The position numbers and the translations under genes are program-made. Under the pieces are notes generated by a model. That model saw only the letters and a program-made list of their open reading frames with translations, was not told where the DNA came from and did no database searches. A DNA stretch of 54,045 bases from a virus: the IMG/VR virus record IMGVR_UViG_3300046008_001100, positions 1 to 54,045 of that record; one strand, written 5' to 3'. Below are positions 1 to 54,045 of the stretch, piece by piece (the first letter of the stretch is position 1; the number at the start of each line of letters is the position of its first letter).

Positions 1-132
1 AAGATCTGCTATAATTTCTAAATTTTGATTACCAAACACATGAACGAAATTCCTTAAACAATTTTCATTGTTAATATAGTCAGGTTTTACTTTATTGTAA
101 CCTGCGTCTGATATTCTATATATTATTTTCAT
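1..132 (-). CDS. Partial protein of unknown function, N-terminal 44 residues
   Basis: The ATG (130-132 on the plus strand) overlaps the TGA of the upstream FkbM-like gene in an ATGA arrangement, and the frame stays open to the window edge. The visible part starts MKIIYRISDAGYNKVKPDYI and has no recognisable motif. It is the last visible gene of the sugar operon, so a role in glycan synthesis, such as a glycosyltransferase, is plausible from context only. The C-terminal part lies outside the window. Confidence 0.7.
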   Translation of the reverse strand, partial: MKIIYRISDAGYNKVKPDYINNENCLRNFVHVFGNQNLEIIADL

Positions 133-710
133 AAACTAGCTTTTATGTTTAATTGGTCTATATTTGATAAATTATATCCTAATTGATTTAAATAATTACA
201 TATTTTATTAAAATTTTCACCTTTACTAAATGCACCATCAGTATGAACAGCTTCAAATATAATATTTTTAATTTTATACTTTGTAAAATCAATACTAGCT
301 ATTATATGAACATCTAATCCTTCAGTATCTATAAATAAATAATCTATTATTTCTAAATCATATTTATTCATAATCTTATTAATAGTTAAACAAGAAACTT
401 CTAATGATTCTAATGGAAATGATGAACCTGGAGGTTTATGGGTTATTACATGATGTTTACTAAATGAACTTACTTCATAATTACTATCTCCTAAATAATA
501 TAGAGTCATTTGTTCAAGATTTTCTTCATTAGTTATAGCTATATTTTCTACTACAATATTATTTATATCTTTATACTGATCTTTTAATTCATTGATAATA
601 AAAGGTATAGGTTCTATCAATATTGCTAACTCTAGTGATTTTTGATTTTCTTTAATGAAATCAAAAACGTTATCTTTTCCATTATTAGCCCCGATTTGAA
701 TTATTTTCAT
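129..710 (-). CDS. FkbM-family SAM-dependent methyltransferase
   Basis: This 193-residue protein opens with IQIGANNGKDN (residues 4-14), the glycine-rich SAM-binding loop of class I methyltransferases. An acidic IEP (about residue 33) follows, and LFIDTEGLDVHII (about residues 125-137) gives the D-x-E-G signature typical of FkbM enzymes. FkbM-type enzymes commonly O-methylate sugars or polyketides, so methylation of a sugar in the surrounding glycan cluster is the likely role. It sits three bases downstream of another methyltransferase gene and overlaps the next gene by four bases, which indicates co-translation. The substrate cannot be read from the sequence. Confidence 0.8.
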   Translation of the reverse strand: MKIIQIGANNGKDNVFDFIKENQKSLELAILIEPIPFIINELKDQYKDINNIVVENIAITNEENLEQMTLYYLGDSNYEVSSFSKHHVITHKPPGSSFPLESLEVSCLTINKIMNKYDLEIIDYLFIDTEGLDVHIIASIDFTKYKIKNIIFEAVHTDGAFSKGENFNKICNYLNQLGYNLSNIDQLNIKASL

Positions 711-713
711 TTT

Positions 714-1445
714 TTATTTTTTAAATATGAATGATGTTATGCTTCTTCCTTTATATGGTTTTCCTACACCTAAAGATTCATGCCATGTATCTATAATAGG
801 ATTAAATATATTATGTATATTGATATAATCAATATTTTCATTTAAATATTTATTTTGTTCTGCCGTAATATAAATGCTATCTATACCATGAGAAAGATAA
901 TTTAATGTAGTATTATGTCTGTTTGGGTGAATTTCTATAAGTTTTCCATATATTGGGTAACCATTAGGAAGTAAAGATGTATGAAGATCTTCTATAATGT
1001 ATATTCCTTGAGGTTTTAGTAATGGAAATAAATAAGCTAATGTTAATTGTTGGTCTCTCATATGATGACTTCCATCATCAATAATAAAATCAAATTCATA
1101 TCCATTTTCGTTACATTGATTTACAAAATTCTGTAATTGAGTTTCATTAGATTGATCTAATTGATAAACAAAAGTTTTATTATTTGATAGATGAGTCTCA
1201 TCAACAATGTCTAGAGCAATAATTGTAACATCTGTGAAATATTCTTCCCACATTTTAAGGGAACCCCCTCCCGATACTCCTATTTCTAACATAAGAATAG
1301 GTTTTTCTCTTAAAGGAGTTAATATATTATCATATGCTTTTGTAAACCCATGACATGAATTCTTAATTGTTCCTTTATCAATCCCATTTGATTCCCCATT
1401 TTGGGAAACAACTGCATTTGCAATTTGAGTTAATGTTTTTTTCAT
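714..1445 (-). CDS. Class I SAM-dependent methyltransferase, CmcI/demethylmacrocin type
   Basis: The 243-residue protein carries a SAM-binding motif LEIGVSGGGSLKMW (about residues 53-66) and FDFIIDDGSHHM (about 118-129). The latter has the acidic and histidine residues used for metal and substrate binding in the cephalosporin-hydroxylase and demethylmacrocin O-methyltransferase group. The C-terminal third includes IYIIEDLHTS, another family signature. It is the middle of three consecutive methyltransferase genes, so it probably O-methylates a deoxysugar or the glycan built by this operon. Function by family is fairly secure; the exact acceptor is unknown. Confidence 0.8.
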   Translation of the reverse strand: MKKTLTQIANAVVSQNGESNGIDKGTIKNSCHGFTKAYDNILTPLREKPILMLEIGVSGGGSLKMWEEYFTDVTIIALDIVDETHLSNNKTFVYQLDQSNETQLQNFVNQCNENGYEFDFIIDDGSHHMRDQQLTLAYLFPLLKPQGIYIIEDLHTSLLPNGYPIYGKLIEIHPNRHNTTLNYLSHGIDSIYITAEQNKYLNENIDYINIHNIFNPIIDTWHESLGVGKPYKGRSITSFIFKK

Positions 1446-1452
1446 ATTTTAT

Positions 1453-2151
1453 TTATTTTATAATATAACAACCTGCGGGAAAACCTGAATCATCATTTGT
1501 GTGTTGAGCATTTAATGATAATTTTTCATCAGTAACAGGGTGTAAAATATATTCTTCTATATTTCTTTGTTTAAAAAATGTTTTAATAGCATCTAAAGTT
1601 TCATATAAACAAGAATCATCAAATATTATATATCCTCCAGGTTGTACTTTATCATATAATTCCTCTAATGTTTCTAATGTAGCAGAATAAGCATCTACGT
1701 CTATTCTTAATAATGAAACTTTTTCAATTCCTGATGTTGGTAAAGTATCTTTAACAAATCCTTTTAAGAATTTAATTCTTTCTTCTTCACCTAAACCATA
1801 TGTTTTAAAATGTAATTGAACTTCTTCAAGACTAATAGCTAATGGACCTACAGCGTTGTGAGTAACAAGATGAGTATGTCTTTCTTTATCATATTGATGT
1901 TTAGCTATTTCAGGTGGTTGAAAACCTTCATATGAATCACAAACCCAAATGTTTTTATCCTGGAATATATAACTAAGAAATATTGAAAAACCTCCTCTCC
2001 AAACACCACATTCTACTACATCTCCTTCTACTTGTTGTATTTTAGGATAATGTTTAAATATAGTTTTAAATTCATCTGGTCTAACCATTGTAATTTTGTT
2101 GTCAATAAGATCTTGAACTAGATCTTCATAAGTTGTTATTGTTTTTATCAT
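1453..2151 (-). CDS. TylF/MycF-family sugar O-methyltransferase
   Basis: At 232 residues it matches the length of macrocin O-methyltransferases. Visible hallmarks are VVECGVWRGGFSIFLSYIF (about residues 45-63, SAM site), LRIDVDAYSATLETLEELY (about 148-166) and GGYIIFDDSCLYE. The aspartates of the last two form the magnesium site of the family. TylF/MycF enzymes methylate a hydroxyl of a deoxysugar. In this operon it lies next to two other methyltransferases and downstream of sugar-modifying enzymes, which fits tailoring of an unusual deoxysugar. Confidence 0.88.
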   Translation of the reverse strand: MIKTITTYEDLVQDLIDNKITMVRPDEFKTIFKHYPKIQQVEGDVVECGVWRGGFSIFLSYIFQDKNIWVCDSYEGFQPPEIAKHQYDKERHTHLVTHNAVGPLAISLEEVQLHFKTYGLGEEERIKFLKGFVKDTLPTSGIEKVSLLRIDVDAYSATLETLEELYDKVQPGGYIIFDDSCLYETLDAIKTFFKQRNIEEYILHPVTDEKLSLNAQHTNDDSGFPAGCYIIK

Positions 2152-2154
2152 TTT

Positions 2155-3096
2155 TTATTTAATTATATTATTATTTTTAGCATATTCTATCCATTGGTTT
2201 AAATAATGAATAATATTTGTATCAATATACGATCTTTGTTCTTGTCTTCCAAGTTTTATTGTTAAAAAATCTTTATAAATTAATCTTATTTTTCCATGAC
2301 CCGCATGTTCTTCTTCATTTTGCCAACAACCTACATCTTTAAACCATATTACTTGGTTTTCTAAAATATATTGTTCAACATCTACTCCTTTAGATTTTGC
2401 AATATTACATACATTCATAGCATATAAATCCCAAGGACCATATCCTTTCCATTCATCTAAAGTAGGTATTAATTTTTCATAAAAATTTTTACTATACAAA
2501 TCAAGCCAACCAGCAAATTTAAAACCAGGAGAAAGTTTAAGTGTAGGAGTGTCTAATTCTAAACAGTCATGTCTTATTTTATGAATATCAATATTATAAC
2601 ATTGATTGTAAGGGATGTCTTGAAATTTATCATTTACTAAAATATCCCAACTTGAATCCCAACTCTTAAAAATTTGAGGAGTTAAAACAAAATATTCATT
2701 TTTTATTTGTTTTGCTGATTCTATTAAATAATAAAGAAGATGTTCTTGAAATTCAACATCAGGACATAATCCTATGTAATAATCAATAAATGGTTCAATT
2801 ATGGTTTTTTGGGAATCTAAATGACCATAAATTCCTTCTTTGTCATATATAAATGGTTTATGGATAAAAACATTTTTAACTAGATCATCTAATATTTGAT
2901 ATTTTTTTATAAAATATTCTTTTGGAAATGAAGAATTATCCCAATCAATAATGTCGTGAGATAAATTTAAAAAAGAATCAATATAAATTTTATCTTCATT
3001 ACTAATAAAATAAGAAGATTGTTTTAATTTATCAAAAACTAATAATGCACAATCTATATCCCATGGCATTATATGGAGCGTTATTTTAATATTCAT
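2155..3096 (-). CDS. Putative glycosyltransferase-like protein, 313 residues
   Basis: I do not recognise a definite family. The protein begins MNIKITLHIMPWDID, is rich in aromatic residues (for example GPWDLYAMNV near residue 220) and has no membrane segment or signal peptide. The order of strands and a central W/D-rich segment recall GT-A type glycosyltransferases of other phages. It overlaps the following SDR gene by 11 bases and the preceding methyltransferase gene starts four bases beyond its end, so it belongs to the sugar operon. Glycosyltransferase is a context-driven guess; a sugar-binding or unknown enzyme is equally possible. Confidence 0.5.
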   Translation of the reverse strand: MNIKITLHIMPWDIDCALLVFDKLKQSSYFISNEDKIYIDSFLNLSHDIIDWDNSSFPKEYFIKKYQILDDLVKNVFIHKPFIYDKEGIYGHLDSQKTIIEPFIDYYIGLCPDVEFQEHLLYYLIESAKQIKNEYFVLTPQIFKSWDSSWDILVNDKFQDIPYNQCYNIDIHKIRHDCLELDTPTLKLSPGFKFAGWLDLYSKNFYEKLIPTLDEWKGYGPWDLYAMNVCNIAKSKGVDVEQYILENQVIWFKDVGCWQNEEEHAGHGKIRLIYKDFLTIKLGRQEQRSYIDTNIIHYLNQWIEYAKNNNIIK

Positions 3097-3865
3097 TTTT
3101 TAATTTATTATATGTTTTTATAATTCCTTGATTTAATCCAATATATTTTAGTAAATACGGAGCATTATATTTTGATTCATAATCTTTTCCTACTTGTGTA
3201 TCTATATAAATTGGAACTTTATAATCATCTAGTTCATTTATAATATTAGCTATATCTATTAATGAAGTTGAGTTAAGATAAGCACAATTACTTTCTTTTA
3301 ATAAAGAACTTGAGGGGGTTTGAATATGATGATCTACTAATGTAATTAAATCTTGCATATAGAAGAAGGACATTTTTTTATCTTGTACCAACATTGGTTC
3401 TTTATTAATATATTTTCTAATACATGTTTTTATAAATCTAGTATCTAATTCATTTTCATCAAACACACCAAATATTCTTATATTATAAAAATTTTCAATT
3501 TCTGATGTTGATTTAGCAATTACTCTTTTACTTAAACCATATGGTGATTCAGGGTTATATATTTCTGCTCCTGAACCAAAATATATAAATTTATTGTATT
3601 TGTTTTTACATGATAATAAATTATAATACATTTGAAGATTTTGATCCATAGTAGACGAGTTTTCTGGTTTGAGTCTACTACCACCAACAGCCGCAGTATG
3701 GATTACAATATCAAAATATTTATTAGAAAAAAATTTAAGAGTTTCAAATGAATCTGTTAAATCAAAATTTTTTCTTGTAATTAAAGTTATATTATATTTT
3801 TCTTTTAAAGCATTATAAAGACTTTTAGCAACATAACCATTTCCACCTGTTATTAATACATTCAT
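3086..3865 (-). CDS. NAD(P)-dependent sugar epimerase/dehydratase (extended SDR)
   Basis: An N-terminal Rossmann motif TGGNGYVAKSL (residues 6-16) binds NAD(P). A conserved D-rich step (FDLTDS, about 34-39), FGSGAEIY (about 96-103) and YGLSK (109-113) supply the Ser and Tyr-x-x-x-Lys of the catalytic triad. At 259 residues it is on the short side for extended SDRs such as GDP-fucose synthase. The start overlaps the stop of the transketolase-like gene upstream. Next to a TPP enzyme and a His-type DegT enzyme, a reductase acting on a 4-keto or branched keto sugar, like YerF, is my preferred reading. Epimerisation is an alternative. Confidence 0.82.
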   Translation of the reverse strand: MNVLITGGNGYVAKSLYNALKEKYNITLITRKNFDLTDSFETLKFFSNKYFDIVIHTAAVGGSRLKPENSSTMDQNLQMYYNLLSCKNKYNKFIYFGSGAEIYNPESPYGLSKRVIAKSTSEIENFYNIRIFGVFDENELDTRFIKTCIRKYINKEPMLVQDKKMSFFYMQDLITLVDHHIQTPSSSLLKESNCAYLNSTSLIDIANIINELDDYKVPIYIDTQVGKDYESKYNAPYLLKYIGLNQGIIKTYNKLKNEY

Positions 3866-4338
3866 CGTTTAAGATTTATATAAGTAGGTGATTGTTTTGT
3901 AAGTGAAAATTGAAAACTATTTAGCAATTCATCTTCATCTTCAGGCCAAAATGATTTTACATTATCAAAAACACCCATTATTCTTCTATCATCGTGTGAC
4001 CAGTGTGAAAATCCTAAATAACTATAATCTCTATCTCTACCTCCTCCAACAATATTTACTGGGATATTTTCGTGATCAAGATAATTTCTAATCATTTCAA
4101 ATGGTCTGTAGATGGCAAATGGTGTAATTGAGTAAACATATGGAATTTTTCCATCCATAGCTAAACCAATAGCTGCTCCCATCATAGCCATTTCTGAAGA
4201 TCCAACATTGTAAAATCTATTAGGATAATCATTTTTGATTTTATCCCATAATCCATATCCTAGATCACCTGTGATTAAATAAATATCAGGATTATTAATC
4301 ATTTCGGTATGTAATAGTTGTGCGAATTCTTTTCTCAT
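3862..4338 (-). CDS. Transketolase-like C-terminal subunit (pyrimidine-binding domain only)
   Basis: This 158-residue protein matches the pyrimidine-binding domain of thiamine diphosphate enzymes. NVGSSEMAMMGAAIGLAMDG (about residues 44-63) contains the conserved Glu49 that activates the cofactor, and ITPFAIYRPFEMIRN (about 71-85) is a typical transketolase block. Ordinary split C-terminal transketolase subunits are about 300 residues; the third domain is absent here. The gene overlaps the N-terminal partner (4335-4952) by four bases, so the two would be made together as a heteromer. The likely job is two-carbon transfer onto a sugar nucleotide rather than pentose-phosphate metabolism. Confidence 0.85.
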   Translation of the reverse strand: MRKEFAQLLHTEMINNPDIYLITGDLGYGLWDKIKNDYPNRFYNVGSSEMAMMGAAIGLAMDGKIPYVYSITPFAIYRPFEMIRNYLDHENIPVNIVGGGRDRDYSYLGFSHWSHDDRRIMGVFDNVKSFWPEDEDELLNSFQFSLTKQSPTYINLKR

Positions 4339-4952
4339 ATGTTTATAACTTGATTATAATTTTCTTCTGACATTACATGGTAGTGAGCATTTAATCCCTT
4401 TAAAAAAGGATATTGTTCTACTGTAGTGTATCTTAATTCAATTCGAGGTAAAAATGATTTAAGTCTTATTGACATGTAATCAATATCTACTTCTTTATAA
4501 GCACACAATCCATTTATATTAACAAATACCTCAATATTGTTAATATTTAATTCTTGAATTGTTTTAAGTGATTCCCAAATACTTCCTTCAGCTGCCTCAC
4601 CATCACTAATTAATACCCATACTTTTCTATTTGGATTAGCTAATGCTCTACCTAATGCTATAGGTAAACCTAAACCTAAACTACCTGTTGAACAATGAAT
4701 CTTATTTTCTTCATCTCTATGAGGGTGACCTCCATGTTTTAAAAATAACATTTCAGCATCAATACCAAAATATTTTTCTATACAAACATACATCGCTAAT
4801 GAAGCATGTCCTGAGGATAGGATGAATATATCATCTTTATTCATTTTAGAATATATTTCATCTATTATATCAACACTAGAAAGGTAACTTCCTAAGTGAC
4901 TTAATTTGTGCTTAAAAGCAATTTTGACTATTTGTTTTTTTAAATCTATCAT
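4335..4952 (-). CDS. Transketolase-like N-terminal subunit (diphosphate-binding domain)
   Basis: The 205-residue protein shows SSGHASLAMY (about 47-56), GLGLPIALGRALA (about 93-105) and the diphosphate-binding motif as SDGEAAEGSIWES (116-128), followed by NING (145-148). The usual GDG is SDG here, but the Asp, Glu and distal Asn that hold the magnesium and diphosphate are kept. Normal N-terminal transketolase subunits are 270-300 residues, so this is a trimmed version. It lies between the DegT-like gene and the C-terminal subunit with ATGA overlaps at both ends, so it is translationally coupled to both. Confidence 0.86.
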   Translation of the reverse strand: MIDLKKQIVKIAFKHKLSHLGSYLSSVDIIDEIYSKMNKDDIFILSSGHASLAMYVCIEKYFGIDAEMLFLKHGGHPHRDEENKIHCSTGSLGLGLPIALGRALANPNRKVWVLISDGEAAEGSIWESLKTIQELNINNIEVFVNINGLCAYKEVDIDYMSIRLKSFLPRIELRYTTVEQYPFLKGLNAHYHVMSEENYNQVINI

Positions 4953-6091
4953 TTATTAAAAAATTCTTTAATTTTATCACATACATAATCCACATCACCA
5001 ACAGTCATTCCATGATGTGCTCCTAATAAAAATCCATTTTTCATAATAATATCAGAGTTTGTAAAATCTTGTAAATATTCTCTATAGGCAGGATGGCGAG
5101 TTACATTACCAGCAAATGTTACTCTAGTTTGAATATTATTATCTTCTAAAAAATTAAGTAACTCATATCTTTTTTCTGTTTGTAAAGGAATAGCTAACCA
5201 ATTAGGGTGGATAGAATCATCAGGTAATAAAATTTCTTTTACATCTTTAAGATTTTCAATATAACGCTCGACATTTTTTCTTCTAATTTGTTCAAAATTC
5301 TCAAATCGTTTTAATTGAACTAAACCAAAAGCAGCATTCATTTCTGATGATTTAAAATTGTATCCTAAAACACTATATAAAAATTTATGATCATAAGGAA
5401 TATCATCAACCATATGATTAAAACGATCAGACATTATTTCAGAATCTCCACCTAAACGACCCCAATCTCTAAATTGAAGACAAACATTTACTAATTTTTT
5501 ATCATTAAACATCACCATACCTCCTGTACCACCAGCAGTAATAACATGAGAAGCATAAAAACTTGTAGTAGCAATATCTGACTCAGGAGTATTAGTAATA
5601 GTATCTGCCGAATCTTCAATTAATATAATATCTTTTCTACCTAAAAATTTTATATCATTTTTTAGTTTTTTCCAATCTGGTTTGTTACCAATTAAATTAG
5701 GTAACATAATTACTTTAACTTCAGGTGTAATAGCTTCTATTATTTGATCGATGTCAGCTACGTAATCGTTTAATCCTACATCTACAAATACTGGGTTAAG
5801 TCCTAATTGAATCATAGGAGCTAATGTTGTTGAAAATGTACAAGCTGGTGTAATAACTTTGGTTCCTTTTGGTAATTGTAAACAAGCTAATGCTAATAAA
5901 CAAGCTGATGATCCTGAGTTTACAAACACTCCATATTTTTTTCCGAAACGTTTAGCAATTTTTTCTTCAAATTCAACAGATTTAGGACCTTGTCCACCTA
6001 ACCACCCTGAACGTAATGATTCTTCTACTGCTTTAATTTCTTCTTCTCCATAAGATTCAAACTTATAGGGGGCGTACCATATTTTTTTCAT
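4949..6091 (-). CDS. DegT/DnrJ/EryC1-fold PLP enzyme with His in place of the aldimine Lys; probable sugar 3-dehydratase
   Basis: The 380-residue protein has the fold-type I hallmarks GSSACLLALACLQL (about 60-73), TPACTFSTTLAPM (about 81-93) and IEDSADT (158-164). The region around SFYASHVITAGGTGGMV (177-193) normally carries the PLP-binding lysine in the motif S-F-H-x-x-K. Here the position is His182. In characterised relatives this Lys-to-His change marks the sugar 3-dehydratases ColD and E1/RfbH/AscC, which make 3-deoxysugars, rather than aminotransferases. The adjacent TPP enzyme and SDR fit a branched 3-deoxysugar pathway. No 2Fe-2S reductase partner (E3) is visible, so a ColD-like mode or a host partner would be needed. 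Confidence 0.82.
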   Translation of the reverse strand: MKKIWYAPYKFESYGEEEIKAVEESLRSGWLGGQGPKSVEFEEKIAKRFGKKYGVFVNSGSSACLLALACLQLPKGTKVITPACTFSTTLAPMIQLGLNPVFVDVGLNDYVADIDQIIEAITPEVKVIMLPNLIGNKPDWKKLKNDIKFLGRKDIILIEDSADTITNTPESDIATTSFYASHVITAGGTGGMVMFNDKKLVNVCLQFRDWGRLGGDSEIMSDRFNHMVDDIPYDHKFLYSVLGYNFKSSEMNAAFGLVQLKRFENFEQIRRKNVERYIENLKDVKEILLPDDSIHPNWLAIPLQTEKRYELLNFLEDNNIQTRVTFAGNVTRHPAYREYLQDFTNSDIIMKNGFLLGAHHGMTVGDVDYVCDKIKEFFNK

Positions 6092-6900
6092 ATTATATTG
6101 TTGTGTTTAAAAATTTCTTCTATTTTATTTATTATATTTTGTTCGTAATGTACAAACTTTAAAGCTAATTCCCAATTTTTATTTATAATTTCTTTTTTAG
6201 ATTCATAATAATCTTCTGTTAAATTATTAGATATATATATTAAATCATCTACGTTATTAAACGTAATAATACCGTCTATATCAAAAAAATCCCCAATATT
6301 CGAACAACCCCAATAAATTGGAATAGTTTTAAGTAAAAAACAATCTAATATTTTTTCAGTAAAATATCCTCTACGTGAAGTATTTTCAATTACTACTCCA
6401 AATTGTGAATCTCCAAATATAAATTCTTTACCTAAACGAGCATCTTCAATGTTATTTCTATCTCCATAAACATCATAAAATTTAAGAGGAATATTAAATT
6501 CATTTTGTCTTGCTAAAGTTTCATGTCTTAAAGAATGACCATATGTTTTTAATAATTTACCACATAAGTGAGATAATTGAAAATTTTTATCATGTTCTTT
6601 ATTATATTGATCTGGTTGTAACCAAGTATGTCCAAACGGTTGGAAAGTAGCATTGTCACAATTATTTAATACTTTATCACTTTGTGTTAGTATAACATCA
6701 AATAAATTTTTATTTTGGATAGTCCAATCATGTAAACCAAAATACTCATTAGGTTCTTGGAATGAAATAATGTTTATGTTTGATAATTCATCTTGTGATT
6801 GTGGAGGAGTTTCTACGAATAACGAAAAATCTAAATGGGATAAATGTTGAAGTTTATCTTCAAATAATTTTTTATCAAAATGGGATGTTTTTATTTTCAT
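6088..6900 (-). CDS. Glycosyltransferase family 10 (fucosyltransferase-like)
   Basis: The C-terminal half contains FGVVIENTSRRGYFTEKILD (about residues 172-191) followed by TIPIYWG, the donor-binding signature of GT10 alpha-1,3/1,4-fucosyltransferases, which use GDP-fucose. It has no membrane anchor, so it is a soluble cytoplasmic enzyme of 270 residues, within the bacterial GT10 range. ATGA overlaps link it to the GT2 gene upstream and the DegT-like gene downstream. The donor here may be the unusual deoxysugar made by this operon rather than fucose. Confidence 0.85.
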   Translation of the reverse strand: MKIKTSHFDKKLFEDKLQHLSHLDFSLFVETPPQSQDELSNINIISFQEPNEYFGLHDWTIQNKNLFDVILTQSDKVLNNCDNATFQPFGHTWLQPDQYNKEHDKNFQLSHLCGKLLKTYGHSLRHETLARQNEFNIPLKFYDVYGDRNNIEDARLGKEFIFGDSQFGVVIENTSRRGYFTEKILDCFLLKTIPIYWGCSNIGDFFDIDGIITFNNVDDLIYISNNLTEDYYESKKEIINKNWELALKFVHYEQNIINKIEEIFKHNNII

Positions 6901-7547
6901 ATTGTATTATAAAACTCGTTTTGTTTTTCTTGTTTTTCTATTGTTTTTGTATGGTTTATTGAAAAAGCCTGGTTATCAGGTAATGTTGAATAATGTTTAT
7001 ATCCTACAATTCTTTCATGAACCTTATTTACCCACATAATTCTATTAGGTTCATTTTTGTAAATACGACCTTGATAATCTGGGTAATTTATTCTGTTGTA
7101 ATTATCTAATTTCCAACCCCATTTTTGAATATGTTCTTGAGTTATTCCTGTTACGTAATTTTCTCTTGGGACCCAATAAAATTCTACTTCAGGATTATTT
7201 TCAATGATTAAAGGTAATACCTCAATAAAATCTTTAGAAATCATTTCATCAGCATCTATATTGAATATATAATCACCTTTACAAAATTCAGTAAGTTCAT
7301 TTTTCATATTAGAAAAATCACCATAAAAATCATAACCATACCATCTAAAAGTATAATTTTCAATTGGGGTATAGGTCAAACCAGGTTCAATACTTCTTAA
7401 ATATTGTTCTACTTCTTGAGAACCATTAACTGAGTCGAAAAAAACAACTATTTCATCTTCTTTTCTTTTATTTTCGATTAGAAAAGGTAATAGTTGTTTT
7501 ATTTCTTCTAGTTCGTTACAGACAGTAATTGCATAACTAATTTTCAT
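6897..7547 (-). CDS. Glycosyltransferase family 2
   Basis: A 216-residue GT-A enzyme. The N-terminus ISYAITVCNELEEIKQLLPF is the nucleotide-binding start of GT2 proteins, and IFNIDADEMISKDF (about 94-107) contains the DxD metal site (DAD) with the following acidic residue. WVNKVHERIVG near the C-terminus resembles the acceptor-side block of the WaaE/KdtX branch. It is the first gene after a near-consensus promoter whose -7 box ends seven bases from the ATG, so it leads the nine- to ten-gene sugar operon running to the window edge. The transcript would be almost leaderless. Confidence 0.88.
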   Translation of the reverse strand: MKISYAITVCNELEEIKQLLPFLIENKRKEDEIVVFFDSVNGSQEVEQYLRSIEPGLTYTPIENYTFRWYGYDFYGDFSNMKNELTEFCKGDYIFNIDADEMISKDFIEVLPLIIENNPEVEFYWVPRENYVTGITQEHIQKWGWKLDNYNRINYPDYQGRIYKNEPNRIMWVNKVHERIVGYKHYSTLPDNQAFSINHTKTIEKQEKQNEFYNTI

Positions 7548-7553
7548 ACTGCC

Positions 7554-7582
7554 AATATACGATTATTCCGGTAGTAAGCCAA
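7554..7582 (-). promoter_or_regulatory. Promoter for the GT2-led sugar operon
   Basis: On the minus strand, TTGG (TTG at 7580-7582) is followed after exactly 20 bases by TATATT (7554-7559). The -33 box lies inside the 3' end of the 154-residue gene upstream. The ATG comes seven bases after the -7 box. Confidence 0.7.
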
Positions 7583-8027
7583 CATAAGATAAAGCATCTA
7601 TGTATTCTCTTTCAGAAAAATTTTTCATAGTTGTCATATCCATTCTCAATTTATAATACTCACCTTTTTTACCTGGAATTGGGTATTTTTCAGCTTCTGC
7701 TTCTGTTACTGGTACTGCTTTTACAGCTGACCATCCCCAACTATCTTTAGAAGGACCATTAGCAAAAATCATACCTTTAGTAGGTTCATTTACCATGCTT
7801 GGAATCCACATCAATTCGGTTTCAGGATCTTTCCATGTTAAATCTTTGTATAATTCAGGTAGTATTGATATTTGTTCTTCATAAAAATCTTCTCCTTCTT
7901 TCATTAAAGAATTTGTTTGAAAACCACATGAAAAACTAAAGTATGTTTTGATGCCTGGGGTCGCTTCTGTTACCATACAGGCATCGCCCTTTGATTTAGG
8001 GCATATTATCATTTGTTCGTTATTCAT
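7563..8027 (-). CDS. Conserved-looking phage protein of unknown function, 154 residues
   Basis: I do not recognise a family. The protein is soluble, begins with a cysteine-containing segment (IICPKSKGDACMV, CGFQTN) and has a tryptophan-rich middle with LTWKDPETELMWIPSM and GPSKDSWGWSAVKAVPV. The N-terminal cysteines could bind a metal but do not make a clear zinc motif. It overlaps the glycosyltransferase gene upstream by a single base and is the last gene before the next promoter, so it is probably expressed with the two large glycosyltransferases. No function is proposed. Confidence 0.65.
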   Translation of the reverse strand: MNNEQMIICPKSKGDACMVTEATPGIKTYFSFSCGFQTNSLMKEGEDFYEEQISILPELYKDLTWKDPETELMWIPSMVNEPTKGMIFANGPSKDSWGWSAVKAVPVTEAEAEKYPIPGKKGEYYKLRMDMTTMKNFSEREYIDALSYVGLLPE

Positions 8028-9316
8028 TATATTTTTTGTAATTTTGGTAATTCAATTTTTTTTAATTGAGGTAATTTTAATTCTATTTGTTTTGGAAATT
8101 CAGGAATATATTTAGTAAATAATTCATCTGTTTTTTCTTTCATTTTATCCCAACTAAAGTTAGTTTTACTATAGTGTGATTGACGTTTAGCTCCATCAGT
8201 ATAGTTTTTATAATTTTCAAATACATCTTTTAAATAAAAACCTATTTGACCTGGATCTGGTGAAAACCATTGTGCTTCTTTTAATATAAATTGATTAGCA
8301 GCACTTGGGTGAACATTAGCTAAATTACCTCCAATTAAAGTAGTAAATTCAGGATTTAAAAAATCTAAATGTCCTGACCAACCTGTTGTAATTAATGGTT
8401 TTTTGCTTAAAGTAAATTCAAGTAATGGTCTTCCAAATCCTTCACCTTTAGTTAAATTAATCATAGCTTTTATTTTAGAATGATTATATATTTCATTCAT
8501 TTCAACATCAGTGAATTCACCATGTAATAAATAAATGTTTGGTAGGTTTGTAGAATTAACTGTTTTTTTAATCATTTTAATTTTTTTCAAAATTTCTTCT
8601 CTATCAACATATGAAGAACCTACTTGAGATGTTTTTAAAATAAGTGCTGGTTTATTTGATTTGTTTTTAAATGTTTCATAAAATGCTTTAATTAAAAAAC
8701 CTACGTTTTTTCTATCTTCTCCAAGATCTCCTTGCATCCAATGTCCTACAAATAAGTAAGCAAAACTTTCTTTTATGTTAATATCTAAAGAACAAGGTGT
8801 ATCAATTGCTTTATAAACATCTAAATTAGCACCTTCAAATAAAACCTCCATTGGTTTATTTAACTCAACGACTCCTTCTAATTGATTAGTTTGTTGATTT
8901 CTTTTTTCATATTTAGAATCTTGGAATACTTTTTTAGCATGTTCTGAAGATACTAATGTTAGATCCATTCTATTTATACCTTCTACAAAATCAGGAGGAC
9001 ATATTGTTGTTTCAATACCTGCTGTACAACCAATATTGTATTTTCCTACTGGTTGGAATTCATTTGGAACACTAATTTGCATCCAAATTTCTGGTTGTTT
9101 AGGTAATTGATTATTAGGTAATACTAATTTACTTAAAAATTCCCATTCAGAATTGTCTTCACAAAAACCAAATGGTGTATTTCCCCAACGTTGAGATAAT
9201 AGTTTTACCTCATATTTGTCTGTTTCAATAATTGCTTTGATCAGATCACGACTTCTAGCACCATACCCACTGTAAGTATCAAATGCAGAACTAATTATAA
9301 ATAACGGTTTGTTCAT
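8027..9316 (-). CDS. GT-B glycosyltransferase (family 4/1 type)
   Basis: A 429-residue protein with the two-domain GT-B layout. The N-terminal SSAFDTYSGYGARSRDLIKA (about 9-28) contains the flexible glycine-rich acceptor loop. The C-terminal domain has LFVGHWMQGDLGEDRKNVGF and the donor-binding block GEGFGRPLLEFTLSKKPLIT (about 291-310), the E-x7-E-like signature of GT4. The C-terminus is an amphipathic, lysine-leucine repeat tail (PQLKKIELPKLQKI). Its start is four bases from the stop of another GT-B gene, so the pair may act on successive sugars. Confidence 0.85.
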   Translation of the reverse strand: MNKPLFIISSAFDTYSGYGARSRDLIKAIIETDKYEVKLLSQRWGNTPFGFCEDNSEWEFLSKLVLPNNQLPKQPEIWMQISVPNEFQPVGKYNIGCTAGIETTICPPDFVEGINRMDLTLVSSEHAKKVFQDSKYEKRNQQTNQLEGVVELNKPMEVLFEGANLDVYKAIDTPCSLDINIKESFAYLFVGHWMQGDLGEDRKNVGFLIKAFYETFKNKSNKPALILKTSQVGSSYVDREEILKKIKMIKKTVNSTNLPNIYLLHGEFTDVEMNEIYNHSKIKAMINLTKGEGFGRPLLEFTLSKKPLITTGWSGHLDFLNPEFTTLIGGNLANVHPSAANQFILKEAQWFSPDPGQIGFYLKDVFENYKNYTDGAKRQSHYSKTNFSWDKMKEKTDELFTKYIPEFPKQIELKLPQLKKIELPKLQKI

Positions 9317-9320
9317 TTTT

Positions 9321-10754
9321 TTAGTATAATAATTTATGGTTTATTTTTCTATCCTTAACTTCATTGGTATTAATAAATTCGAATTTTTCTCTTGGTTCCC
9401 AAGTTGAAAATAATTCATCAAATGCATTTATTACTCTAATACCTTGTTTTTCACCTGTAAATCCGGCTTCATCGCTTAATGCCCATTCTCTACCTGCTAA
9501 ACCGTTTTCAACACGATTTTCGTCTGTATAAACGTTCATAATTTGTTCAGCAGCGTCCTCGGCTGTACATCTATCATCCCATATATACGGTGTTACTGGT
9601 GAACCTACCAATGATTTATTGGTTGGGTATACTGGGTATGCCCATTTACCATGTTTTTTGTAAGTTCCATTATGGTTTGAAGGAAAATCTGGGGTGAAAT
9701 CAATCCACGTTCCATCTTCAAATTCAAATCTCATTTGGTCTTGCATTCCACCTGTTACGTTAGCAATAATTGGTTTACCTGTCAATAATGCTTCAGTTAA
9801 ACTTAATCCCCAACCTTCATTTGAAGTTAATAAAATTTGAGCATCTGTACAATTATAAAGCAAATTCATTTGGTGTGGGTCAAATCTATCATCTGTAAAG
9901 ATAATATTGTATTCTTCACCATTAGCTAATAATTCAATAACAGCATCTAAATCAGTACCATGTTCACTTACTCTTTCAGTATGTAATACAAAAGCACATT
10001 TTTTAGCTTGTTCAGCAGTTAATTTATCTATAAAATGTCTGTATGCTAAAATAGTATCTGGGATTTGTTTGCGTCTAATATTTCTAGAGTTAAAAAATAA
10101 CACAAAATCATATTCTTTGCCTTTAAGTATTCTTTTCTTAAATTCAATTAAAGCAGGATCATTTTTATCTAAAGGTTTGAATATTTCATGATTTAAACCA
10201 TGAGGTACATATTTAATGATTTTATCTGATGCTTTTTCTTCTAAAACTAATTTGTTAATGTTAACTGTTTGTTTTGAAATACCCATTAATAAATCACAAG
10301 CCTCATAAAATGGTTTGTTATATAAAGGTGCTGGATAATCATCCCAGATATTCAAATAAGTAATTGGAATATGTTTTCTAATTTCATTTTCCATACTAAA
10401 CAACCATATAAAATAACGTGGATCAGTAACTAGCATTATAGCATCTGGTTTTTCAATCTTTATTATATGTCGTAATAAATCTGGAGTTCCATAATCATTT
10501 ACAGGATACATAAATACAGAAGAATCTGTTAAACCTGTAGCCTCGTTTATTGATTGAGATAAATCTAAACGTTTACCGGCTTCAGGATGGTTAATTGCTC
10601 CTCCTAAATTTACCCAATTAAAATGTTGAGCTGTGTGAAATACTATTTCTCTTGTAACTGTTGCTACTCCTGAATGTACACGAATATCATCGCATATTAG
10701 GAGTATTTTCTTTCTTTCGTCAGGTTTTAAATAACCGAATTTTTCTTTTATCAT
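9321..10754 (-). CDS. GT-B glycosyltransferase, 477 residues
   Basis: The N-terminus has ICDDIRVHSGVATVTREI (about 20-37), an acceptor-side loop, and the middle has LFFNSRNIRRKQIPDTILAY, a common start of the GT4 C-terminal domain. The donor-site block is TSNEGWGLSLTEALLTGKPI (about 312-331) with EALLTGKP as the E-x-n signature. It is the first gene of its transcription unit, directly behind a promoter at 10770-10799. Phages of this kind often carry such enzymes; possible targets are DNA bases, capsid proteins or a host-surface glycan. Confidence 0.87.
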   Translation of the reverse strand: MIKEKFGYLKPDERKKILLICDDIRVHSGVATVTREIVFHTAQHFNWVNLGGAINHPEAGKRLDLSQSINEATGLTDSSVFMYPVNDYGTPDLLRHIIKIEKPDAIMLVTDPRYFIWLFSMENEIRKHIPITYLNIWDDYPAPLYNKPFYEACDLLMGISKQTVNINKLVLEEKASDKIIKYVPHGLNHEIFKPLDKNDPALIEFKKRILKGKEYDFVLFFNSRNIRRKQIPDTILAYRHFIDKLTAEQAKKCAFVLHTERVSEHGTDLDAVIELLANGEEYNIIFTDDRFDPHQMNLLYNCTDAQILLTSNEGWGLSLTEALLTGKPIIANVTGGMQDQMRFEFEDGTWIDFTPDFPSNHNGTYKKHGKWAYPVYPTNKSLVGSPVTPYIWDDRCTAEDAAEQIMNVYTDENRVENGLAGREWALSDEAGFTGEKQGIRVINAFDELFSTWEPREKFEFINTNEVKDRKINHKLLY

Positions 10755-10769
10755 AACTTGTGTATTGGT

Positions 10770-10799
10770 AATATATAACTTTTCTTTTTAATAACCAAA
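10770..10799 (-). promoter_or_regulatory. Promoter for the two large glycosyltransferases
   Basis: Minus-strand TTTG (10796-10799) plus G, a 20-base gap counted from the G of TTTG, then TATATT (10770-10775). The leader to the ATG at 10754 is about 15 bases long after the -7 box. It matches the other promoters in spacing exactly. Confidence 0.72.
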
Positions 10800-10804
10800 T
10801 TCAA

Positions 10805-10996
10805 TTACTCAGTAGTATCTAAATTACTATGAGAATGAATCATTTTTCTAAACTCAGGATCGGTCAAATATAAATGAACTGCTCTATCGTTTAATTTTTG
10901 TAATGAAAATTTCATTCGAACACATTCTATCTTGAAGAGTTCAAACAAATCACTCTGAATTTTCACAGAGGTTAGTGTCATGTCTTTTTTACTCAT
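10805..10996 (-). CDS. Small ribbon-helix-helix-like protein
   Basis: This 63-residue protein has a short strand (LTSVKIQSDLFELFKI) followed by two helices ending in LNDRAVHLYLTDPEFRKMI. That is the strand-helix-helix pattern of Arc/MetJ-type DNA-binding proteins, with the polar alternating residues T, S, K and Q on the strand that would contact DNA. It is a single-gene unit between the sugar operon and the nuclease gene. A transcriptional regulator is likely, but no operator can be assigned. Confidence 0.6.
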   Translation of the reverse strand: MSKKDMTLTSVKIQSDLFELFKIECVRMKFSLQKLNDRAVHLYLTDPEFRKMIHSHSNLDTTE

Positions 10997-11018
10997 AAAT
11001 TTTATTTATTTTGTTATA

Positions 11019-11028
11019 TATAAATATA
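11019..11028 (-). promoter_or_regulatory. Late-type AT element before the ribbon-helix-helix gene
   Basis: The minus strand reads TATATTTATA here, 22 bases before the ATG at 10996. It lacks a TTTGG box at the usual distance, so it groups with the second, late-like element class rather than with the -33/-7 promoters. Confidence 0.4.
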
Positions 11029-11062
11029 TGACAAAACATAAAAAATATAAATATATATGAGA

Positions 11063-12076
11063 TTATTTTAATCCCTTTGAACACAAGTCATTTTTACCTG
11101 AAAATGGGCAAAATCGACAATTCCATAGACTAGGAATAGGTTCATGACTTATTTGTTTGTAAGTACCATTTTGTTCAAAACAAGTACTAATAAATTTATC
11201 CATAGCTTGTGTTGCTTTATTTACTTTTACTTTTCCGTTTGCAGGAATGAATTCTTGTACTCTTCTTTTAGCTGCTGCAAATTCAGCATCTTCGTTTATT
11301 TTTCGTTTTACAATAAAAAATTTAATATCTATATTATCTATTGAAACGTTAAATTGTTTTGAAAAAAAGTACTTATAAAGTATTAATTGAAATTGTTTAG
11401 TTTCATCTTTTTTAGAATCATCATTCCAACCTGTTTTACTTGTTTTTATATCTAATATTAAAAATTTACCTGTTAATTCATTATATAAAACAACATCTAA
11501 ATATCCTTTAAATAAAATGTTAGGATATTCTTGATTTGGGTTTGTTAAAATAGGAACTTCACAACCAATTAAATACCAACCTTTTTTATTAAAAAGTGTA
11601 TTTCTGTTTTTTTTAATATATTCAAGAATCTTAATTCCATCTTCATAAAATTCAGCTAATTCAAATGAATTTGAAAAATGAACGTTATTATTTGATTTAA
11701 CATCTTTTTTATATGTTTCTCTTAAACGTTCTTCAAAGTATTCATTTAACTCAATTCTATCGGCTTCTGCGCCACTTTTATCGTATATAGTGGTAATATA
11801 ATGTTGAAGCGCTTCGTGTAATGCAGTACCAAAAGTCATGTTTATAGACGACTCTGATGTATAATGTCCGTCTTTGTATTGTAATGCCCATTTGTGTGGA
11901 CAATGTGTAAACATAGACATTTGACTATATGAAATGGATTTTTGTTTAGAATAATCCATTGTTTGTAAAGTATATTTTTTTATTTCCTTTACAATAGAAG
12001 GTAGTTTTTTAGCTTTTGGTTTTTTTTCTTTTATTCCTGTACTAAAACCATAATAAGCTCTTAATGCCTCATCCAT
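11063..12076 (-). CDS. PD-(D/E)XK nuclease, Cas4/RecB-like, with probable Fe-S cysteines
   Basis: The 337-residue protein has the RecB-type nuclease motif. FKGYLDVVLYNEL (Asp about residue 193) is followed by ILDIKTSKTGW (about 206-216), giving D...DxK, and a Q-rich helix (FQLILYKYFF) comes after. SYSQMSMFTHCPHKWALQ near residue 50 and CRFCPFSGKNDLC at the C-terminus supply one plus three cysteines, the arrangement that binds a 4Fe-4S cluster in Cas4 and AddB. The role is probably exonuclease in recombination or host DNA degradation. It overlaps the DUF3310 gene by eight bases. Confidence 0.83.
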   Translation of the reverse strand: MDEALRAYYGFSTGIKEKKPKAKKLPSIVKEIKKYTLQTMDYSKQKSISYSQMSMFTHCPHKWALQYKDGHYTSESSINMTFGTALHEALQHYITTIYDKSGAEADRIELNEYFEERLRETYKKDVKSNNNVHFSNSFELAEFYEDGIKILEYIKKNRNTLFNKKGWYLIGCEVPILTNPNQEYPNILFKGYLDVVLYNELTGKFLILDIKTSKTGWNDDSKKDETKQFQLILYKYFFSKQFNVSIDNIDIKFFIVKRKINEDAEFAAAKRRVQEFIPANGKVKVNKATQAMDKFISTCFEQNGTYKQISHEPIPSLWNCRFCPFSGKNDLCSKGLK

Positions 12077-12287
12077 TACGAGATTTTCTTTTTTTAATCT
12101 CGTTATTTAAATACCAAGCTGCTTTCTCAAGCTCTTGTATTTCATCATCTTTTTTACCACAACGAGCAATATATTTAACTGTATTTCCTAAATTAAAATT
12201 TAAATCCCAAGCATCAATAACTTTGATTGCTTCATAAGGATTGTCTGCTCCACCGTAGTGTGCTGGATTATTTACTGCTTCTTTCAT
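12069..12287 (-). CDS. DUF3310 (SaV-like) small phage protein
   Basis: The 72-residue protein is almost entirely the DUF3310 domain. VNNPAHYGGADNPYEAIKVI (about 5-24) gives the H-Y motif, then FNLGNTVKYIARCGKKD and a final helix ELEKAAWYLNNEIKK. In T7 this domain occurs in gp1.7, a nucleotide kinase, but short stand-alone copies are common in phages and their role is not settled. ATG overlaps the stop of the probable gp62 gene by four bases, placing it in the clamp-loader operon. Confidence 0.85.
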   Translation of the reverse strand: MKEAVNNPAHYGGADNPYEAIKVIDAWDLNFNLGNTVKYIARCGKKDDEIQELEKAAWYLNNEIKKRKSRNG

Positions 12288-12694
12288 TTAATTAGTTTTT
12301 TAATTTCTTTATCTTCAATACCATATCTGCTCAAAATATTTACTGTATCTTCTTTACTTAATAGAGTTAAATATTCTTCAGCTTCTCTAAATGAACATTC
12401 ATAATACTTAGAAATATATTGTAATAAATCTTCATTTACTTTTGTTTTAGTACCTTTAATATATTTTGAATATATAGATTTTTTAGGTAAAAATTCACAA
12501 TAAAATTTATATATTTTTTCTTTTTCAGTATAAGGTAATGATTGTCCTAAATTAGCAACTTCGATATAAGCCTCGGTCATAGATACTATTTTATGTAGCA
12601 TATAAGGATTAAATGCCTTTTGCTCATCTTCGGTAAAAGATGACCAAGGTTTTTTATCGGTAGTTACTTGTTTAAAAAAATCAAATATTGTCAT
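12284..12694 (-). CDS. Probable clamp-loader small subunit (T4 gp62-like)
   Basis: A 136-residue helical protein beginning MTIFDFFKQVTTDKKPW, with FNPYMLHKIVSMTEAYIEVAN (about 29-49, positions approximate) and CEFLPKKSIYSKYIK. The block around F-N-P-Y-[MI]-L and the following helix resembles gp62 proteins of marine T4-like phages, which are shorter than the 187-residue T4 protein. Two genes upstream is the ATPase subunit, as gp44 and gp62 are neighbours in T4. The call rests on this context and the weak family resemblance. Confidence 0.6.
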   Translation of the reverse strand: MTIFDFFKQVTTDKKPWSSFTEDEQKAFNPYMLHKIVSMTEAYIEVANLGQSLPYTEKEKIYKFYCEFLPKKSIYSKYIKGTKTKVNEDLLQYISKYYECSFREAEEYLTLLSKEDTVNILSRYGIEDKEIKKLIK

Positions 12695-12929
12695 CTTCGA
12701 ACTCTGCTCTCAATTCTTTAGGTAATAATTCTACTAATACTTTACCCGTTTTTATATCATAAAATACTGGTACTGGAATTATTCCGTCTTCTGATGTACC
12801 TGTTATAAATCTAGATACTTTACGTAAAATTACACCTTCAGCGAATACTTGATTACCATCTGGTGATTTGATAGCAGTTGTGCTTTTGATATCAATGTTT
12901 GTGTTTAATTGTGGTTGTTGTTTGCTCAT
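12681..12929 (-). CDS. Hypothetical protein, 82 residues
   Basis: Unrecognised. It has a polar, flexible N-terminus (MSKQQPQLNTNIDIK) and a probable beta-rich core with VFAEGVILRKVSRFI and PVFYDIKTGKVLVELL, ending in an acidic tail. It sits between the two clamp-loader genes, six bases downstream of one and overlapping the other by 14, so it is expressed with them and may belong to the replisome, though nothing in its sequence proves this. Confidence 0.6.
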   Translation of the reverse strand: MSKQQPQLNTNIDIKSTTAIKSPDGNQVFAEGVILRKVSRFITGTSEDGIIPVPVFYDIKTGKVLVELLPKELRAEFEDDNI

Positions 12930-12934
12930 TTTGT

Positions 12935-13870
12935 TTATAAAATTTTATTTGTTTTTAATGTTTCAATAATACGAGAGATACAAGACATAAAATTTATTTC
13001 TAAGTCTACTTTAAAGTTTGATTGATAAATACACTCGTTTAAAATAATTGCTATTTGTCCTTCACATCCTACAGCATAGTGATTATCGTTGTCATATAAG
13101 TATTTATACACGTCATCAAACGAGGAAATATTATTATCTGCGATAATCTGTCTAATAGCATTAAACGTTTTACTAGACGGTTTTTTCAATTCATCTATTA
13201 TTTGTTTGTTAAAATCATTATTACTACTTAATGTTCCTGGTAATGTTAATACATTATCAACAATATGTTTTTGGCAAGTATTGATGATTTTTCTAAAATC
13301 AGGATATGAACTATGAATAATTTTTGCTAAATCTTCTATTTCAAATTCAATATCTTCAGTTTCTAAAATATTAACTACATGTTTAGCAACTACTTTTTTA
13401 GATGGAGGAGTTAATTTAAATTCTTGTAATCTACTTCTTAGAGGTGGAATTAAACGTTCAGGATAATTTCCTGTCAAAATAAATCTTGTCGTTAAACTAT
13501 ACGTTTCTATCATATTTAACAACAATACTTGTGATGCTTGTAGAATATGAGTTGCTTCATCTAAAATAACAATTTTTAATGGTTTAAAACTAGCAGCAGA
13601 AGCAAATGAACCTACTTTTTCTTTAATATCATCCATACCTCTGTTTTCGGTAGCATTTAGATAGATATAATCACAATTAATATTATTTACTAATATTTTT
13701 GCTAGTGTTGATTTACCACTACCTTGTAATCCAAAGAATCCTAAATGTGGAATATCTTGTTCAGTAAGAAATGTTTGAAATTTATCTCTTAATGTATCAT
13801 CACAAAGATAAGTATCTAATGTTTTAGGTCTATATTTCTCAACTAAAATTGTATGTTCTTTATTCGCCAT
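12935..13870 (-). CDS. AAA+ clamp-loader large subunit (T4 gp44-like)
   Basis: The protein has Walker A GLQGSGKSTLAKI (about residues 47-59), Walker B KIVILDEATHIL and sensor 1 ILTGNYPERLIPPLRSR with the SR arginine finger, all in replication-factor-C order. The family would load the sliding clamp encoded at 16620-17360. A longer reading to 13897 exists, but the ATG at 13870 (MANKEHTILVEKYRPK) matches the usual N-terminus LVEKYRPK and gives only a modest overlap with the upstream gene. I prefer the shorter form of about 311 residues. Confidence 0.9.
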   Translation of the reverse strand: MANKEHTILVEKYRPKTLDTYLCDDTLRDKFQTFLTEQDIPHLGFFGLQGSGKSTLAKILVNNINCDYIYLNATENRGMDDIKEKVGSFASAASFKPLKIVILDEATHILQASQVLLLNMIETYSLTTRFILTGNYPERLIPPLRSRLQEFKLTPPSKKVVAKHVVNILETEDIEFEIEDLAKIIHSSYPDFRKIINTCQKHIVDNVLTLPGTLSSNNDFNKQIIDELKKPSSKTFNAIRQIIADNNISSFDDVYKYLYDNDNHYAVGCEGQIAIILNECIYQSNFKVDLEINFMSCISRIIETLKTNKIL

Positions 13871-14111
13871 AAATGTTAAATGTTTTAGGTTGTTCAATAG
13901 TTTCTTCTATATCTTCATCTACAATAGCAAATAATAAACCTTTTGCTGGTTCAAGTCTAAATGCTTTAGGTTTAACATCTGCTAACCAATAATGTGCTTC
14001 TAAAGTATGTGCAATAGAATTATAGATAATAGCTTTAGTATCATATACTAGGGTCCATTGATCACCTGGTGGTACTCGTTCTGCTATTAGTTTATTAACT
14101 TCTTTTATCAT
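13860..14111 (-). CDS. Hypothetical protein, 83 residues
   Basis: Unrecognised soluble protein. It begins MIKEVNKLIAERVPPGDQW and contains ALEAHYWLADVKPKAFRLEP-like alternating strands (HTLEAHYWLADVKPK) and an acidic end with VDEDIEETIEQPK. Starts and stops overlap those of both neighbours by 4 and 11 bases, so it is firmly inside the chaperonin-to-clamp-loader operon. No function is proposed. Confidence 0.62.
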   Translation of the reverse strand: MIKEVNKLIAERVPPGDQWTLVYDTKAIIYNSIAHTLEAHYWLADVKPKAFRLEPAKGLLFAIVDEDIEETIEQPKTFNIYGE

Positions 14112-14296
14112 AACTTAATTTGTTCAATAAGAAACGGCAATAAGTCTAAATATGAATAATTTACCATTACACCATCAGACTTAGCTAGTCCAATATACAA
14201 TTTATTAGTTCCGGGTACAAAATTTACACTACTAATGGTGTATTTTACTTCTTTAAGTTGAAGTGATTTTCCTATTAAACTTACTGCGTCTCTCAT
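14108..14296 (-). CDS. Hypothetical protein, 62 residues
   Basis: A short, probably beta-rich protein (LQLKEVKYTISSVNFV, KLYIGLAKSDGVMVNYSYLD). No cysteines, no membrane segment. It starts 12 bases after the GroEL stop and overlaps the next gene in ATGA fashion. Accepted because of the tight coupling; function unknown. Confidence 0.58.
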   Translation of the reverse strand: MRDAVSLIGKSLQLKEVKYTISSVNFVPGTNKLYIGLAKSDGVMVNYSYLDLLPFLIEQIKL

Positions 14297-14307
14297 TTTC
14301 TTTAAAT

Positions 14308-15918
14308 TTACATCATTCCCATCATATTTCCTAATCCGTCATCATTTTTATTGTCTTCAGGTTTATCAACAACTACTGCTTCTGTTAATAAAATAGTACC
14401 TGCAACTGATGCTGCATTTTCAAGTGCTGTTCTAGTTACTTTAGCTGGATCAATAATACCTGCATCTTTCATATTTACGAAATCTTCTGATTTTAAATCC
14501 CAACCAAACCAATAATCACCACCTGTTACTGAATTAACAGCATTATAAATATCTTCTTGCTCATAACCAGCATTTGATAAAATTTTCTTAAATGGTGCAG
14601 CACAAGCATTATAAACAATTTGTGAACCAATATCACTAATATTGATGCTAGTACGAGCGTGTAATAATACAGCACCACCACCTGGAACAATACCTTCTTC
14701 TAAAGCGGCTTTTGTTGCTTGTAAAGCATCATCAACACGGTCTTTTTTCTCTTTCATTTCAGATTCAGTAAAACCACCTACGTGAACAATTGCTACTCCA
14801 CCCACAAATTTAGCTAAACGTTCTTGCAATTTTTCTTTTTCATATGGAGATACTGACTTTTCAATTTGTGATTGTAGTTCTGTGATACGAGCTTCGATTT
14901 TTTCTGCTTCACCTTTACCATCAACTAATGTTGTAGTATCTTTACCTACTGTTACTACTCTAGCTTCACCAAACCATTCCCAATTAAATTTATCAAGTTT
15001 CATTCCTTTTTCAGTACTGAATACTTGACCACCAGTCATAATAGCAATATCTTCAAGGATTAATTTTCTTCTATCACCAAAATCAGGAGCTTTAACAGCA
15101 ACTACTTTTAAAATTCCTCTTGCTTTATTTACAATCAAAGTAGCTAATGCTTCACCTTCAATATCTTCAGCAATAATTAATAATGATTTATTTTGTGTTG
15201 ATACTGCTTCTAAAATTGGTAATAATTCTTTAACTTGTGTGAATTTTTTATCAGCTATTAAAATCAATGCATCACTAATAGTAGTACTCATAGTGTTATT
15301 ATCAGTAACAAAATAAGGTGATTTGTAACCTCTATCAAACTGCATTCCTTCTACTGTTTCAAGATAAGTTTCACCGTTTTTAGATTCTTCAATAAACACT
15401 ACTCCTTCACGACCAACTTTCTGCATTGCAGTAGCTATTAATTCACCTACTTCAGGATCATTATTTGCTGAAATTGTAGCAACTTGTTTAAGTTGGTCTT
15501 CAGATGAAATATCTTCTTTAATATCTGTACGAATAAAGTTAACTAATTCTTTAACTGTTTTATCAATACTACGTTTAATTTCTACAGCATTAGCTCCATT
15601 ATTTAAATGAAGTAAACCTTGTTTAACCATTTCTTGGGCTAATAATGTAGATGTAGTTGTACCATCACCAGCATTATCAGCTGTTTTAATAGCTGCTTGT
15701 TTTAGTAATTGAACACCTAATTCTTCAATTGGATCTTCTAATGTGATTGATTTTGCTACAGTAACACCATCTTTTGTACTTTGTGGAATACCTTGATTAG
15801 CAATAACTACGTTACGACCATTAGGTCCTAACGTTGATGTTACTGCGTTTGCTAGTTTATCTATACCAGCTGATAGTTTTTTACGGGCTTCTGGGCCAAA
15901 TTCTATAATTTTACTCAT
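14308..15918 (-). CDS. groL: Chaperonin GroEL
   Basis: At 536 residues it is a complete group I chaperonin. KDGVTVAKSITLEDP (near 50-64) and NAGDGTTTSTLLAQEM (near 85-100) form the ATP pocket and include the Asp of GDGTT. ALEEGIVPGGGAVLLHA near residue 400 is the equatorial signature after the catalytic Asp region VDDALQATKAA. The C-terminus ends GNMMGMM, a short version of the usual Gly-Met tail. GroES is encoded immediately upstream, so the phage brings its own folding chamber, probably for capsid or replication proteins. Phage GroEL is uncommon; T4 itself only brings a GroES substitute, gp31. Confidence 0.97.
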   Translation of the reverse strand: MSKIIEFGPEARKKLSAGIDKLANAVTSTLGPNGRNVVIANQGIPQSTKDGVTVAKSITLEDPIEELGVQLLKQAAIKTADNAGDGTTTSTLLAQEMVKQGLLHLNNGANAVEIKRSIDKTVKELVNFIRTDIKEDISSEDQLKQVATISANNDPEVGELIATAMQKVGREGVVFIEESKNGETYLETVEGMQFDRGYKSPYFVTDNNTMSTTISDALILIADKKFTQVKELLPILEAVSTQNKSLLIIAEDIEGEALATLIVNKARGILKVVAVKAPDFGDRRKLILEDIAIMTGGQVFSTEKGMKLDKFNWEWFGEARVVTVGKDTTTLVDGKGEAEKIEARITELQSQIEKSVSPYEKEKLQERLAKFVGGVAIVHVGGFTESEMKEKKDRVDDALQATKAALEEGIVPGGGAVLLHARTSINISDIGSQIVYNACAAPFKKILSNAGYEQEDIYNAVNSVTGGDYWFGWDLKSEDFVNMKDAGIIDPAKVTRTALENAASVAGTILLTEAVVVDKPEDNKNDDGLGNMMGMM

Positions 15919-15923
15919 GATTT

Positions 15924-16232
15924 TTATATTTTTTCTTCTGTTTCATTGTTGAGACGAGCTAATACTTGATTTTCAGGTCCAATCCAATATTCTTCACCTT
16001 CGTGTTCTAATTTAGTAAATCCCATAGTTGGTAATACAACAATATTTCCTACTTCTAAAATTGTGTCTAACCAAGCACCAGTAACTGAATAATATCCATC
16101 TCCTACTGCTACTACTTTTCCTAGTTTGTTTTTTTCATTTCCTAAATCGGGAACTATAATGTTTCCGTGAGTTGTTTCCTCAGCCTCAAATGGCTTAACG
16201 ATAACTGCGTTGTATAATGCTTCTAATTTCAT
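15924..16232 (-). CDS. groS: Co-chaperonin GroES
   Basis: The 102-residue protein has the GroES start (LEALYNAVIVKPFEAEE), the mobile loop EETTHGNIIVPD (about 17-28), which docks on GroEL, and GKVVAVGDGYY and VGNIVVLPTMG of the beta-barrel. It is about five residues longer than bacterial GroES because of insertions in the barrel, which in T4 gp31 enlarge the cage. It is five bases upstream of groL, the classical order in bacteria, and the pair are presumably co-expressed. Confidence 0.93.
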   Translation of the reverse strand: MKLEALYNAVIVKPFEAEETTHGNIIVPDLGNEKNKLGKVVAVGDGYYSVTGAWLDTILEVGNIVVLPTMGFTKLEHEGEEYWIGPENQVLARLNNETEEKI

Positions 16233-16240
16233 ATTTTTAT

Positions 16241-16564
16241 TTAATCTACTACGTTTAATAATTCTTTAATTGATGTTTCTAATTTTTTAAATTTATCAAT
16301 ATATTCTTGTATAGAACTATAATTTTGATTGTCATTTACTTTTTCTTTTGCTAAAGCTTTTAAACAACTTGCAAAGCTACTATAATGTCCTAATGATTTT
16401 GAATATTCTTTACCTGGTTGGTTATTTTCTGTGTATCTTATATCAGGAGTAACCGTTTTAAAGATAGTATAACAATAAGCATCTTTACTTATGTAAAATG
16501 GTTCAATTTTAGGATCTCTAATAATTGTTGTGTTGGAGGTTGATGGTTCTTTTATTTCTGTCAT
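16241..16564 (-). CDS. Hypothetical protein, 107 residues (possibly DUF5405-like)
   Basis: First gene of the chaperonin operon. It contains FYISKDAYCYTIFKTVTP, then YSKSLGHYSSFASCLKALAK and a C-terminal helix IDKFKKLETSIKELLNVVD. The pattern of a two-stranded start followed by G-Y/H-Y-S-S and a helix recalls small phage DUF5405-type proteins, but I hold that loosely. Its leader after the promoter at 16585-16614 is about 20 bases. Confidence 0.6.
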   Translation of the reverse strand: MTEIKEPSTSNTTIIRDPKIEPFYISKDAYCYTIFKTVTPDIRYTENNQPGKEYSKSLGHYSSFASCLKALAKEKVNDNQNYSSIQEYIDKFKKLETSIKELLNVVD

Positions 16565-16584
16565 AACTAAATTTAATTACACTA

Positions 16585-16614
16585 AATATACGATGATTTT
16601 TTATAATATCCAAA
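16585..16614 (-). promoter_or_regulatory. Promoter for the chaperonin / clamp-loader operon
   Basis: Minus strand TTTG (16611-16614), then a 20-base gap, then TATATT (16585-16590). It lies just after the sliding-clamp stop at 16620. From here the genes down to 11063 follow without a visible terminator. Confidence 0.75.
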
Positions 16615-16619
16615 TTTTC

Positions 16620-17360
16620 TTATACTTCTTTTGCAACTAGAAAATATTCACTTTTAAGATTATTACTTTCAAATACTAAACTCATAATCCCATCTAAATT
16701 TATAACCATTTTACCTGTAGCTACATCTTTATTACAATACATTATTTCTTTTATTAAATCTGAATTGTAATGTGCTTTAAAGTTTGTAGGTAAGTCTTTT
16801 GTTTTGATATTTGGTATATAAAACGATACTTTATTAGAATGTTCTATATTTCCACCAAATTCCATTTCCATTTGTAAATCTCCATCAGCACCTGTGTGAG
16901 GTTTAAATACAACTGTATCACTATCTGCTAAAGCTGATTTAGCTTTAACAATAGCATTAATACTTTCATTATCTAAATCAGCCATGATGTTGTAACTATC
17001 ATCTCCGATATATTCTCCTGCTTTTGGGATAATTTGTATATCAGCAACAGCATAATTTAAAGTAAATTGATTATCTGATACTACTAATTTGGTAATCTTA
17101 TTATTGTATTTAATATATTTAAGATCTAAATAACCATTAGTAATACCTAGTAGTTTGTTTAATTGTGTTGTATTATTAACACCGAACACAGAATCTTCGA
17201 TTTCAAAATTACTGTGCTTAACTATACCTAACATTGAACGGTCAGGTGCAGTGAATTTAATTGAAAGGTTGTTATCTTGAATTTCCCATTTAACGGCTTC
17301 AACTAGGCCGTTTAAATAATACTTGGAAATAATAGCCGTAAGATCTAACTTATTAATCAT
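16620..17360 (-). CDS. DNA polymerase sliding clamp (T4 gp45-like)
   Basis: The 246-residue protein has the gp45 layout of two similar clamp domains. It begins INKLDLTAIISKYYLNG, has FTAPDRSMLGIVKHSNF (about 52-68), where the aspartate-containing strand of T4-type clamps lies, and VSFYIPNIKTKDLPTNFKAH in the second domain. T4 gp45 is 228 residues, so the length fits. As a trimeric ring it tethers the polymerase and, in T4, also couples late transcription to replication. It has its own promoter fused to an upstream terminator. Confidence 0.85.
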   Translation of the reverse strand: MINKLDLTAIISKYYLNGLVEAVKWEIQDNNLSIKFTAPDRSMLGIVKHSNFEIEDSVFGVNNTTQLNKLLGITNGYLDLKYIKYNNKITKLVVSDNQFTLNYAVADIQIIPKAGEYIGDDSYNIMADLDNESINAIVKAKSALADSDTVVFKPHTGADGDLQMEMEFGGNIEHSNKVSFYIPNIKTKDLPTNFKAHYNSDLIKEIMYCNKDVATGKMVINLDGIMSLVFESNNLKSEYFLVAKEV

Positions 17361-17375
17361 AACTTATTTATTATA

Positions 17376-17404
17376 AATATACAAAAAAAGGCTTAGTTAT
17401 CCAA
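17376..17404 (-). promoter_or_regulatory. Promoter of the sliding-clamp gene, fused to a terminator
   Basis: Minus strand CTTGG has its TTG at 17402-17404, and TATATT lies at 17376-17381 after 20 bases. The TTGG belongs to the 5' arm of the terminator at 17381-17409 and the spacer contains that terminator's U-tract. The sequence after the -7 box, TATATTTATAATAA, also contains the late-like element, so this gene may be read at two stages. Confidence 0.75.
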
Positions 17405-17409
17405 GCCTT
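17381..17409 (-). terminator. Rho-independent terminator after the 173-residue gene
   Basis: Read on the minus strand: AAGGCTT, a short loop region, AAGCCTT, then a run of seven T. It lies 23 bases past the stop at 17432 and shares its stem sequence with two other terminators in the window. Confidence 0.85.
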
Positions 17410-17431
17410 AATTTAAAATCTATTAATTATA

Positions 17432-17953
17432 TTATTCATCATATTCTTCATAATCTCCTGCCTCATTTCCATTTACTATATCTTCTAAAACATCATCAAC
17501 AGATGAACTTAAAGCGTCATTAATAGTTCTCATTATAATATTTTTTTCTTCATTATTATTTTCTTTATCCATATCTAAAACAACAACCATACCATTTGAT
17601 AAAGAGTCTTCTTTAATTGTTGATAAACGAAAAGTCATATTAGGATTATCTTTTAAGGAAGATAATAATATAACATTAAGTGCTTTTTTTGCTTCTTGAA
17701 CAACATTAGGATACTCAGGATTTTCTGGTAGTATTTTTTTATAGTAAATTGATAAAATAGATGGTGATGGCATTGGTAATAATTTTTTTAATAGTTTACC
17801 TCCCTCTTGTGTGGTAAAATATAGAAAAGTTCCATCATAGTCAAAATTTGATCTTACTAATGATAAAGGATTATTTATTTTTATTTCAAAAATATTAGCT
17901 TCTGTTAGTTTTCGTTGATTATTCCATTTATGAACATCAAAATTATCTTTCAT
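17432..17953 (-). CDS. Late protein with the shared N-terminal DNFD motif, 173 residues
   Basis: Function unknown. The N-terminus MKDNFDVHKWNNQRKLTEAN aligns without gaps to those of the genes at 20698 and 37517, and LTE-A (residues 16-19) looks like a T4 prohead-protease site. The rest is soluble, with SLVRSNFDYDGTFLYFTTQE and a strongly acidic C-terminus (DDVLEDIVNGNEAGDYEEYDE begins the last 21 residues). It is a single-gene unit: a late-like element one base before the ATG and a terminator after the stop. I infer a virion-internal protein. Confidence 0.7.
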   Translation of the reverse strand: MKDNFDVHKWNNQRKLTEANIFEIKINNPLSLVRSNFDYDGTFLYFTTQEGGKLLKKLLPMPSPSILSIYYKKILPENPEYPNVVQEAKKALNVILLSSLKDNPNMTFRLSTIKEDSLSNGMVVVLDMDKENNNEEKNIIMRTINDALSSSVDDVLEDIVNGNEAGDYEEYDE

Positions 17954-17954
17954 A

Positions 17955-17966
17955 ATTATAAATATT
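17955..17966 (-). promoter_or_regulatory. Late-type element AATATTTATAAT
   Basis: An exact match to the consensus, separated from the ATG at 17953 by one base. Any promoter activity would give a leaderless or nearly leaderless mRNA. Confidence 0.6.
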
Positions 17967-17967
17967 A

Positions 17968-20628
17968 CTAAAACTTAAAGAATTTGTTAATATTTTGATT
18001 TAATACTACAGCACCCCATCCTAAATCTGAATATAATGATTCTAATTTATTTTTCATAACTGAATCAAATAAACCGTCTCTATCTATATATTTTTCAACA
18101 AATTCCATTATTTCAGGTGGATCATTATACCCATTAAATCCTACAACATCAACTCGGTATGGGTTGTCTTTTAAGTAAGCTATAAACATTTTATCACCAA
18201 TTTGAAATGTTGGATATTTTTTATCTAACTTTTTAAATCGTAAAATATCATTATAATAAATAGCAGCTTTTGTATTAATTGGACATTTGTTACCTAATCT
18301 TGAAAATATATCACCAGTCATAGGAGGTGATGCAATATATTCTTTCATCTTCTTTAAACCTGTTGGTTTTAATATTGTTCTCCAATCAACTGTTCTTATT
18401 GATGTTCTAAAATCTAGAATTTGTTTATCAATATCAGTTTTTTCTCTACCAAACATAATTTCATTAATAATATGTTCACCAAATTTTCTAAATATAGGAG
18501 GGAAATTTGATTTCATCAAATCTAATCCTTTAACATCTAGTTCATCTACTGTTACACCTTCTTTATTAACAATATGCATTGCGTATCTTCTTTTACCTGC
18601 AAAATAACCTCTATCTAATACAACCTCTTGTTTTAATTCAAAATAATGTGGTTCGTCAGGAAATTTAATGTTAAATAACTCTTGTACTAAAGTATTTAAA
18701 TAATTATTTGCTAATGATTGTATTTCAGTAGCAACTTTTAATACCTCTTGTACAATTGTTTCTTGATCTGCAGTGGCTAATTCTGGTTTACGGAATAATA
18801 TTAAATCTTTAACTTGAATAAACAACGAGTCAGTATCTGATGTTACAATGTAATCTTTATCTTCTGTACCTAATTGTTCATTTAACCAAATATTTACAAA
18901 TTTAATTGATTCTTGTGTTAATCGTTGACCTGTTAGTGTAATAGCTTTAGATATAAACTTATTACCATCTGTGTATCTCCATCCGTTAATAGCAAATACA
19001 CCATAAACGTCATTTAATTTAATCTTGTAAGCATGTTGTCTACTATTATAAAAATCACCTAACTCTTTATTACCTGATTTGTATGCTTGTTTCATCAAAT
19101 CTTTATATTCTTGACGTTTAGCAAACCAATCAGATAAAATTTCACAAACAATACTAGATTTATCTTTACGGAATATAACACCAGGAGCAGAAATTATTAA
19201 ATCATTACTTTCAATAATACTAATTAATCCGCCTACTGTAATTTGTGAAGTAGCAATTGTTCTATTCTTTTTAATTTTTTCAATAACAACTACTTTATTA
19301 GGATCCATTTGTTTTAATTCCTTTAAAGACCATTGATTATCAAATTTACCTCCATTTACAACACGACCTACTAGAGTTTCAATACCCATATTAAGTGAAC
19401 GAATGATTGAAGGATATAACGAGGTAAAGTCTAAGTCAATAACCCACTCATATAAACCAGGAATAGGATCTTTTAAATAACCACCTGCATATTCTGCTAA
19501 GAATATAATTTCTTCTAATTCCTCTTTAGTAATATTACCTTGCTCATATTCCCATTTTGCTTTTTTAACACTTAAATCCCTTAAAGCAGGATTCATTGTT
19601 GTAGGTTTATTAGGTGAAACAATTCCTTTACGTTTTAAATATGTTAAAATTGCTCCCTCATTTAACATTGTTGATAAGTAAATCTGTTCGTAATCAGTAT
19701 GACACAAATGACAAATTGTAATTGTTAATTCAATAAATTTTAATTTTTTCTCTAATTCAACAATAATTTCAACGTCTCGAACATTATATTCAATAAACTT
19801 ATTTACATCTTCTCTAAATAAATTATCTAATGAACCATCATATTCAATTTTACCTAATTTAACATACTTAGTACCAATATCACCTAATCGATAAGTTGGT
19901 TCTTGTTTAGTAATAAACTTTTTAAATAAAAGCATATAATCTAAATGCGCAACCCCTCCAATACTTACTGGTTGTTCTGAATATGGTGTTATTTTTATTT
20001 TATTGATTGGAGATAATGTTTTAGCTATATCTGTACCTAATACTTTACTTATTCTATAATACAAATAAGGTATATCAAAAAACATACTATTCCATCCTGT
20101 AACAATTGTAGGATCTAATTGATACCATTTATTTAAAAAACCATGTAATAAATCAGATTCGGAAGTGTAAGGTATTACCTCTTTAGTATCATCATGTACT
20201 TCTTCCATAGTACCTGTTTCATCTAATATTAAACAATAGTATTTTTTAGAATTATTATCATATAAAGCAAGTGCTGTTATTTTAGCTAATGCTTGTTTAA
20301 TACTTTCTTCGGTTAATGCACCTAATATTTCACACTCTATATCTAAATAAACAATATTGTGGAATTTTGGTGTTTCGTCTGATTCATAATATTGGTCTAC
20401 TAATAAACGTGTGGTTCTATCAACATCTTTTTCAAAATAACTTGTATCTTTCCAATCTTTAATACGATTAACAGCAGATACTCGTTCACCTTCTAATGTT
20501 TCAAATTCACCTTCATAATCTTTTTGATAATAAGTAGGCCAATATTGGAATTCCTTAAAGCCTTCCCAACTATCATCTCTTAGATAATATTGTTTTTCGT
20601 CTTTATCATAATAAATTGATTGATACAT
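17968..20628 (-). CDS. Family B DNA polymerase (T4 gp43-like)
   Basis: The 886-residue replicative polymerase is intact. 3'-5' exonuclease motifs are IVYLDIECEI (about 91-100), VTGWNSMFFDIPYL (about 178-191) and NVRDVEIIVELE. Polymerase motifs are A, DLDFTSLYPSIIRSLNMG (about 406-423); B, KIKLNDVYGVFAIN; and C, VTSDTDSLFI with the two catalytic aspartates. It works with the clamp and clamp loader encoded just downstream. It is a single-gene unit under a promoter fused to a terminator at 20637-20670. The start was chosen at the only ATG that leaves this promoter outside the gene. Confidence 0.97.
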   Translation of the reverse strand: MYQSIYYDKDEKQYYLRDDSWEGFKEFQYWPTYYQKDYEGEFETLEGERVSAVNRIKDWKDTSYFEKDVDRTTRLLVDQYYESDETPKFHNIVYLDIECEILGALTEESIKQALAKITALALYDNNSKKYYCLILDETGTMEEVHDDTKEVIPYTSESDLLHGFLNKWYQLDPTIVTGWNSMFFDIPYLYYRISKVLGTDIAKTLSPINKIKITPYSEQPVSIGGVAHLDYMLLFKKFITKQEPTYRLGDIGTKYVKLGKIEYDGSLDNLFREDVNKFIEYNVRDVEIIVELEKKLKFIELTITICHLCHTDYEQIYLSTMLNEGAILTYLKRKGIVSPNKPTTMNPALRDLSVKKAKWEYEQGNITKEELEEIIFLAEYAGGYLKDPIPGLYEWVIDLDFTSLYPSIIRSLNMGIETLVGRVVNGGKFDNQWSLKELKQMDPNKVVVIEKIKKNRTIATSQITVGGLISIIESNDLIISAPGVIFRKDKSSIVCEILSDWFAKRQEYKDLMKQAYKSGNKELGDFYNSRQHAYKIKLNDVYGVFAINGWRYTDGNKFISKAITLTGQRLTQESIKFVNIWLNEQLGTEDKDYIVTSDTDSLFIQVKDLILFRKPELATADQETIVQEVLKVATEIQSLANNYLNTLVQELFNIKFPDEPHYFELKQEVVLDRGYFAGKRRYAMHIVNKEGVTVDELDVKGLDLMKSNFPPIFRKFGEHIINEIMFGREKTDIDKQILDFRTSIRTVDWRTILKPTGLKKMKEYIASPPMTGDIFSRLGNKCPINTKAAIYYNDILRFKKLDKKYPTFQIGDKMFIAYLKDNPYRVDVVGFNGYNDPPEIMEFVEKYIDRDGLFDSVMKNKLESLYSDLGWGAVVLNQNINKFFKF

Positions 20629-20636
20629 TCTCTGTT

Positions 20637-20665
20637 AATATACAAAAAAAGGCTTGGTTTCCCAA
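20637..20665 (-). promoter_or_regulatory. Promoter of the DNA polymerase gene, fused to a terminator
   Basis: Minus strand TTG (20663-20665) lies in the stem of the terminator; TATATT at 20637-20642 follows after 20 bases. The ATG at 20628 is eight bases past the -7 box. Confidence 0.78.
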
Positions 20666-20670
20666 GCCTT
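20643..20670 (-). terminator. Rho-independent terminator after the 96-residue gene
   Basis: A nine-pair stem, AAGGCTTGG and CCAAGCCTT, with a GAAA-type loop and a run of seven T on the minus strand. It is the same hairpin as at 39725-39752. Confidence 0.9.
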
Positions 20671-20697
20671 AATGTTATAAAATTTTAATTTTATTTT

Positions 20698-20988
20698 CTA
20701 GTAAAATCTTTCTAAAGCTAATTCCTGAGCTATATCATAATGTTTATCATTAAATTCATCTAATTCATCTTCTGTTAGTGGGGTCCCATCTGTGTATTGA
20801 GCATATATTACATAAGCATCAGAAAAATCAGGATAATCAGATGGATCAACACCATCAAGTTCTATTGAATTTAAATCTACTTTTCTATTAGGATCCATTA
20901 TTATAGGCATTTCATTCAACTGTGATTGATTAGTTAATTTGTTTTCTACTAACCACTTCCCAGGGTTGAAGTTATCTGCTTTTTTCAT
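20698..20988 (-). CDS. Late protein with the shared N-terminal DNF motif, 96 residues
   Basis: Unknown function. MKKADNFNPGKWLVENKL aligns without gaps with the N-termini of the genes at 17432 and 37517. QLNEMPIIMDPN (about 23-34) resembles IITEMPVISNPV in the 772-residue protein at 39775, and LNE-M or ITE-M would be a variant prohead-protease site. The C-terminal part is acidic (YPDFSDAYVIYAQYTDGTPL, then DELDEF). It is a monocistronic unit between a late-like element and a terminator, like the gene at 17432. Confidence 0.7.
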   Translation of the reverse strand: MKKADNFNPGKWLVENKLTNQSQLNEMPIIMDPNRKVDLNSIELDGVDPSDYPDFSDAYVIYAQYTDGTPLTEDELDEFNDKHYDIAQELALERFY

Positions 20989-20989
20989 G

Positions 20990-21001
20990 ATTATAAATAT
21001 T
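20990..21001 (-). promoter_or_regulatory. Late-type element AATATTTATAAT
   Basis: An exact consensus copy. A single C separates it from the ATG at 20988, as at 17955. It partly abuts the dUTPase stop at 21003. Confidence 0.62.
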
Positions 21002-21002
21002 A

Positions 21003-21455
21003 TTATTTACCAGAAGAACCAAATCCTTTATCTCCTCTACCTTGACGAGATTTTACAGATTCAAATTCAGTATCATCTAATTCTATAATCTCATATTCTG
21101 GGATTGGGATAACAGCTATTTGAGCATATCTTTCCCCTTTTTCAATAGTTACTGGTGTTGAACCAACATTGTATATTTTAATACCTAAATCACCTGTATA
21201 ACCAGGATCAACAGTTCCGTAATGAGGAATTAAATCATGTTTAAATCCTTTAGATGATCTTAATTGAATTTGCATCCAATATTTATAATTATCTTCTATT
21301 ACTAAATTTAAACCATTAGGTACTACTGCTTTACCGTTTGGTGGAATTATTGTTGTTTCAGTACAAGTAATATCGAAACAAGCTGATGTTTTACCATAAG
21401 CTACTTCAGGTATAACAGCATCTGGATGATTTTTGTGTGCGTAAATTGTTACCAT
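21003..21455 (-). CDS. dut: dUTP diphosphatase
   Basis: Trimeric dUTPase motifs appear in order: GKTSACFDI (motif 1), RSSKGF (motif 2), YGTVDPGYTGDLGI (motif 3, with the Asp that binds deoxyribose), GERYAQIAVIP (motif 4) and RGDKGFGSSGK (motif 5, the P-loop-like tail). It removes dUTP and supplies dUMP. An ATG at 21470 would overlap folE by 14 bases; I prefer the ATG at 21455 (MVTIYAHKNHP), one base after the folE stop. Confidence 0.93.
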   Translation of the reverse strand: MVTIYAHKNHPDAVIPEVAYGKTSACFDITCTETTIIPPNGKAVVPNGLNLVIEDNYKYWMQIQLRSSKGFKHDLIPHYGTVDPGYTGDLGIKIYNVGSTPVTIEKGERYAQIAVIPIPEYEIIELDDTEFESVKSRQGRGDKGFGSSGK

Positions 21456-21456
21456 A

Positions 21457-22134
21457 TTATAAACTTCCATTAATTTTTAAACTATCAAAATACTCTGTAC
21501 GTGCTTGATTAGCATTATCCATAAACACTCCTGATGCTTTAGTTGTAACCATTGATGCACCTTGATGTTTAACACCTCTACATTTTACACAATTGTGTGT
21601 TGCTACTACTGTTACAATAACACCTCTGTTGTTTTCACAAACTTTATCTACTGCTTGATGAATTGCTGATGTTAATTGTTCTTGAATAGCACCTCTGCGC
21701 CCAAAATGTTCTACAATACGATTTAATTTTGATAAACCGATTACACTACCATTTTCACCAACAATATAACCAACATGAACTACACCTCCAATTGTTTGGT
21801 GGTGATGTGAACACATACTTGTTAATGGAATGTTACGTTCGATTACAATACCATCATAACCATCTGATGGAAATGAAGTTATTCCACTCATATCCTCGTA
21901 TCTACCTTTCCATAAATCAAAAACATATGCTTTTGCTACTCTGTGTGGTGTGTTTGATGAATTTGGGTCATTTCTCCAATCACATTTTAATGCATCTAGA
22001 AATTTACCATATGCTTCTTCAGCCTCTACTACCATTTCCCATTTTTGAGATTCGGTGAATGGTGCACCTGGTGCTAAGCCATTGGCAAAACCGGGCGTAA
22101 CACATTCTAAATCGAATTTTTTCTTATCTGACAT
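21457..22134 (-). CDS. folE: GTP cyclohydrolase I
   Basis: The 225-residue enzyme carries SMCSHHHQTIGG (the first zinc Cys and the catalytic His pair), VIGLSKLNRIVEHFGRR, QEQLTSAIHQAVD and HNCVKCRGV with the second zinc Cys. All key residues are present. It turns GTP into dihydroneopterin triphosphate, the first step to both folate and 7-deazaguanines. With queD, queE and queC a few kilobases upstream, it points to preQ0 synthesis. It leads its own transcription unit (promoter 22146-22175) with dut. Confidence 0.95.
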   Translation of the reverse strand: MSDKKKFDLECVTPGFANGLAPGAPFTESQKWEMVVEAEEAYGKFLDALKCDWRNDPNSSNTPHRVAKAYVFDLWKGRYEDMSGITSFPSDGYDGIVIERNIPLTSMCSHHHQTIGGVVHVGYIVGENGSVIGLSKLNRIVEHFGRRGAIQEQLTSAIHQAVDKVCENNRGVIVTVVATHNCVKCRGVKHQGASMVTTKASGVFMDNANQARTEYFDSLKINGSL

Positions 22135-22145
22135 AACTTTATTAT

Positions 22146-22175
22146 AATATATAAATTGTTTTTTATTTTACCAAA
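22146..22175 (-). promoter_or_regulatory. Promoter of the folE-dut unit
   Basis: Minus strand TTTG (22172-22175), a 20-base gap, TATATT (22146-22151). It fills the space between the stop of the upstream gene at 22176 and the folE ATG. Confidence 0.75.
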
Positions 22176-23006
22176 CTATCCAATAGGAATAGTTTCTATT
22201 TTTTCTATGTATTTAGGAGCTATATTTTGATATGTCCAAACAGCTCCATTTCCAATTCGAAAATTAGGATCGTTATAAAATTTAACTTTATCTTTTATAG
22301 CATCAGCATTAATTCTTAACAGATGATAATTTTTAATTTTTGATTTTGTTTCTTTTGATGGAGTTTTATCATACAGCATATTAGCTATTTTTTCAAATTC
22401 ATCTTCATTATCTGGATTTAGTAAATATACTCGTTCTGGATGAGTTGCTATTTTACTTTTGGTTTTTGGTGTCAAACCTTTTAATTCTACTTTATCTAGA
22501 TAAATATCGGGAACTAAATGATAATAATATTTTTCTGGTTGTTGTTCTGTATCATATTTGGCTTCTATTGATATTTGAATAGCATCCTCATCATCAGCTG
22601 ATTTCATCATGGTATTCATAGATTCATTGCTATATTTTCCTTTATCTTTTAAAAAACCACCAAAAAAATCCTCTGTAACTAATGCTATATAAGATGGATA
22701 CCAACCAAAAGTATCAAGAAATTTAGATATTTCCCCCCAATATTTAAAAGCTGATTTAGGTAGATTTATACTAAATACTTTTGGTGATTCTATATTTATT
22801 GAAATATCTAAAGCTGGAAAACGTTTATCAAGTTCTTTAGAAGTTTTATCAGCTTCAATTGTTTGTGAAATAAATTCTTTTAAAATCTGTTCTTCACAAA
22901 TACTATCATACATTCCTAAAGCCCATAAATCTCCATGATTTTCTAATAAAGGATATTCATCTTTTATTTCTGCTATTTTTCTTTTAAATACGTGTGTTGA
23001 ATTCAT
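22176..23006 (-). CDS. Unknown protein with a possible ADP-ribosyltransferase/KptA-like C-terminal domain
   Basis: A 276-residue soluble protein. The C-terminal half reads YYYHLVPDIYLDKVELKGL, then HPERVYLLNPDNEDEF, then YHLLRINADAIKDKVKFYND and VWTYQNIAPKYIEKI. The run of H-x-[TV]-P, G-L-x-P, H-P-E-R-[VI]-Y-L and N-I-x-P recalls KptA-type RNA 2'-phosphotransferases and related ADP-ribosyltransferase folds seen in phages. I cannot confirm a full catalytic set by eye. A late-like element lies before it, so a packaged enzyme comparable to T4 Alt is conceivable. No N-terminal targeting peptide is obvious. Confidence 0.6.
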   Translation of the reverse strand: MNSTHVFKRKIAEIKDEYPLLENHGDLWALGMYDSICEEQILKEFISQTIEADKTSKELDKRFPALDISINIESPKVFSINLPKSAFKYWGEISKFLDTFGWYPSYIALVTEDFFGGFLKDKGKYSNESMNTMMKSADDEDAIQISIEAKYDTEQQPEKYYYHLVPDIYLDKVELKGLTPKTKSKIATHPERVYLLNPDNEDEFEKIANMLYDKTPSKETKSKIKNYHLLRINADAIKDKVKFYNDPNFRIGNGAVWTYQNIAPKYIEKIETIPIG

Positions 23007-23009
23007 TTA

Positions 23010-23020
23010 ATATAAATATT
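23010..23020 (-). promoter_or_regulatory. Late-type element AATATTTATAT
   Basis: One base away from the consensus at the 3' side, and only three bases from the ATG at 23006. It overlaps the stop of the phosphoribosyltransferase gene. Confidence 0.5.
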
Positions 23021-23522
23021 AATCTCCTGGTTGGATACCTTTAATATAAGTAAGGTTTCTTTGAGTACCATCACTTGCATCTAAACCATAACCTATTAAC
23101 CAATGTTCATCTGTTAATTCAAAACCATATATTAATTCAGGATGATTTGAATGCCACTTTTTAAATAATGTAATTGGTGTTATTGAATTTGCTTTTTCGT
23201 TTGATAAATGTTTTATTAATGCTTTTACTGTATTTCCCGAATCATAGATATCATCTACTAAATAAACATCTCTATCTATTAGTTCTAATTCACAAGATTT
23301 AGTAATTTTTATCTCACTTTGTGTAGTACCTTCGTAAGATTTCGCACGTATAAAGTCTATTTCGCATTTACCTATTTGTTTCACTAAATCCGTAAAAAAC
23401 ATAAAAGCACCGTTTAATACACATATAAACACAGGAGGTTTATTATGTTGTTTCTGATTAATAAAATCAGCAATTTGTTTAATTTTGTCTTGTATTTCTT
23501 TTTCTGTGAATTCTACTATCAT
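23019..23522 (-). CDS. hpt: Hypoxanthine phosphoribosyltransferase
   Basis: The 167-residue protein has the PRPP-binding loop DVYLVDDIYDSGNTVKAL (about 85-102) with the paired acidic residues. FICVLNGAFMFFTDLVKQI near the N-terminus forms the other PRPP loop, and FIRAKSYEGTTQS is the flexible hood seen in bacterial Hpt. It salvages hypoxanthine or guanine to the nucleotide. Overlap of four bases with the thioredoxin-like gene upstream puts both in one unit. A phage copy fits the nucleotide- and 7-deazaguanine-related genes nearby. Confidence 0.9.
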   Translation of the reverse strand: MIVEFTEKEIQDKIKQIADFINQKQHNKPPVFICVLNGAFMFFTDLVKQIGKCEIDFIRAKSYEGTTQSEIKITKSCELELIDRDVYLVDDIYDSGNTVKALIKHLSNEKANSITPITLFKKWHSNHPELIYGFELTDEHWLIGYGLDASDGTQRNLTYIKGIQPGD

Positions 23523-23758
23523 AAAACTAATTTTCTCAAAACTTCTTTAACTTCAGCTGGTCCTTCAAATTTGTGTTTTCCGTTTTTATCTTCAATCACA
23601 AGAGTAGGAACCCAGTTAATTGTATTTTCTTCCATTAACATACTATCAGTATATGTGTCTACCAAATTAATGTTAAGAGGAGCTTGAAATTCATTTATGA
23701 TAGGAGCTAAGTCTTTACATTGACGACATCCTTTATGGTAAAAATACGTTATTTTCAT
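23519..23758 (-). CDS. Thioredoxin/glutaredoxin-like protein with CRQC motif
   Basis: A 79-residue thioredoxin fold: ITYFYHKGCRQCKDLAPIIN holds the redox CxxC as C-R-Q-C (residues 11-14), and NWVPTLVIEDKNG gives the cis-Pro. It is shorter than bacterial thioredoxins and closest in size to glutaredoxin-like phage proteins. A plausible partner is the ribonucleotide reductase at 30420. A second such protein at 26103 makes this one of a pair. Confidence 0.8.
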   Translation of the reverse strand: MKITYFYHKGCRQCKDLAPIINEFQAPLNINLVDTYTDSMLMEENTINWVPTLVIEDKNGKHKFEGPAEVKEVLRKLVL

Positions 23759-23760
23759 AT

Positions 23761-23772
23761 ATTATAAATATT
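23761..23772 (-). promoter_or_regulatory. Late-type element AATATTTATAAT
   Basis: An exact consensus copy, two bases before the ATG at 23758, overlapping the stop of the thioesterase gene by two bases. No TTTGG box lies at the proper distance. Confidence 0.55.
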
Positions 23773-24169
23773 ATTTTGTAACTGGAGAATTAAATTTTCT
23801 TCTAACTGTTTCTGAAATTGGAATTGGTCCGCCTTCGTCATCAATTCTAACAAAAGTCATATGAGTAGATAATATACAAGTTTCTTCTTCAGTAAATACA
23901 TTATAATTTCTAGCCTCAACATTAAATTGAGCTGATGTAGTTCCTATTTTAGTTAATTCAGCATATATTTTTACTAAATTACCTTCTTTTGCAGGTTTTT
24001 TAAACTCACATTTATCAATAGAAACAGTAACCATATTTTTACTATGGCATGTCTCCATTGCATAAGCTGCTACAGCTGAATCTAATAGTGAGAGTAACTT
24101 ACCACCAAATAGATTACCATGAGTACCTAAATCTAATTTTTTAACAGGATGTGTTGTTAATAATACCAT
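23771..24169 (-). CDS. Hotdog-fold acyl-CoA thioesterase-like protein
   Basis: 132 residues with a single hotdog domain. GTHGNLFGGKLLSLLDSAVA (about 16-35) has the N-x-F-G-G-x-L-L-x-x-x-D motif of YciA/BFIT-type acyl-CoA thioesterases, including the catalytic Asp, followed by CEFKKPAKEGNLVKIYAEL and ARNYNVFTEEE. Such enzymes release fatty acids from CoA in bacteria. I know of few phage examples, so this may be an auxiliary metabolic gene. It starts three bases after the HNH endonuclease stop. Confidence 0.85.
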   Translation of the reverse strand: MVLLTTHPVKKLDLGTHGNLFGGKLLSLLDSAVAAYAMETCHSKNMVTVSIDKCEFKKPAKEGNLVKIYAELTKIGTTSAQFNVEARNYNVFTEEETCILSTHMTFVRIDDEGGPIPISETVRRKFNSPVTK

Positions 24170-24172
24170 TTT

Positions 24173-24811
24173 CTATTTTAATTTTTTCTGTGATTTTTTA
24201 CTATTGTTTTTTCTTGTAGTCCATGCTAAATTTTCTGGTTTAGTAGCTTCATATGGAGATAAACCTTCTTTAAAACACTGTGATCGGGGTTTAATATGGT
24301 CTAATGTAGGATAATCACCATGACTATAATGTAAAATTAAATTATCTTTAATATATTCTTTACTAATATAATCATAACCATCCCAATTTTCTAACATTTG
24401 TTTTCTAATTTTTCTAGTTAACCAATCACATCTTTTCCAATATTGTTTCCATCCTGCTTTATCCCAATCAATGATATTTCCTTTTTTTATTCTAGTTTCA
24501 ATTCCTTTTTTCCAAGCATTTTCATTCCAACTTTCTCTCATCTTATTAGCTCTTTCAACCAATTGAAGATTTTGTGAATTAATTTTCATCCATTCTCCTT
24601 GACATTTATTAGAACAAAAAATATTTTTCTTATTTTTATGTTCACTGTTAGGAAAATATCTAACATCTTTAAAACAACAGGAACAGGAAGTAAATTGTCT
24701 ATCTTTAGCTCTTGCTATTTGCCTACAATCAGGAGAACAATATTTACTCCCTGATCCATTTGATTTATAATGTATTTTACATTCATTACATATTTGTTTA
24801 TATCTACTCAT
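24173..24811 (-). CDS. HNH homing endonuclease with zinc-finger N-terminus
   Basis: The N-terminal 75 residues hold cysteine pairs (CNECK, CSPDC, CSCC, CSNKC) for two zinc fingers. The C-terminus has DYPTLDHIKPRSQCF and NLAWTTRKNNSKK, the D-H...N...N pattern of HNH nucleases. It is free-standing between queE and the thioesterase gene, with a strongly basic C-terminus. Its start codon sits in a nine-pair inverted repeat (24808-24829). Probable role: mobility of itself and its flanks. Confidence 0.87.
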   Translation of the reverse strand: MSRYKQICNECKIHYKSNGSGSKYCSPDCRQIARAKDRQFTSCSCCFKDVRYFPNSEHKNKKNIFCSNKCQGEWMKINSQNLQLVERANKMRESWNENAWKKGIETRIKKGNIIDWDKAGWKQYWKRCDWLTRKIRKQMLENWDGYDYISKEYIKDNLILHYSHGDYPTLDHIKPRSQCFKEGLSPYEATKPENLAWTTRKNNSKKSQKKLK

Positions 24812-24829
24812 ATATTAATAAATATATGA
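24808..24829 (-). promoter_or_regulatory. Start-codon hairpin with late-like element, HNH gene
   Basis: On the minus strand TCATATATT and AATATATGA form nine perfect pairs with a TATT loop. The second arm contains the ATG. TATATTTATT, a relative of the late element, spans the first arm and loop. Confidence 0.6.
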
Positions 24830-24856
24830 AAATAGACTCTTCTTTATGTATTATAA

Positions 24857-25639
24857 TCAAACTCCACGACGAGTATCAAAGGCAATAATATGTTCTCTAC
24901 CTGTAAAATTATATCCATGTTCAGCACAAAAATCAAATACCATTGGATATACTCTTATTAACTCTTGTCTATTATCACCTGGAGGCATAATCCATGTTTT
25001 GTTTTTAGGAATATTCATCTCTACTCTAAATGCTTCAATTTCTTCCCAAATTTCAGGCATTTCTACAGGATTACACACTGGTTTAAAATGGTAATTAGTA
25101 TGATAATCAATTGTTTTACACATTGCGTCTTTATTTAAACGTAATTTATTATGTTGATCAATCATCTTTTGATCTACTACAGCTCCTTTTGGTGTTAATA
25201 CTCCTAATTTAGGAACACTATTAGTAAATTTAGGTGATAATGAAATTAAGCCAATTGGAAAATCTGTTTCTAGAAAATGTGAACCTTCAGTTTCAATTGT
25301 AATTACAATACCTCTTTCATTAGCAAAATGTGTTAATTCATTAACTAAATCAGGATGCATTGTTGGAGAACCACCTGTTAACATCATTTCAGTAATATCA
25401 GGTCTATTATCATACATTTTAACAATATCATTAAATGTAAATCCACCTTTTTCAGGATGAATGCTTGTATACCATGAATCACACCAACCACCTTCACCAA
25501 ACCAACATCTGTGAGTACAGCCTGTTGTTCTAACGGCTACTGTTGGAAAGCCTGCTCTTGAACCTTCACTTTGTACACAATAGTATAATTCTACTATTGG
25601 TAATTTTTTATCGTAATCTGTTATTCTTCCTAAACTCAT
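24857..25639 (-). CDS. queE: 7-carboxy-7-deazaguanine synthase (radical SAM)
   Basis: The 260-residue enzyme has RTTGCTHRCWFGEGGWCDSW (38-57). Its three cysteines, C41, C45 and C53, follow C-x3-C-x7-C instead of the usual C-x3-C-x2-C, because five extra residues separate the last two. MLTGGSPTMHP and ITIETEGSHF are the S-adenosylmethionine and glycine-rich blocks of QueE. It converts the QueD product to CDG in preQ0 synthesis. ATGA overlap with queD shows coupling. Confidence 0.9.
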   Translation of the reverse strand: MSLGRITDYDKKLPIVELYYCVQSEGSRAGFPTVAVRTTGCTHRCWFGEGGWCDSWYTSIHPEKGGFTFNDIVKMYDNRPDITEMMLTGGSPTMHPDLVNELTHFANERGIVITIETEGSHFLETDFPIGLISLSPKFTNSVPKLGVLTPKGAVVDQKMIDQHNKLRLNKDAMCKTIDYHTNYHFKPVCNPVEMPEIWEEIEAFRVEMNIPKNKTWIMPPGDNRQELIRVYPMVFDFCAEHGYNFTGREHIIAFDTRRGV

Positions 25640-26103
25640 ATTTCTGTATAAATTGCTGTATTTTTACTATGCTCCATAAATTCTACTTTTGTTATTTTCA
25701 CTCTACCTTTTGTTTCTTCTTGAATAAAAGTGTTTAGTTTTTCATAAATGTACTTTGCAAATTGTTCTGCTCCTGTTGCTGGAATTATTCTTAATTGGAT
25801 TATACCATCTACTTCCATTTGTTTAAATTTATCCAAGTAAGGATCATCTATTGATGCTATAACAGTATGGTCAAACATATGATCCATCCATGCTTTAGGA
25901 TTTTTACCATCAATAGTACCTTTAGCACGTTTCATACCTCCAAAATCCCATACCCAATTACGTTCGTCTAATTCACCTTCGAACCATACTCTAAATGATA
26001 CTCCATAACCATGTAAAAATTGGCAATGAGTACCTTCTGCTTTCCATTGACGAAATACACAACTGAATCCGTCAAATAATTTTGTTGATTGAAATTTTCC
26101 CAT
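25636..26103 (-). CDS. queD: 6-carboxy-tetrahydropterin synthase (QueD-like)
   Basis: 155 residues of the 6-pyruvoyl-tetrahydropterin synthase fold. THCQFLHGYGVSFRVWF (25-41) keeps the catalytic Cys27 and zinc His31 but has Tyr where the second His of HGH usually stands. LDERNWVWDFGGMKR, MFDHTVIASIDDP and RIIPATGAEQFAKYI follow, all typical. A branch of the family with HGY is, as I recall, also found in alphaproteobacteria. It uses the FolE product and feeds QueE. Confidence 0.9.
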   Translation of the reverse strand: MGKFQSTKLFDGFSCVFRQWKAEGTHCQFLHGYGVSFRVWFEGELDERNWVWDFGGMKRAKGTIDGKNPKAWMDHMFDHTVIASIDDPYLDKFKQMEVDGIIQLRIIPATGAEQFAKYIYEKLNTFIQEETKGRVKITKVEFMEHSKNTAIYTEI

Positions 26104-26348
26104 TATTTAATAAATTCTAATACTTGTTCGTATGTTTTAGCTCCTACGAAGCGTTTGATTTCTTGACCGTTTTCAGCTAATACTACTGTTGGAATACTCA
26201 TAACATTAGCTGCTCTAGCTCTATCTGATTCATAATCAATGTTAATTTTTTCAACAGTTACTCCTGCATCTCTAACTCTATCCATTGTTGGTTCTAATGT
26301 TTTACAGCCAGGACACCACTCTGCTGTAAATAAAAATATTTTTTTCAT
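26103..26348 (-). CDS. Thioredoxin
   Basis: An 81-residue small thioredoxin. LFTAEWCPGCKTLEPTMD has the W-C-P-G-C active site (residues 11-15), and VMSIPTVVLAENGQEIKRFV has the cis-Pro. It overlaps the queD start by one base and is first in the promoter 26355-26384 unit, followed by queD and queE. Reduction of ribonucleotide reductase or of QueE-pathway enzymes is plausible. Confidence 0.88.
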   Translation of the reverse strand: MKKIFLFTAEWCPGCKTLEPTMDRVRDAGVTVEKINIDYESDRARAANVMSIPTVVLAENGQEIKRFVGAKTYEQVLEFIK

Positions 26349-26354
26349 GTTTGT

Positions 26355-26384
26355 AATATATAATTTATTTTTTAAATTTCCAAA
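26355..26384 (-). promoter_or_regulatory. Promoter of the thioredoxin-queD-queE unit
   Basis: Minus strand TTTG (26381-26384), a 20-base gap, TATATT (26355-26360). The -33 box falls inside the 3' end of the GIY-YIG gene, which codes W-K-F-K-K there. ATG follows about six bases after the -7 box. Confidence 0.75.
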
Positions 26385-26946
26385 TGTAATTGTAAGCTTT
26401 TTTTTGTCTTCCTCTACAACAAGCTCCTATTCCATCTCCTGTTTTATTTAAATATTTAGTAGCCTCTAATTGAGATGACCACTCTTTAATAAAATTTCCT
26501 TCTAAATCATATTGTAATACAGGAGTATTAATCCAAGTATTAGGCCTATTTTTGAGAAAATCTCTTGTTGCTTTTATTTTTTGTTTATGTTCTTCTTTAA
26601 ATTTTTTTCCTTTATGTGATTTTTGTTTTCCTTTATGAGATTCACTTATATTTTTACCTCTTGTAGGGTGAGATTTTAGTTTTTGGATTGATTTATCTTC
26701 CCATTTTTCAGAGCCACCTCCACCTTTATTTTTATTTTGAAGAATATATCCTTGTTTTTTAAATTCTTCAATATAATACACTTCCCATTTTCTCCAATTT
26801 AAAACTTCATCTATTATTTCCATCACAGTGTTTTTACCAAACGTTTTTTTATGGTTAAATAATCTATGATATTCATTTCTAGTTTTCCCTACATAAAAAG
26901 GAATATTATCTCCATAATGTAAATAATATATTTTGGTGTGCTCCAT
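26365..26946 (-). CDS. GIY-YIG homing endonuclease with NUMOD domains
   Basis: The N-terminus KIYYLHYGDNIPFYVGKTRN is a GIY-YIG nuclease core with variant first triplet. HKGKQKSHKGKKFKEEHKQK carries NUMOD3-type repeats, and VLQYDLEGNFIKEWSSQLEA followed by GIGACCRGRQKKAYNYIWKF is a NUMOD1 DNA-binding module. The frame extends to a GTG at 26979, but the ATG at 26946 starts at the family's usual position and I use it (193 residues). It lies between the 79-residue gene and the thioredoxin gene. Confidence 0.88.
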   Translation of the reverse strand: MEHTKIYYLHYGDNIPFYVGKTRNEYHRLFNHKKTFGKNTVMEIIDEVLNWRKWEVYYIEEFKKQGYILQNKNKGGGGSEKWEDKSIQKLKSHPTRGKNISESHKGKQKSHKGKKFKEEHKQKIKATRDFLKNRPNTWINTPVLQYDLEGNFIKEWSSQLEATKYLNKTGDGIGACCRGRQKKAYNYIWKFKK

Positions 26947-26979
26947 GATTATAAATATGTTAAAAATCAAGGAGCACAC
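26936..26979 (-). promoter_or_regulatory. Inverted repeat and late-like element controlling the GIY-YIG gene
   Basis: Minus-strand order: GTGTGCTCC (26979-26971), 26 bases that contain CATATTTATAAT (26959-26948), then GGAGCACAC (26944-26936). The first G of the second arm is the G of the ATG. A read-through mRNA can hide the start codon; an mRNA begun at the inner element cannot. Confidence 0.7.
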
Positions 26980-26983
26980 TATG

Positions 26984-27223
26984 TTATACTAATTCTTCTA
27001 ATATACCAACTAATTCTGAGAAAACCAAGATAAGGCAAGCAATTGTTAAATCAAAAGGCAAACAAATGTAGCCTGAGATTCTGATGCCTGATTTGATAAA
27101 GCTTACTAGCTGGTGTTTTCTTGGATCTGGTTGTTTGTTTGTTTTTAATTCTAAATCTATCATATAAGGGTTAATTTCTCCAGTTTGTGGATCGAATTTG
27201 GGCTGTTTATAATTCACTTTCAT
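26984..27223 (-). CDS. Small membrane protein, 79 residues
   Basis: A hydrophilic N-terminal half (NYKQPKFDPQTGEINPYMID) precedes a hydrophobic stretch ISGYICLPFDLTIACLILVF, long enough for one membrane span, and a short tail EELV. No signal-peptide cleavage site is visible. It overlaps the small gene upstream by 17 bases, and the GIY-YIG gene starts just beyond its stop. Function unknown; small membrane proteins of this type are common in T4-like phages. Confidence 0.65.
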   Translation of the reverse strand: MKVNYKQPKFDPQTGEINPYMIDLELKTNKQPDPRKHQLVSFIKSGIRISGYICLPFDLTIACLILVFSELVGILEELV

Positions 27224-27410
27224 TTATTAATTCGTATTCTGTTGGGTTGGTATTATAAATAAAAGCAGTATTTTCTCGAAATAATAGTTTAACATTATCC
27301 CAATCAGAAGACCATTGTGGATAACCACTTAATAATCCAGCAAATACTTCACCGTTTTTATTTATAATAGCATACATTGGTCTATCAGTTATTTGACGTT
27401 TCTTTCTCAT
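27207..27410 (-). CDS. Hypothetical protein, 56-67 residues
   Basis: Unrecognised small protein with MYAIINKNGEVFAGLLSGYP and WSSDWDNVKLLFRE. The frame begins at an ATG at 27410, overlapping queC by 26 bases. A second ATG at 27377 begins exactly at MYAIINKNGEVF and avoids the overlap, so the true protein may be 56 residues. It is translated with queC and the membrane protein gene. Confidence 0.6.
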   Translation of the reverse strand: MRKKRQITDRPMYAIINKNGEVFAGLLSGYPQWSSDWDNVKLLFRENTAFIYNTNPTEYELINESEL

Positions 27411-28287
27411 GATTTTCTAGCACTGAACATACGTAAGAGACTACGTGTTCCCAAGCTACAGGACCATTTTCGTCAGCATATTCACAAGGATCAGGACGAC
27501 CTAATTTCATAAATGCTTCTACACGTTCAACTGAAGATGCTGATTTGTAGTCACTGTACCATACTTCAAAGAATACATTTATTTCGTCTTCTGTTCCTTT
27601 AAATCTTTTTTCTGATTTTATTAATTTAATTGGTTTATAACTTGTATTAGTACGTTTATATACTTCATCAAAATCTAAACCTAATTCATCACAACATTTA
27701 ACTCCATCTTCTAAGATTGTAAATTTATTACCTTCCATATATGGTGTGTAATAATTTACTAATTCTGAGTCCCAATTTCCTATTTTAAAAGCATATTCAT
27801 CCGCATTTCTAAATGCTTCTGTGCAATCAGGATAAATAGAATGATCACCACTATGTACTCCTAAAGCAATAACACATTCCGCCTCTTTTTTATTAGAAAT
27901 AGATAAAGCTACTGCTTGAATAATACTTGAAAATATTTTATTACGATTAGGTACTACAGTATCCTTCATATTTTCTTCAGCGTAATGTCCTTCAGGTACT
28001 TCAGCACCACCTTCAACTAATGAAGAATTAAGTAATTGTGCTAAACCATCTAATGTAATTATTTGATGTTTGACTAATTCATACCCTCCATATCCTCCTT
28101 TAGTACCAATGCTCCTACTATTAATATATTTTACCAATTCAGTAGCTCTTTCTAATTCTACTTTATGTTTTTGTCCATAATCAAAAGAGAGTGCAACTAC
28201 TTGATAGTTTTCTGATAGGAGTTTAATTAATAATGTGCTTGAATCCATTCCTCCACTTAAGGAGAGTACAGCATATTTTTTATTCAT
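27385..28287 (-). CDS. queC: 7-cyano-7-deazaguanine synthase (QueC-like) lacking zinc cysteines
   Basis: The PP-loop ATP-binding motif LSLSGGMDSST (8-18), FDYGQKHKVEL and VVPNRNKIFSSI identify QueC, which makes preQ0 from CDG. At 300 residues it is about 70 longer than usual, mostly by insertions around 55-75 and 218-245. The four zinc Cys of QueC appear replaced: the S-C-Y position is NTSY (Ser216) and the C-G-x-C-x-x-C block before VER reads D246, S249, S252. The rest of that helix (VERVEAFMKLGRPDP) is kept. It leads its unit at promoter 28294-28323. Confidence 0.88.
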   Translation of the reverse strand: MNKKYAVLSLSGGMDSSTLLIKLLSENYQVVALSFDYGQKHKVELERATELVKYINSRSIGTKGGYGGYELVKHQIITLDGLAQLLNSSLVEGGAEVPEGHYAEENMKDTVVPNRNKIFSSIIQAVALSISNKKEAECVIALGVHSGDHSIYPDCTEAFRNADEYAFKIGNWDSELVNYYTPYMEGNKFTILEDGVKCCDELGLDFDEVYKRTNTSYKPIKLIKSEKRFKGTEDEINVFFEVWYSDYKSASSVERVEAFMKLGRPDPCEYADENGPVAWEHVVSYVCSVLENHEKETSNN

Positions 28288-28293
28288 ATTTAT

Positions 28294-28323
28294 AATATAT
28301 TAAAATTTTTATTGTTTTCCAAA
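28294..28323 (-). promoter_or_regulatory. Promoter of the queC unit
   Basis: Minus strand TTTG (28320-28323), a 20-base gap, TATATT (28294-28299). It fills the interval between the stop at 28324 and the queC ATG. Confidence 0.75.
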
Positions 28324-28554
28324 TTAAAATAGAAGATCATCAAAAATATTTGGTTGAGTTGGTTGAGGATTAAAGTAATTTTCTAAAAAAGATGTAGGAT
28401 AAACCATTACTTTTCCTTCATAATTTTTTGTTTTAACTTCTCTTATTATTGTTTTTATACCTTGTTTTTTAGATTCAGTAAAAACTTGTTTACCTAAATC
28501 TGTACCTGCTGGTTTTCCTAGATAATCGAAAAGTGATTGATATTGTTCTTGCAT
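28324..28554 (-). CDS. Hypothetical protein, 76 residues
   Basis: A short soluble protein, MQEQYQSLFDYLGKPAGTDL, with a basic middle (KTIIREVKTKNYEGKVMVYP) and a proline-rich end NPQPTQPNIFDDLLF. Its start lies one base after the stop of the TGT-like gene, so the two are likely co-translated. A small partner for the TGT-like enzyme is possible but only because of position. Confidence 0.62.
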   Translation of the reverse strand: MQEQYQSLFDYLGKPAGTDLGKQVFTESKKQGIKTIIREVKTKNYEGKVMVYPTSFLENYFNPQPTQPNIFDDLLF

Positions 28555-28555
28555 A

Positions 28556-29347
28556 TTAATATATTGTATTTGTTAAATCTTTAAATGTGGAAATGTTGTG
28601 GTTTAATAATTCATAGTCAATTTCATCTGGGTTAATATAAAAATTATTATTCATGTTTGCTTTTGGTTTAGTTTGTAAACCTGTTGAATGATATTCTATA
28701 TTATCTAATGTTGCCATAATAGGATTAGAAGTATCTATTGTTTCAATAAAAGACATATTATTATACCAGCTAAATTCTTGTGGTACCTGACATCCTAATA
28801 AATGTACTCTGTGATCGTCTTTAATTAATTTAATTTTATATAAATGATTAATCATATAAATACGACCTAAAGCTTTAGCTAAATCTGGATTAGGATGATT
28901 ATTTAATTCACTATAATAAGAAGCACCATAAGAAAATGCTATTTTTGTATAACCTAAATCTCTATAATATTGATAGCAAGTCATTGCTTCACTTAAATTC
29001 ATTGCTTGAACTACAGCTACTTTAGTAACTTCCTCAGGTAAGTCAATTTTAGACCATTCTCTAGCATTGTTGATTGAACCTTTCATATCTTGCCATACAT
29101 CAGGAATAATAAATTCATTGGGTTTTAACTCGTTAATCCAGTATAATAAGCGTTCACTATCATAAGCATGACCTAATTCGTGAAGTGAATTATCCATTAT
29201 TATATACACATTATTTTGCTTAGCTCTAATAAAGAAATTTTTATATTCTTCGCTTTGATCTAATAAATGTGGTAAACAATATTGATAATCATTGAACCAT
29301 AAACTATCCTCTAATAAACATAAAGGAACTTCGTGACTAATTTTCAT
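28556..29347 (-). CDS. TGT/DpdA-like guanine transglycosylase-fold protein
   Basis: The 263-residue TIM-barrel-like protein shows, in TGT order, YIIMDNSLHELG (49-60; the Asp of the D-S-G base-binding site as D52), IIPDVWQD (Asp83), VVQAMNLSEA (Gln114), VHLLGCQVPQEF (Gly185) and IETIDTSNPI (Asp205, the probable nucleophile). In phages, TGT homologues called DpdA place preQ0 or a derivative into DNA in place of guanine. With folE, queD, queE and queC nearby, DNA modification is the best reading. RNA-TGT activity is less likely as the zinc-binding end is absent. Confidence 0.78.
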   Translation of the reverse strand: MKISHEVPLCLLEDSLWFNDYQYCLPHLLDQSEEYKNFFIRAKQNNVYIIMDNSLHELGHAYDSERLLYWINELKPNEFIIPDVWQDMKGSINNAREWSKIDLPEEVTKVAVVQAMNLSEAMTCYQYYRDLGYTKIAFSYGASYYSELNNHPNPDLAKALGRIYMINHLYKIKLIKDDHRVHLLGCQVPQEFSWYNNMSFIETIDTSNPIMATLDNIEYHSTGLQTKPKANMNNNFYINPDEIDYELLNHNISTFKDLTNTIY

Positions 29348-29353
29348 GATTTA

Positions 29354-29382
29354 AATATACAAAAGAAAGCTTGGTTTTCCAA
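29354..29382 (-). promoter_or_regulatory. Promoter of the TGT/DpdA-like gene, fused to a terminator
   Basis: Minus strand TTG (29380-29382) is part of the hairpin stem; TATATT at 29354-29359 follows after 20 bases. The ATG comes seven bases later. Confidence 0.72.
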
Positions 29383-29386
29383 GCTT
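29361..29386 (-). terminator. Terminator after the membrane protein gene
   Basis: An eight-pair stem, AAGCTTGG and CCAAGCTT, with a four-base loop; the T-tract on the minus strand is TTTCTTTT, weaker than the other copies. It lies about 45 bases past the stop at 29431. Confidence 0.75.
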
Positions 29387-29430
29387 AATTTAAAAATTTA
29401 ATAATTTTATATAAGAAATTAATATAGATT

Positions 29431-30408
29431 TTAAAAATATGTTTTTGTTTCTTCTTTAAATCGTTCTATTTCATTTTTTAAATGTTCCTGCTTATTTATA
29501 AAATCCATATTACTTTCTGTTATATTACTTATTTTATCTAAAAAAACATTTGTATTATCAGGTTGTGTTGGAGGTTGATAGATTGGTTGAGAAGGCTCAG
29601 GAATAACTTCTGGTGGAGGTTTTGGTTTTAATCTCGCAAATGCAAAATTAGCAGCAATTACTAAACTGATGGCTAAAGGATCAAATACAAATATAATAAC
29701 TAATAAAAACCAATTAATAATCTTATCCATAGATTGTCCTGTAAGATTACTTAAATATTTTAAAGGACCTAATTCATTAGCTGCTTTAGATGTAGTTTTT
29801 ACCTCTAATATTTTATTTTCTAAGGCAAATATAGAATCATTAGTGATATCTAATTTAGTAGTTAATCTTTCATCTGATTGATTAGCTGTTTGTAATTGCT
29901 CAATATTTGCTTTATTTGATTTTATTACTAAATTACCTTTTCTATCAGTTGATTGAGTTGTAGTTGAAGAAGATAAAGTACCTTTTAATTCTGCAATTGA
30001 TTGTTTTTCTTTTAGAATATTATTTCTAGTATCCTCATACAAACCCTTTTTAGTTTCTAGAGTTTGAATCTTTTGATCAACTATTGATGATTGATTTGCT
30101 GTTGTTTGATAAGCTCCAGATAAAAACCCATATATACCTGCAGAGGTAATTAATATTAATATAGTAGCAGCTAAGGTTAAATAACTTCTTAATAAACTAT
30201 TAAGTTTATCCCAATATTGATATAACAAAGAAACAATTACTAATTTAGAAATTTCTAAAGATGAAGCCATTATTAAAACAGCTACACTAGCCCCAGCAAA
30301 TAACATGCTGAGACCAGTGACACTGTAATAAGCTGCTGAAGCACTAACTGATAAAGCAGATAATGCTATTATAAACGGGAATATTCTTTCTTTTATTTTT
30401 CGCAACAT
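29431..30408 (-). CDS. Four-helix membrane protein with coiled-coil middle
   Basis: 325 residues. Two hydrophobic segments come first (FIIALSALSVSASAAYYSV and MLFAGASVAVLIMASSLEI), then a third, LAATILILITSAGIYGFL. A polar, coiled-coil-like region (about 110-215) full of K, E, Q and S follows, and a fourth span WFLLVIIFVFDPLAISLVIA. The C-terminus is proline-rich (KPKPPPEVIPEPSQPIYQPP). Similar proteins occur in marine T4-like phages. The proline-rich tail faces the cytoplasm if the first helix inserts N-in. Function is unknown; holin is unlikely because of its size. Confidence 0.72.
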   Translation of the reverse strand: MLRKIKERIFPFIIALSALSVSASAAYYSVTGLSMLFAGASVAVLIMASSLEISKLVIVSLLYQYWDKLNSLLRSYLTLAATILILITSAGIYGFLSGAYQTTANQSSIVDQKIQTLETKKGLYEDTRNNILKEKQSIAELKGTLSSSTTTQSTDRKGNLVIKSNKANIEQLQTANQSDERLTTKLDITNDSIFALENKILEVKTTSKAANELGPLKYLSNLTGQSMDKIINWFLLVIIFVFDPLAISLVIAANFAFARLKPKPPPEVIPEPSQPIYQPPTQPDNTNVFLDKISNITESNMDFINKQEHLKNEIERFKEETKTYF

Positions 30409-30419
30409 ATTTTAAAATA

Positions 30420-32276
30420 TTAAATTATTTCACAGGCACCACCAGCACATGCCGCTTGGTCCATCAATGCTGTATTATCATCTATCTCAATTACTTTTGA
30501 TAAATCAACTTGATGTAATGATTTTACAGCTTCATTAAATTGTTCTTCTGTAATTGTTTCAAAAGGAGCTTGTACATAAGTACCAAGGTCTTCAGGTAAG
30601 AACGATAATGCTGTAAAGTATTCTTTATTTTCATATAACCATTCACCTACTGAATCCCATTCATCTTGTTTAATAGTAACTGTAGCAGATACGTTATGCA
30701 TGTTAGAGCCTTTTCTATGACCTGGTTTAATCCAATTTTTATTGATTGTTTTAATACGCTCTAATAAATCCATAGCTGATTCTTTACGTGTTATAGCGCC
30801 TTGTGGAGCACGTTGTGGTACAGAAACAATTGATTGTAAGGTTGGTTTAAAGAAATCATCTTCTAACATTTCAGGATGATACATACTTAAATAAGAATAC
30901 AATGCTTCATTTTTACCTAAACGAATTCTTCTCATATAGAAATCATCATGCCAAGCATGGATACCACTTGAAGTACCTAATACTAATGATGTAGTACCTG
31001 ATGGTTTAACTGTAGTTACACGAGCTGCTTTATTAATATCTAATATTTCTGCTACTCTTGCATTTTCTTCAACAGCAATTTTAGCTGCTTGTTTCATATC
31101 TAATTTTAATACAGCTCCTGAAGCAATACCTGTCATTCCAATACCTAATAATGCTTCTTTTTCAGTTGTTTTTCTCCAAACATCTCTTAAGTAATGAAAA
31201 TCAGTATAGCTTGCTTGTAATGTACCGATAAATGCTGCTGCTTTAGCTCTTTCATTATATTCTTCTTGTGTTTCAATGTCTGAAGCATTAATTTCACATA
31301 AATTACAGAATTGATTTGGTTTTAAACTAATTTCAGCACATGGGTTAGTTCCAGAATCTTTATCGTTTGTAAATAAGAAACCAGGTTCACCACTGTTAGA
31401 CGCTTCAATTTTACCCCATAAGCTTAAGAATGTTTCTTTATCGATTTTATTTCTTAATAATACAGCAGAATTATTAGCTCTACCTCTTTGTGGATTTGTT
31501 TCCCACCATGGTCCGAATTTACAAGTTAACATTTCTTCATCATCTAAATCAAATAAAGCAATTAAAGCTGCTCTTCTAATTCCACCACTTAATACAGCAT
31601 CAGCTAAGTGACAAATGATATCATGACATTCTACAGATGTTAATTTTTCACCATCTTTTTTACGATCTAAAATCGCTTGCATATGAATTAAAGCAATTTT
31701 TAATGGTTCAGGACCTGGGGCTTTACCACCTACAGTGATTAATGATGCACCTTTTGCTCTGATGTCTCTAAAATCAAATAAAGGAGCGGTTGATGTTTGT
31801 CCAAAATATGCTTTAGTTAACATACGAACCGCATCAGCCCACCCCTCTATTGAATCACCAACTAAATAACGTTTTGATTTTAATGGTTTTCTAATTTCAG
31901 GTAAATTTTCTACGTGGTGTGTTTGTACTGAATAGCCTACTCCACAACCTGATAATAATAGAAACATAATTTCAGAGAATGCTCTGTAATCATCTATTGG
32001 TAAATAAGAACAATTAAATATTCTTGCATTGTTTATTTCAATTGGTTTACCAGCAAACTGCATTGAACGCATTGATGGTAATACTTTTCTGTCATAAACA
32101 TATTGATACGCATTTTCAATTTCCTCAGTTAATTGAGGATATTTTTTAATATGCATGTTTTTGTTACGAGTAACTAACTCGTGCCATGTTTCTCTTCGCT
32201 GTAATTCAGGATTGAATTTAGCATACTTGAGGTGAGTTGTGATCTCAGATAGAATTTGGGATTCTGTTGTTAACAT
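30420..32276 (-). CDS. nrdJ: Class II (adenosylcobalamin-dependent) ribonucleotide reductase
   Basis: 618 residues of a monomeric, B12-dependent reductase. VLPSMRSMQFAGKPIE and ARIFNCSYLPIDD (first active-site Cys), SGCGVGYSVQ, GGIRRAALIALF, and NPCAEISLKPNQFCNLCE (active-site and second redox Cys) all match the RTPR group. The C-terminus AACAGGACEII supplies the cysteine pair re-reduced by thioredoxin. It is a stand-alone enzyme with no beta subunit and needs host B12. Its partners may be the thioredoxins at 26103 and 23519. It is downstream of the helicase gene in the same unit. Confidence 0.95.
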   Translation of the reverse strand: MLTTESQILSEITTHLKYAKFNPELQRRETWHELVTRNKNMHIKKYPQLTEEIENAYQYVYDRKVLPSMRSMQFAGKPIEINNARIFNCSYLPIDDYRAFSEIMFLLLSGCGVGYSVQTHHVENLPEIRKPLKSKRYLVGDSIEGWADAVRMLTKAYFGQTSTAPLFDFRDIRAKGASLITVGGKAPGPEPLKIALIHMQAILDRKKDGEKLTSVECHDIICHLADAVLSGGIRRAALIALFDLDDEEMLTCKFGPWWETNPQRGRANNSAVLLRNKIDKETFLSLWGKIEASNSGEPGFLFTNDKDSGTNPCAEISLKPNQFCNLCEINASDIETQEEYNERAKAAAFIGTLQASYTDFHYLRDVWRKTTEKEALLGIGMTGIASGAVLKLDMKQAAKIAVEENARVAEILDINKAARVTTVKPSGTTSLVLGTSSGIHAWHDDFYMRRIRLGKNEALYSYLSMYHPEMLEDDFFKPTLQSIVSVPQRAPQGAITRKESAMDLLERIKTINKNWIKPGHRKGSNMHNVSATVTIKQDEWDSVGEWLYENKEYFTALSFLPEDLGTYVQAPFETITEEQFNEAVKSLHQVDLSKVIEIDDNTALMDQAACAGGACEII

Positions 32277-32301
32277 TTTCTTTTTTTAATAATTTTTTTT
32301 T

Positions 32302-33684
32302 TTAATTTGTGTTTGATAATTCGAAAAACCTTTGTTGAATAATTGACTTGTCTACAGGGCTAATACTATTCCCGAATTGTTTATTTTGTTGAGGGGGTGG
32401 AGTATTTTGATTATTTTCATCATCTTCATCCATTTGAGATAAAATTTCAAAGTGGCCAGTAGATGTATTAGCTTTTAAATAGTACGATAATCCGTCTATT
32501 CCATATCTATTTTTCATAATGTGAAATCTTCCTGTTCCATTTACTTTGTCTTCTTTTTTTCTTGATAAAGATATAGCTACGTCAACAATCATCATTTTAT
32601 CATATGATCCTGCTGCTTTATCTCCTTCAATAATATTATCTTTTGCTCCCGCTCTATTTACTTGAGATACACTCCAAATTGGTAAGTTTAATTCTCTAGC
32701 AAGTCCTTTAGTGCTTACATAAATATCATCAATTTCATCTTTTCGTTCACGATTATTCTTTTTAGATCTCAATAGATCAACATAATCTATAATAATAAGA
32801 TCTGGTTTGAAATCTTGATCCATGCATTTTTTAATATGCGCTTCTATTGTAGAGACTGATGCTTTACCTGGTGAATATTCTGCTATTATTATTTGACCTG
32901 TTAAATTTGATATTGCTTCTTCTACTTTAATTTTATGTTTAGTAATATCTTGTACTGAAATTTTTGTAAAGAATGCATCATATCTACGACCTACATAATC
33001 AGAACCTAATTCTAGTGTATAATGTAACACGTTATATCCTAAACTAGCAGCATAACCACCAAGAGCTATTAATGACCATGATTTACCACCACCTGGATTA
33101 CCAAATAATAATCCAAAATCACCATTACCTAATCCACCCTGTAATAAATCATTAATTTCGGGCCATGGTGTAGGTACTATTGTTCTATGATCTTCTCTAT
33201 AACGTGATTCAACATCTTTATTGTATTCATGGCCTACATTTTTGTCTTGACCTGATTTTAAAGCGTTGTCAATTAATGATCTAATTGAATCATAGTCACC
33301 TGCATTTAGAAAATCTACACTTGTTAATAATGCTTTTTTTAATTGTTGATTTTTACAGAAATTTGAAAATTCTTCTTCAACATATTTTAAATCATCATCT
33401 GATGCTTTGTAAGCTTCTCTTAATTGTTCTTTAATTGATAGTTGTAAAACTTCATTATCGATTTTCTTAAGCTCTACTTTTAAAACATCCATAGTAGGAC
33501 ATGTGTGATATTTATTGAAATATTTTAATATTTCTTTAATAATCCATTTATGTGCTTGATTTGTAAAATATTCATCACTTAATACATCTTGTATATTTAG
33601 TAAAAATGCTTTATGTGTAAGTAAGGATGATAGTACTTTGGTTTGAAAACCCATCCCATATTTGTCTAGTGATCCTAATGTCAA
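32302..33684 (-). CDS. DnaB-type replicative helicase (T4 gp41-like)
   Basis: The 460-residue protein has the N-terminal KYGMGFQTKVLSSLLTHKAF and a RecA-like core: GLLFGNPGGGKSWSLIALGG (about 186-205, Walker A), DLIIIDYVDLLRSKKNNRER (Walker B) and WSVSQVNRAGAKDN. Ring helicases of this type unwind the fork for gp43. No ATG lies near the N-terminus; the start is a TTG at 33684, which places MTLGSLDKYG at the usual gp41 position. It has its own promoter at 33714-33743. Confidence 0.9.
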   Translation of the reverse strand: MTLGSLDKYGMGFQTKVLSSLLTHKAFLLNIQDVLSDEYFTNQAHKWIIKEILKYFNKYHTCPTMDVLKVELKKIDNEVLQLSIKEQLREAYKASDDDLKYVEEEFSNFCKNQQLKKALLTSVDFLNAGDYDSIRSLIDNALKSGQDKNVGHEYNKDVESRYREDHRTIVPTPWPEINDLLQGGLGNGDFGLLFGNPGGGKSWSLIALGGYAASLGYNVLHYTLELGSDYVGRRYDAFFTKISVQDITKHKIKVEEAISNLTGQIIIAEYSPGKASVSTIEAHIKKCMDQDFKPDLIIIDYVDLLRSKKNNRERKDEIDDIYVSTKGLARELNLPIWSVSQVNRAGAKDNIIEGDKAAGSYDKMMIVDVAISLSRKKEDKVNGTGRFHIMKNRYGIDGLSYYLKANTSTGHFEILSQMDEDDENNQNTPPPQQNKQFGNSISPVDKSIIQQRFFELSNTN

Positions 33685-33713
33685 AACTTTTATAATTTAA
33701 TTGTTAATACTTT

Positions 33714-33743
33714 AATATACAATCTATTTTTTATATTCCCAAA
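33714..33743 (-). promoter_or_regulatory. Promoter of the helicase-nrdJ unit
   Basis: Minus strand TTTG (33740-33743), a 20-base gap, TATATT (33714-33719). The -33 box lies within the last codons of the GIY-YIG gene, and the leader to the TTG start is about 30 bases. Confidence 0.75.
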
Positions 33744-34374
33744 TATAACCATATATAGATTTTCTTTTTCCGCTACATACTTCTGTAATAGCTGCTCCTG
33801 TTTTTTTATTTAAAAAGATAGCTGCTTCTAAAACAGAATCCCACTCTTTAATAAAATTTTTCTGTTTGTCGTATTGCATAACTTTTTTTCTTCTGTTTTT
33901 ATTTCCTTTTAAAATTTCACTTTGTTTGTCTTTCCATTCTTTAGTTCGTGTTTTACCAATTAAAGATTGACTAATTTTTTCTTTCCATTCATCATTATAC
34001 ATTTTATGTCCTTTTCTATTTTCAGACATACGTTTTTTTGTTTCTTCAGAACGAACTTTACCTTTTTGATATTCAGCTATTTTTAATTTTCCATGTTCTG
34101 TTTGTCCTGAGTTTCCAAATGCTTTATTTGTTTTATTGTAAAATAATGGGTTAGTTTCTGCTTGATAAAAATTTAACCACCATTCTTCTCTTTTCCATAA
34201 CTCTTCTTTTGAATTACACTTTTCCAATATGATTTTTTCGAAGTTATTTTTACCATATTTTATAATAGCTTTTTTTATATAAGTACCACTCCCTAAATAG
34301 TTAGGATTATTATTAATATCTTTACCTATATATTGTTTTCCATTAATTAAATTTTTAGTTAAATATATTACCAT
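33724..34374 (-). CDS. GIY-YIG homing endonuclease with NUMOD domains
   Basis: The N-terminus MVIYLTKNLINGKQYIGKDI has the GIY-YIG-type core (VIYLT...QYIGK), followed by NYLGSGTYIKKAIIKYGKN with the family's catalytic Arg/Lys region. The middle has repeats of SEETKKRMSENRKGHK and EWKDKQSEILKGNK (NUMOD3), and the end VMQYDKQKNFIKEWDSVLEA followed by IYGYIWEYKK (NUMOD1). It is free-standing between the helicase gene and the RNase H gene, and its start codon lies in an imperfect hairpin. Confidence 0.9.
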   Translation of the reverse strand: MVIYLTKNLINGKQYIGKDINNNPNYLGSGTYIKKAIIKYGKNNFEKIILEKCNSKEELWKREEWWLNFYQAETNPLFYNKTNKAFGNSGQTEHGKLKIAEYQKGKVRSEETKKRMSENRKGHKMYNDEWKEKISQSLIGKTRTKEWKDKQSEILKGNKNRRKKVMQYDKQKNFIKEWDSVLEAAIFLNKKTGAAITEVCSGKRKSIYGYIWEYKK

Positions 34375-34398
34375 ATTATTTTATAATAAATATTATGG
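34371..34398 (-). promoter_or_regulatory. Start-codon hairpin with late-like element, second GIY-YIG gene
   Basis: On the minus strand CCATAATATTT pairs with AAATAATATGG with one A-A mismatch and a six-base loop ATTATA. The second arm holds the ATG. AATATTTAT, part of the late element, is inside the first arm. Confidence 0.5.
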
Positions 34399-34411
34399 AA
34401 TGAATTAAGGG

Positions 34412-35458
34412 TCATATCTTTTTAGCGAAACCGTTTAGTGTTTGATATGTAGTGTTAAGTACATATTCTGTGTTTTTAATCATATGACTTAATCCATCTT
34501 CATTATAAAGACGCATAAAATCGTTAACTTTTAGTGGTGACAACGGTTCAATCACAACCTCGTTAATATAATCTTTTTCTATATCATCCATTAGTGGATT
34601 GTGTAAGTCCATAATTACATAATTATTTTCTAATTTGTCAATTTCATCAACAACCCTCGCATAAACAATATGTTCTTTAAACTTAGCACATGAAATATCA
34701 TAGATGTCTTGTAATGTACAAGGACGTTCTGCTAATTCAGGAAACTTTTTTAATAGTCCTTTTTCACCTAATCCTTTTATACCTTCTACTTTATCTGATT
34801 TATCTCCTAACAATGTTTTATATAATATAAAATTTTCTGTTAAGACTCCAAAGCTCTGTTTAACTAAATTTTTAGTATAAAAATCTTTTTCTGTAGGTCT
34901 ATATACTGTAATTTTATCCGTTATAAGTTGAATAAAATCTTTATCATTAGATACTATGAAAACCTGAGAATTATACTTATTAGACATTATATTGCTTAAA
35001 TAGGCGATAACATCATCGGCTTCTACCTTATCTAGACTTATAGTTTTAACAGGTAAACATTTTAAATAATGTATTAATCTTACTATTTGGTCTATTTTAG
35101 CATCGTGTTCTTCTTCTAGCGATTCAAATGAATCCCAATTTGTAATTCTAACTAAATTACGTCCTGATTTGTATTCAGGTAATAAGTTCTTCCGATTTAC
35201 GGAAGAACCTACCCCATCAAATACAACGTACACAGACGTTGGTTTAATTGTACCAATTAAGGAATTCAATGAACGAATAAAACCACCCAAACCACCAACA
35301 TGAACACCTGCTTGGTTAGTAAAATTCATCATTGCAAAATTTCTAAAAAATAGATTTAAACCATCTATTAATAATACTCTTTCATAAGGATTAGTTTCTA
35401 CTGATTGTTCAGGTTCAGGAGTGTCGTTTAGTAATTTTAATAACTCGTTCTTATTCAT
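34412..35458 (-). CDS. 5'-3' exonuclease / RNase H (flap endonuclease family)
   Basis: 348 residues. VLLIDGLNLFFRNFAMM (about 27-43), VYVVFDGVGSSVNRKNLLP (about 78-96), LDKVEADDVIAYL (about 143-155) and VIVSNDKDF-type FIVSNDKDFIQLI supply the acidic cluster for two metals. GDKSDKVEGIKGLGEKGLLK is the helix-hairpin-helix that holds duplex DNA. The family removes Okazaki primers, as T4 RNase H does. It is two bases from the UvsX stop, so it is part of the gp32-uvsX unit. Confidence 0.92.
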   Translation of the reverse strand: MNKNELLKLLNDTPEPEQSVETNPYERVLLIDGLNLFFRNFAMMNFTNQAGVHVGGLGGFIRSLNSLIGTIKPTSVYVVFDGVGSSVNRKNLLPEYKSGRNLVRITNWDSFESLEEEHDAKIDQIVRLIHYLKCLPVKTISLDKVEADDVIAYLSNIMSNKYNSQVFIVSNDKDFIQLITDKITVYRPTEKDFYTKNLVKQSFGVLTENFILYKTLLGDKSDKVEGIKGLGEKGLLKKFPELAERPCTLQDIYDISCAKFKEHIVYARVVDEIDKLENNYVIMDLHNPLMDDIEKDYINEVVIEPLSPLKVNDFMRLYNEDGLSHMIKNTEYVLNTTYQTLNGFAKKI

Positions 35459-35459
35459 A

Positions 35460-36557
35460 TTATTCGGCTTCTAGGTTTTCTAATAATTCAGTGATATCGG
35501 CTTTTTCTTCCCATTCACTATTATCTTCAGTAATCCCATATTCGCCTTCACCAAGTATACTAATCCACTCATTAGCGTGTTCTTTTTTATACTTATTAAT
35601 AATATTAGTATCATCTTTGATAAAACCATGAACTGTACTTACAATAGTACCTGTTGTTGTAATACCATTAATGTGGTTTTTATCACAAGCAATTTTAGTA
35701 CGTAAAGCAAATTCAACTTTTTTCTTATCTTTAGTAGCATTTAATTTAGATGTACCAGCGTTTGTGATATTACCAAATGTTAATACTAATGAAGCATCAT
35801 AATAGAACGTGTCACCACCTTTGTTAGTCATTTTTGGACGAGCCATAGGACCTTCTGCTGGTGCAACACCTGTTTTGTTTACAATGAACAATGAATTTGT
35901 GTATTGGTAGGTTTCTTTTCTAGACATTACAATTTGTTGGTTAATAAAATTACCAAATTGTGTTGCTATTGCACCTGCGTTCCACATTGGATTGTTTTTA
36001 CCTTGATCTAAACTCATTTGGCAAGGAATTGATCCTACTGAATCCCAAATAAATAATAAATCGTAAGGTAAATTACCTTTCTTTTGTTCGTTGATTAGAT
36101 CAATAATAAAAGCAGCAATATCTTCAATTGAATTCAATGTACTTCTATCACGATAAATAAAGAAACCGTTGTGATCTACAATCTCTCCGGTTGATTCGTC
36201 AACAACGTCTTCCATCTCGAATCCCATTGTTTTCCAATGCTTCCAATCATGCTTCATCTCAGTAATAATAAGCACCGGTAAAACGCCCATTTTCTGGGCG
36301 TTTACCGCTACTTCGATTGCTGTTGTTGATTTACCAGTATTACTTTTACCTCTAACCATTGAAATATGGCCTAAGGGAATACCGGGAATTGATAAAGCTT
36401 CTTGTAAGGCAGTGGAAAAAGGAACCCATCGTTGTTCTTTAAACTTAACGTTGCCGTTAAGCATTTTTTTCTCCTTGAATGAATCAAGATTGAAATTGGC
36501 TTTAATCTCTTGGGAGACGGCGGCCGTTAGCGATTCGCTTCTTTTTACTTTTGCCAT
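35460..36557 (-). CDS. RecA-like recombinase (T4 UvsX-like)
   Basis: 365 residues. Walker A is MVRGKSNTGKSTTAIEVAVN (about 62-81), Walker B-like LLFIWDSVGSIPC, and the L1/L2 DNA-binding region runs through GAIATQFGNFINQQI and ARPKMTNKGGDTFYYDASLV. It ends in an acidic tail (ADITELLENLEAE), as UvsX proteins do. It would drive recombination-dependent replication together with gp32, encoded immediately upstream. Confidence 0.94.
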   Translation of the reverse strand: MAKVKRSESLTAAVSQEIKANFNLDSFKEKKMLNGNVKFKEQRWVPFSTALQEALSIPGIPLGHISMVRGKSNTGKSTTAIEVAVNAQKMGVLPVLIITEMKHDWKHWKTMGFEMEDVVDESTGEIVDHNGFFIYRDRSTLNSIEDIAAFIIDLINEQKKGNLPYDLLFIWDSVGSIPCQMSLDQGKNNPMWNAGAIATQFGNFINQQIVMSRKETYQYTNSLFIVNKTGVAPAEGPMARPKMTNKGGDTFYYDASLVLTFGNITNAGTSKLNATKDKKKVEFALRTKIACDKNHINGITTTGTIVSTVHGFIKDDTNIINKYKKEHANEWISILGEGEYGITEDNSEWEEKADITELLENLEAE

Positions 36558-36574
36558 AACTTTTTTAATTTTAA

Positions 36575-37426
36575 TTAGAATGGAAGATCGTCTGAACTAT
36601 CTTCATCATCGAATAATGAATCAAATTTTTCTGCTTTTGATGTTGCTTTAGAAGCTACTGGTTGTTTTGTAGCATAATTTTTAGCTGGTGCTACTGGTGC
36701 AGTTTCTACTTCTTCTACTTCTTCTTCAGCGATAATTTCTTCTTCATTTTCTTCTGGTGTTAACCATGTTTGTAAGGTGTTTTTCAAAGTCTCATAATCC
36801 ATTTTACGTTGAATCTCTAAAATAGAAGGTTGTTCAGTTAAAAATGTTTGAATTTGAGCTGCATCTTTACTTACAGGAGATGTTTTAGGTTTAATTCTAA
36901 TTGATGATTTTAGACCTTGACGTCCACCTACATCACCTTTAACTACATCGACTGTAAAGTCTCTGCCTTCGTTGATGTCTGTGTAATCACCATAATCTTC
37001 ATCTTCAGCAATTCCTAATAACTGCATGTAGATTTCTTTTCCGAATTCCCAAAGTCTAACGCCTTGTTCTTCTTCACCACGCACAACTACTGGTGCGAAA
37101 ATTCTCATTTTAGGGTCTAGTTTTTTAGCTAATACCCAATTTTCTTTGTCATTTGTAGTGCGCAATTTTGTTGCGAATTCTACGATTGGGTCTTTTTCAC
37201 CCCAGTTGGTTAGAGCGTAAATCGGAAATTTAGAGATTCCATAGTGAACAAAAACCTCTTGAAAAGGGTTTGTTGGGCTGTTCTTTGAAGGAACAATACG
37301 AATTTGGTACTTTCCTTCTTGTTTTGGTTTCCAGTAAACTTTTGTGTAATCGATTTTTTCTTTCTTGCTTGTGTTCTGATTAGACTGTAAAGCATTCAGT
37401 CGTTGTTTAATTGCATCTATATTCAT
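36575..37426 (-). CDS. Single-stranded DNA-binding protein (T4 gp32-like)
   Basis: 283 residues with the gp32 layout: a basic N-terminal domain (IDAIKQRLNALQSNQN) for cooperativity, then an OB-fold core KVYWKPKQEGKYQIRIVPSK and VFVHYGISKFPIYALTNWGE, and a long acidic C-terminus ending LFDDEDSSDDLPF, which recruits replication partners. T4 gp32 has a zinc site in the core; I see no cysteine cluster here, so the core appears zinc-free. It is first in its unit. Confidence 0.9.
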   Translation of the reverse strand: MNIDAIKQRLNALQSNQNTSKKEKIDYTKVYWKPKQEGKYQIRIVPSKNSPTNPFQEVFVHYGISKFPIYALTNWGEKDPIVEFATKLRTTNDKENWVLAKKLDPKMRIFAPVVVRGEEEQGVRLWEFGKEIYMQLLGIAEDEDYGDYTDINEGRDFTVDVVKGDVGGRQGLKSSIRIKPKTSPVSKDAAQIQTFLTEQPSILEIQRKMDYETLKNTLQTWLTPEENEEEIIAEEEVEEVETAPVAPAKNYATKQPVASKATSKAEKFDSLFDDEDSSDDLPF

Positions 37427-37451
37427 AAATCTATATTTGTTTAATGTGGGA

Positions 37452-37481
37452 AATATAAGAACTTAAGTTTGAGACACCAAA
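37452..37481 (-). promoter_or_regulatory. Promoter of the gp32-uvsX-RNase H unit
   Basis: Minus strand TTTG (37478-37481), a 20-base gap, TATATT (37452-37457). An inverted repeat, AGTTTG and CAAACT with a six-base loop (37466-37483), covers the -33 box and half the spacer and may be an operator. Confidence 0.74.
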
Positions 37482-37516
37482 CTATAGTGTAATTTTTATA
37501 AGGAATTAATAACCTT

Positions 37517-37966
37517 TTATTTTACTAAAGCATCAAAATATTTATTGATACTTTCAATATCTTCATTAGACAATACATCCATTCTTTGACCAACATTATT
37601 AAAAGGATCAATTTCATTAGGAGCATTATTCCATAAATCATAATCTCCTATATTTTTAACAAACATAGTAAATTCTTCTGGTGACATTTTTCTAATTTTA
37701 GCTGATACAAAATCTGTTTTTATATCATCCACTTGTTCTGAATCATCTTGGTTTAATACTTCAAGATCATTTTTTACAAATTCAGCAAATGATTTGTATT
37801 GTTTAGCTTTTTTAGCTAAATCTTCATATTCACCTGCTAAATCTTCACCTCCAATATCCATAAGAATATCATAATACATTTTTAAATCACCTTCGTTTAT
37901 GTTTTCTTTTAATAAACGACCTTCGGTAATAAATTGTCTTAGGTCAAAGTTATCTGCTGGCTTCAT
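37517..37966 (-). CDS. Late protein with the shared N-terminal DNFD motif, about 149 residues
   Basis: Function unknown. Starting at the ATG at 37966, the N-terminus MKPADNFDLRQFITEGRLLK aligns without gaps with the genes at 17432 and 20698. ITE-G fits the T4 prohead protease consensus of I or L, any residue, E, then G or A. The rest is acidic and probably helical (YEDLAKKAKQYKSFAEFVKN). An upstream ATG at 37978 adds MYNH; the shorter form matches its relatives. TATAATCAC before the ATG is a weak late-like element. Confidence 0.7.
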   Translation of the reverse strand: MKPADNFDLRQFITEGRLLKENINEGDLKMYYDILMDIGGEDLAGEYEDLAKKAKQYKSFAEFVKNDLEVLNQDDSEQVDDIKTDFVSAKIRKMSPEEFTMFVKNIGDYDLWNNAPNEIDPFNNVGQRMDVLSNEDIESINKYFDALVK

Positions 37967-37981
37967 GTGATTATACATATG

Positions 37982-38422
37982 TTAAAGATCAATAATCTTA
38001 TAAACTTTTGTATTAAGTTGTTTTAACTCGTTATGATTTGTTAATAAAATACAATTTTTATAATGCTGCCAATTTACTCTAAAACTAGGATCAACAACCC
38101 CACCATTTAATTTTTTAATTAAATCATTTAAAGCATTTATTGTATATAAAGTATTGGATTCTTTTTTACGATGAACTAAAATAGTATTTTGAGGAATACC
38201 ATCAGTATTAGTTTGCTCAATATTATATGTTACAACATATTCGTCAGTACTTTTAACATAAAGTACAAACATTTTATTATACATAATTGTATACGTCGAA
38301 GACAAACTAACAATTAGTTTATCTAATTCATTAGGTCCAGTAAAGGTCGCAAACAATTTATTATTTAACATGTTGGAATCTATATAAGTATCAAAGTCAT
38401 ATCGACTATCTACGTTATACAT
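37982..38422 (-). CDS. Conserved-looking phage protein of unknown function, about 146 residues
   Basis: No family is recognised. It has LFATFTGPNELDKLIVSLSS, then a two-stranded part with MFVLYVKSTDEYVVTYNIEQ, and TILVHRKKESNTLYTINALN. The ending NHNELKQLNTKVYKIIDL is a strand-helix. An ATG at 38458 gives 158 residues with a 35-base overlap; the ATG at 38422 (MYNVDSRYDF) follows the polymerase stop by one base and seems the better start. Its coupling with the family A polymerase gene suggests a link to DNA metabolism. Confidence 0.65.
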   Translation of the reverse strand: MYNVDSRYDFDTYIDSNMLNNKLFATFTGPNELDKLIVSLSSTYTIMYNKMFVLYVKSTDEYVVTYNIEQTNTDGIPQNTILVHRKKESNTLYTINALNDLIKKLNGGVVDPSFRVNWQHYKNCILLTNHNELKQLNTKVYKIIDL

Positions 38423-38423
38423 A

Positions 38424-39704
38424 TCATCTGGTCTGCTCAAAGTCATAATCTGTCCCATATTTGGTTTTTATTTGTAATTTATATTTTTTAAATATTTCTC
38501 TCAATTCATCTTCAATCCCCTCATCTCCTATATCAAATAAAAACGAATCATAAGTATATAGTACTATTTTAGTTTGTTTACCTCTTAACAATTTATGAAT
38601 ATCCATTAGAATATAAGTGTTAACCGCTGATTCTACATTCTGTAAAATATAGTTAAACAATTTCTGCGGATTCATGTTTTCTAACCTCTCCGTTTCAAAT
38701 ATATAACCTGAAATCGGTACTTTATATTTACCATTTGTTTCAAATTCGTTCCACGCTTTGTTAATAAACGCTTTCACCATTTGAAAATACTCTAAATGCT
38801 CGTATTGTTTGTAAATACCGCCATATAGTTGTCTAAACGTAATTTGCTTGGATTCCTCATAACTTACCCCGTACATTTCAGCAAATGCACTATGTACGTC
38901 TAAACCTTGAAAATCATAACCAATTAACCTAGCCGCTAGATGTGGGTGGTAAGCAGAAATATCAATTTCCACAAACTTATTGTTTGGAATGAATGAGGAT
39001 CTTACTCCGCTATCTTTATTTAATGCGGCAAAATTAATACCATTAAAGGAATTACTTGGTCTACGAGTAGTGGTAGATAAGTTGTATTGCGTGTAAATTC
39101 TATTGTCGTATATAGAATAAAAATCTTTAGTCGGGTGATAACTTTCATTGAATTTGTCTTTGTTTATTTGTATTCCGTTTCTCTCAATTCCAAAAAACGC
39201 TAGTATTACTTTTTCGTTATAAAATGAATAATATTCGGGTAACGGTTGAGATAAAACTTTTTTTACTTGCTCATAAATATGTTCACATTTTTCATAATGC
39301 TTAGAAACAGGTATTATTCTATTAAGTTTTGGGTAATCCGTATTTTGAAAATGTATGTGTGCTTGTGTGTCGCTTTGTATATACGTAGGATTAAGTGGGG
39401 ACAGGCAGCATATGTTTTTAAATGGAAAATAGTATAGTGCCGACTTTTTATCACGTACCCATACTTTATCTATTTTGTGTATAAACGCGTATATAGTTGT
39501 CTTATTAATGCTAAATGTTTCACTATGGTCAACGCATAACATATAAGCTTTAGTGTTATTAAACGGTTTTATATATACTAAAGATATGTCGTTAATGGCA
39601 GGGTGGATATTATCGTTAAAAGGAATTATTTCAACAAATGCTTCTTTTATAGGATTTTGAATAAAATATCCTAATTGCTCTTCATTTTCTAATAACCAAA
39701 ACAT
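38424..39704 (-). CDS. Family A DNA polymerase-like protein
   Basis: 426 residues. The C-terminal two thirds follow pol I: YNLSTTTRRPSNSFNGINFA (207-226, cf. T-G-R-L-S-S), motif A FVEIDISAYHPHLAARL (244-260, Asp248), motif B SKQITFRQLYGGI (285-297), ILQNVESAVNTYI (353-365) and motif C VLYTYDSFLFDI (381-392), where the usual HDE reads YDS with Asp386. The first 160 residues resemble a worn-down exonuclease domain without its acidic motifs. The phage also has a complete family B polymerase, so this may be a repair or accessory enzyme. Confidence 0.8.
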   Translation of the reverse strand: MFWLLENEEQLGYFIQNPIKEAFVEIIPFNDNIHPAINDISLVYIKPFNNTKAYMLCVDHSETFSINKTTIYAFIHKIDKVWVRDKKSALYYFPFKNICCLSPLNPTYIQSDTQAHIHFQNTDYPKLNRIIPVSKHYEKCEHIYEQVKKVLSQPLPEYYSFYNEKVILAFFGIERNGIQINKDKFNESYHPTKDFYSIYDNRIYTQYNLSTTTRRPSNSFNGINFAALNKDSGVRSSFIPNNKFVEIDISAYHPHLAARLIGYDFQGLDVHSAFAEMYGVSYEESKQITFRQLYGGIYKQYEHLEYFQMVKAFINKAWNEFETNGKYKVPISGYIFETERLENMNPQKLFNYILQNVESAVNTYILMDIHKLLRGKQTKIVLYTYDSFLFDIGDEGIEDELREIFKKYKLQIKTKYGTDYDFEQTR

Positions 39705-39718
39705 AACCTTTTGATATA

Positions 39719-39747
39719 AACATACAAAAAAAGGCTTGGTTTCCCAA
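39719..39747 (-). promoter_or_regulatory. Promoter of the family A polymerase gene, fused to a terminator
   Basis: Minus strand TTG (39745-39747) in the hairpin stem, a 20-base gap, then TATGTT (39719-39724), here with one change in the -7 box. Confidence 0.68.
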
Positions 39748-39752
39748 GCCTT
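39725..39752 (-). terminator. Rho-independent terminator after the 772-residue gene
   Basis: Nine-pair stem AAGGCTTGG/CCAAGCCTT, loop GAAA-like, then seven T on the minus strand, 23 bases past the stop at 39775. It separates the virion block from the replication block. Confidence 0.9.
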
Positions 39753-39774
39753 AATATATTAAATTTTATAAATT

Positions 39775-42093
39775 TTAGTAATCATCTAAATCACCTTGTG
39801 AAAAAGGTGTATTATTAACATCTTCTAAATTGCCATTTTTATCTATACGAGGCATATCCATTCTTTCTATAGCAGGTAATTCATCACGCATAGCATTATA
39901 TAATCTAGGTTGATATGTGTTTCCAGGATCTTCATTAGCATATTCTATAGCCTTAGCTTTAGCTTCGTCCTCAGTGAAAGGACCAAAATCATATGGTGAA
40001 TAATTTTTTTCAATACCATAGATTTTTTTACTAACAGGATTACTTATTACAGGCATCTCTGTAATAATACCTGCTAATTGTTGTAAACGGCGAAATTCTT
40101 CGCTTACATTATTTGATGATTTTATTTTTAAATCACTTATATTATATATACGTTTAAATGAGTCCATATTCATATAACCATTATTAAAATCAAGTGGTTC
40201 ACCATCTAATACGCTATCATTACCACTAATATTATCTTTAACTACATTACCTTTAATATCTGCTAATACCCAATTTCCATTTGTATCTGATGTTTTAGGT
40301 AACAAGACATATGAATTTGTTTTATCTTGTATAACATAAGGTAAAGCGTATAATAAGGTTAAGTATTGTTCTTTACCATTAATTTGTTTTGCTACTTTTA
40401 TAATATTTGATCTATCATTATCCGGCATTCCTTTCCATTCTTTTTCAGTTATGGGTTTTGGAGTTATTTTTTGTTCAGGTGCAGTTTTTAAATTTTCTAG
40501 TTGTTCATCACTTATATTTGTGTCACTATCTAATTCCCACTTTGAAAATAATTTAGAATATGCTTCTAATAATTGGCGTTTTTTAGGATCGTTTACGTAT
40601 TTGATTGCTGATGGTGGTAAATACTCTAATTTTTCTAATTGATTATTTACATATTTTTCTGTTACTTTTGGTCCAAAATATTTTTCAATATATTCATATG
40701 TTAAATATGCATCAAATGTTTCTAAATATTTTTCTTTTGCTGGTTCATCTAAATATTTAATAAAAGGAAGTGGAATTGGAGTATTACCATAATTAGTATG
40801 TCTAAATCTGAAGATAGCATATCGTTTTGCTAAGGCTTCATTATCTTTTAGTTGTGAATATTTGTATTTTTGTCCACTATCAATAGCTAGATTTGCTAAT
40901 GTTTTTGTTATACCACCATAATTGATTTTATAATTTGGTAATATATTTAAGATATCATCTGTAAGTTTGTCTTCAGATCCTTTACCTTGTACATATAATT
41001 CTTTTTCATCTTGGGATAATTCTTTAAATTCATCTACATTTAAATTCTTACCAGTATTTAGTTTTCTTCCTCTTTCTTCTGGGGATAATTTTATTGGTTT
41101 AAAATAGTCTTTTAATCCTTTAATTTTATCCCATGTATCTGCTGGGACTATATTAGATATATCTTCCCATGTTTTAGCAAATTTATCTCCATCATTATTA
41201 GCATTTGTTACAATATATCCTTGTTCATTAATTAGTACTTGAATTACCAAAACATGCCATTTATCATCAAACCTAGGTTTAATTCCTGTTGATGGTTTAT
41301 TACGATCAAATAAAAAATAAAAAGTAGGTGTTATATCTTTGAATCTATAATTATCGTACATGTTGCTCCCTATTGGTTGCGCTACACAATGAGAATATTT
41401 TTTTAATTTAGTTTTAGGATCTGAAGGATTGTAAGATATACATTTATGTTTATCATCACCCTTGTATATTTCAATTCCATCTTTATCATATATTTTATCA
41501 GCATCTGTTGTTGCTGTGTTTTCTTCTCCTGTTGATTGTCTTTCTGATGGGAATAAGGCATCCATAATCTGTTCAAAATCATCCCACCTCCAATTGTTAG
41601 GATCAAAATATAAATTATTATCTAATAAACGTTTAGGGATAAAATTAATAACTTCTTCTTTTGAAAATAATTTATTTCCCTCATTATCTTCAATACCATT
41701 AGTTATACCTTGTTTTAATTTTCCTCTTTTATTCATAAAACGAGCAGTATAACTTTGAGCTGTTTCTTTATCAATGTTTTCTTTTGATACAAACTTTGCT
41801 ACTGCTGCTTTTTTAATTTGCTCTGGGTTTTCTGGTATAGATTTAAGTAATCTAACTATATCAGCATATGAATATTGAGTAATATCTAAGTATTTCTTAC
41901 TTTGCTTTAATTCATCAGGTAATACAAGTATTGGTAATCTACTAGATAGTGAGTCCTTTTTTTGGTCAAAAGTATTAATTAACTTTAATGCTAAATCAGG
42001 AGTAACATTAGAATCTTCACCTATCCAACGGTCCGTAACTTTTTTTATTATTGCATCACTATATTCTTTTAATATTGTTGTAAATCTAATCAT
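39775..42093 (-). CDS. Large late protein of unknown function, 772 residues
   Basis: No known family, but CISYNPSDPKTKLKKYSHCV and the following TFYFLFDRNKP and WHVLVIQVLINEQGYIVT resemble a domain I have seen in proteins of large marine phages (C-x4...Y-S-x-C and F-Y-F). Near residue 665, SEEFRRLQQLAGIITEMPVI (last E at about 679) resembles a capsid-processing site, leaving a 93-residue acidic tail. It is alone between a late-like element and a strong terminator, beside tail genes. A packaged or virion-associated protein is my inference. Confidence 0.68.
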   Translation of the reverse strand: MIRFTTILKEYSDAIIKKVTDRWIGEDSNVTPDLALKLINTFDQKKDSLSSRLPILVLPDELKQSKKYLDITQYSYADIVRLLKSIPENPEQIKKAAVAKFVSKENIDKETAQSYTARFMNKRGKLKQGITNGIEDNEGNKLFSKEEVINFIPKRLLDNNLYFDPNNWRWDDFEQIMDALFPSERQSTGEENTATTDADKIYDKDGIEIYKGDDKHKCISYNPSDPKTKLKKYSHCVAQPIGSNMYDNYRFKDITPTFYFLFDRNKPSTGIKPRFDDKWHVLVIQVLINEQGYIVTNANNDGDKFAKTWEDISNIVPADTWDKIKGLKDYFKPIKLSPEERGRKLNTGKNLNVDEFKELSQDEKELYVQGKGSEDKLTDDILNILPNYKINYGGITKTLANLAIDSGQKYKYSQLKDNEALAKRYAIFRFRHTNYGNTPIPLPFIKYLDEPAKEKYLETFDAYLTYEYIEKYFGPKVTEKYVNNQLEKLEYLPPSAIKYVNDPKKRQLLEAYSKLFSKWELDSDTNISDEQLENLKTAPEQKITPKPITEKEWKGMPDNDRSNIIKVAKQINGKEQYLTLLYALPYVIQDKTNSYVLLPKTSDTNGNWVLADIKGNVVKDNISGNDSVLDGEPLDFNNGYMNMDSFKRIYNISDLKIKSSNNVSEEFRRLQQLAGIITEMPVISNPVSKKIYGIEKNYSPYDFGPFTEDEAKAKAIEYANEDPGNTYQPRLYNAMRDELPAIERMDMPRIDKNGNLEDVNNTPFSQGDLDDY

Positions 42094-42100
42094 AATATGG

Positions 42101-42111
42101 TTATAAATATT
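42101..42111 (-). promoter_or_regulatory. Late-type element AATATTTATAA
   Basis: Matches the consensus; seven bases separate it from the ATG at 42093. No -33 TTTGG is present. Confidence 0.55.
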
Positions 42112-42117
42112 ATAAGA

Positions 42118-42759
42118 TTATTGATAATACTTAGTGTAATCTTCTTTTATGTAAAGATTGAATTTAGGTAGTTTTAGGTTTTTTATAGCTAATTCTACCA
42201 TATTTTTATTTACTCTAGCTACTTGTTGTTCATCTCCAGTTAATTGCCATGTTATATTAAATGGTAAATATAATTGCCACAATATTTGAGGATCTTTTGC
42301 TATTAATTTATCGTATTGATCTTTATTTATTTCAATATATAATATTTCGTTTGTTTTTTTACAAAAAAATCTTCTAAACTCTCCGTTTTGATAATCTTGT
42401 TGTGTTGGTTGTTGTGGATTATAATAAGGAGTGTAAGTTATTTGTTGTTGTGGTTTTAGATTATTATAAATAGAATTACTTTTAGGGTCTTGGTTTTCAT
42501 TATTGTAAACTAATCCATCATAGTTGTCAGCTAATTGAATAAATGATTTTCCTGTTAATTCTGTTTCAGCTGTAGCTTCCCAAAAATCTTGGGTAATTGG
42601 AAAAAGTTCTAAATTAGGAAGATCATTAGGGGTTTTACCTGTAAAGTATTTTCCTTTACTTGTTTTAAAATAATATCCAGTATAACTTTCTCCATTAATG
42701 AAAAATTCATTTCCATTTGTATATAAATTAGGGGTGATTTGTGATAATGGATAATACAT
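42118..42759 (-). CDS. Probable virion (baseplate/tail) protein, 213 residues
   Basis: A Tyr-, Gln- and Pro-rich protein (SYTGYYFKTSKGKYFTGKTP, YTPYYNPQQPTQQDYQNGEF) ending in a mixed helix-strand part. No family is recognised. It lies two bases after the 1018-residue tail protein gene in the same unit, so a structural or baseplate role is likely. The first half looks like a repeat-poor, beta-rich surface domain. Confidence 0.62.
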   Translation of the reverse strand: MYYPLSQITPNLYTNGNEFFINGESYTGYYFKTSKGKYFTGKTPNDLPNLELFPITQDFWEATAETELTGKSFIQLADNYDGLVYNNENQDPKSNSIYNNLKPQQQITYTPYYNPQQPTQQDYQNGEFRRFFCKKTNEILYIEINKDQYDKLIAKDPQILWQLYLPFNITWQLTGDEQQVARVNKNMVELAIKNLKLPKFNLYIKEDYTKYYQ

Positions 42760-42761
42760 AA

Positions 42762-45700
42762 TTACATTCCTTTAAATAAATCTTGGTATCTTACATCAGT
42801 AGCTAAGGCTTTTATTTTAGCATCATTAATACTTTTAGGTAAAGCTGTTGAACTTACATTAAATCCATTTCTGATTTCTATTTTGAATCCTTTATCCTCA
42901 TATAGTGTGCTTACTAATTTATTTAAAGCCTCAGTAGATTCATTTTTTGCAGGGTTTAAATAATTTGTACCTATTCCATCAGGATTACCTTGAGCATTTT
43001 TATTTTTAAAATTAAATTGAGGGCCAGGACCTATACATCCTGCTAACCACCCTGGTGCTTTAGGAGCAGTATGTATTAATACCCAAGTTCTATCTGTTGG
43101 ATTTGATCCTGGAATTCGTTTCCATTGTCCTGATTCACTTCCTACTAACCAAAAATGTTTACCATATTTAGATGTTTGTCTACTGTTTACTAAATAATTA
43201 CCTGTTGGAATACAACTACTTCCGTTTTGATTATTTTTCCAAGGTAATTCTACTGTAGCCAATCTATATATAATATTAACATGATTCACATCATATATTT
43301 CTAAAATTCCTAAAGTTTGTGTGCCATCATCTAAAATACGTGTTAATGTAGCTCTATTTTTAGCTTGTTCCGGTGGTAAATTAGATTGGTAATAAAATGT
43401 TGGAGATGTTGTACTATATTCTTGTGGTTCTCCTCTATTTGCACTTCTTTCTGCTTCACTAGATCCAGTAATAGCAAATGGATTTTTAGGAATAGCCATT
43501 GATTCAATACTAGTAGTCCATTCATTGTTATCAATAACATGATTTATACCTTTAATTAAAAATTCTAAAGTACCAGGATAATTTGTTGGTAAGAAATTAG
43601 TATCAATAGTAAATTTTTGGTATACTTTCATTCCTGATAGTCCATCCATTTTTAAAGATAAATCAAATGGTAAAAATCCACTATTTGCTGATGATATAGT
43701 TGGATCGAATTTTACATTTTTTTCTATTTCAGCGTATTGATAATATTCTAATAGTTGCGTTTGAAGATTTTTATAATCTTGTATTGAATCTAAAACATAG
43801 TTTGGGAGTTTTTTATTAACATTAGTTCCTAAATCTATAATAAAATTATCAAAAGAAGTAAGAGCTGCTTTATATTGAACCTCTAATGGTTTTGGCGTTT
43901 CTATTGTTTCTTCTGTTTCATCAGCATTTGTTATTTTTTCTTTAAATCTATCTGTTAAACCATTATTCATTCTAGATAAAGAAGTAGCATCTGCTCCTTT
44001 TATATATCCCTGTTTTGTTGATCCAATAGTAATCATTGTAGCTAATTCTGGTGATACAGTTGTAGTAAAACTTAAATCTTTAATAAAACCAGCATGTGGT
44101 ACTTTATTACCATAAATACTTTCTAATGTTCCAGCATAATACCCATATGTATCAAATATTACTTCTTCTGTTGATATATCCTTATAAACATCTGTAATGT
44201 ATTTTGATTTTAATATAGCATCTTTATCTGGAAGTGCTACATCATCTACAATTCTAATAGTATTTGTTTCTGTGTCAATTATTGGTTCTAATTTGTTGAA
44301 ATTTCCTGTTGATTCATTGTATCCTTTACATAAAGCATCCAATAAACCATACAAAGATATTTTACCTTTATTATCTTTAATTTCATCTATTTTATTAAGA
44401 ATCCATTCCATATTAAAATAAATATTCATTATATTTCCATATTTACCTTTAATATTAGTATCACCATTAAAATCTATTATAAAATCATCAGCACCCGGTA
44501 TAAAATCATATTTTTGACCTTTAGATGTAACATAAATTGATTTTTTTACATAACATACTTTAGGATCTGCACTAATTGTATATGGTTGGGTGTAAATAAT
44601 ATTACCTATTCTATTAAAATCTACGTCTATTAACTTAATATTTGGATCATTATTTATATTAGGAATTACTTTTGCTTTTAAAAAGGATAAAAAAGCACCA
44701 AATCTTATGTAATATCCTTGCGATCCACCTTCAAATGTTTGTGAAAAATATTCTATATGTGAATATAATTCATTTTTATCTGGATCAGTATAACTTACTT
44801 TGTATGGTGTTAAACCATATACATCTGGGGAGTTTTCATTTAAAAGATCATATATTAATTTAAATTCTTTTCCAATTTCATGGGCTTGTTCAAATGATTC
44901 TATTGGACTTGTTGGGTTAAAAAATTCACCAATAGCTGATATTCCTCGTTCTAGTAAATTAGAGTTTCTCTTTTCTTGAATTTCTGTAGTTTGAGTTTGA
45001 GTTCCACCTAGTAAAGTATTTGCTTTTAAAGATTCAATAACATCTCCTAAACTTATTAATTTTATTGTGATATCATATTTTCCATCATTAGTAACAGTCC
45101 AAGTAAAATTAACTACTTTAGCAAATATAGCATCATAATTTCCAAACGATGCTAATCTATATCTATCTATTAATGGTAATATTGAATTATATGTTAATGG
45201 AATTTGTTTACTACTATCATTAGGATCAGGACAATTTCCTTTAAACCAATAACCCATTAAAGAATATGGATTATCTTTTATATAATTACCTTTATCGTCA
45301 AAATAAGAGCTTTGCCCCCACTCTAATAAAACACTATATCCTAAACGCATATATAATAAATCAATTATATCAAATTGTTGTCTATTATTTGCTTGGATTT
45401 TTACTGTTGCTGTTTTTATTGAGCCTCTTGTTTCCGTTCTAATTTCAGCTGAAAGTATACCAGGCATTGGTCTTAAACCGAATTCTGTACCTCCTAAACC
45501 ATAAGCTCCTGTATTAAAAATACTGCCATCAAATGCTATTCCTTGATTATTTTTAAATGAGTTATTATCAGGATTATAAGATACAATACCATTAAATAAT
45601 ACATTATTTTTTGCAAGTTGGGTTCCAGCAGGAATATTTAAATTTCTAATAGGTGTTGTTTGGTCAATACTTACACTAGACATTAATTTACACCATCCAC

Positions 45701-45818
45701 TTCTAGTATTTAAATATGTTAATTCTGTATTGTTTCTATTTATAGAACCATATACTTTTTGACGCTGTGCAATTTGATTTGCTATTTTTTCATTAATACC
45801 TTCACCTACTATATTCAT
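42762..45818 (-). CDS. Large tail/baseplate protein with C-terminal DUF5675 domain
   Basis: 1018 residues. The N-terminal part has RGSIKTATVKIQANNRQQFD and DLLYMRLGYSVLLEWGQSSY, typical of a phage baseplate hub or spike scaffold. The last 190 residues include ATLTRILDDGTQTLGILEIY, CIPTGNYLVN and WVLIHTAPKAPGWLAGCIGP, matching DUF5675, a domain found in phage lytic or tail proteins and thought to act on peptidoglycan; the H and C residues of this block look catalytic. A hub carrying a cell-wall-penetrating domain, comparable in role to T4 gp5, fits. Confidence 0.75.
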   Translation of the reverse strand: MNIVGEGINEKIANQIAQRQKVYGSINRNNTELTYLNTRSGWCKLMSSVSIDQTTPIRNLNIPAGTQLAKNNVLFNGIVSYNPDNNSFKNNQGIAFDGSIFNTGAYGLGGTEFGLRPMPGILSAEIRTETRGSIKTATVKIQANNRQQFDIIDLLYMRLGYSVLLEWGQSSYFDDKGNYIKDNPYSLMGYWFKGNCPDPNDSSKQIPLTYNSILPLIDRYRLASFGNYDAIFAKVVNFTWTVTNDGKYDITIKLISLGDVIESLKANTLLGGTQTQTTEIQEKRNSNLLERGISAIGEFFNPTSPIESFEQAHEIGKEFKLIYDLLNENSPDVYGLTPYKVSYTDPDKNELYSHIEYFSQTFEGGSQGYYIRFGAFLSFLKAKVIPNINNDPNIKLIDVDFNRIGNIIYTQPYTISADPKVCYVKKSIYVTSKGQKYDFIPGADDFIIDFNGDTNIKGKYGNIMNIYFNMEWILNKIDEIKDNKGKISLYGLLDALCKGYNESTGNFNKLEPIIDTETNTIRIVDDVALPDKDAILKSKYITDVYKDISTEEVIFDTYGYYAGTLESIYGNKVPHAGFIKDLSFTTTVSPELATMITIGSTKQGYIKGADATSLSRMNNGLTDRFKEKITNADETEETIETPKPLEVQYKAALTSFDNFIIDLGTNVNKKLPNYVLDSIQDYKNLQTQLLEYYQYAEIEKNVKFDPTISSANSGFLPFDLSLKMDGLSGMKVYQKFTIDTNFLPTNYPGTLEFLIKGINHVIDNNEWTTSIESMAIPKNPFAITGSSEAERSANRGEPQEYSTTSPTFYYQSNLPPEQAKNRATLTRILDDGTQTLGILEIYDVNHVNIIYRLATVELPWKNNQNGSSCIPTGNYLVNSRQTSKYGKHFWLVGSESGQWKRIPGSNPTDRTWVLIHTAPKAPGWLAGCIGPGPQFNFKNKNAQGNPDGIGTNYLNPAKNESTEALNKLVSTLYEDKGFKIEIRNGFNVSSTALPKSINDAKIKALATDVRYQDLFKGM

Positions 45819-45821
45819 ACA

Positions 45822-46145
45822 TTAACCATTTATTGAATTAAAATCATTTATCACATTTTGATAGTTTGCAGGAATTCTAATTTGTATTCCTTCTGGCGCT
45901 ACTAATGAGTTTTGTGGTAAATCTGATGGTAAATCGGTTCCTGCTACTGCTGTATTTGCTATAGAAATTACCCACCATAAAGAACTATCATTGTAAAACT
46001 GTTGAGCTAAAGTATCAAATCTATCTCCTTGTGTTGTATATACATAAATATCATTAGAGGATAAAGGAACCTCAGGATAACGTGAAGTTACATAAACTAC
46101 ATTTCCATCTATTTTTGTTTTTGGTATGTTTTGATATCTATTCAT
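45822..46145 (-). CDS. Baseplate wedge protein (gp53-like) with LysM-like domain
   Basis: The 107-residue protein has YVYTTQGDRFDTLAQQFYND (about 32-51) followed by SLWWVISIANTAV and EGIQIRIPANYQN. This is the LysM-like module of T4 gp53 and its relatives, which holds baseplate wedges together. It is 107 residues where gp53 of T4 has 196, so it is a compact version. It lies between the two largest tail genes. Confidence 0.72.
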   Translation of the reverse strand: MNRYQNIPKTKIDGNVVYVTSRYPEVPLSSNDIYVYTTQGDRFDTLAQQFYNDSSLWWVISIANTAVAGTDLPSDLPQNSLVAPEGIQIRIPANYQNVINDFNSING

Positions 46146-46155
46146 TATATTTTAA

Positions 46156-48888
46156 TTACCAACTTCCTCCTGCACCGCCTCCGCCGAAGCCTCCGCCGCC
46201 AAATCCGTTCCTTGGTTTTTGTGGGATAAATAATTCAGGATTTGAATATTTGTCATCAGGAATACTATAACGTGGGGGTACTGATGTTTGAGGTGGAGGA
46301 GGAATATATTTTGGATTTTCAATTTTAGGATTTATTAATCTTTTTTCATCTGTATTCGTTTCGTTTGCTTCAGGTGTTACATCTGTCGGTGTAACATCAG
46401 GAGCAGTACTACCATATTCATTTCCTGTAGGATCTTCTAATGATATATAATGTTTATAATCATTATCAAAATATTGTACTTCAGGTCTGAATTTTTGTAT
46501 AGGTGTAAAATTACATGTTACTTTAAGAATATGGGGTAATTGTTTAATTTTTGTGTCTCTTTCTCCATCAACATCTATTCCTATTTCCCATGTTGTATCT
46601 TCACTAATATCATACGTTAAACTAGTAATTATACCTGGTTGTTCATATATATAACCTCCAATAGTAAATTGAACCATATTACCTCTCATATAACCATTAG
46701 GACTATACTCAGGAGTTAAAGATGATGCTAAATAATTTAATCTTTTATACATTGGAATTAACTCTTGTTTAGATTGAGCTGCTACTGTCCAAGATAATGA
46801 CATTTGTCGAGTAAACCCATTATAATTATAAAAACTTTCACCTCTTCCTAGATATTTTGTTGGATTCCATTCTGCAGTATATGCATCTGATATTGAATTT
46901 AAAAATGCTCTAAAATGTAAAAATGTTTTTAAAGTAGGAGTATTATTGTCTATAATTGCTATTCTAAAATTACATAAATCTGATATTGTATCGTCTGCTT
47001 CTGTATCTTTATAGCTAAGTAGTGCATTTATATCATCTAGTGGGCCTGTTCTTCCTCCTGAGTATACTACACCATTAGTATAATTAGCATAGCTTTTACC
47101 TGCTCGTGCTCCAGGGCCATCACCATTTAAACCACCTATTTTAACTCTTTTTTCTATACTTTTATCTATATAATTTGGAGCTTCTGTTAATTGACCAGCA
47201 TCTATAGCTTTTTGTTTAGAACCTGCTGACACTTTTTCTAATTTATCTCTTAGAACTGCTCTAAAATCTCGAATTGCAGGTGAAAAAGATAATTTACCAG
47301 GATTATTTTTTTCATCTATTAAATCTGTTTGAGAATAAGTATAAGTATTATTATTCCTAATTAATTGATTATTTTTTAAAGAACCAGAATTATATACATT
47401 ATTATAACTTCCACTGTTGTTAATTTTAGACCCAGAAGCTAGTGTTTGATATGTGTTACTAACTCTATTTGTTAAACTAGAAGTATTTTTAGTTGCAATA
47501 TCATATTGTGGATTCCATGATTTTTCACCAGTTATTTGTAAAATAGTTCCTTGATTTTGAGAAACTTTTACATTAAATTTAGGTAAATCTTGTTTTCCAA
47601 AACTACCTGATTTTATTTGATAAGAATCATAAGTCCATGATTGACTAACATTAAATATTAAACCACTTTCTTGTATAGCGTCTATATTTAAAGTATTAGG
47701 TTCTGTTTTTATGTTTTTTTGTATAAAACTTCCACCAACTCCTATTATTCTTTGATTTTCAGGAACTATTTCGTCAACTAATTTATTATTTTTTATATAA
47801 GGGGATTGTTCACGTTCAATCTCTAAAGATTTATTATTTTCAATATTACGTGAATTTTGAATTGTAACATAATTTAAATAATTACTAGAAAATTTTTTCT
47901 TTTTACCCCATATAAAATCAGAACCTTTAGTGTATTGAGGTATATCAGTATTATTTTGAAGAATTGTTCCTGCTTCTTGTGGTGTGTTTACATCAAATAA
48001 AGGTAAAACAGATGATGTATAATTTATATATTTTGATTTTGAAACATCATAAATTTTATATTTACCTGTAGTTGTCCATGATTGGCTAGGATCAATAAGT
48101 ATACCACCTTGTGATATTTGATTATTATTTAATGTATCAATAGATCTTGAAGATCCCTTGTAAAAATATATTGGATTAGTTTTGGCTAATGAATTATTTA
48201 CACCTGTTCTTTGATCTGCAAATCTTATATTAGTTTTTCCTACTCCTAAAGTAGATCCTGGTCCTCCTGAGTATGAAAGTAATAATGGATTTAAACTAAT
48301 TGGGTCAGTTGCGAATCCTTTAATTCCTGGAAGAGAGCCTCTTTTATTTATTATTTTTTCATCGTATAAACTATATAACCTATTATCTTCAGGCTGTTGA
48401 TTATTAGTTACTGTTTCTGAATATGGTATTATTAATGATTGTTTATTTAAATGAATTCCAAATGCTACTACACCAGCTTGTGCTATAGTAGTTAATGGAT
48501 TATAAATACCTTCATTTAATCCTTTACCACTTGCTTGAGTACGAACAGCTGTGCGTGATAATATCTGTTGTTTAGAAGCAAATAGTAAACCACTAGGTGA
48601 TTTTAGATCACCAAACATTTTTGTTAATCTTAAAGCATCAGTAGCAGAATTTGAAACTGCTAAAGTTCCTCCTCTTAAAATAAAATCTTTATTAACAGCT
48701 CCTAAATTACTTATGTCATCAGGAATTGGAATTTGAATATAGGGTTGGCCACTACTTCCTCCATCAATTCTATCTTTACCATAAGGGATATTAGTCAAAC
48801 CAGGCTGATTTCCGTTGCCGGTATAACCTTGTCCGCCATTATAAAACTTAAAGTTTTTTGGATCTGTAAGTAGGTTTATTAACCCCAT
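46156..48888 (-). CDS. Large tail/baseplate structural protein with Gly-rich C-terminus
   Basis: 910 residues. NGFTRQMSLSWTVAAQSKQE (about 695-714), GYMRGNMVQFTIGGYIYEQP and WEIGIDVDGERDTKIKQLPH form a beta-rich domain seen in tail proteins of related phages. The centre is low-complexity with repeated N-N-S-G-S patterns. It ends RNGFGGGGFGGGGAGGSW, a glycine-rich tail whose codons make the only GC-rich patch around. The order tape measure, 95-residue protein, this gene, gp53-like gene suggests a baseplate or tail-fibre attachment role. Confidence 0.68.
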   Translation of the reverse strand: MGLINLLTDPKNFKFYNGGQGYTGNGNQPGLTNIPYGKDRIDGGSSGQPYIQIPIPDDISNLGAVNKDFILRGGTLAVSNSATDALRLTKMFGDLKSPSGLLFASKQQILSRTAVRTQASGKGLNEGIYNPLTTIAQAGVVAFGIHLNKQSLIIPYSETVTNNQQPEDNRLYSLYDEKIINKRGSLPGIKGFATDPISLNPLLLSYSGGPGSTLGVGKTNIRFADQRTGVNNSLAKTNPIYFYKGSSRSIDTLNNNQISQGGILIDPSQSWTTTGKYKIYDVSKSKYINYTSSVLPLFDVNTPQEAGTILQNNTDIPQYTKGSDFIWGKKKKFSSNYLNYVTIQNSRNIENNKSLEIEREQSPYIKNNKLVDEIVPENQRIIGVGGSFIQKNIKTEPNTLNIDAIQESGLIFNVSQSWTYDSYQIKSGSFGKQDLPKFNVKVSQNQGTILQITGEKSWNPQYDIATKNTSSLTNRVSNTYQTLASGSKINNSGSYNNVYNSGSLKNNQLIRNNNTYTYSQTDLIDEKNNPGKLSFSPAIRDFRAVLRDKLEKVSAGSKQKAIDAGQLTEAPNYIDKSIEKRVKIGGLNGDGPGARAGKSYANYTNGVVYSGGRTGPLDDINALLSYKDTEADDTISDLCNFRIAIIDNNTPTLKTFLHFRAFLNSISDAYTAEWNPTKYLGRGESFYNYNGFTRQMSLSWTVAAQSKQELIPMYKRLNYLASSLTPEYSPNGYMRGNMVQFTIGGYIYEQPGIITSLTYDISEDTTWEIGIDVDGERDTKIKQLPHILKVTCNFTPIQKFRPEVQYFDNDYKHYISLEDPTGNEYGSTAPDVTPTDVTPEANETNTDEKRLINPKIENPKYIPPPPQTSVPPRYSIPDDKYSNPELFIPQKPRNGFGGGGFGGGGAGGSW

Positions 48889-48892
48889 TTAA

Positions 48893-49180
48893 TTATTTAG
48901 GTAAGTTATCTAAATAAGGTAATTTACCAGCTACTTTTGGTATTGTTCCATTTAGATCTAACTGTGATGGTTGTGGTAGTATATTTGGTACACCATCTCT
49001 ATATTCATTATATGCTGCATTTACATCTATAAAATTACTCCCATTTAATGAATATGAAGGTTGTCCTCCATTAGCATGTAATTTTGATTGTTTTGTTGCA
49101 CCTGGATTAATAGGTGGTGTTGCTCCATTGTCTACACTGAATGGTGTTCCTTGAGTTTTTAATTTATCTAATAGTCCCAT
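48893..49180 (-). CDS. Small tail-region protein, 95 residues
   Basis: Polar, proline- and glycine-rich: LLDKLKTQGTPFSVDNGATP, SLNGSNFIDVNAAYNEYRDG and PQPSQLDLNGTIPKVAGKLP. No membrane part or cysteines. The protein starts MGLLDKL, and the next gene starts MGLINLL, hinting that both have the same assembly contact. Probable minor virion component; family unknown. Confidence 0.6.
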   Translation of the reverse strand: MGLLDKLKTQGTPFSVDNGATPPINPGATKQSKLHANGGQPSYSLNGSNFIDVNAAYNEYRDGVPNILPQPSQLDLNGTIPKVAGKLPYLDNLPK

Positions 49181-49194
49181 GATATTTGTTTTTG

Positions 49195-49206
49195 ATTATA
49201 AATATT
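49195..49206 (-). promoter_or_regulatory. Late-type element AATATTTATAAT
   Basis: An exact copy, 14 bases before the ATG at 49180, immediately after the tape-measure gene. It would start the long unit down to 42118. Confidence 0.6.
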
Positions 49207-49211
49207 ATAAA

Positions 49212-51953
49212 TTATTGAACTTGAAAAGTATTTGTGCTCATAGAATTACTAAATTTAGTTGAGTTATTACCTACACCTTTAGCTACTTTTTCACCATCCA
49301 TTTCTACTGAAACTTGAACTGGTCTGTTATTTATTTCTTTAGCTATTGATATTGCTACGGCTGCTGCCATTTTATTATAATCAATAGTTAGTGGTGGTGG
49401 ATTTATTGGTTTGTTTATTTTATTATTATTAATTGGTTGTGATAATGGAGAAGATGATTTATTGCCTCCTAAATCAGTACCAGCTATTATTGTATCTTTA
49501 TCGTTTAACGCTATTGCACCTTCTGGTGCTAATAATGTGCGTTTACCATATCCTTCAGGTGATGATATTAAATCATCTGCTGCTACAGCTTTCATAACAG
49601 CATATCCAGCTAATGCTGCTGCTACTGCTACTGCTGCCCCTACCCCAAAAGTTAAAGCAGCACTTGAAGTTAAAGTAGCTAATGCTATTTGATTTTTTAT
49701 AATTAATTCTAAAGTAGCTCTTCCTATATTTTTTAATATAGCAGCTCCTTGAGCTATTATACTACCTAATATTGTTTGAGATAAAAAGGCTGAAATTGCT
49801 GATAATTTATTATCTTCTCTTTTCATAATTAAATTATATGCTAATACTGCTCTTTGAAAACCTAAGTTAGCTAAAATACTACCTCCTAATCCTAGTTGAG
49901 TTGTTTGGGATTTGGTTATAAATGCTTGTATTGCTGAAATTGATGTTAAGACAAGTTGTGTACTTTTTAATATAGCATAACCAGCAGCAAGGGGGCCTAA
50001 TATTTTTCCAAAAGCACCTGCAATATTTCCTACTATACCACCAATAACTGATAATATTGGGGCTAATATATCTACTATAGGAGATATCACTTTTAATATA
50101 GGGCCTGCTAAACTAACAAATATTTCTTTTAATTTTTCAATCGAAGCATTAAAACGTTCTTGAATAGATTGAGAAGCTAACTGTTGACCATATTTTTCAT
50201 CACCTAATTTTTGAATAGCTTTTTCATAACCATATTGTTTAACTAAATCATCAAATTTTTCTTTAGCGGCTGCAGCATCTTTTAATCCAATTTTAGCTAA
50301 AGCTTCTCTTTCAATTAATGAAGCTGCTAAATCTTCTCTAGTCATACCAACAGATTTAGCTAATGCTTCTTGTGCTATAACATTTGTATTAGTAAAATCA
50401 GCAGCTGTACCTATTTGTCCTGCTATTTCTCTTGCTACTCCAGCTATATCATTATTTAAAGCATACATACGAGCACGCTCTAGATTTAAATCTTTACCTG
50501 TTATTAACTCAGCTTCTAATTCTGAGGATATAGATGATTCAAAATTAAGTAAAGATTGAGATATTGCTTCTACTTTTTCTAAATTTGCTCCTAATGCTTT
50601 TGCTTGAGCCACGGCTTGAGCTAATTTACCTGAATGCATTCCTAAAGATAAAGTTGTTGCTTTAGATGCTTTAGCTACATCTTCAACAATTTCTTTTTCA
50701 TTTAAAGCTAATTTATTAGTTATATTAAATGCTTTAGCTTGACCTAATATTTTAGCTGTATTATCTGATAAATCTGTTCCTGTTGCTACTGATATTTTAG
50801 AAAGACGAGCTGCAGTTTCATTTGTGTAACCAGCTACTTCTGTTAATTGAGTAAAATCTTTTAATAATTCTCCACTAAGCATTGTTGCTGTTCCAAATTC
50901 TTTATTAACAGCTATTAATGATTTTTGTAATGCTAAAGTTGTAATATTAATATCTCCACTTGAATTAGCTATATTATTAAGTTCATTTCTTAAATTATTT
51001 GCTTCATTATATGAAGTACCAAATGCTTTTGCTAATTCTCCTGTTGCCTTATCTGATTTTATAAGAGCATCAATTATTTGTTGTATAACAAATAAAGTTA
51101 TGTTTGCTGGATTTGTAAGTGATGATTTAAGTTGATTACCTAATGATTTTAATCCTGCTCCTAATCCTTGAACGCCACTTTTTGTTGCTTTAGTAGTATT
51201 TTCAGCTTCTTCACGAATTTCTTTAAAATCAATACCTAAATTTTTTAATACTGGGATTCTTTCTAATCCTTTTAACGCACCTCCAAAAATACCTAATTGT
51301 TTTTGTATTTCTTTTCTTTTTTCTTCTTCTTTTTTTAATTCAACATTTATTTTTTCTAATTCTTCTCGTTGTTTTTTAGTAATATAAAACTGTTTAGAAG
51401 AAAGACTCATATTTTTAAAATTACTTTCTATTAGTTTTTCATTGGTATATATTTTATTTCTAAGTTCTTTTATTTCATCTTTACGAAGATCTCTTTCATC
51501 TTTAGATAAAGATAATATATTACTTAATTCTTTATATTGTTTAACAACAGCTTTATTAAAATTTTCAATATTGTTTATTCTGTTAGCATCTTTTTCTGCT
51601 TTTTGTTTACCAAGAGCATTTAATTGACTTTCTAAACTGGTTTCAAATAATTTAGCTTTATTAATTGTGATAATATTTCTAGAAATTTGTTTTTGAATAT
51701 CTTCTATTTCTTCAAATTCTAATCTTTGATCACGTATAGCTCTATTTATTTTTTTATTAATATCTAATATGCCAGATTCAAAAACACTTCTTCTAGATTC
51801 AATACCTAAAATATCTTTTAAGTCTTCTACTAGTGTTGAAGATAAATCATAACTTTCAGATTGAAGCTTTAATCTATCTCTAAGAATTTCGTTTTCTTTA
51901 ACTAAAAGATCATTTAATTCTTTTTGTTTTTTTATTTCTTCAGGAGTAGGCAT
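49212..51953 (-). CDS. Tail tape measure protein
   Basis: 913 residues; the N-terminal 230 are almost entirely charged coiled coil (KQKELNDLLVKENEILRDRL and RREELEKINVELKKEEEKRK-like runs). A central helical part with small residues follows, then strongly hydrophobic segments (GPILKVISPIVDILAPILSV, GVGAAVAVAAALAGYAVMKA). The end GYGKRTLLAPEGAIALNDKD is a phrase common in phage tape measures. Its position directly after the chaperone pair is classical. Its length sets the tail length. Confidence 0.88.
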   Translation of the reverse strand: MPTPEEIKKQKELNDLLVKENEILRDRLKLQSESYDLSSTLVEDLKDILGIESRRSVFESGILDINKKINRAIRDQRLEFEEIEDIQKQISRNIITINKAKLFETSLESQLNALGKQKAEKDANRINNIENFNKAVVKQYKELSNILSLSKDERDLRKDEIKELRNKIYTNEKLIESNFKNMSLSSKQFYITKKQREELEKINVELKKEEEKRKEIQKQLGIFGGALKGLERIPVLKNLGIDFKEIREEAENTTKATKSGVQGLGAGLKSLGNQLKSSLTNPANITLFVIQQIIDALIKSDKATGELAKAFGTSYNEANNLRNELNNIANSSGDINITTLALQKSLIAVNKEFGTATMLSGELLKDFTQLTEVAGYTNETAARLSKISVATGTDLSDNTAKILGQAKAFNITNKLALNEKEIVEDVAKASKATTLSLGMHSGKLAQAVAQAKALGANLEKVEAISQSLLNFESSISSELEAELITGKDLNLERARMYALNNDIAGVAREIAGQIGTAADFTNTNVIAQEALAKSVGMTREDLAASLIEREALAKIGLKDAAAAKEKFDDLVKQYGYEKAIQKLGDEKYGQQLASQSIQERFNASIEKLKEIFVSLAGPILKVISPIVDILAPILSVIGGIVGNIAGAFGKILGPLAAGYAILKSTQLVLTSISAIQAFITKSQTTQLGLGGSILANLGFQRAVLAYNLIMKREDNKLSAISAFLSQTILGSIIAQGAAILKNIGRATLELIIKNQIALATLTSSAALTFGVGAAVAVAAALAGYAVMKAVAADDLISSPEGYGKRTLLAPEGAIALNDKDTIIAGTDLGGNKSSSPLSQPINNNKINKPINPPPLTIDYNKMAAAVAISIAKEINNRPVQVSVEMDGEKVAKGVGNNSTKFSNSMSTNTFQVQ

Positions 51954-51970
51954 CTGTCTATTTATTATTT

Positions 51971-51982
51971 ATTATAAATATT
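51971..51982 (-). promoter_or_regulatory. Late-type element AATATTTATAAT
   Basis: An exact copy, 17 bases before the ATG at 51953, directly after the terminator-like hairpin at 51985-52008. Confidence 0.58.
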
Positions 51983-51984
51983 GA

Positions 51985-52008
51985 AAGCCTCTATTTTTTA
52001 GAGGCCTT
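51985..52008 (-). terminator. Weak terminator-like hairpin after the tail chaperone genes
   Basis: Minus strand GCCTCTA and TAGAGGC form seven pairs around a loop of A residues. The stop codon of the 91-residue frame is in the hairpin. Only TTTC follows, so termination would be partial. Confidence 0.4.
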
Positions 52009-52266
52009 CGTAATGTATGTTGGTGGTGTAATAGGTTTAGCAGTTTTATTAAATTCGGATTTATTAACTTTACCTGATGAATCCATTAATACTGTTTTAC
52101 TTCCGTTTTGTGCTTTTTCATATTCTGATGCTTCATCTTCATAATGTTTTTGAATTTGTAAAAATGTATATTTACGTAACCATATTGGCATATTGTAAAT
52201 TGTATTCCAATCAAAACCACCATTACCATGAAATACTATTTCGTGAATTTGTTTAAACAAACTCAT
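51991..52266 (-). CDS. Tail assembly chaperone downstream (T-like) domain, 91 residues
   Basis: GNGGFDWNTIYNMPIWLRKY (about 14-33) followed by a basic-acidic helix (TFLQIQKHYEDEASEYEK) resembles the downstream domain of frameshifted tail chaperones, with W...I...M-P-[IV]-W-L-R. It lies just before the tape measure gene. On the minus strand no purine-rich ribosome site precedes its ATG. The frame is open upstream through the T7 run in the previous gene, so it may be made mainly as a frameshift extension of the gp26-like protein. Confidence 0.72.
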   Translation of the reverse strand: MSLFKQIHEIVFHGNGGFDWNTIYNMPIWLRKYTFLQIQKHYEDEASEYEKAQNGSKTVLMDSSGKVNKSEFNKTAKPITPPTYITKASKK

Positions 52267-52282
52267 ACGAAATAAAGGAGCA

Positions 52283-53020
52283 TTATCCAGCGTCAGGCCA
52301 AAAAAAGTTAATCCCTATTGGGATAGCGACCTCCACTCCGCTATCAGTTATGAAAGTTAAATTAACATCAGGTTGTGTTTTTTTAATGTATTCTCTTAAA
52401 GCACGTGAATCTTTAGCTAATAAAAAATTATCAACAAATTCTCTTATAGATTTATTATCTCTATCACCTTCAACTGAAGTTATCATATATTTTAAACGAG
52501 TAGATAATTCTGGCGAGAAATCTTTGTTAATTTTCTTTAATCCTTCAATTTCCTTATCAATATTTGTTTCATCATTTCCTGTTAATATTTTATAGGTAAT
52601 TTTATTATTAGAATGAGGTAAAGTATAAGAAAATTCATTTATTCCTTTAGTGAATTGAGATTCATCAAAAGATTTATTTTCTACTTTTGATAAATCAACT
52701 GTTATTTCTCCTCCAGCATAATTAAATGAATAATCTTTACCGTATCCTAAAACACGAGCTGCAACGAATAATGCATTTTTATCTCCAACAATTAAATCTT
52801 TAACATTTACTCCTTTTGTTACAATTAAGGATTCAAGTAATTTATCAAGTACTGTCCCTTTTTGAATATAGGATTGATTTGTTAATATATCTTCTTCTCT
52901 AGCTGTCATGTATTTCATTTCAACTGTTCCAGATGATAAAGGAGATGTTTCAGGGTAAATTAAACCTTTTGAAGGTAAATCTACAATTTCTGTTGGGAAA
53001 CTAAATTTGTTTTCTTCCAT
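52283..53020 (-). CDS. T4 gp26-like tail/baseplate assembly protein (chaperone, G-like)
   Basis: 245 residues. IVDLPSKGLIYPETSPLSSG (about 12-31) and VEMKYMTAREEDILTNQSYI (about 33-52) are the N-terminal hallmarks of the gp26 family. YILSTRLKYMITSVEG-like STRLKYMITSVEGDRD follows, and the end is IGINFFWPDAG. The position before the T-like frame and the tape measure is that of tail assembly chaperones such as lambda gpG. The last codons contain seven T in a row. Confidence 0.8.
   Translation of the reverse strand: MEENKFSFPTEIVDLPSKGLIYPETSPLSSGTVEMKYMTAREEDILTNQSYIQKGTVLDKLLESLIVTKGVNVKDLIVGDKNALFVAARVLGYGKDYSFNYAGGEITVDLSKVENKSFDESQFTKGINEFSYTLPHSNNKITYKILTGNDETNIDKEIEGLKKINKDFSPELSTRLKYMITSVEGDRDNKSIREFVDNFLLAKDSRALREYIKKTQPDVNLTFITDSGVEVAIPIGINFFWPDAG
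52300..52306 (-). other. Candidate +1/-2 frameshift site in the tail chaperone gene
   Basis: On the minus strand the gene ends AAC TTT TTT TGG CCT GAC GCT GGA TAA. A +1 slip (or -2) on TTT reads GGC CTG ACG and stays open through the ATG at 52266 into the 91-residue frame. The -1 frame meets TGA at once. The +1 frame has a TAG only 9 bases before the T run, so any shift must occur in this short overlap. Confidence 0.6.
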
Positions 53021-53050
53021 AATTTTTATTTATTATAACTTTTTGTCCTA

Positions 53051-53060
53051 TATAAATATA
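53051..53060 (-). promoter_or_regulatory. Late-type AT element before the gp26-like gene
   Basis: Minus strand TATATTTATA, 30 bases before the ATG at 53020, just after the terminator at 53064-53094. A TTTG does lie 19 rather than 20 bases upstream, in the hairpin loop arm, so class membership is not certain. Confidence 0.45.
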
Positions 53061-53063
53061 TAA

Positions 53064-53094
53064 GAAAAAAAGAAGCTCGCAAAAATTGCGAGCT
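53064..53094 (-). terminator. Rho-independent terminator after the tail tube gene
   Basis: Nine perfect pairs, AGCTCGCAA and TTGCGAGCT, with a three-base loop, then TCTTTTTTTC on the minus strand, 23 bases past the stop at 53118. Its stem differs from the AAGGCTTGG family. Confidence 0.92.
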
Positions 53095-53117
53095 ATCTTT
53101 AAAATTATTTTTATTAA

Positions 53118-53606
53118 TTAGAAGTTTAATACACAATAATCTGGTTGTACTGTAATTTGGATATTTTGTGCTGTTGATTCATTATCCCAGCTATAATCAC
53201 CAAAGTTAGCATTTGTAATTAATGCACCTTTAATAATCCATTCTGATACAATATCACCTACTGGACCTAAAACATCTATTGTTAAATCTTTCTTATAGAA
53301 GTCAGAATAACCATCTCTACCTGTTACAGATTCGTGATGTAAACGTACCCATTCCATTACTGCCTGAGCACCCGAAGGTGTAATTGGATCAAATAATGTT
53401 AATTGGATTTCACCCCATTTAGATTTACCTTTAACGAAACGTTGTACGTTTATATGGTTAAGAGGAATACTATCTTGGGTTAGCGTCACAGCGTTTACTC
53501 CCTTAATTATATACGAAGGTATACCGTCAACATACATAATAAATCTATTTTGTTGTTTTGGTTCAAATGCTGTGAAAAATATTTCGTTTGGATCTAATAC
53601 TGCCAT
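53118..53606 (-). CDS. Tail tube protein (T4 gp19-like)
   Basis: 162 residues, the size of gp19 (163). AFEPKQQNRFIMYVDGIPSY (about 13-32), GKSKWGEIQLTLFDPITPSG and YKKDLTIDVLGPVGDIVSEW (about 105-124) follow the tube-fold order. The final WDNESTAQNIQITVQPDYCV has the strand typical of T4-type tubes. The sheath gene is directly upstream, as gp18 and gp19 are adjacent in T4. Many copies stack to form the inner tube. Confidence 0.95.
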   Translation of the reverse strand: MAVLDPNEIFFTAFEPKQQNRFIMYVDGIPSYIIKGVNAVTLTQDSIPLNHINVQRFVKGKSKWGEIQLTLFDPITPSGAQAVMEWVRLHHESVTGRDGYSDFYKKDLTIDVLGPVGDIVSEWIIKGALITNANFGDYSWDNESTAQNIQITVQPDYCVLNF

Positions 53607-53628
53607 GTTTTTATTTTATTTAATTTTG

Positions 53629-53639
53629 TTATAAATATT
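53629..53639 (-). promoter_or_regulatory. Late-type element AATATTTATAA
   Basis: Matches the consensus, 22 bases before the ATG at 53606 and 14 bases after the sheath stop at 53654. It would be the tube gene's own late promoter. Confidence 0.58.
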
Positions 53640-53653
53640 ATGTTTTTAAAAAA

Positions 53654-54045
53654 TTATTCGAAACTTACTCCTGTAGGTAAAATGTTGAAGTTTAAGTAAA
53701 TAAATTCAGCAGTTTTAGTTGGTTGTAAATAGATTTGACCTACTAATTGATTTCTATCAATTACATCTGGCGTATTGTTTGAATCATCCATTACTACTTT
53801 AAATGCAAATAATCCTTGTCTTTGTTGAACTGATGTTAAGTATGGATTTACTTGTGCTAAGAAAGCATTACGAGTAGCTATACTATTTTGTTCAAATACT
53901 AAGTTATTAGCAACTTGAGAAATATATGATTTTAATGAAATTAATAATCTACGAACATTTACTCTATCTAATGAAGATGCTTTTGTTTGTAATGTTTTTT
54001 GTCCATATACTACAACTCCAGTACCTGGGAATGTTGCAATTGGCT
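53654..54045 (-). CDS. Tail sheath protein (T4 gp18-like), C-terminal part
   Basis: An open frame enters from the right edge, runs 130 codons and stops with TAA at 53654. Visible parts are FPGTGVVVYGQKTLQTKASS, DRVNVRRLLISLKSYISQVA and NQLVGQIYLQPTKTAEFIYL, ending GVSFE. The R-V-N-V-R-R-L block followed by the G-x-I-x-[LV]-x-P-T-x-[PT]-A-E-x-I strand is the C-terminal signature of contractile sheath proteins. The N-terminal part lies outside the window. Confidence 0.9.
   Translation of the reverse strand, partial: PIATFPGTGVVVYGQKTLQTKASSLDRVNVRRLLISLKSYISQVANNLVFEQNSIATRNAFLAQVNPYLTSVQQRQGLFAFKVVMDDSNNTPDVIDRNQLVGQIYLQPTKTAEFIYLNFNILPTGVSFE

Follow-up and report, generated by a model that had tools for sequence, protein, structure and literature searches.

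Why would a T4-like phage that carries a complete replicative DNA polymerase encode a second one? We considered this question for the window, a PolB-bearing 54-kb fragment (54,045 nucleotides, the whole stretch of viral DNA that was analysed). The original prediction had placed a complete gp43-type polymerase at 17968, and this is borne out: a replicative PolB of the gp43 type, 886 aa long and with an exonuclease domain, is encoded at 17968..20628 on the minus strand, with Pfam and PHROG matches to PF00136 (E=1.6e-30), PF03104 (E=2.5e-18) and phrog_262 (residues 13-885). The second gene lies at 38424-39704, also on the minus strand, and encodes 426 aa from an ATG start. A second polymerase of 426 residues had been predicted with no strand stated; the ORF is real, and the opposite (plus) strand across the same positions is full of stops.

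The second polymerase is a member of the divPolA1 family

The single 426-aa protein matched PHROG 17 (‘DNA polymerase’) with E=8e-11; a Pfam search and a phmmer search against the PDB with the same protein gave no match. A profile of the family, built from 21 sequences that include the window and one distant outlier, matched E. coli Klenow over the palm and fingers with E=4e-9. The assignment of the protein to the family A polymerases therefore goes well beyond chance. The family A-like identity that had been proposed for it is thus supported by PHROG 17 and the Klenow profile, as well as by a structural match to Bacillus Pol I, described below.

The divPolA1 family has been described in 14 phages, Flavobacterium phage immuto included (Yutin et al. 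2024, PMC11348598; preprint PMC11188092). Those parts of PMC11348598 that deal with the family describe genomes of 155-190 kb in which a regular family A, B or C polymerase is present alongside divPolA1, replication genes lie downstream of it and GroEL or GroES is found near the regular polymerase. The enzyme is described there as having an active palm, a truncated thumb and an inactivated exonuclease, with all three catalytic aspartates replaced, and a role in replication is inferred. The window protein is a member of this already named family and is not new in kind. With the divPolA1 of the immuto phages, as described in the same parts of PMC11348598, it shares a similar size and fold, the truncated thumb, a second, regular polymerase, downstream replication genes and GroEL, which is encoded at 14308-15918 of the window, ∼2 kb from PolB. 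Immuto gp001 and the window polymerase are 35.3% identical over 98% (E=1e-76). In a tree that holds relatives from the immuto lineage, immuto gp001 itself being absent, the 26 divPolA1 sequences form one side of a 100/100 branch, with 12 regular phage PolA sequences on the other. A polymerase identical to that of the window is also encoded on a contig of 171,684 bases. The ORF, PHROG 17, the Klenow profile, the structural model and the tree all identify the gene at 38424..39704 as divPolA1, an accessory family A DNA polymerase.

The family is common in viral contigs. A scan with the single polymerase protein gave 73 loci, and an alignment scan confirmed at least 587 stretches. Relatives outside the immuto group are found in Microcystis phage Mel-JY01 and a 484-kb uncultured phage (LR756508), and neither is listed with the 14 genomes of the figure legend of PMC11348598. 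A scan with the LR756508 polymerase returned no relatives, and a third lineage was reached through a scan with the Mel-JY01 homologue of P2, the product of the gene that follows divPolA1. Together, 221 distinct family sequences span three deep lineages. For the family statistics, identical sequences were counted once, incomplete ORFs were left out of the alignments, and both the window itself (L077) and one distant sequence with the usual Glu (L076) were omitted. The host on record for the immuto phages is Flavobacterium sp. LMO8.

A literature search for the word divPolA1 returned solely Yutin et al. 2024 and its preprint, and no experiment on the family was found. In PMC11348598, neither the part on ‘Two novel phage PolAs’ nor the ‘Discussion’ mentions a sugar-gate histidine or P2. 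What is added here to the known family is a full-length model, a set of invariant pocket changes, the P2 partner and a survey of co-resident polymerases and primases.

The omitted locus L076 encodes, at 6639-7814, a more distant family A protein of 392 aa, whose motif A retains the usual Glu and whose motif C reads HDA. In the tree, this protein branches outside divPolA1, on a long branch.

A predicted Pol I fold with almost no thumb

The AlphaFold2 model of the polymerase (alignment of 53 sequences) had a mean pLDDT of 92.4 and a pTM of 0.90, and its best Foldseek E was 1e-18. Among solved structures, Pol I large fragments come closest (Z 25.9, rmsd 3.9), and the model matches them from end to end: residues 1-424 superpose on residues 300-876 of Bacillus Pol I, with 395 residues aligned to a Bacillus chain of 579. 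The Pol I-fold motifs A, B and C are present by profile, model and superposition, and the catalytic aspartates are in place as judged by sequence alignment and whole-chain superposition, as expected of the polymerase that had been predicted. In common with the Klenow and Bacillus large fragments, divPolA1 has motifs A, B and C, the O helix, the C-terminus and, by superposition, the fold of the exonuclease domain. Sequence and model together point to an architecture comprising an exonuclease-like domain that lacks the acidic pair, a palm, shortened fingers and almost no thumb.

DivPolA1 differs from the Pol I large fragment in the thumb and fingers. In the profile alignment, only 8 positions (194-201) stand opposite 93 Klenow residues (236-328 of chain 1kln) that we take to be the thumb; on its own, the part of the profile that precedes this gap matches only weakly (1.4 bits). 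A further ∼14 residues following the O helix are also missing relative to Klenow. The profile gap, together with the alignment of 395 residues to a 579-residue chain, corresponds to the truncated thumb that characterizes divPolA1.

The N-terminal part gave no match when its profile was compared with PDB sequences. Whole-chain superposition suggests that an exonuclease fold is nevertheless still present at the N-terminus, and the exonuclease-like domain would cover residues ∼1-130 (39315..39704, minus strand; boundary approximate). In the first N-terminal strand (residues 19-30), an acidic-x-acidic pair was found in none of the 221 distinct sequences, and one glutamate, E25, is retained in 184 of them. 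The predicted lack of exonuclease residues at the N-terminus is thus borne out for the acidic pair of this strand. A vestigial proofreading domain is likewise known from the Pol I of Gram-positive bacteria, as noted in the relevant part of PMC12776460. From the near-absent thumb and the loss of the acidic pair in the exonuclease-like domain, we infer that divPolA1 is probably an active but distributive enzyme that is unable to proofread.

Catalytic residues are retained and the nucleotide pocket is altered

Alignment with Klenow places motif A at D248 to H253 (D-x4-H, in FVEIDISAYH; 38946..38963, minus strand) and motif B, the O helix, at K286-F290-Y294-G295 (38820..38849, minus strand); in the family alignment, motif C is Y385-D386-S387 (in LYTYDSFLF; 38544..38552, minus strand). 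The aspartates predicted for motifs A and C are indeed at 248 and 386, and both are invariant in the 221 distinct sequences. K286, Y294 and G295 are likewise present in 221/221 and F290 in 220/221, in agreement with the active palm described for divPolA1. More generally, the equivalents of Klenow D705, K758, F762, Y766, N845, Q849 and D882 are conserved in 219 to 221 of the 221 sequences, and Lys348 and Glu358 are invariant in the family.

Four other Klenow positions, E710, R754, R841 and H881, are altered as a block. The equivalent of Glu710, the sugar gate, is His253 in all 221 sequences and that of His881 is Tyr385, also in 221/221. Tyr282, four residues upstream of K286, replaces Arg754 in 210/221, and the R841 equivalent is Gln or Asn in 214/221 (register taken from the helix). 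As these are dNTP-binding residues in Klenow (the changes being E710H, R754Y, R841Q/N and H881Y), ordinary dNTP polymerisation by divPolA1 is not assured.

These positions were compared with those of 12 ordinary phage family A enzymes, comprising 11 hand-picked regular phage PolA (9 of 40 rows and 2 of 14) and immuto's own, with motif A chosen by eye where the pattern matched several times or never. Glu at 710 and His at 881 are present in 12/12 of these controls, and Tyr for the motif C His in 0/12; divPolA1 has His and YD in place of the usual sugar-gate Glu and HD in 221/221. Arg754 of motif B was found by pattern in 9/12 controls, the other three (crAssBcn23, RHEph16 and UTK0002) giving no pattern match. 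Residue 387 of divPolA1 is Ser in 153 sequences and Ala in 68, and the last Glu of motif C is absent from 8 of the 12 ordinary enzymes, with Ser or Ala there in 7. The YDS that had been singled out as a replacement for HDE is thus present, but it is only half a signature: the Tyr for His is distinctive, and the Ser for Glu is not special.

The way in which sequences were collected could bear on such counts. One scan selected loci by LYTYD, a pattern that includes Y385 and D386, or by a second pattern with N351, Q355 and E358; another used six patterns, one of which holds H253 and one N351, Q355 and E358. Where the scan patterns held neither H253 nor Y385, both residues were nonetheless present in 35/35 sequences. 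Both were also present in all 54 of the sequences reached solely through P2, and since these were not chosen by the residues in question, they are free of this selection bias.

In Pol I, ribonucleotides are excluded by Glu710, the sugar gate (Astatke 1998 as cited in PMC13228545, in the part concerned with this residue). His253 could make sugar selection less strict, or just achieve it in another way. It might be supposed that His253, with the changes at R754 and H881, allows divPolA1 to use rNTPs or to start or extend an RNA-DNA primer, and the invariance of H253 and Y385 (54/54 even via P2), set against Glu and His in all 12 ordinary enzymes, would fit such a change of function. However, the gate-assisting residues F290 and Y294 are retained, the bulky His may still block a 2′-OH, and a DnaG-type primase is present in all of the longest related records (see below). 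We regard altered sugar selection as quite unlikely. T7-type RNA polymerases have Gly at the sugar-gate position.

The loss of several substrate-binding residues across the whole family could instead indicate a catalytically silent or regulatory protein, such as a replisome component with a structural task or the decaying remnant of an exchange of polymerases. A decaying relic would not keep invariant catalytic residues, yet both catalytic aspartates and the equivalents of Lys758 and Tyr766 are found in 221/221 sequences, and that of Phe762 in 220, across three deep lineages. A relic is therefore unlikely, and we consider a silent role of any kind to be highly improbable.

Regular polymerases and primases accompany divPolA1

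Of 26 related records, 23 have a regular PolA or PolB; these include all 16 of the records of ≥150 kb, three of which are near-identical by their matches. Among the records with no regular polymerase, G006 (120 kb) has no PolA, PolB or PolC and G008 (114 kb) has the divPolA1 match alone; in G022 (22 kb), no PolB was found, PolB being the sole family sought there. Each of the three could be a fragment. Of 15 records searched for PolC (PF07733), only LR756508 gave a match. Relatives of the primase annotated as DnaG in immuto were found in 13/15 records of one set and 7/10 of another (G006 being in both sets); no contig among the five misses exceeds 136 kb, and the records of ≥150 kb were positive in 16/16 cases.

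As both enzymes are present in 16/16 records of ≥150 kb, divPolA1 substitutes for neither an absent replicase nor an absent primase, and we rejected both roles. The original prediction had included priming-related synthesis among the possible functions; as a substitute for a missing primase, this is not supported, given the immuto DnaG relatives.

In LR756508.1 (L003), the PolB match is in three pieces over 8 kb (259363-267278), perhaps as a result of inserted elements. The same genome has a PolC-type alpha subunit match at 47415-48068, besides divPolA1.

P2 is a near-constant partner of divPolA1

The gene that follows divPolA1 encodes P2 (37982..38458, minus strand), a conserved partner of no known family, recognized by its adjacency in relatives. 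The longest start gives a protein of 158 aa and an overlap of 35 nt with the polymerase gene; inner ATGs are possible starts at codon 5 (154 aa) and codon 13 (146 aa, just past the polymerase stop). The polymerase had been predicted to be coupled to a 146-residue protein: the overlap holds, and 146 residues is one inner-start option where the longest start gives 158 aa.

P2 was found within 900 nt downstream of divPolA1 in 154/155 distinct sequences with L076 dropped (200/202 loci with enough sequence). The sole miss was LR756508, where P2 lies ∼1.5 kb downstream. At locus L325, a gene of ∼730 aa stands between the two. By longest ATG, and with redundancy kept, P2 overlaps the polymerase gene by 14-35 nt in 132/211 loci and begins 16-22 nt past it in 65/211. 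Starting instead from P2, divPolA1 was found upstream in 64/64 testable loci of one scan and in 57/64 of the scan of the Mel-like lineage; in the 7 misses of the latter, the sequence ahead of P2 is only 1.7 to 2.0 kb long, and the gene spacing in that lineage is ∼2.2 kb in the loci listed. In a phage collection, the records with P2 were exactly the 6 in which divPolA1 matched below 1e-30; four of these are immuto. Between the window and immuto, P2 is 52.7% identical and the polymerase 35.3%.

The AlphaFold2 model of P2 had a pLDDT of 80.4, with one of five models reaching 80. The first 13 structural rows were all polyomavirus T-antigen origin-binding domains, with Z values of 6.7 to 5.8 over 86-100 residues, which are below the value of 8 under which the tool warns of a mere common arrangement. 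Foldseek against the PDB returned nothing at E ≤0.001, the best E of a profile search was only 0.74, and a conserved His-x-His is absent from P2. Against a viral library, the P2 model gave one significant match, to an uncharacterised phage protein that is 36% identical. The modelled likeness to T-antigen is a hint of nucleic-acid binding, and an invariant HRKK stretch would suit nucleic-acid contact.

The pocket and the partner could be combined in a bolder proposal, a two-part enzyme in which His253 rebuilds the pocket, P2 replaces the thumb and the pair would write or extend ribonucleotide-containing strands. This is improbable in our estimation. If it were true, divPolA1 and P2 might, for example, extend RNA primers, or seal gaps with any nucleotide, in a widespread phage group; we know of no ribonucleotide-writing activity of a second family A polymerase in a phage replisome. 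The invariant sugar-gate His and the near-obligate P2 do turn ‘involved in replication’ into runnable assays, and there could be technical uses for a compact, thumb-poor enzyme whose sugar selection is unusual.

The downstream genes suggest a Pol I taken apart

Four further replication genes follow P2 on the minus strand: a gp32-like ssDNA-binding protein (36575..37426; PF08804, E=3.4e-11), a UvsX-like recombinase (35460..36557; phrog_97, E=1.3e-17), a 5′-3′ exonuclease (34412..35458; phrog_107, E=3e-33) and a DnaB/gp41-like helicase (32302..33684; phrog_19, E=1.2e-81). In relatives, these are found downstream of divPolA1 within 3 kb in 126/126 cases, 4.5 kb in 109/110, 6 kb in 89/90 and 8 kb in 27/27, respectively, counting genes on the same strand in distinct sequences with enough flank, at fixed distance limits and with the loci of the P2 scans excluded. 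Both the window and immuto show the order divPolA1 - P2 - gp32 - UvsX - exonuclease - helicase. The window and its relatives thus have the downstream replication genes described for divPolA1. In immuto, the exonuclease gene is annotated as a 5′-3′ exonuclease, and in Mel-JY01 as DNA polymerase I (346 aa). Constancy of neighbours could also come simply from the gene order of the group.

The reading we favour, to which we assign a probability of about 0.5, is that divPolA1 is a non-proofreading accessory polymerase that fills short gaps together with P2, gp32/UvsX and the exonuclease. Bulk DNA synthesis would be carried out by PolB (a large PolA in relatives), with divPolA1 filling the short gaps that arise in phage recombination and lagging-strand repair. 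P2 would hold divPolA1 on the DNA or recruit it, gp32 and UvsX would present the substrate, and the 5′-3′ exonuclease of the same gene run would remove primers or flaps. Jointly, these genes would do what bacterial Pol I does with its fused domains; divPolA1 phages carry the 5′-3′ exonuclease and P2 as separate genes. We favour gap filling and recombination repair because of this split, Pol I-like arrangement, and because a thumb-poor enzyme with no visible proofreading suits short gaps. Against this reading stand the altered dNTP-binding residues, the separation of P2 from divPolA1 in L325 and LR756508, and the fact that gap filling in T4 is performed by gp43 alone.

Lesion bypass, one of the roles suggested in the original prediction, would use the same features differently: an open, thumb-poor, non-proofreading enzyme would be called in where PolB stalls. 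The loss of the thumb, the lack of the acidic pair in the exonuclease-like domain and the regular polymerase alongside are all consistent with this. DNA polymerases theta and nu, which are also family A, are among the fold matches of the divPolA1 model; pol theta performs lesion bypass and pol nu has no proofreading. Both differ from divPolA1 in having a full thumb and the sugar-gate Glu and in being eukaryotic repair enzymes. Pol theta likewise has no proofreading, is error prone and crosses template ribonucleotides, according to the part of PMC12776460 that concerns it. However, K286, F290 and Y294 of the divPolA1 O helix are as strictly kept as in a replicase, and the gene adjoins core replication genes rather than a variable repair region, so that lesion bypass seems to us unlikely.

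The divPolA2 of barbaviruses, as described in the relevant parts of PMC11348598, is also an extra family A palm with no thumb or exonuclease, beside PolB; by that description it differs in having another N-terminal domain, a variable neighbourhood and sometimes several paralogs per genome.

Other genes of the window include QueE, QueC and GTP cyclohydrolase (24857-25639, 27385-28287 and 21457-22134), which suggests 7-deazaguanine DNA modification as in immuto. Homing/HNH endonuclease genes at 33724-34374 (phrog_314), 26365-26979 (phrog_314) and 24173-24811 (phrog_1271) stand between or beside replication and modification genes.

A promoter-like element and terminator upstream of divPolA1

The gene had also been predicted to have its own promoter, of early type. 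A promoter-like element, CTTGG-N19-TATgTT, is located at 39718..39748 on the minus strand; it follows a consensus seen in relatives, the window copy having one mismatch in the second part. TTG-N20-TATATT was found upstream of divPolA1 in 114/160 distinct 100-base stretches compared with 50/2000 random ones; the window copy, with its mismatch, is not among the 114, and the upstream counts also leave out L002 and L003. From this enrichment in relatives, the promoter part of the prediction is well supported. A secondary spacing, TTG-N14-TATATT, was found in 18/160 stretches versus 8/2000, and TAnnTTTG alone was slightly enriched (16/159 versus 46/795). A plain sigma-70 scan showed no excess, with 33 found against a mean of 36.5 in shuffled sequence.

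The promoter-like element is overlapped by an intrinsic terminator of the upstream gene, with a 9-bp stem and a T run (39731..39752, minus strand), identified in a terminator scan. A similar hairpin was found in 48/161 distinct upstream stretches and in 21/483 control stretches.

The pattern YTTGG-N19-TATATTA, with exact spacing, repeats across the window, with 21 matches on the minus strand and 4 on the plus strand. This repeated element resembles the Bacteroidetes -33/-7 promoter type. Ten minus-strand copies occur shortly before ORF starts, including those of PolB and gp32; by pattern, these promoter-like copies are at 39718-39748, 37451-37481, 33713-33743, 29353-29383, 28293-28323, 22145-22175, 20636-20666, 17375-17405, 16584-16614 and 10769-10799. 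At four places (39718-39752, 20636-20666, 29353-29383 and 17375-17405), the first part of the promoter is apparently inside the 5′ arm of a T-run hairpin. Terminator and promoter thus appear to share one short stretch, the tool-scored terminator being only that at 39731-39752.
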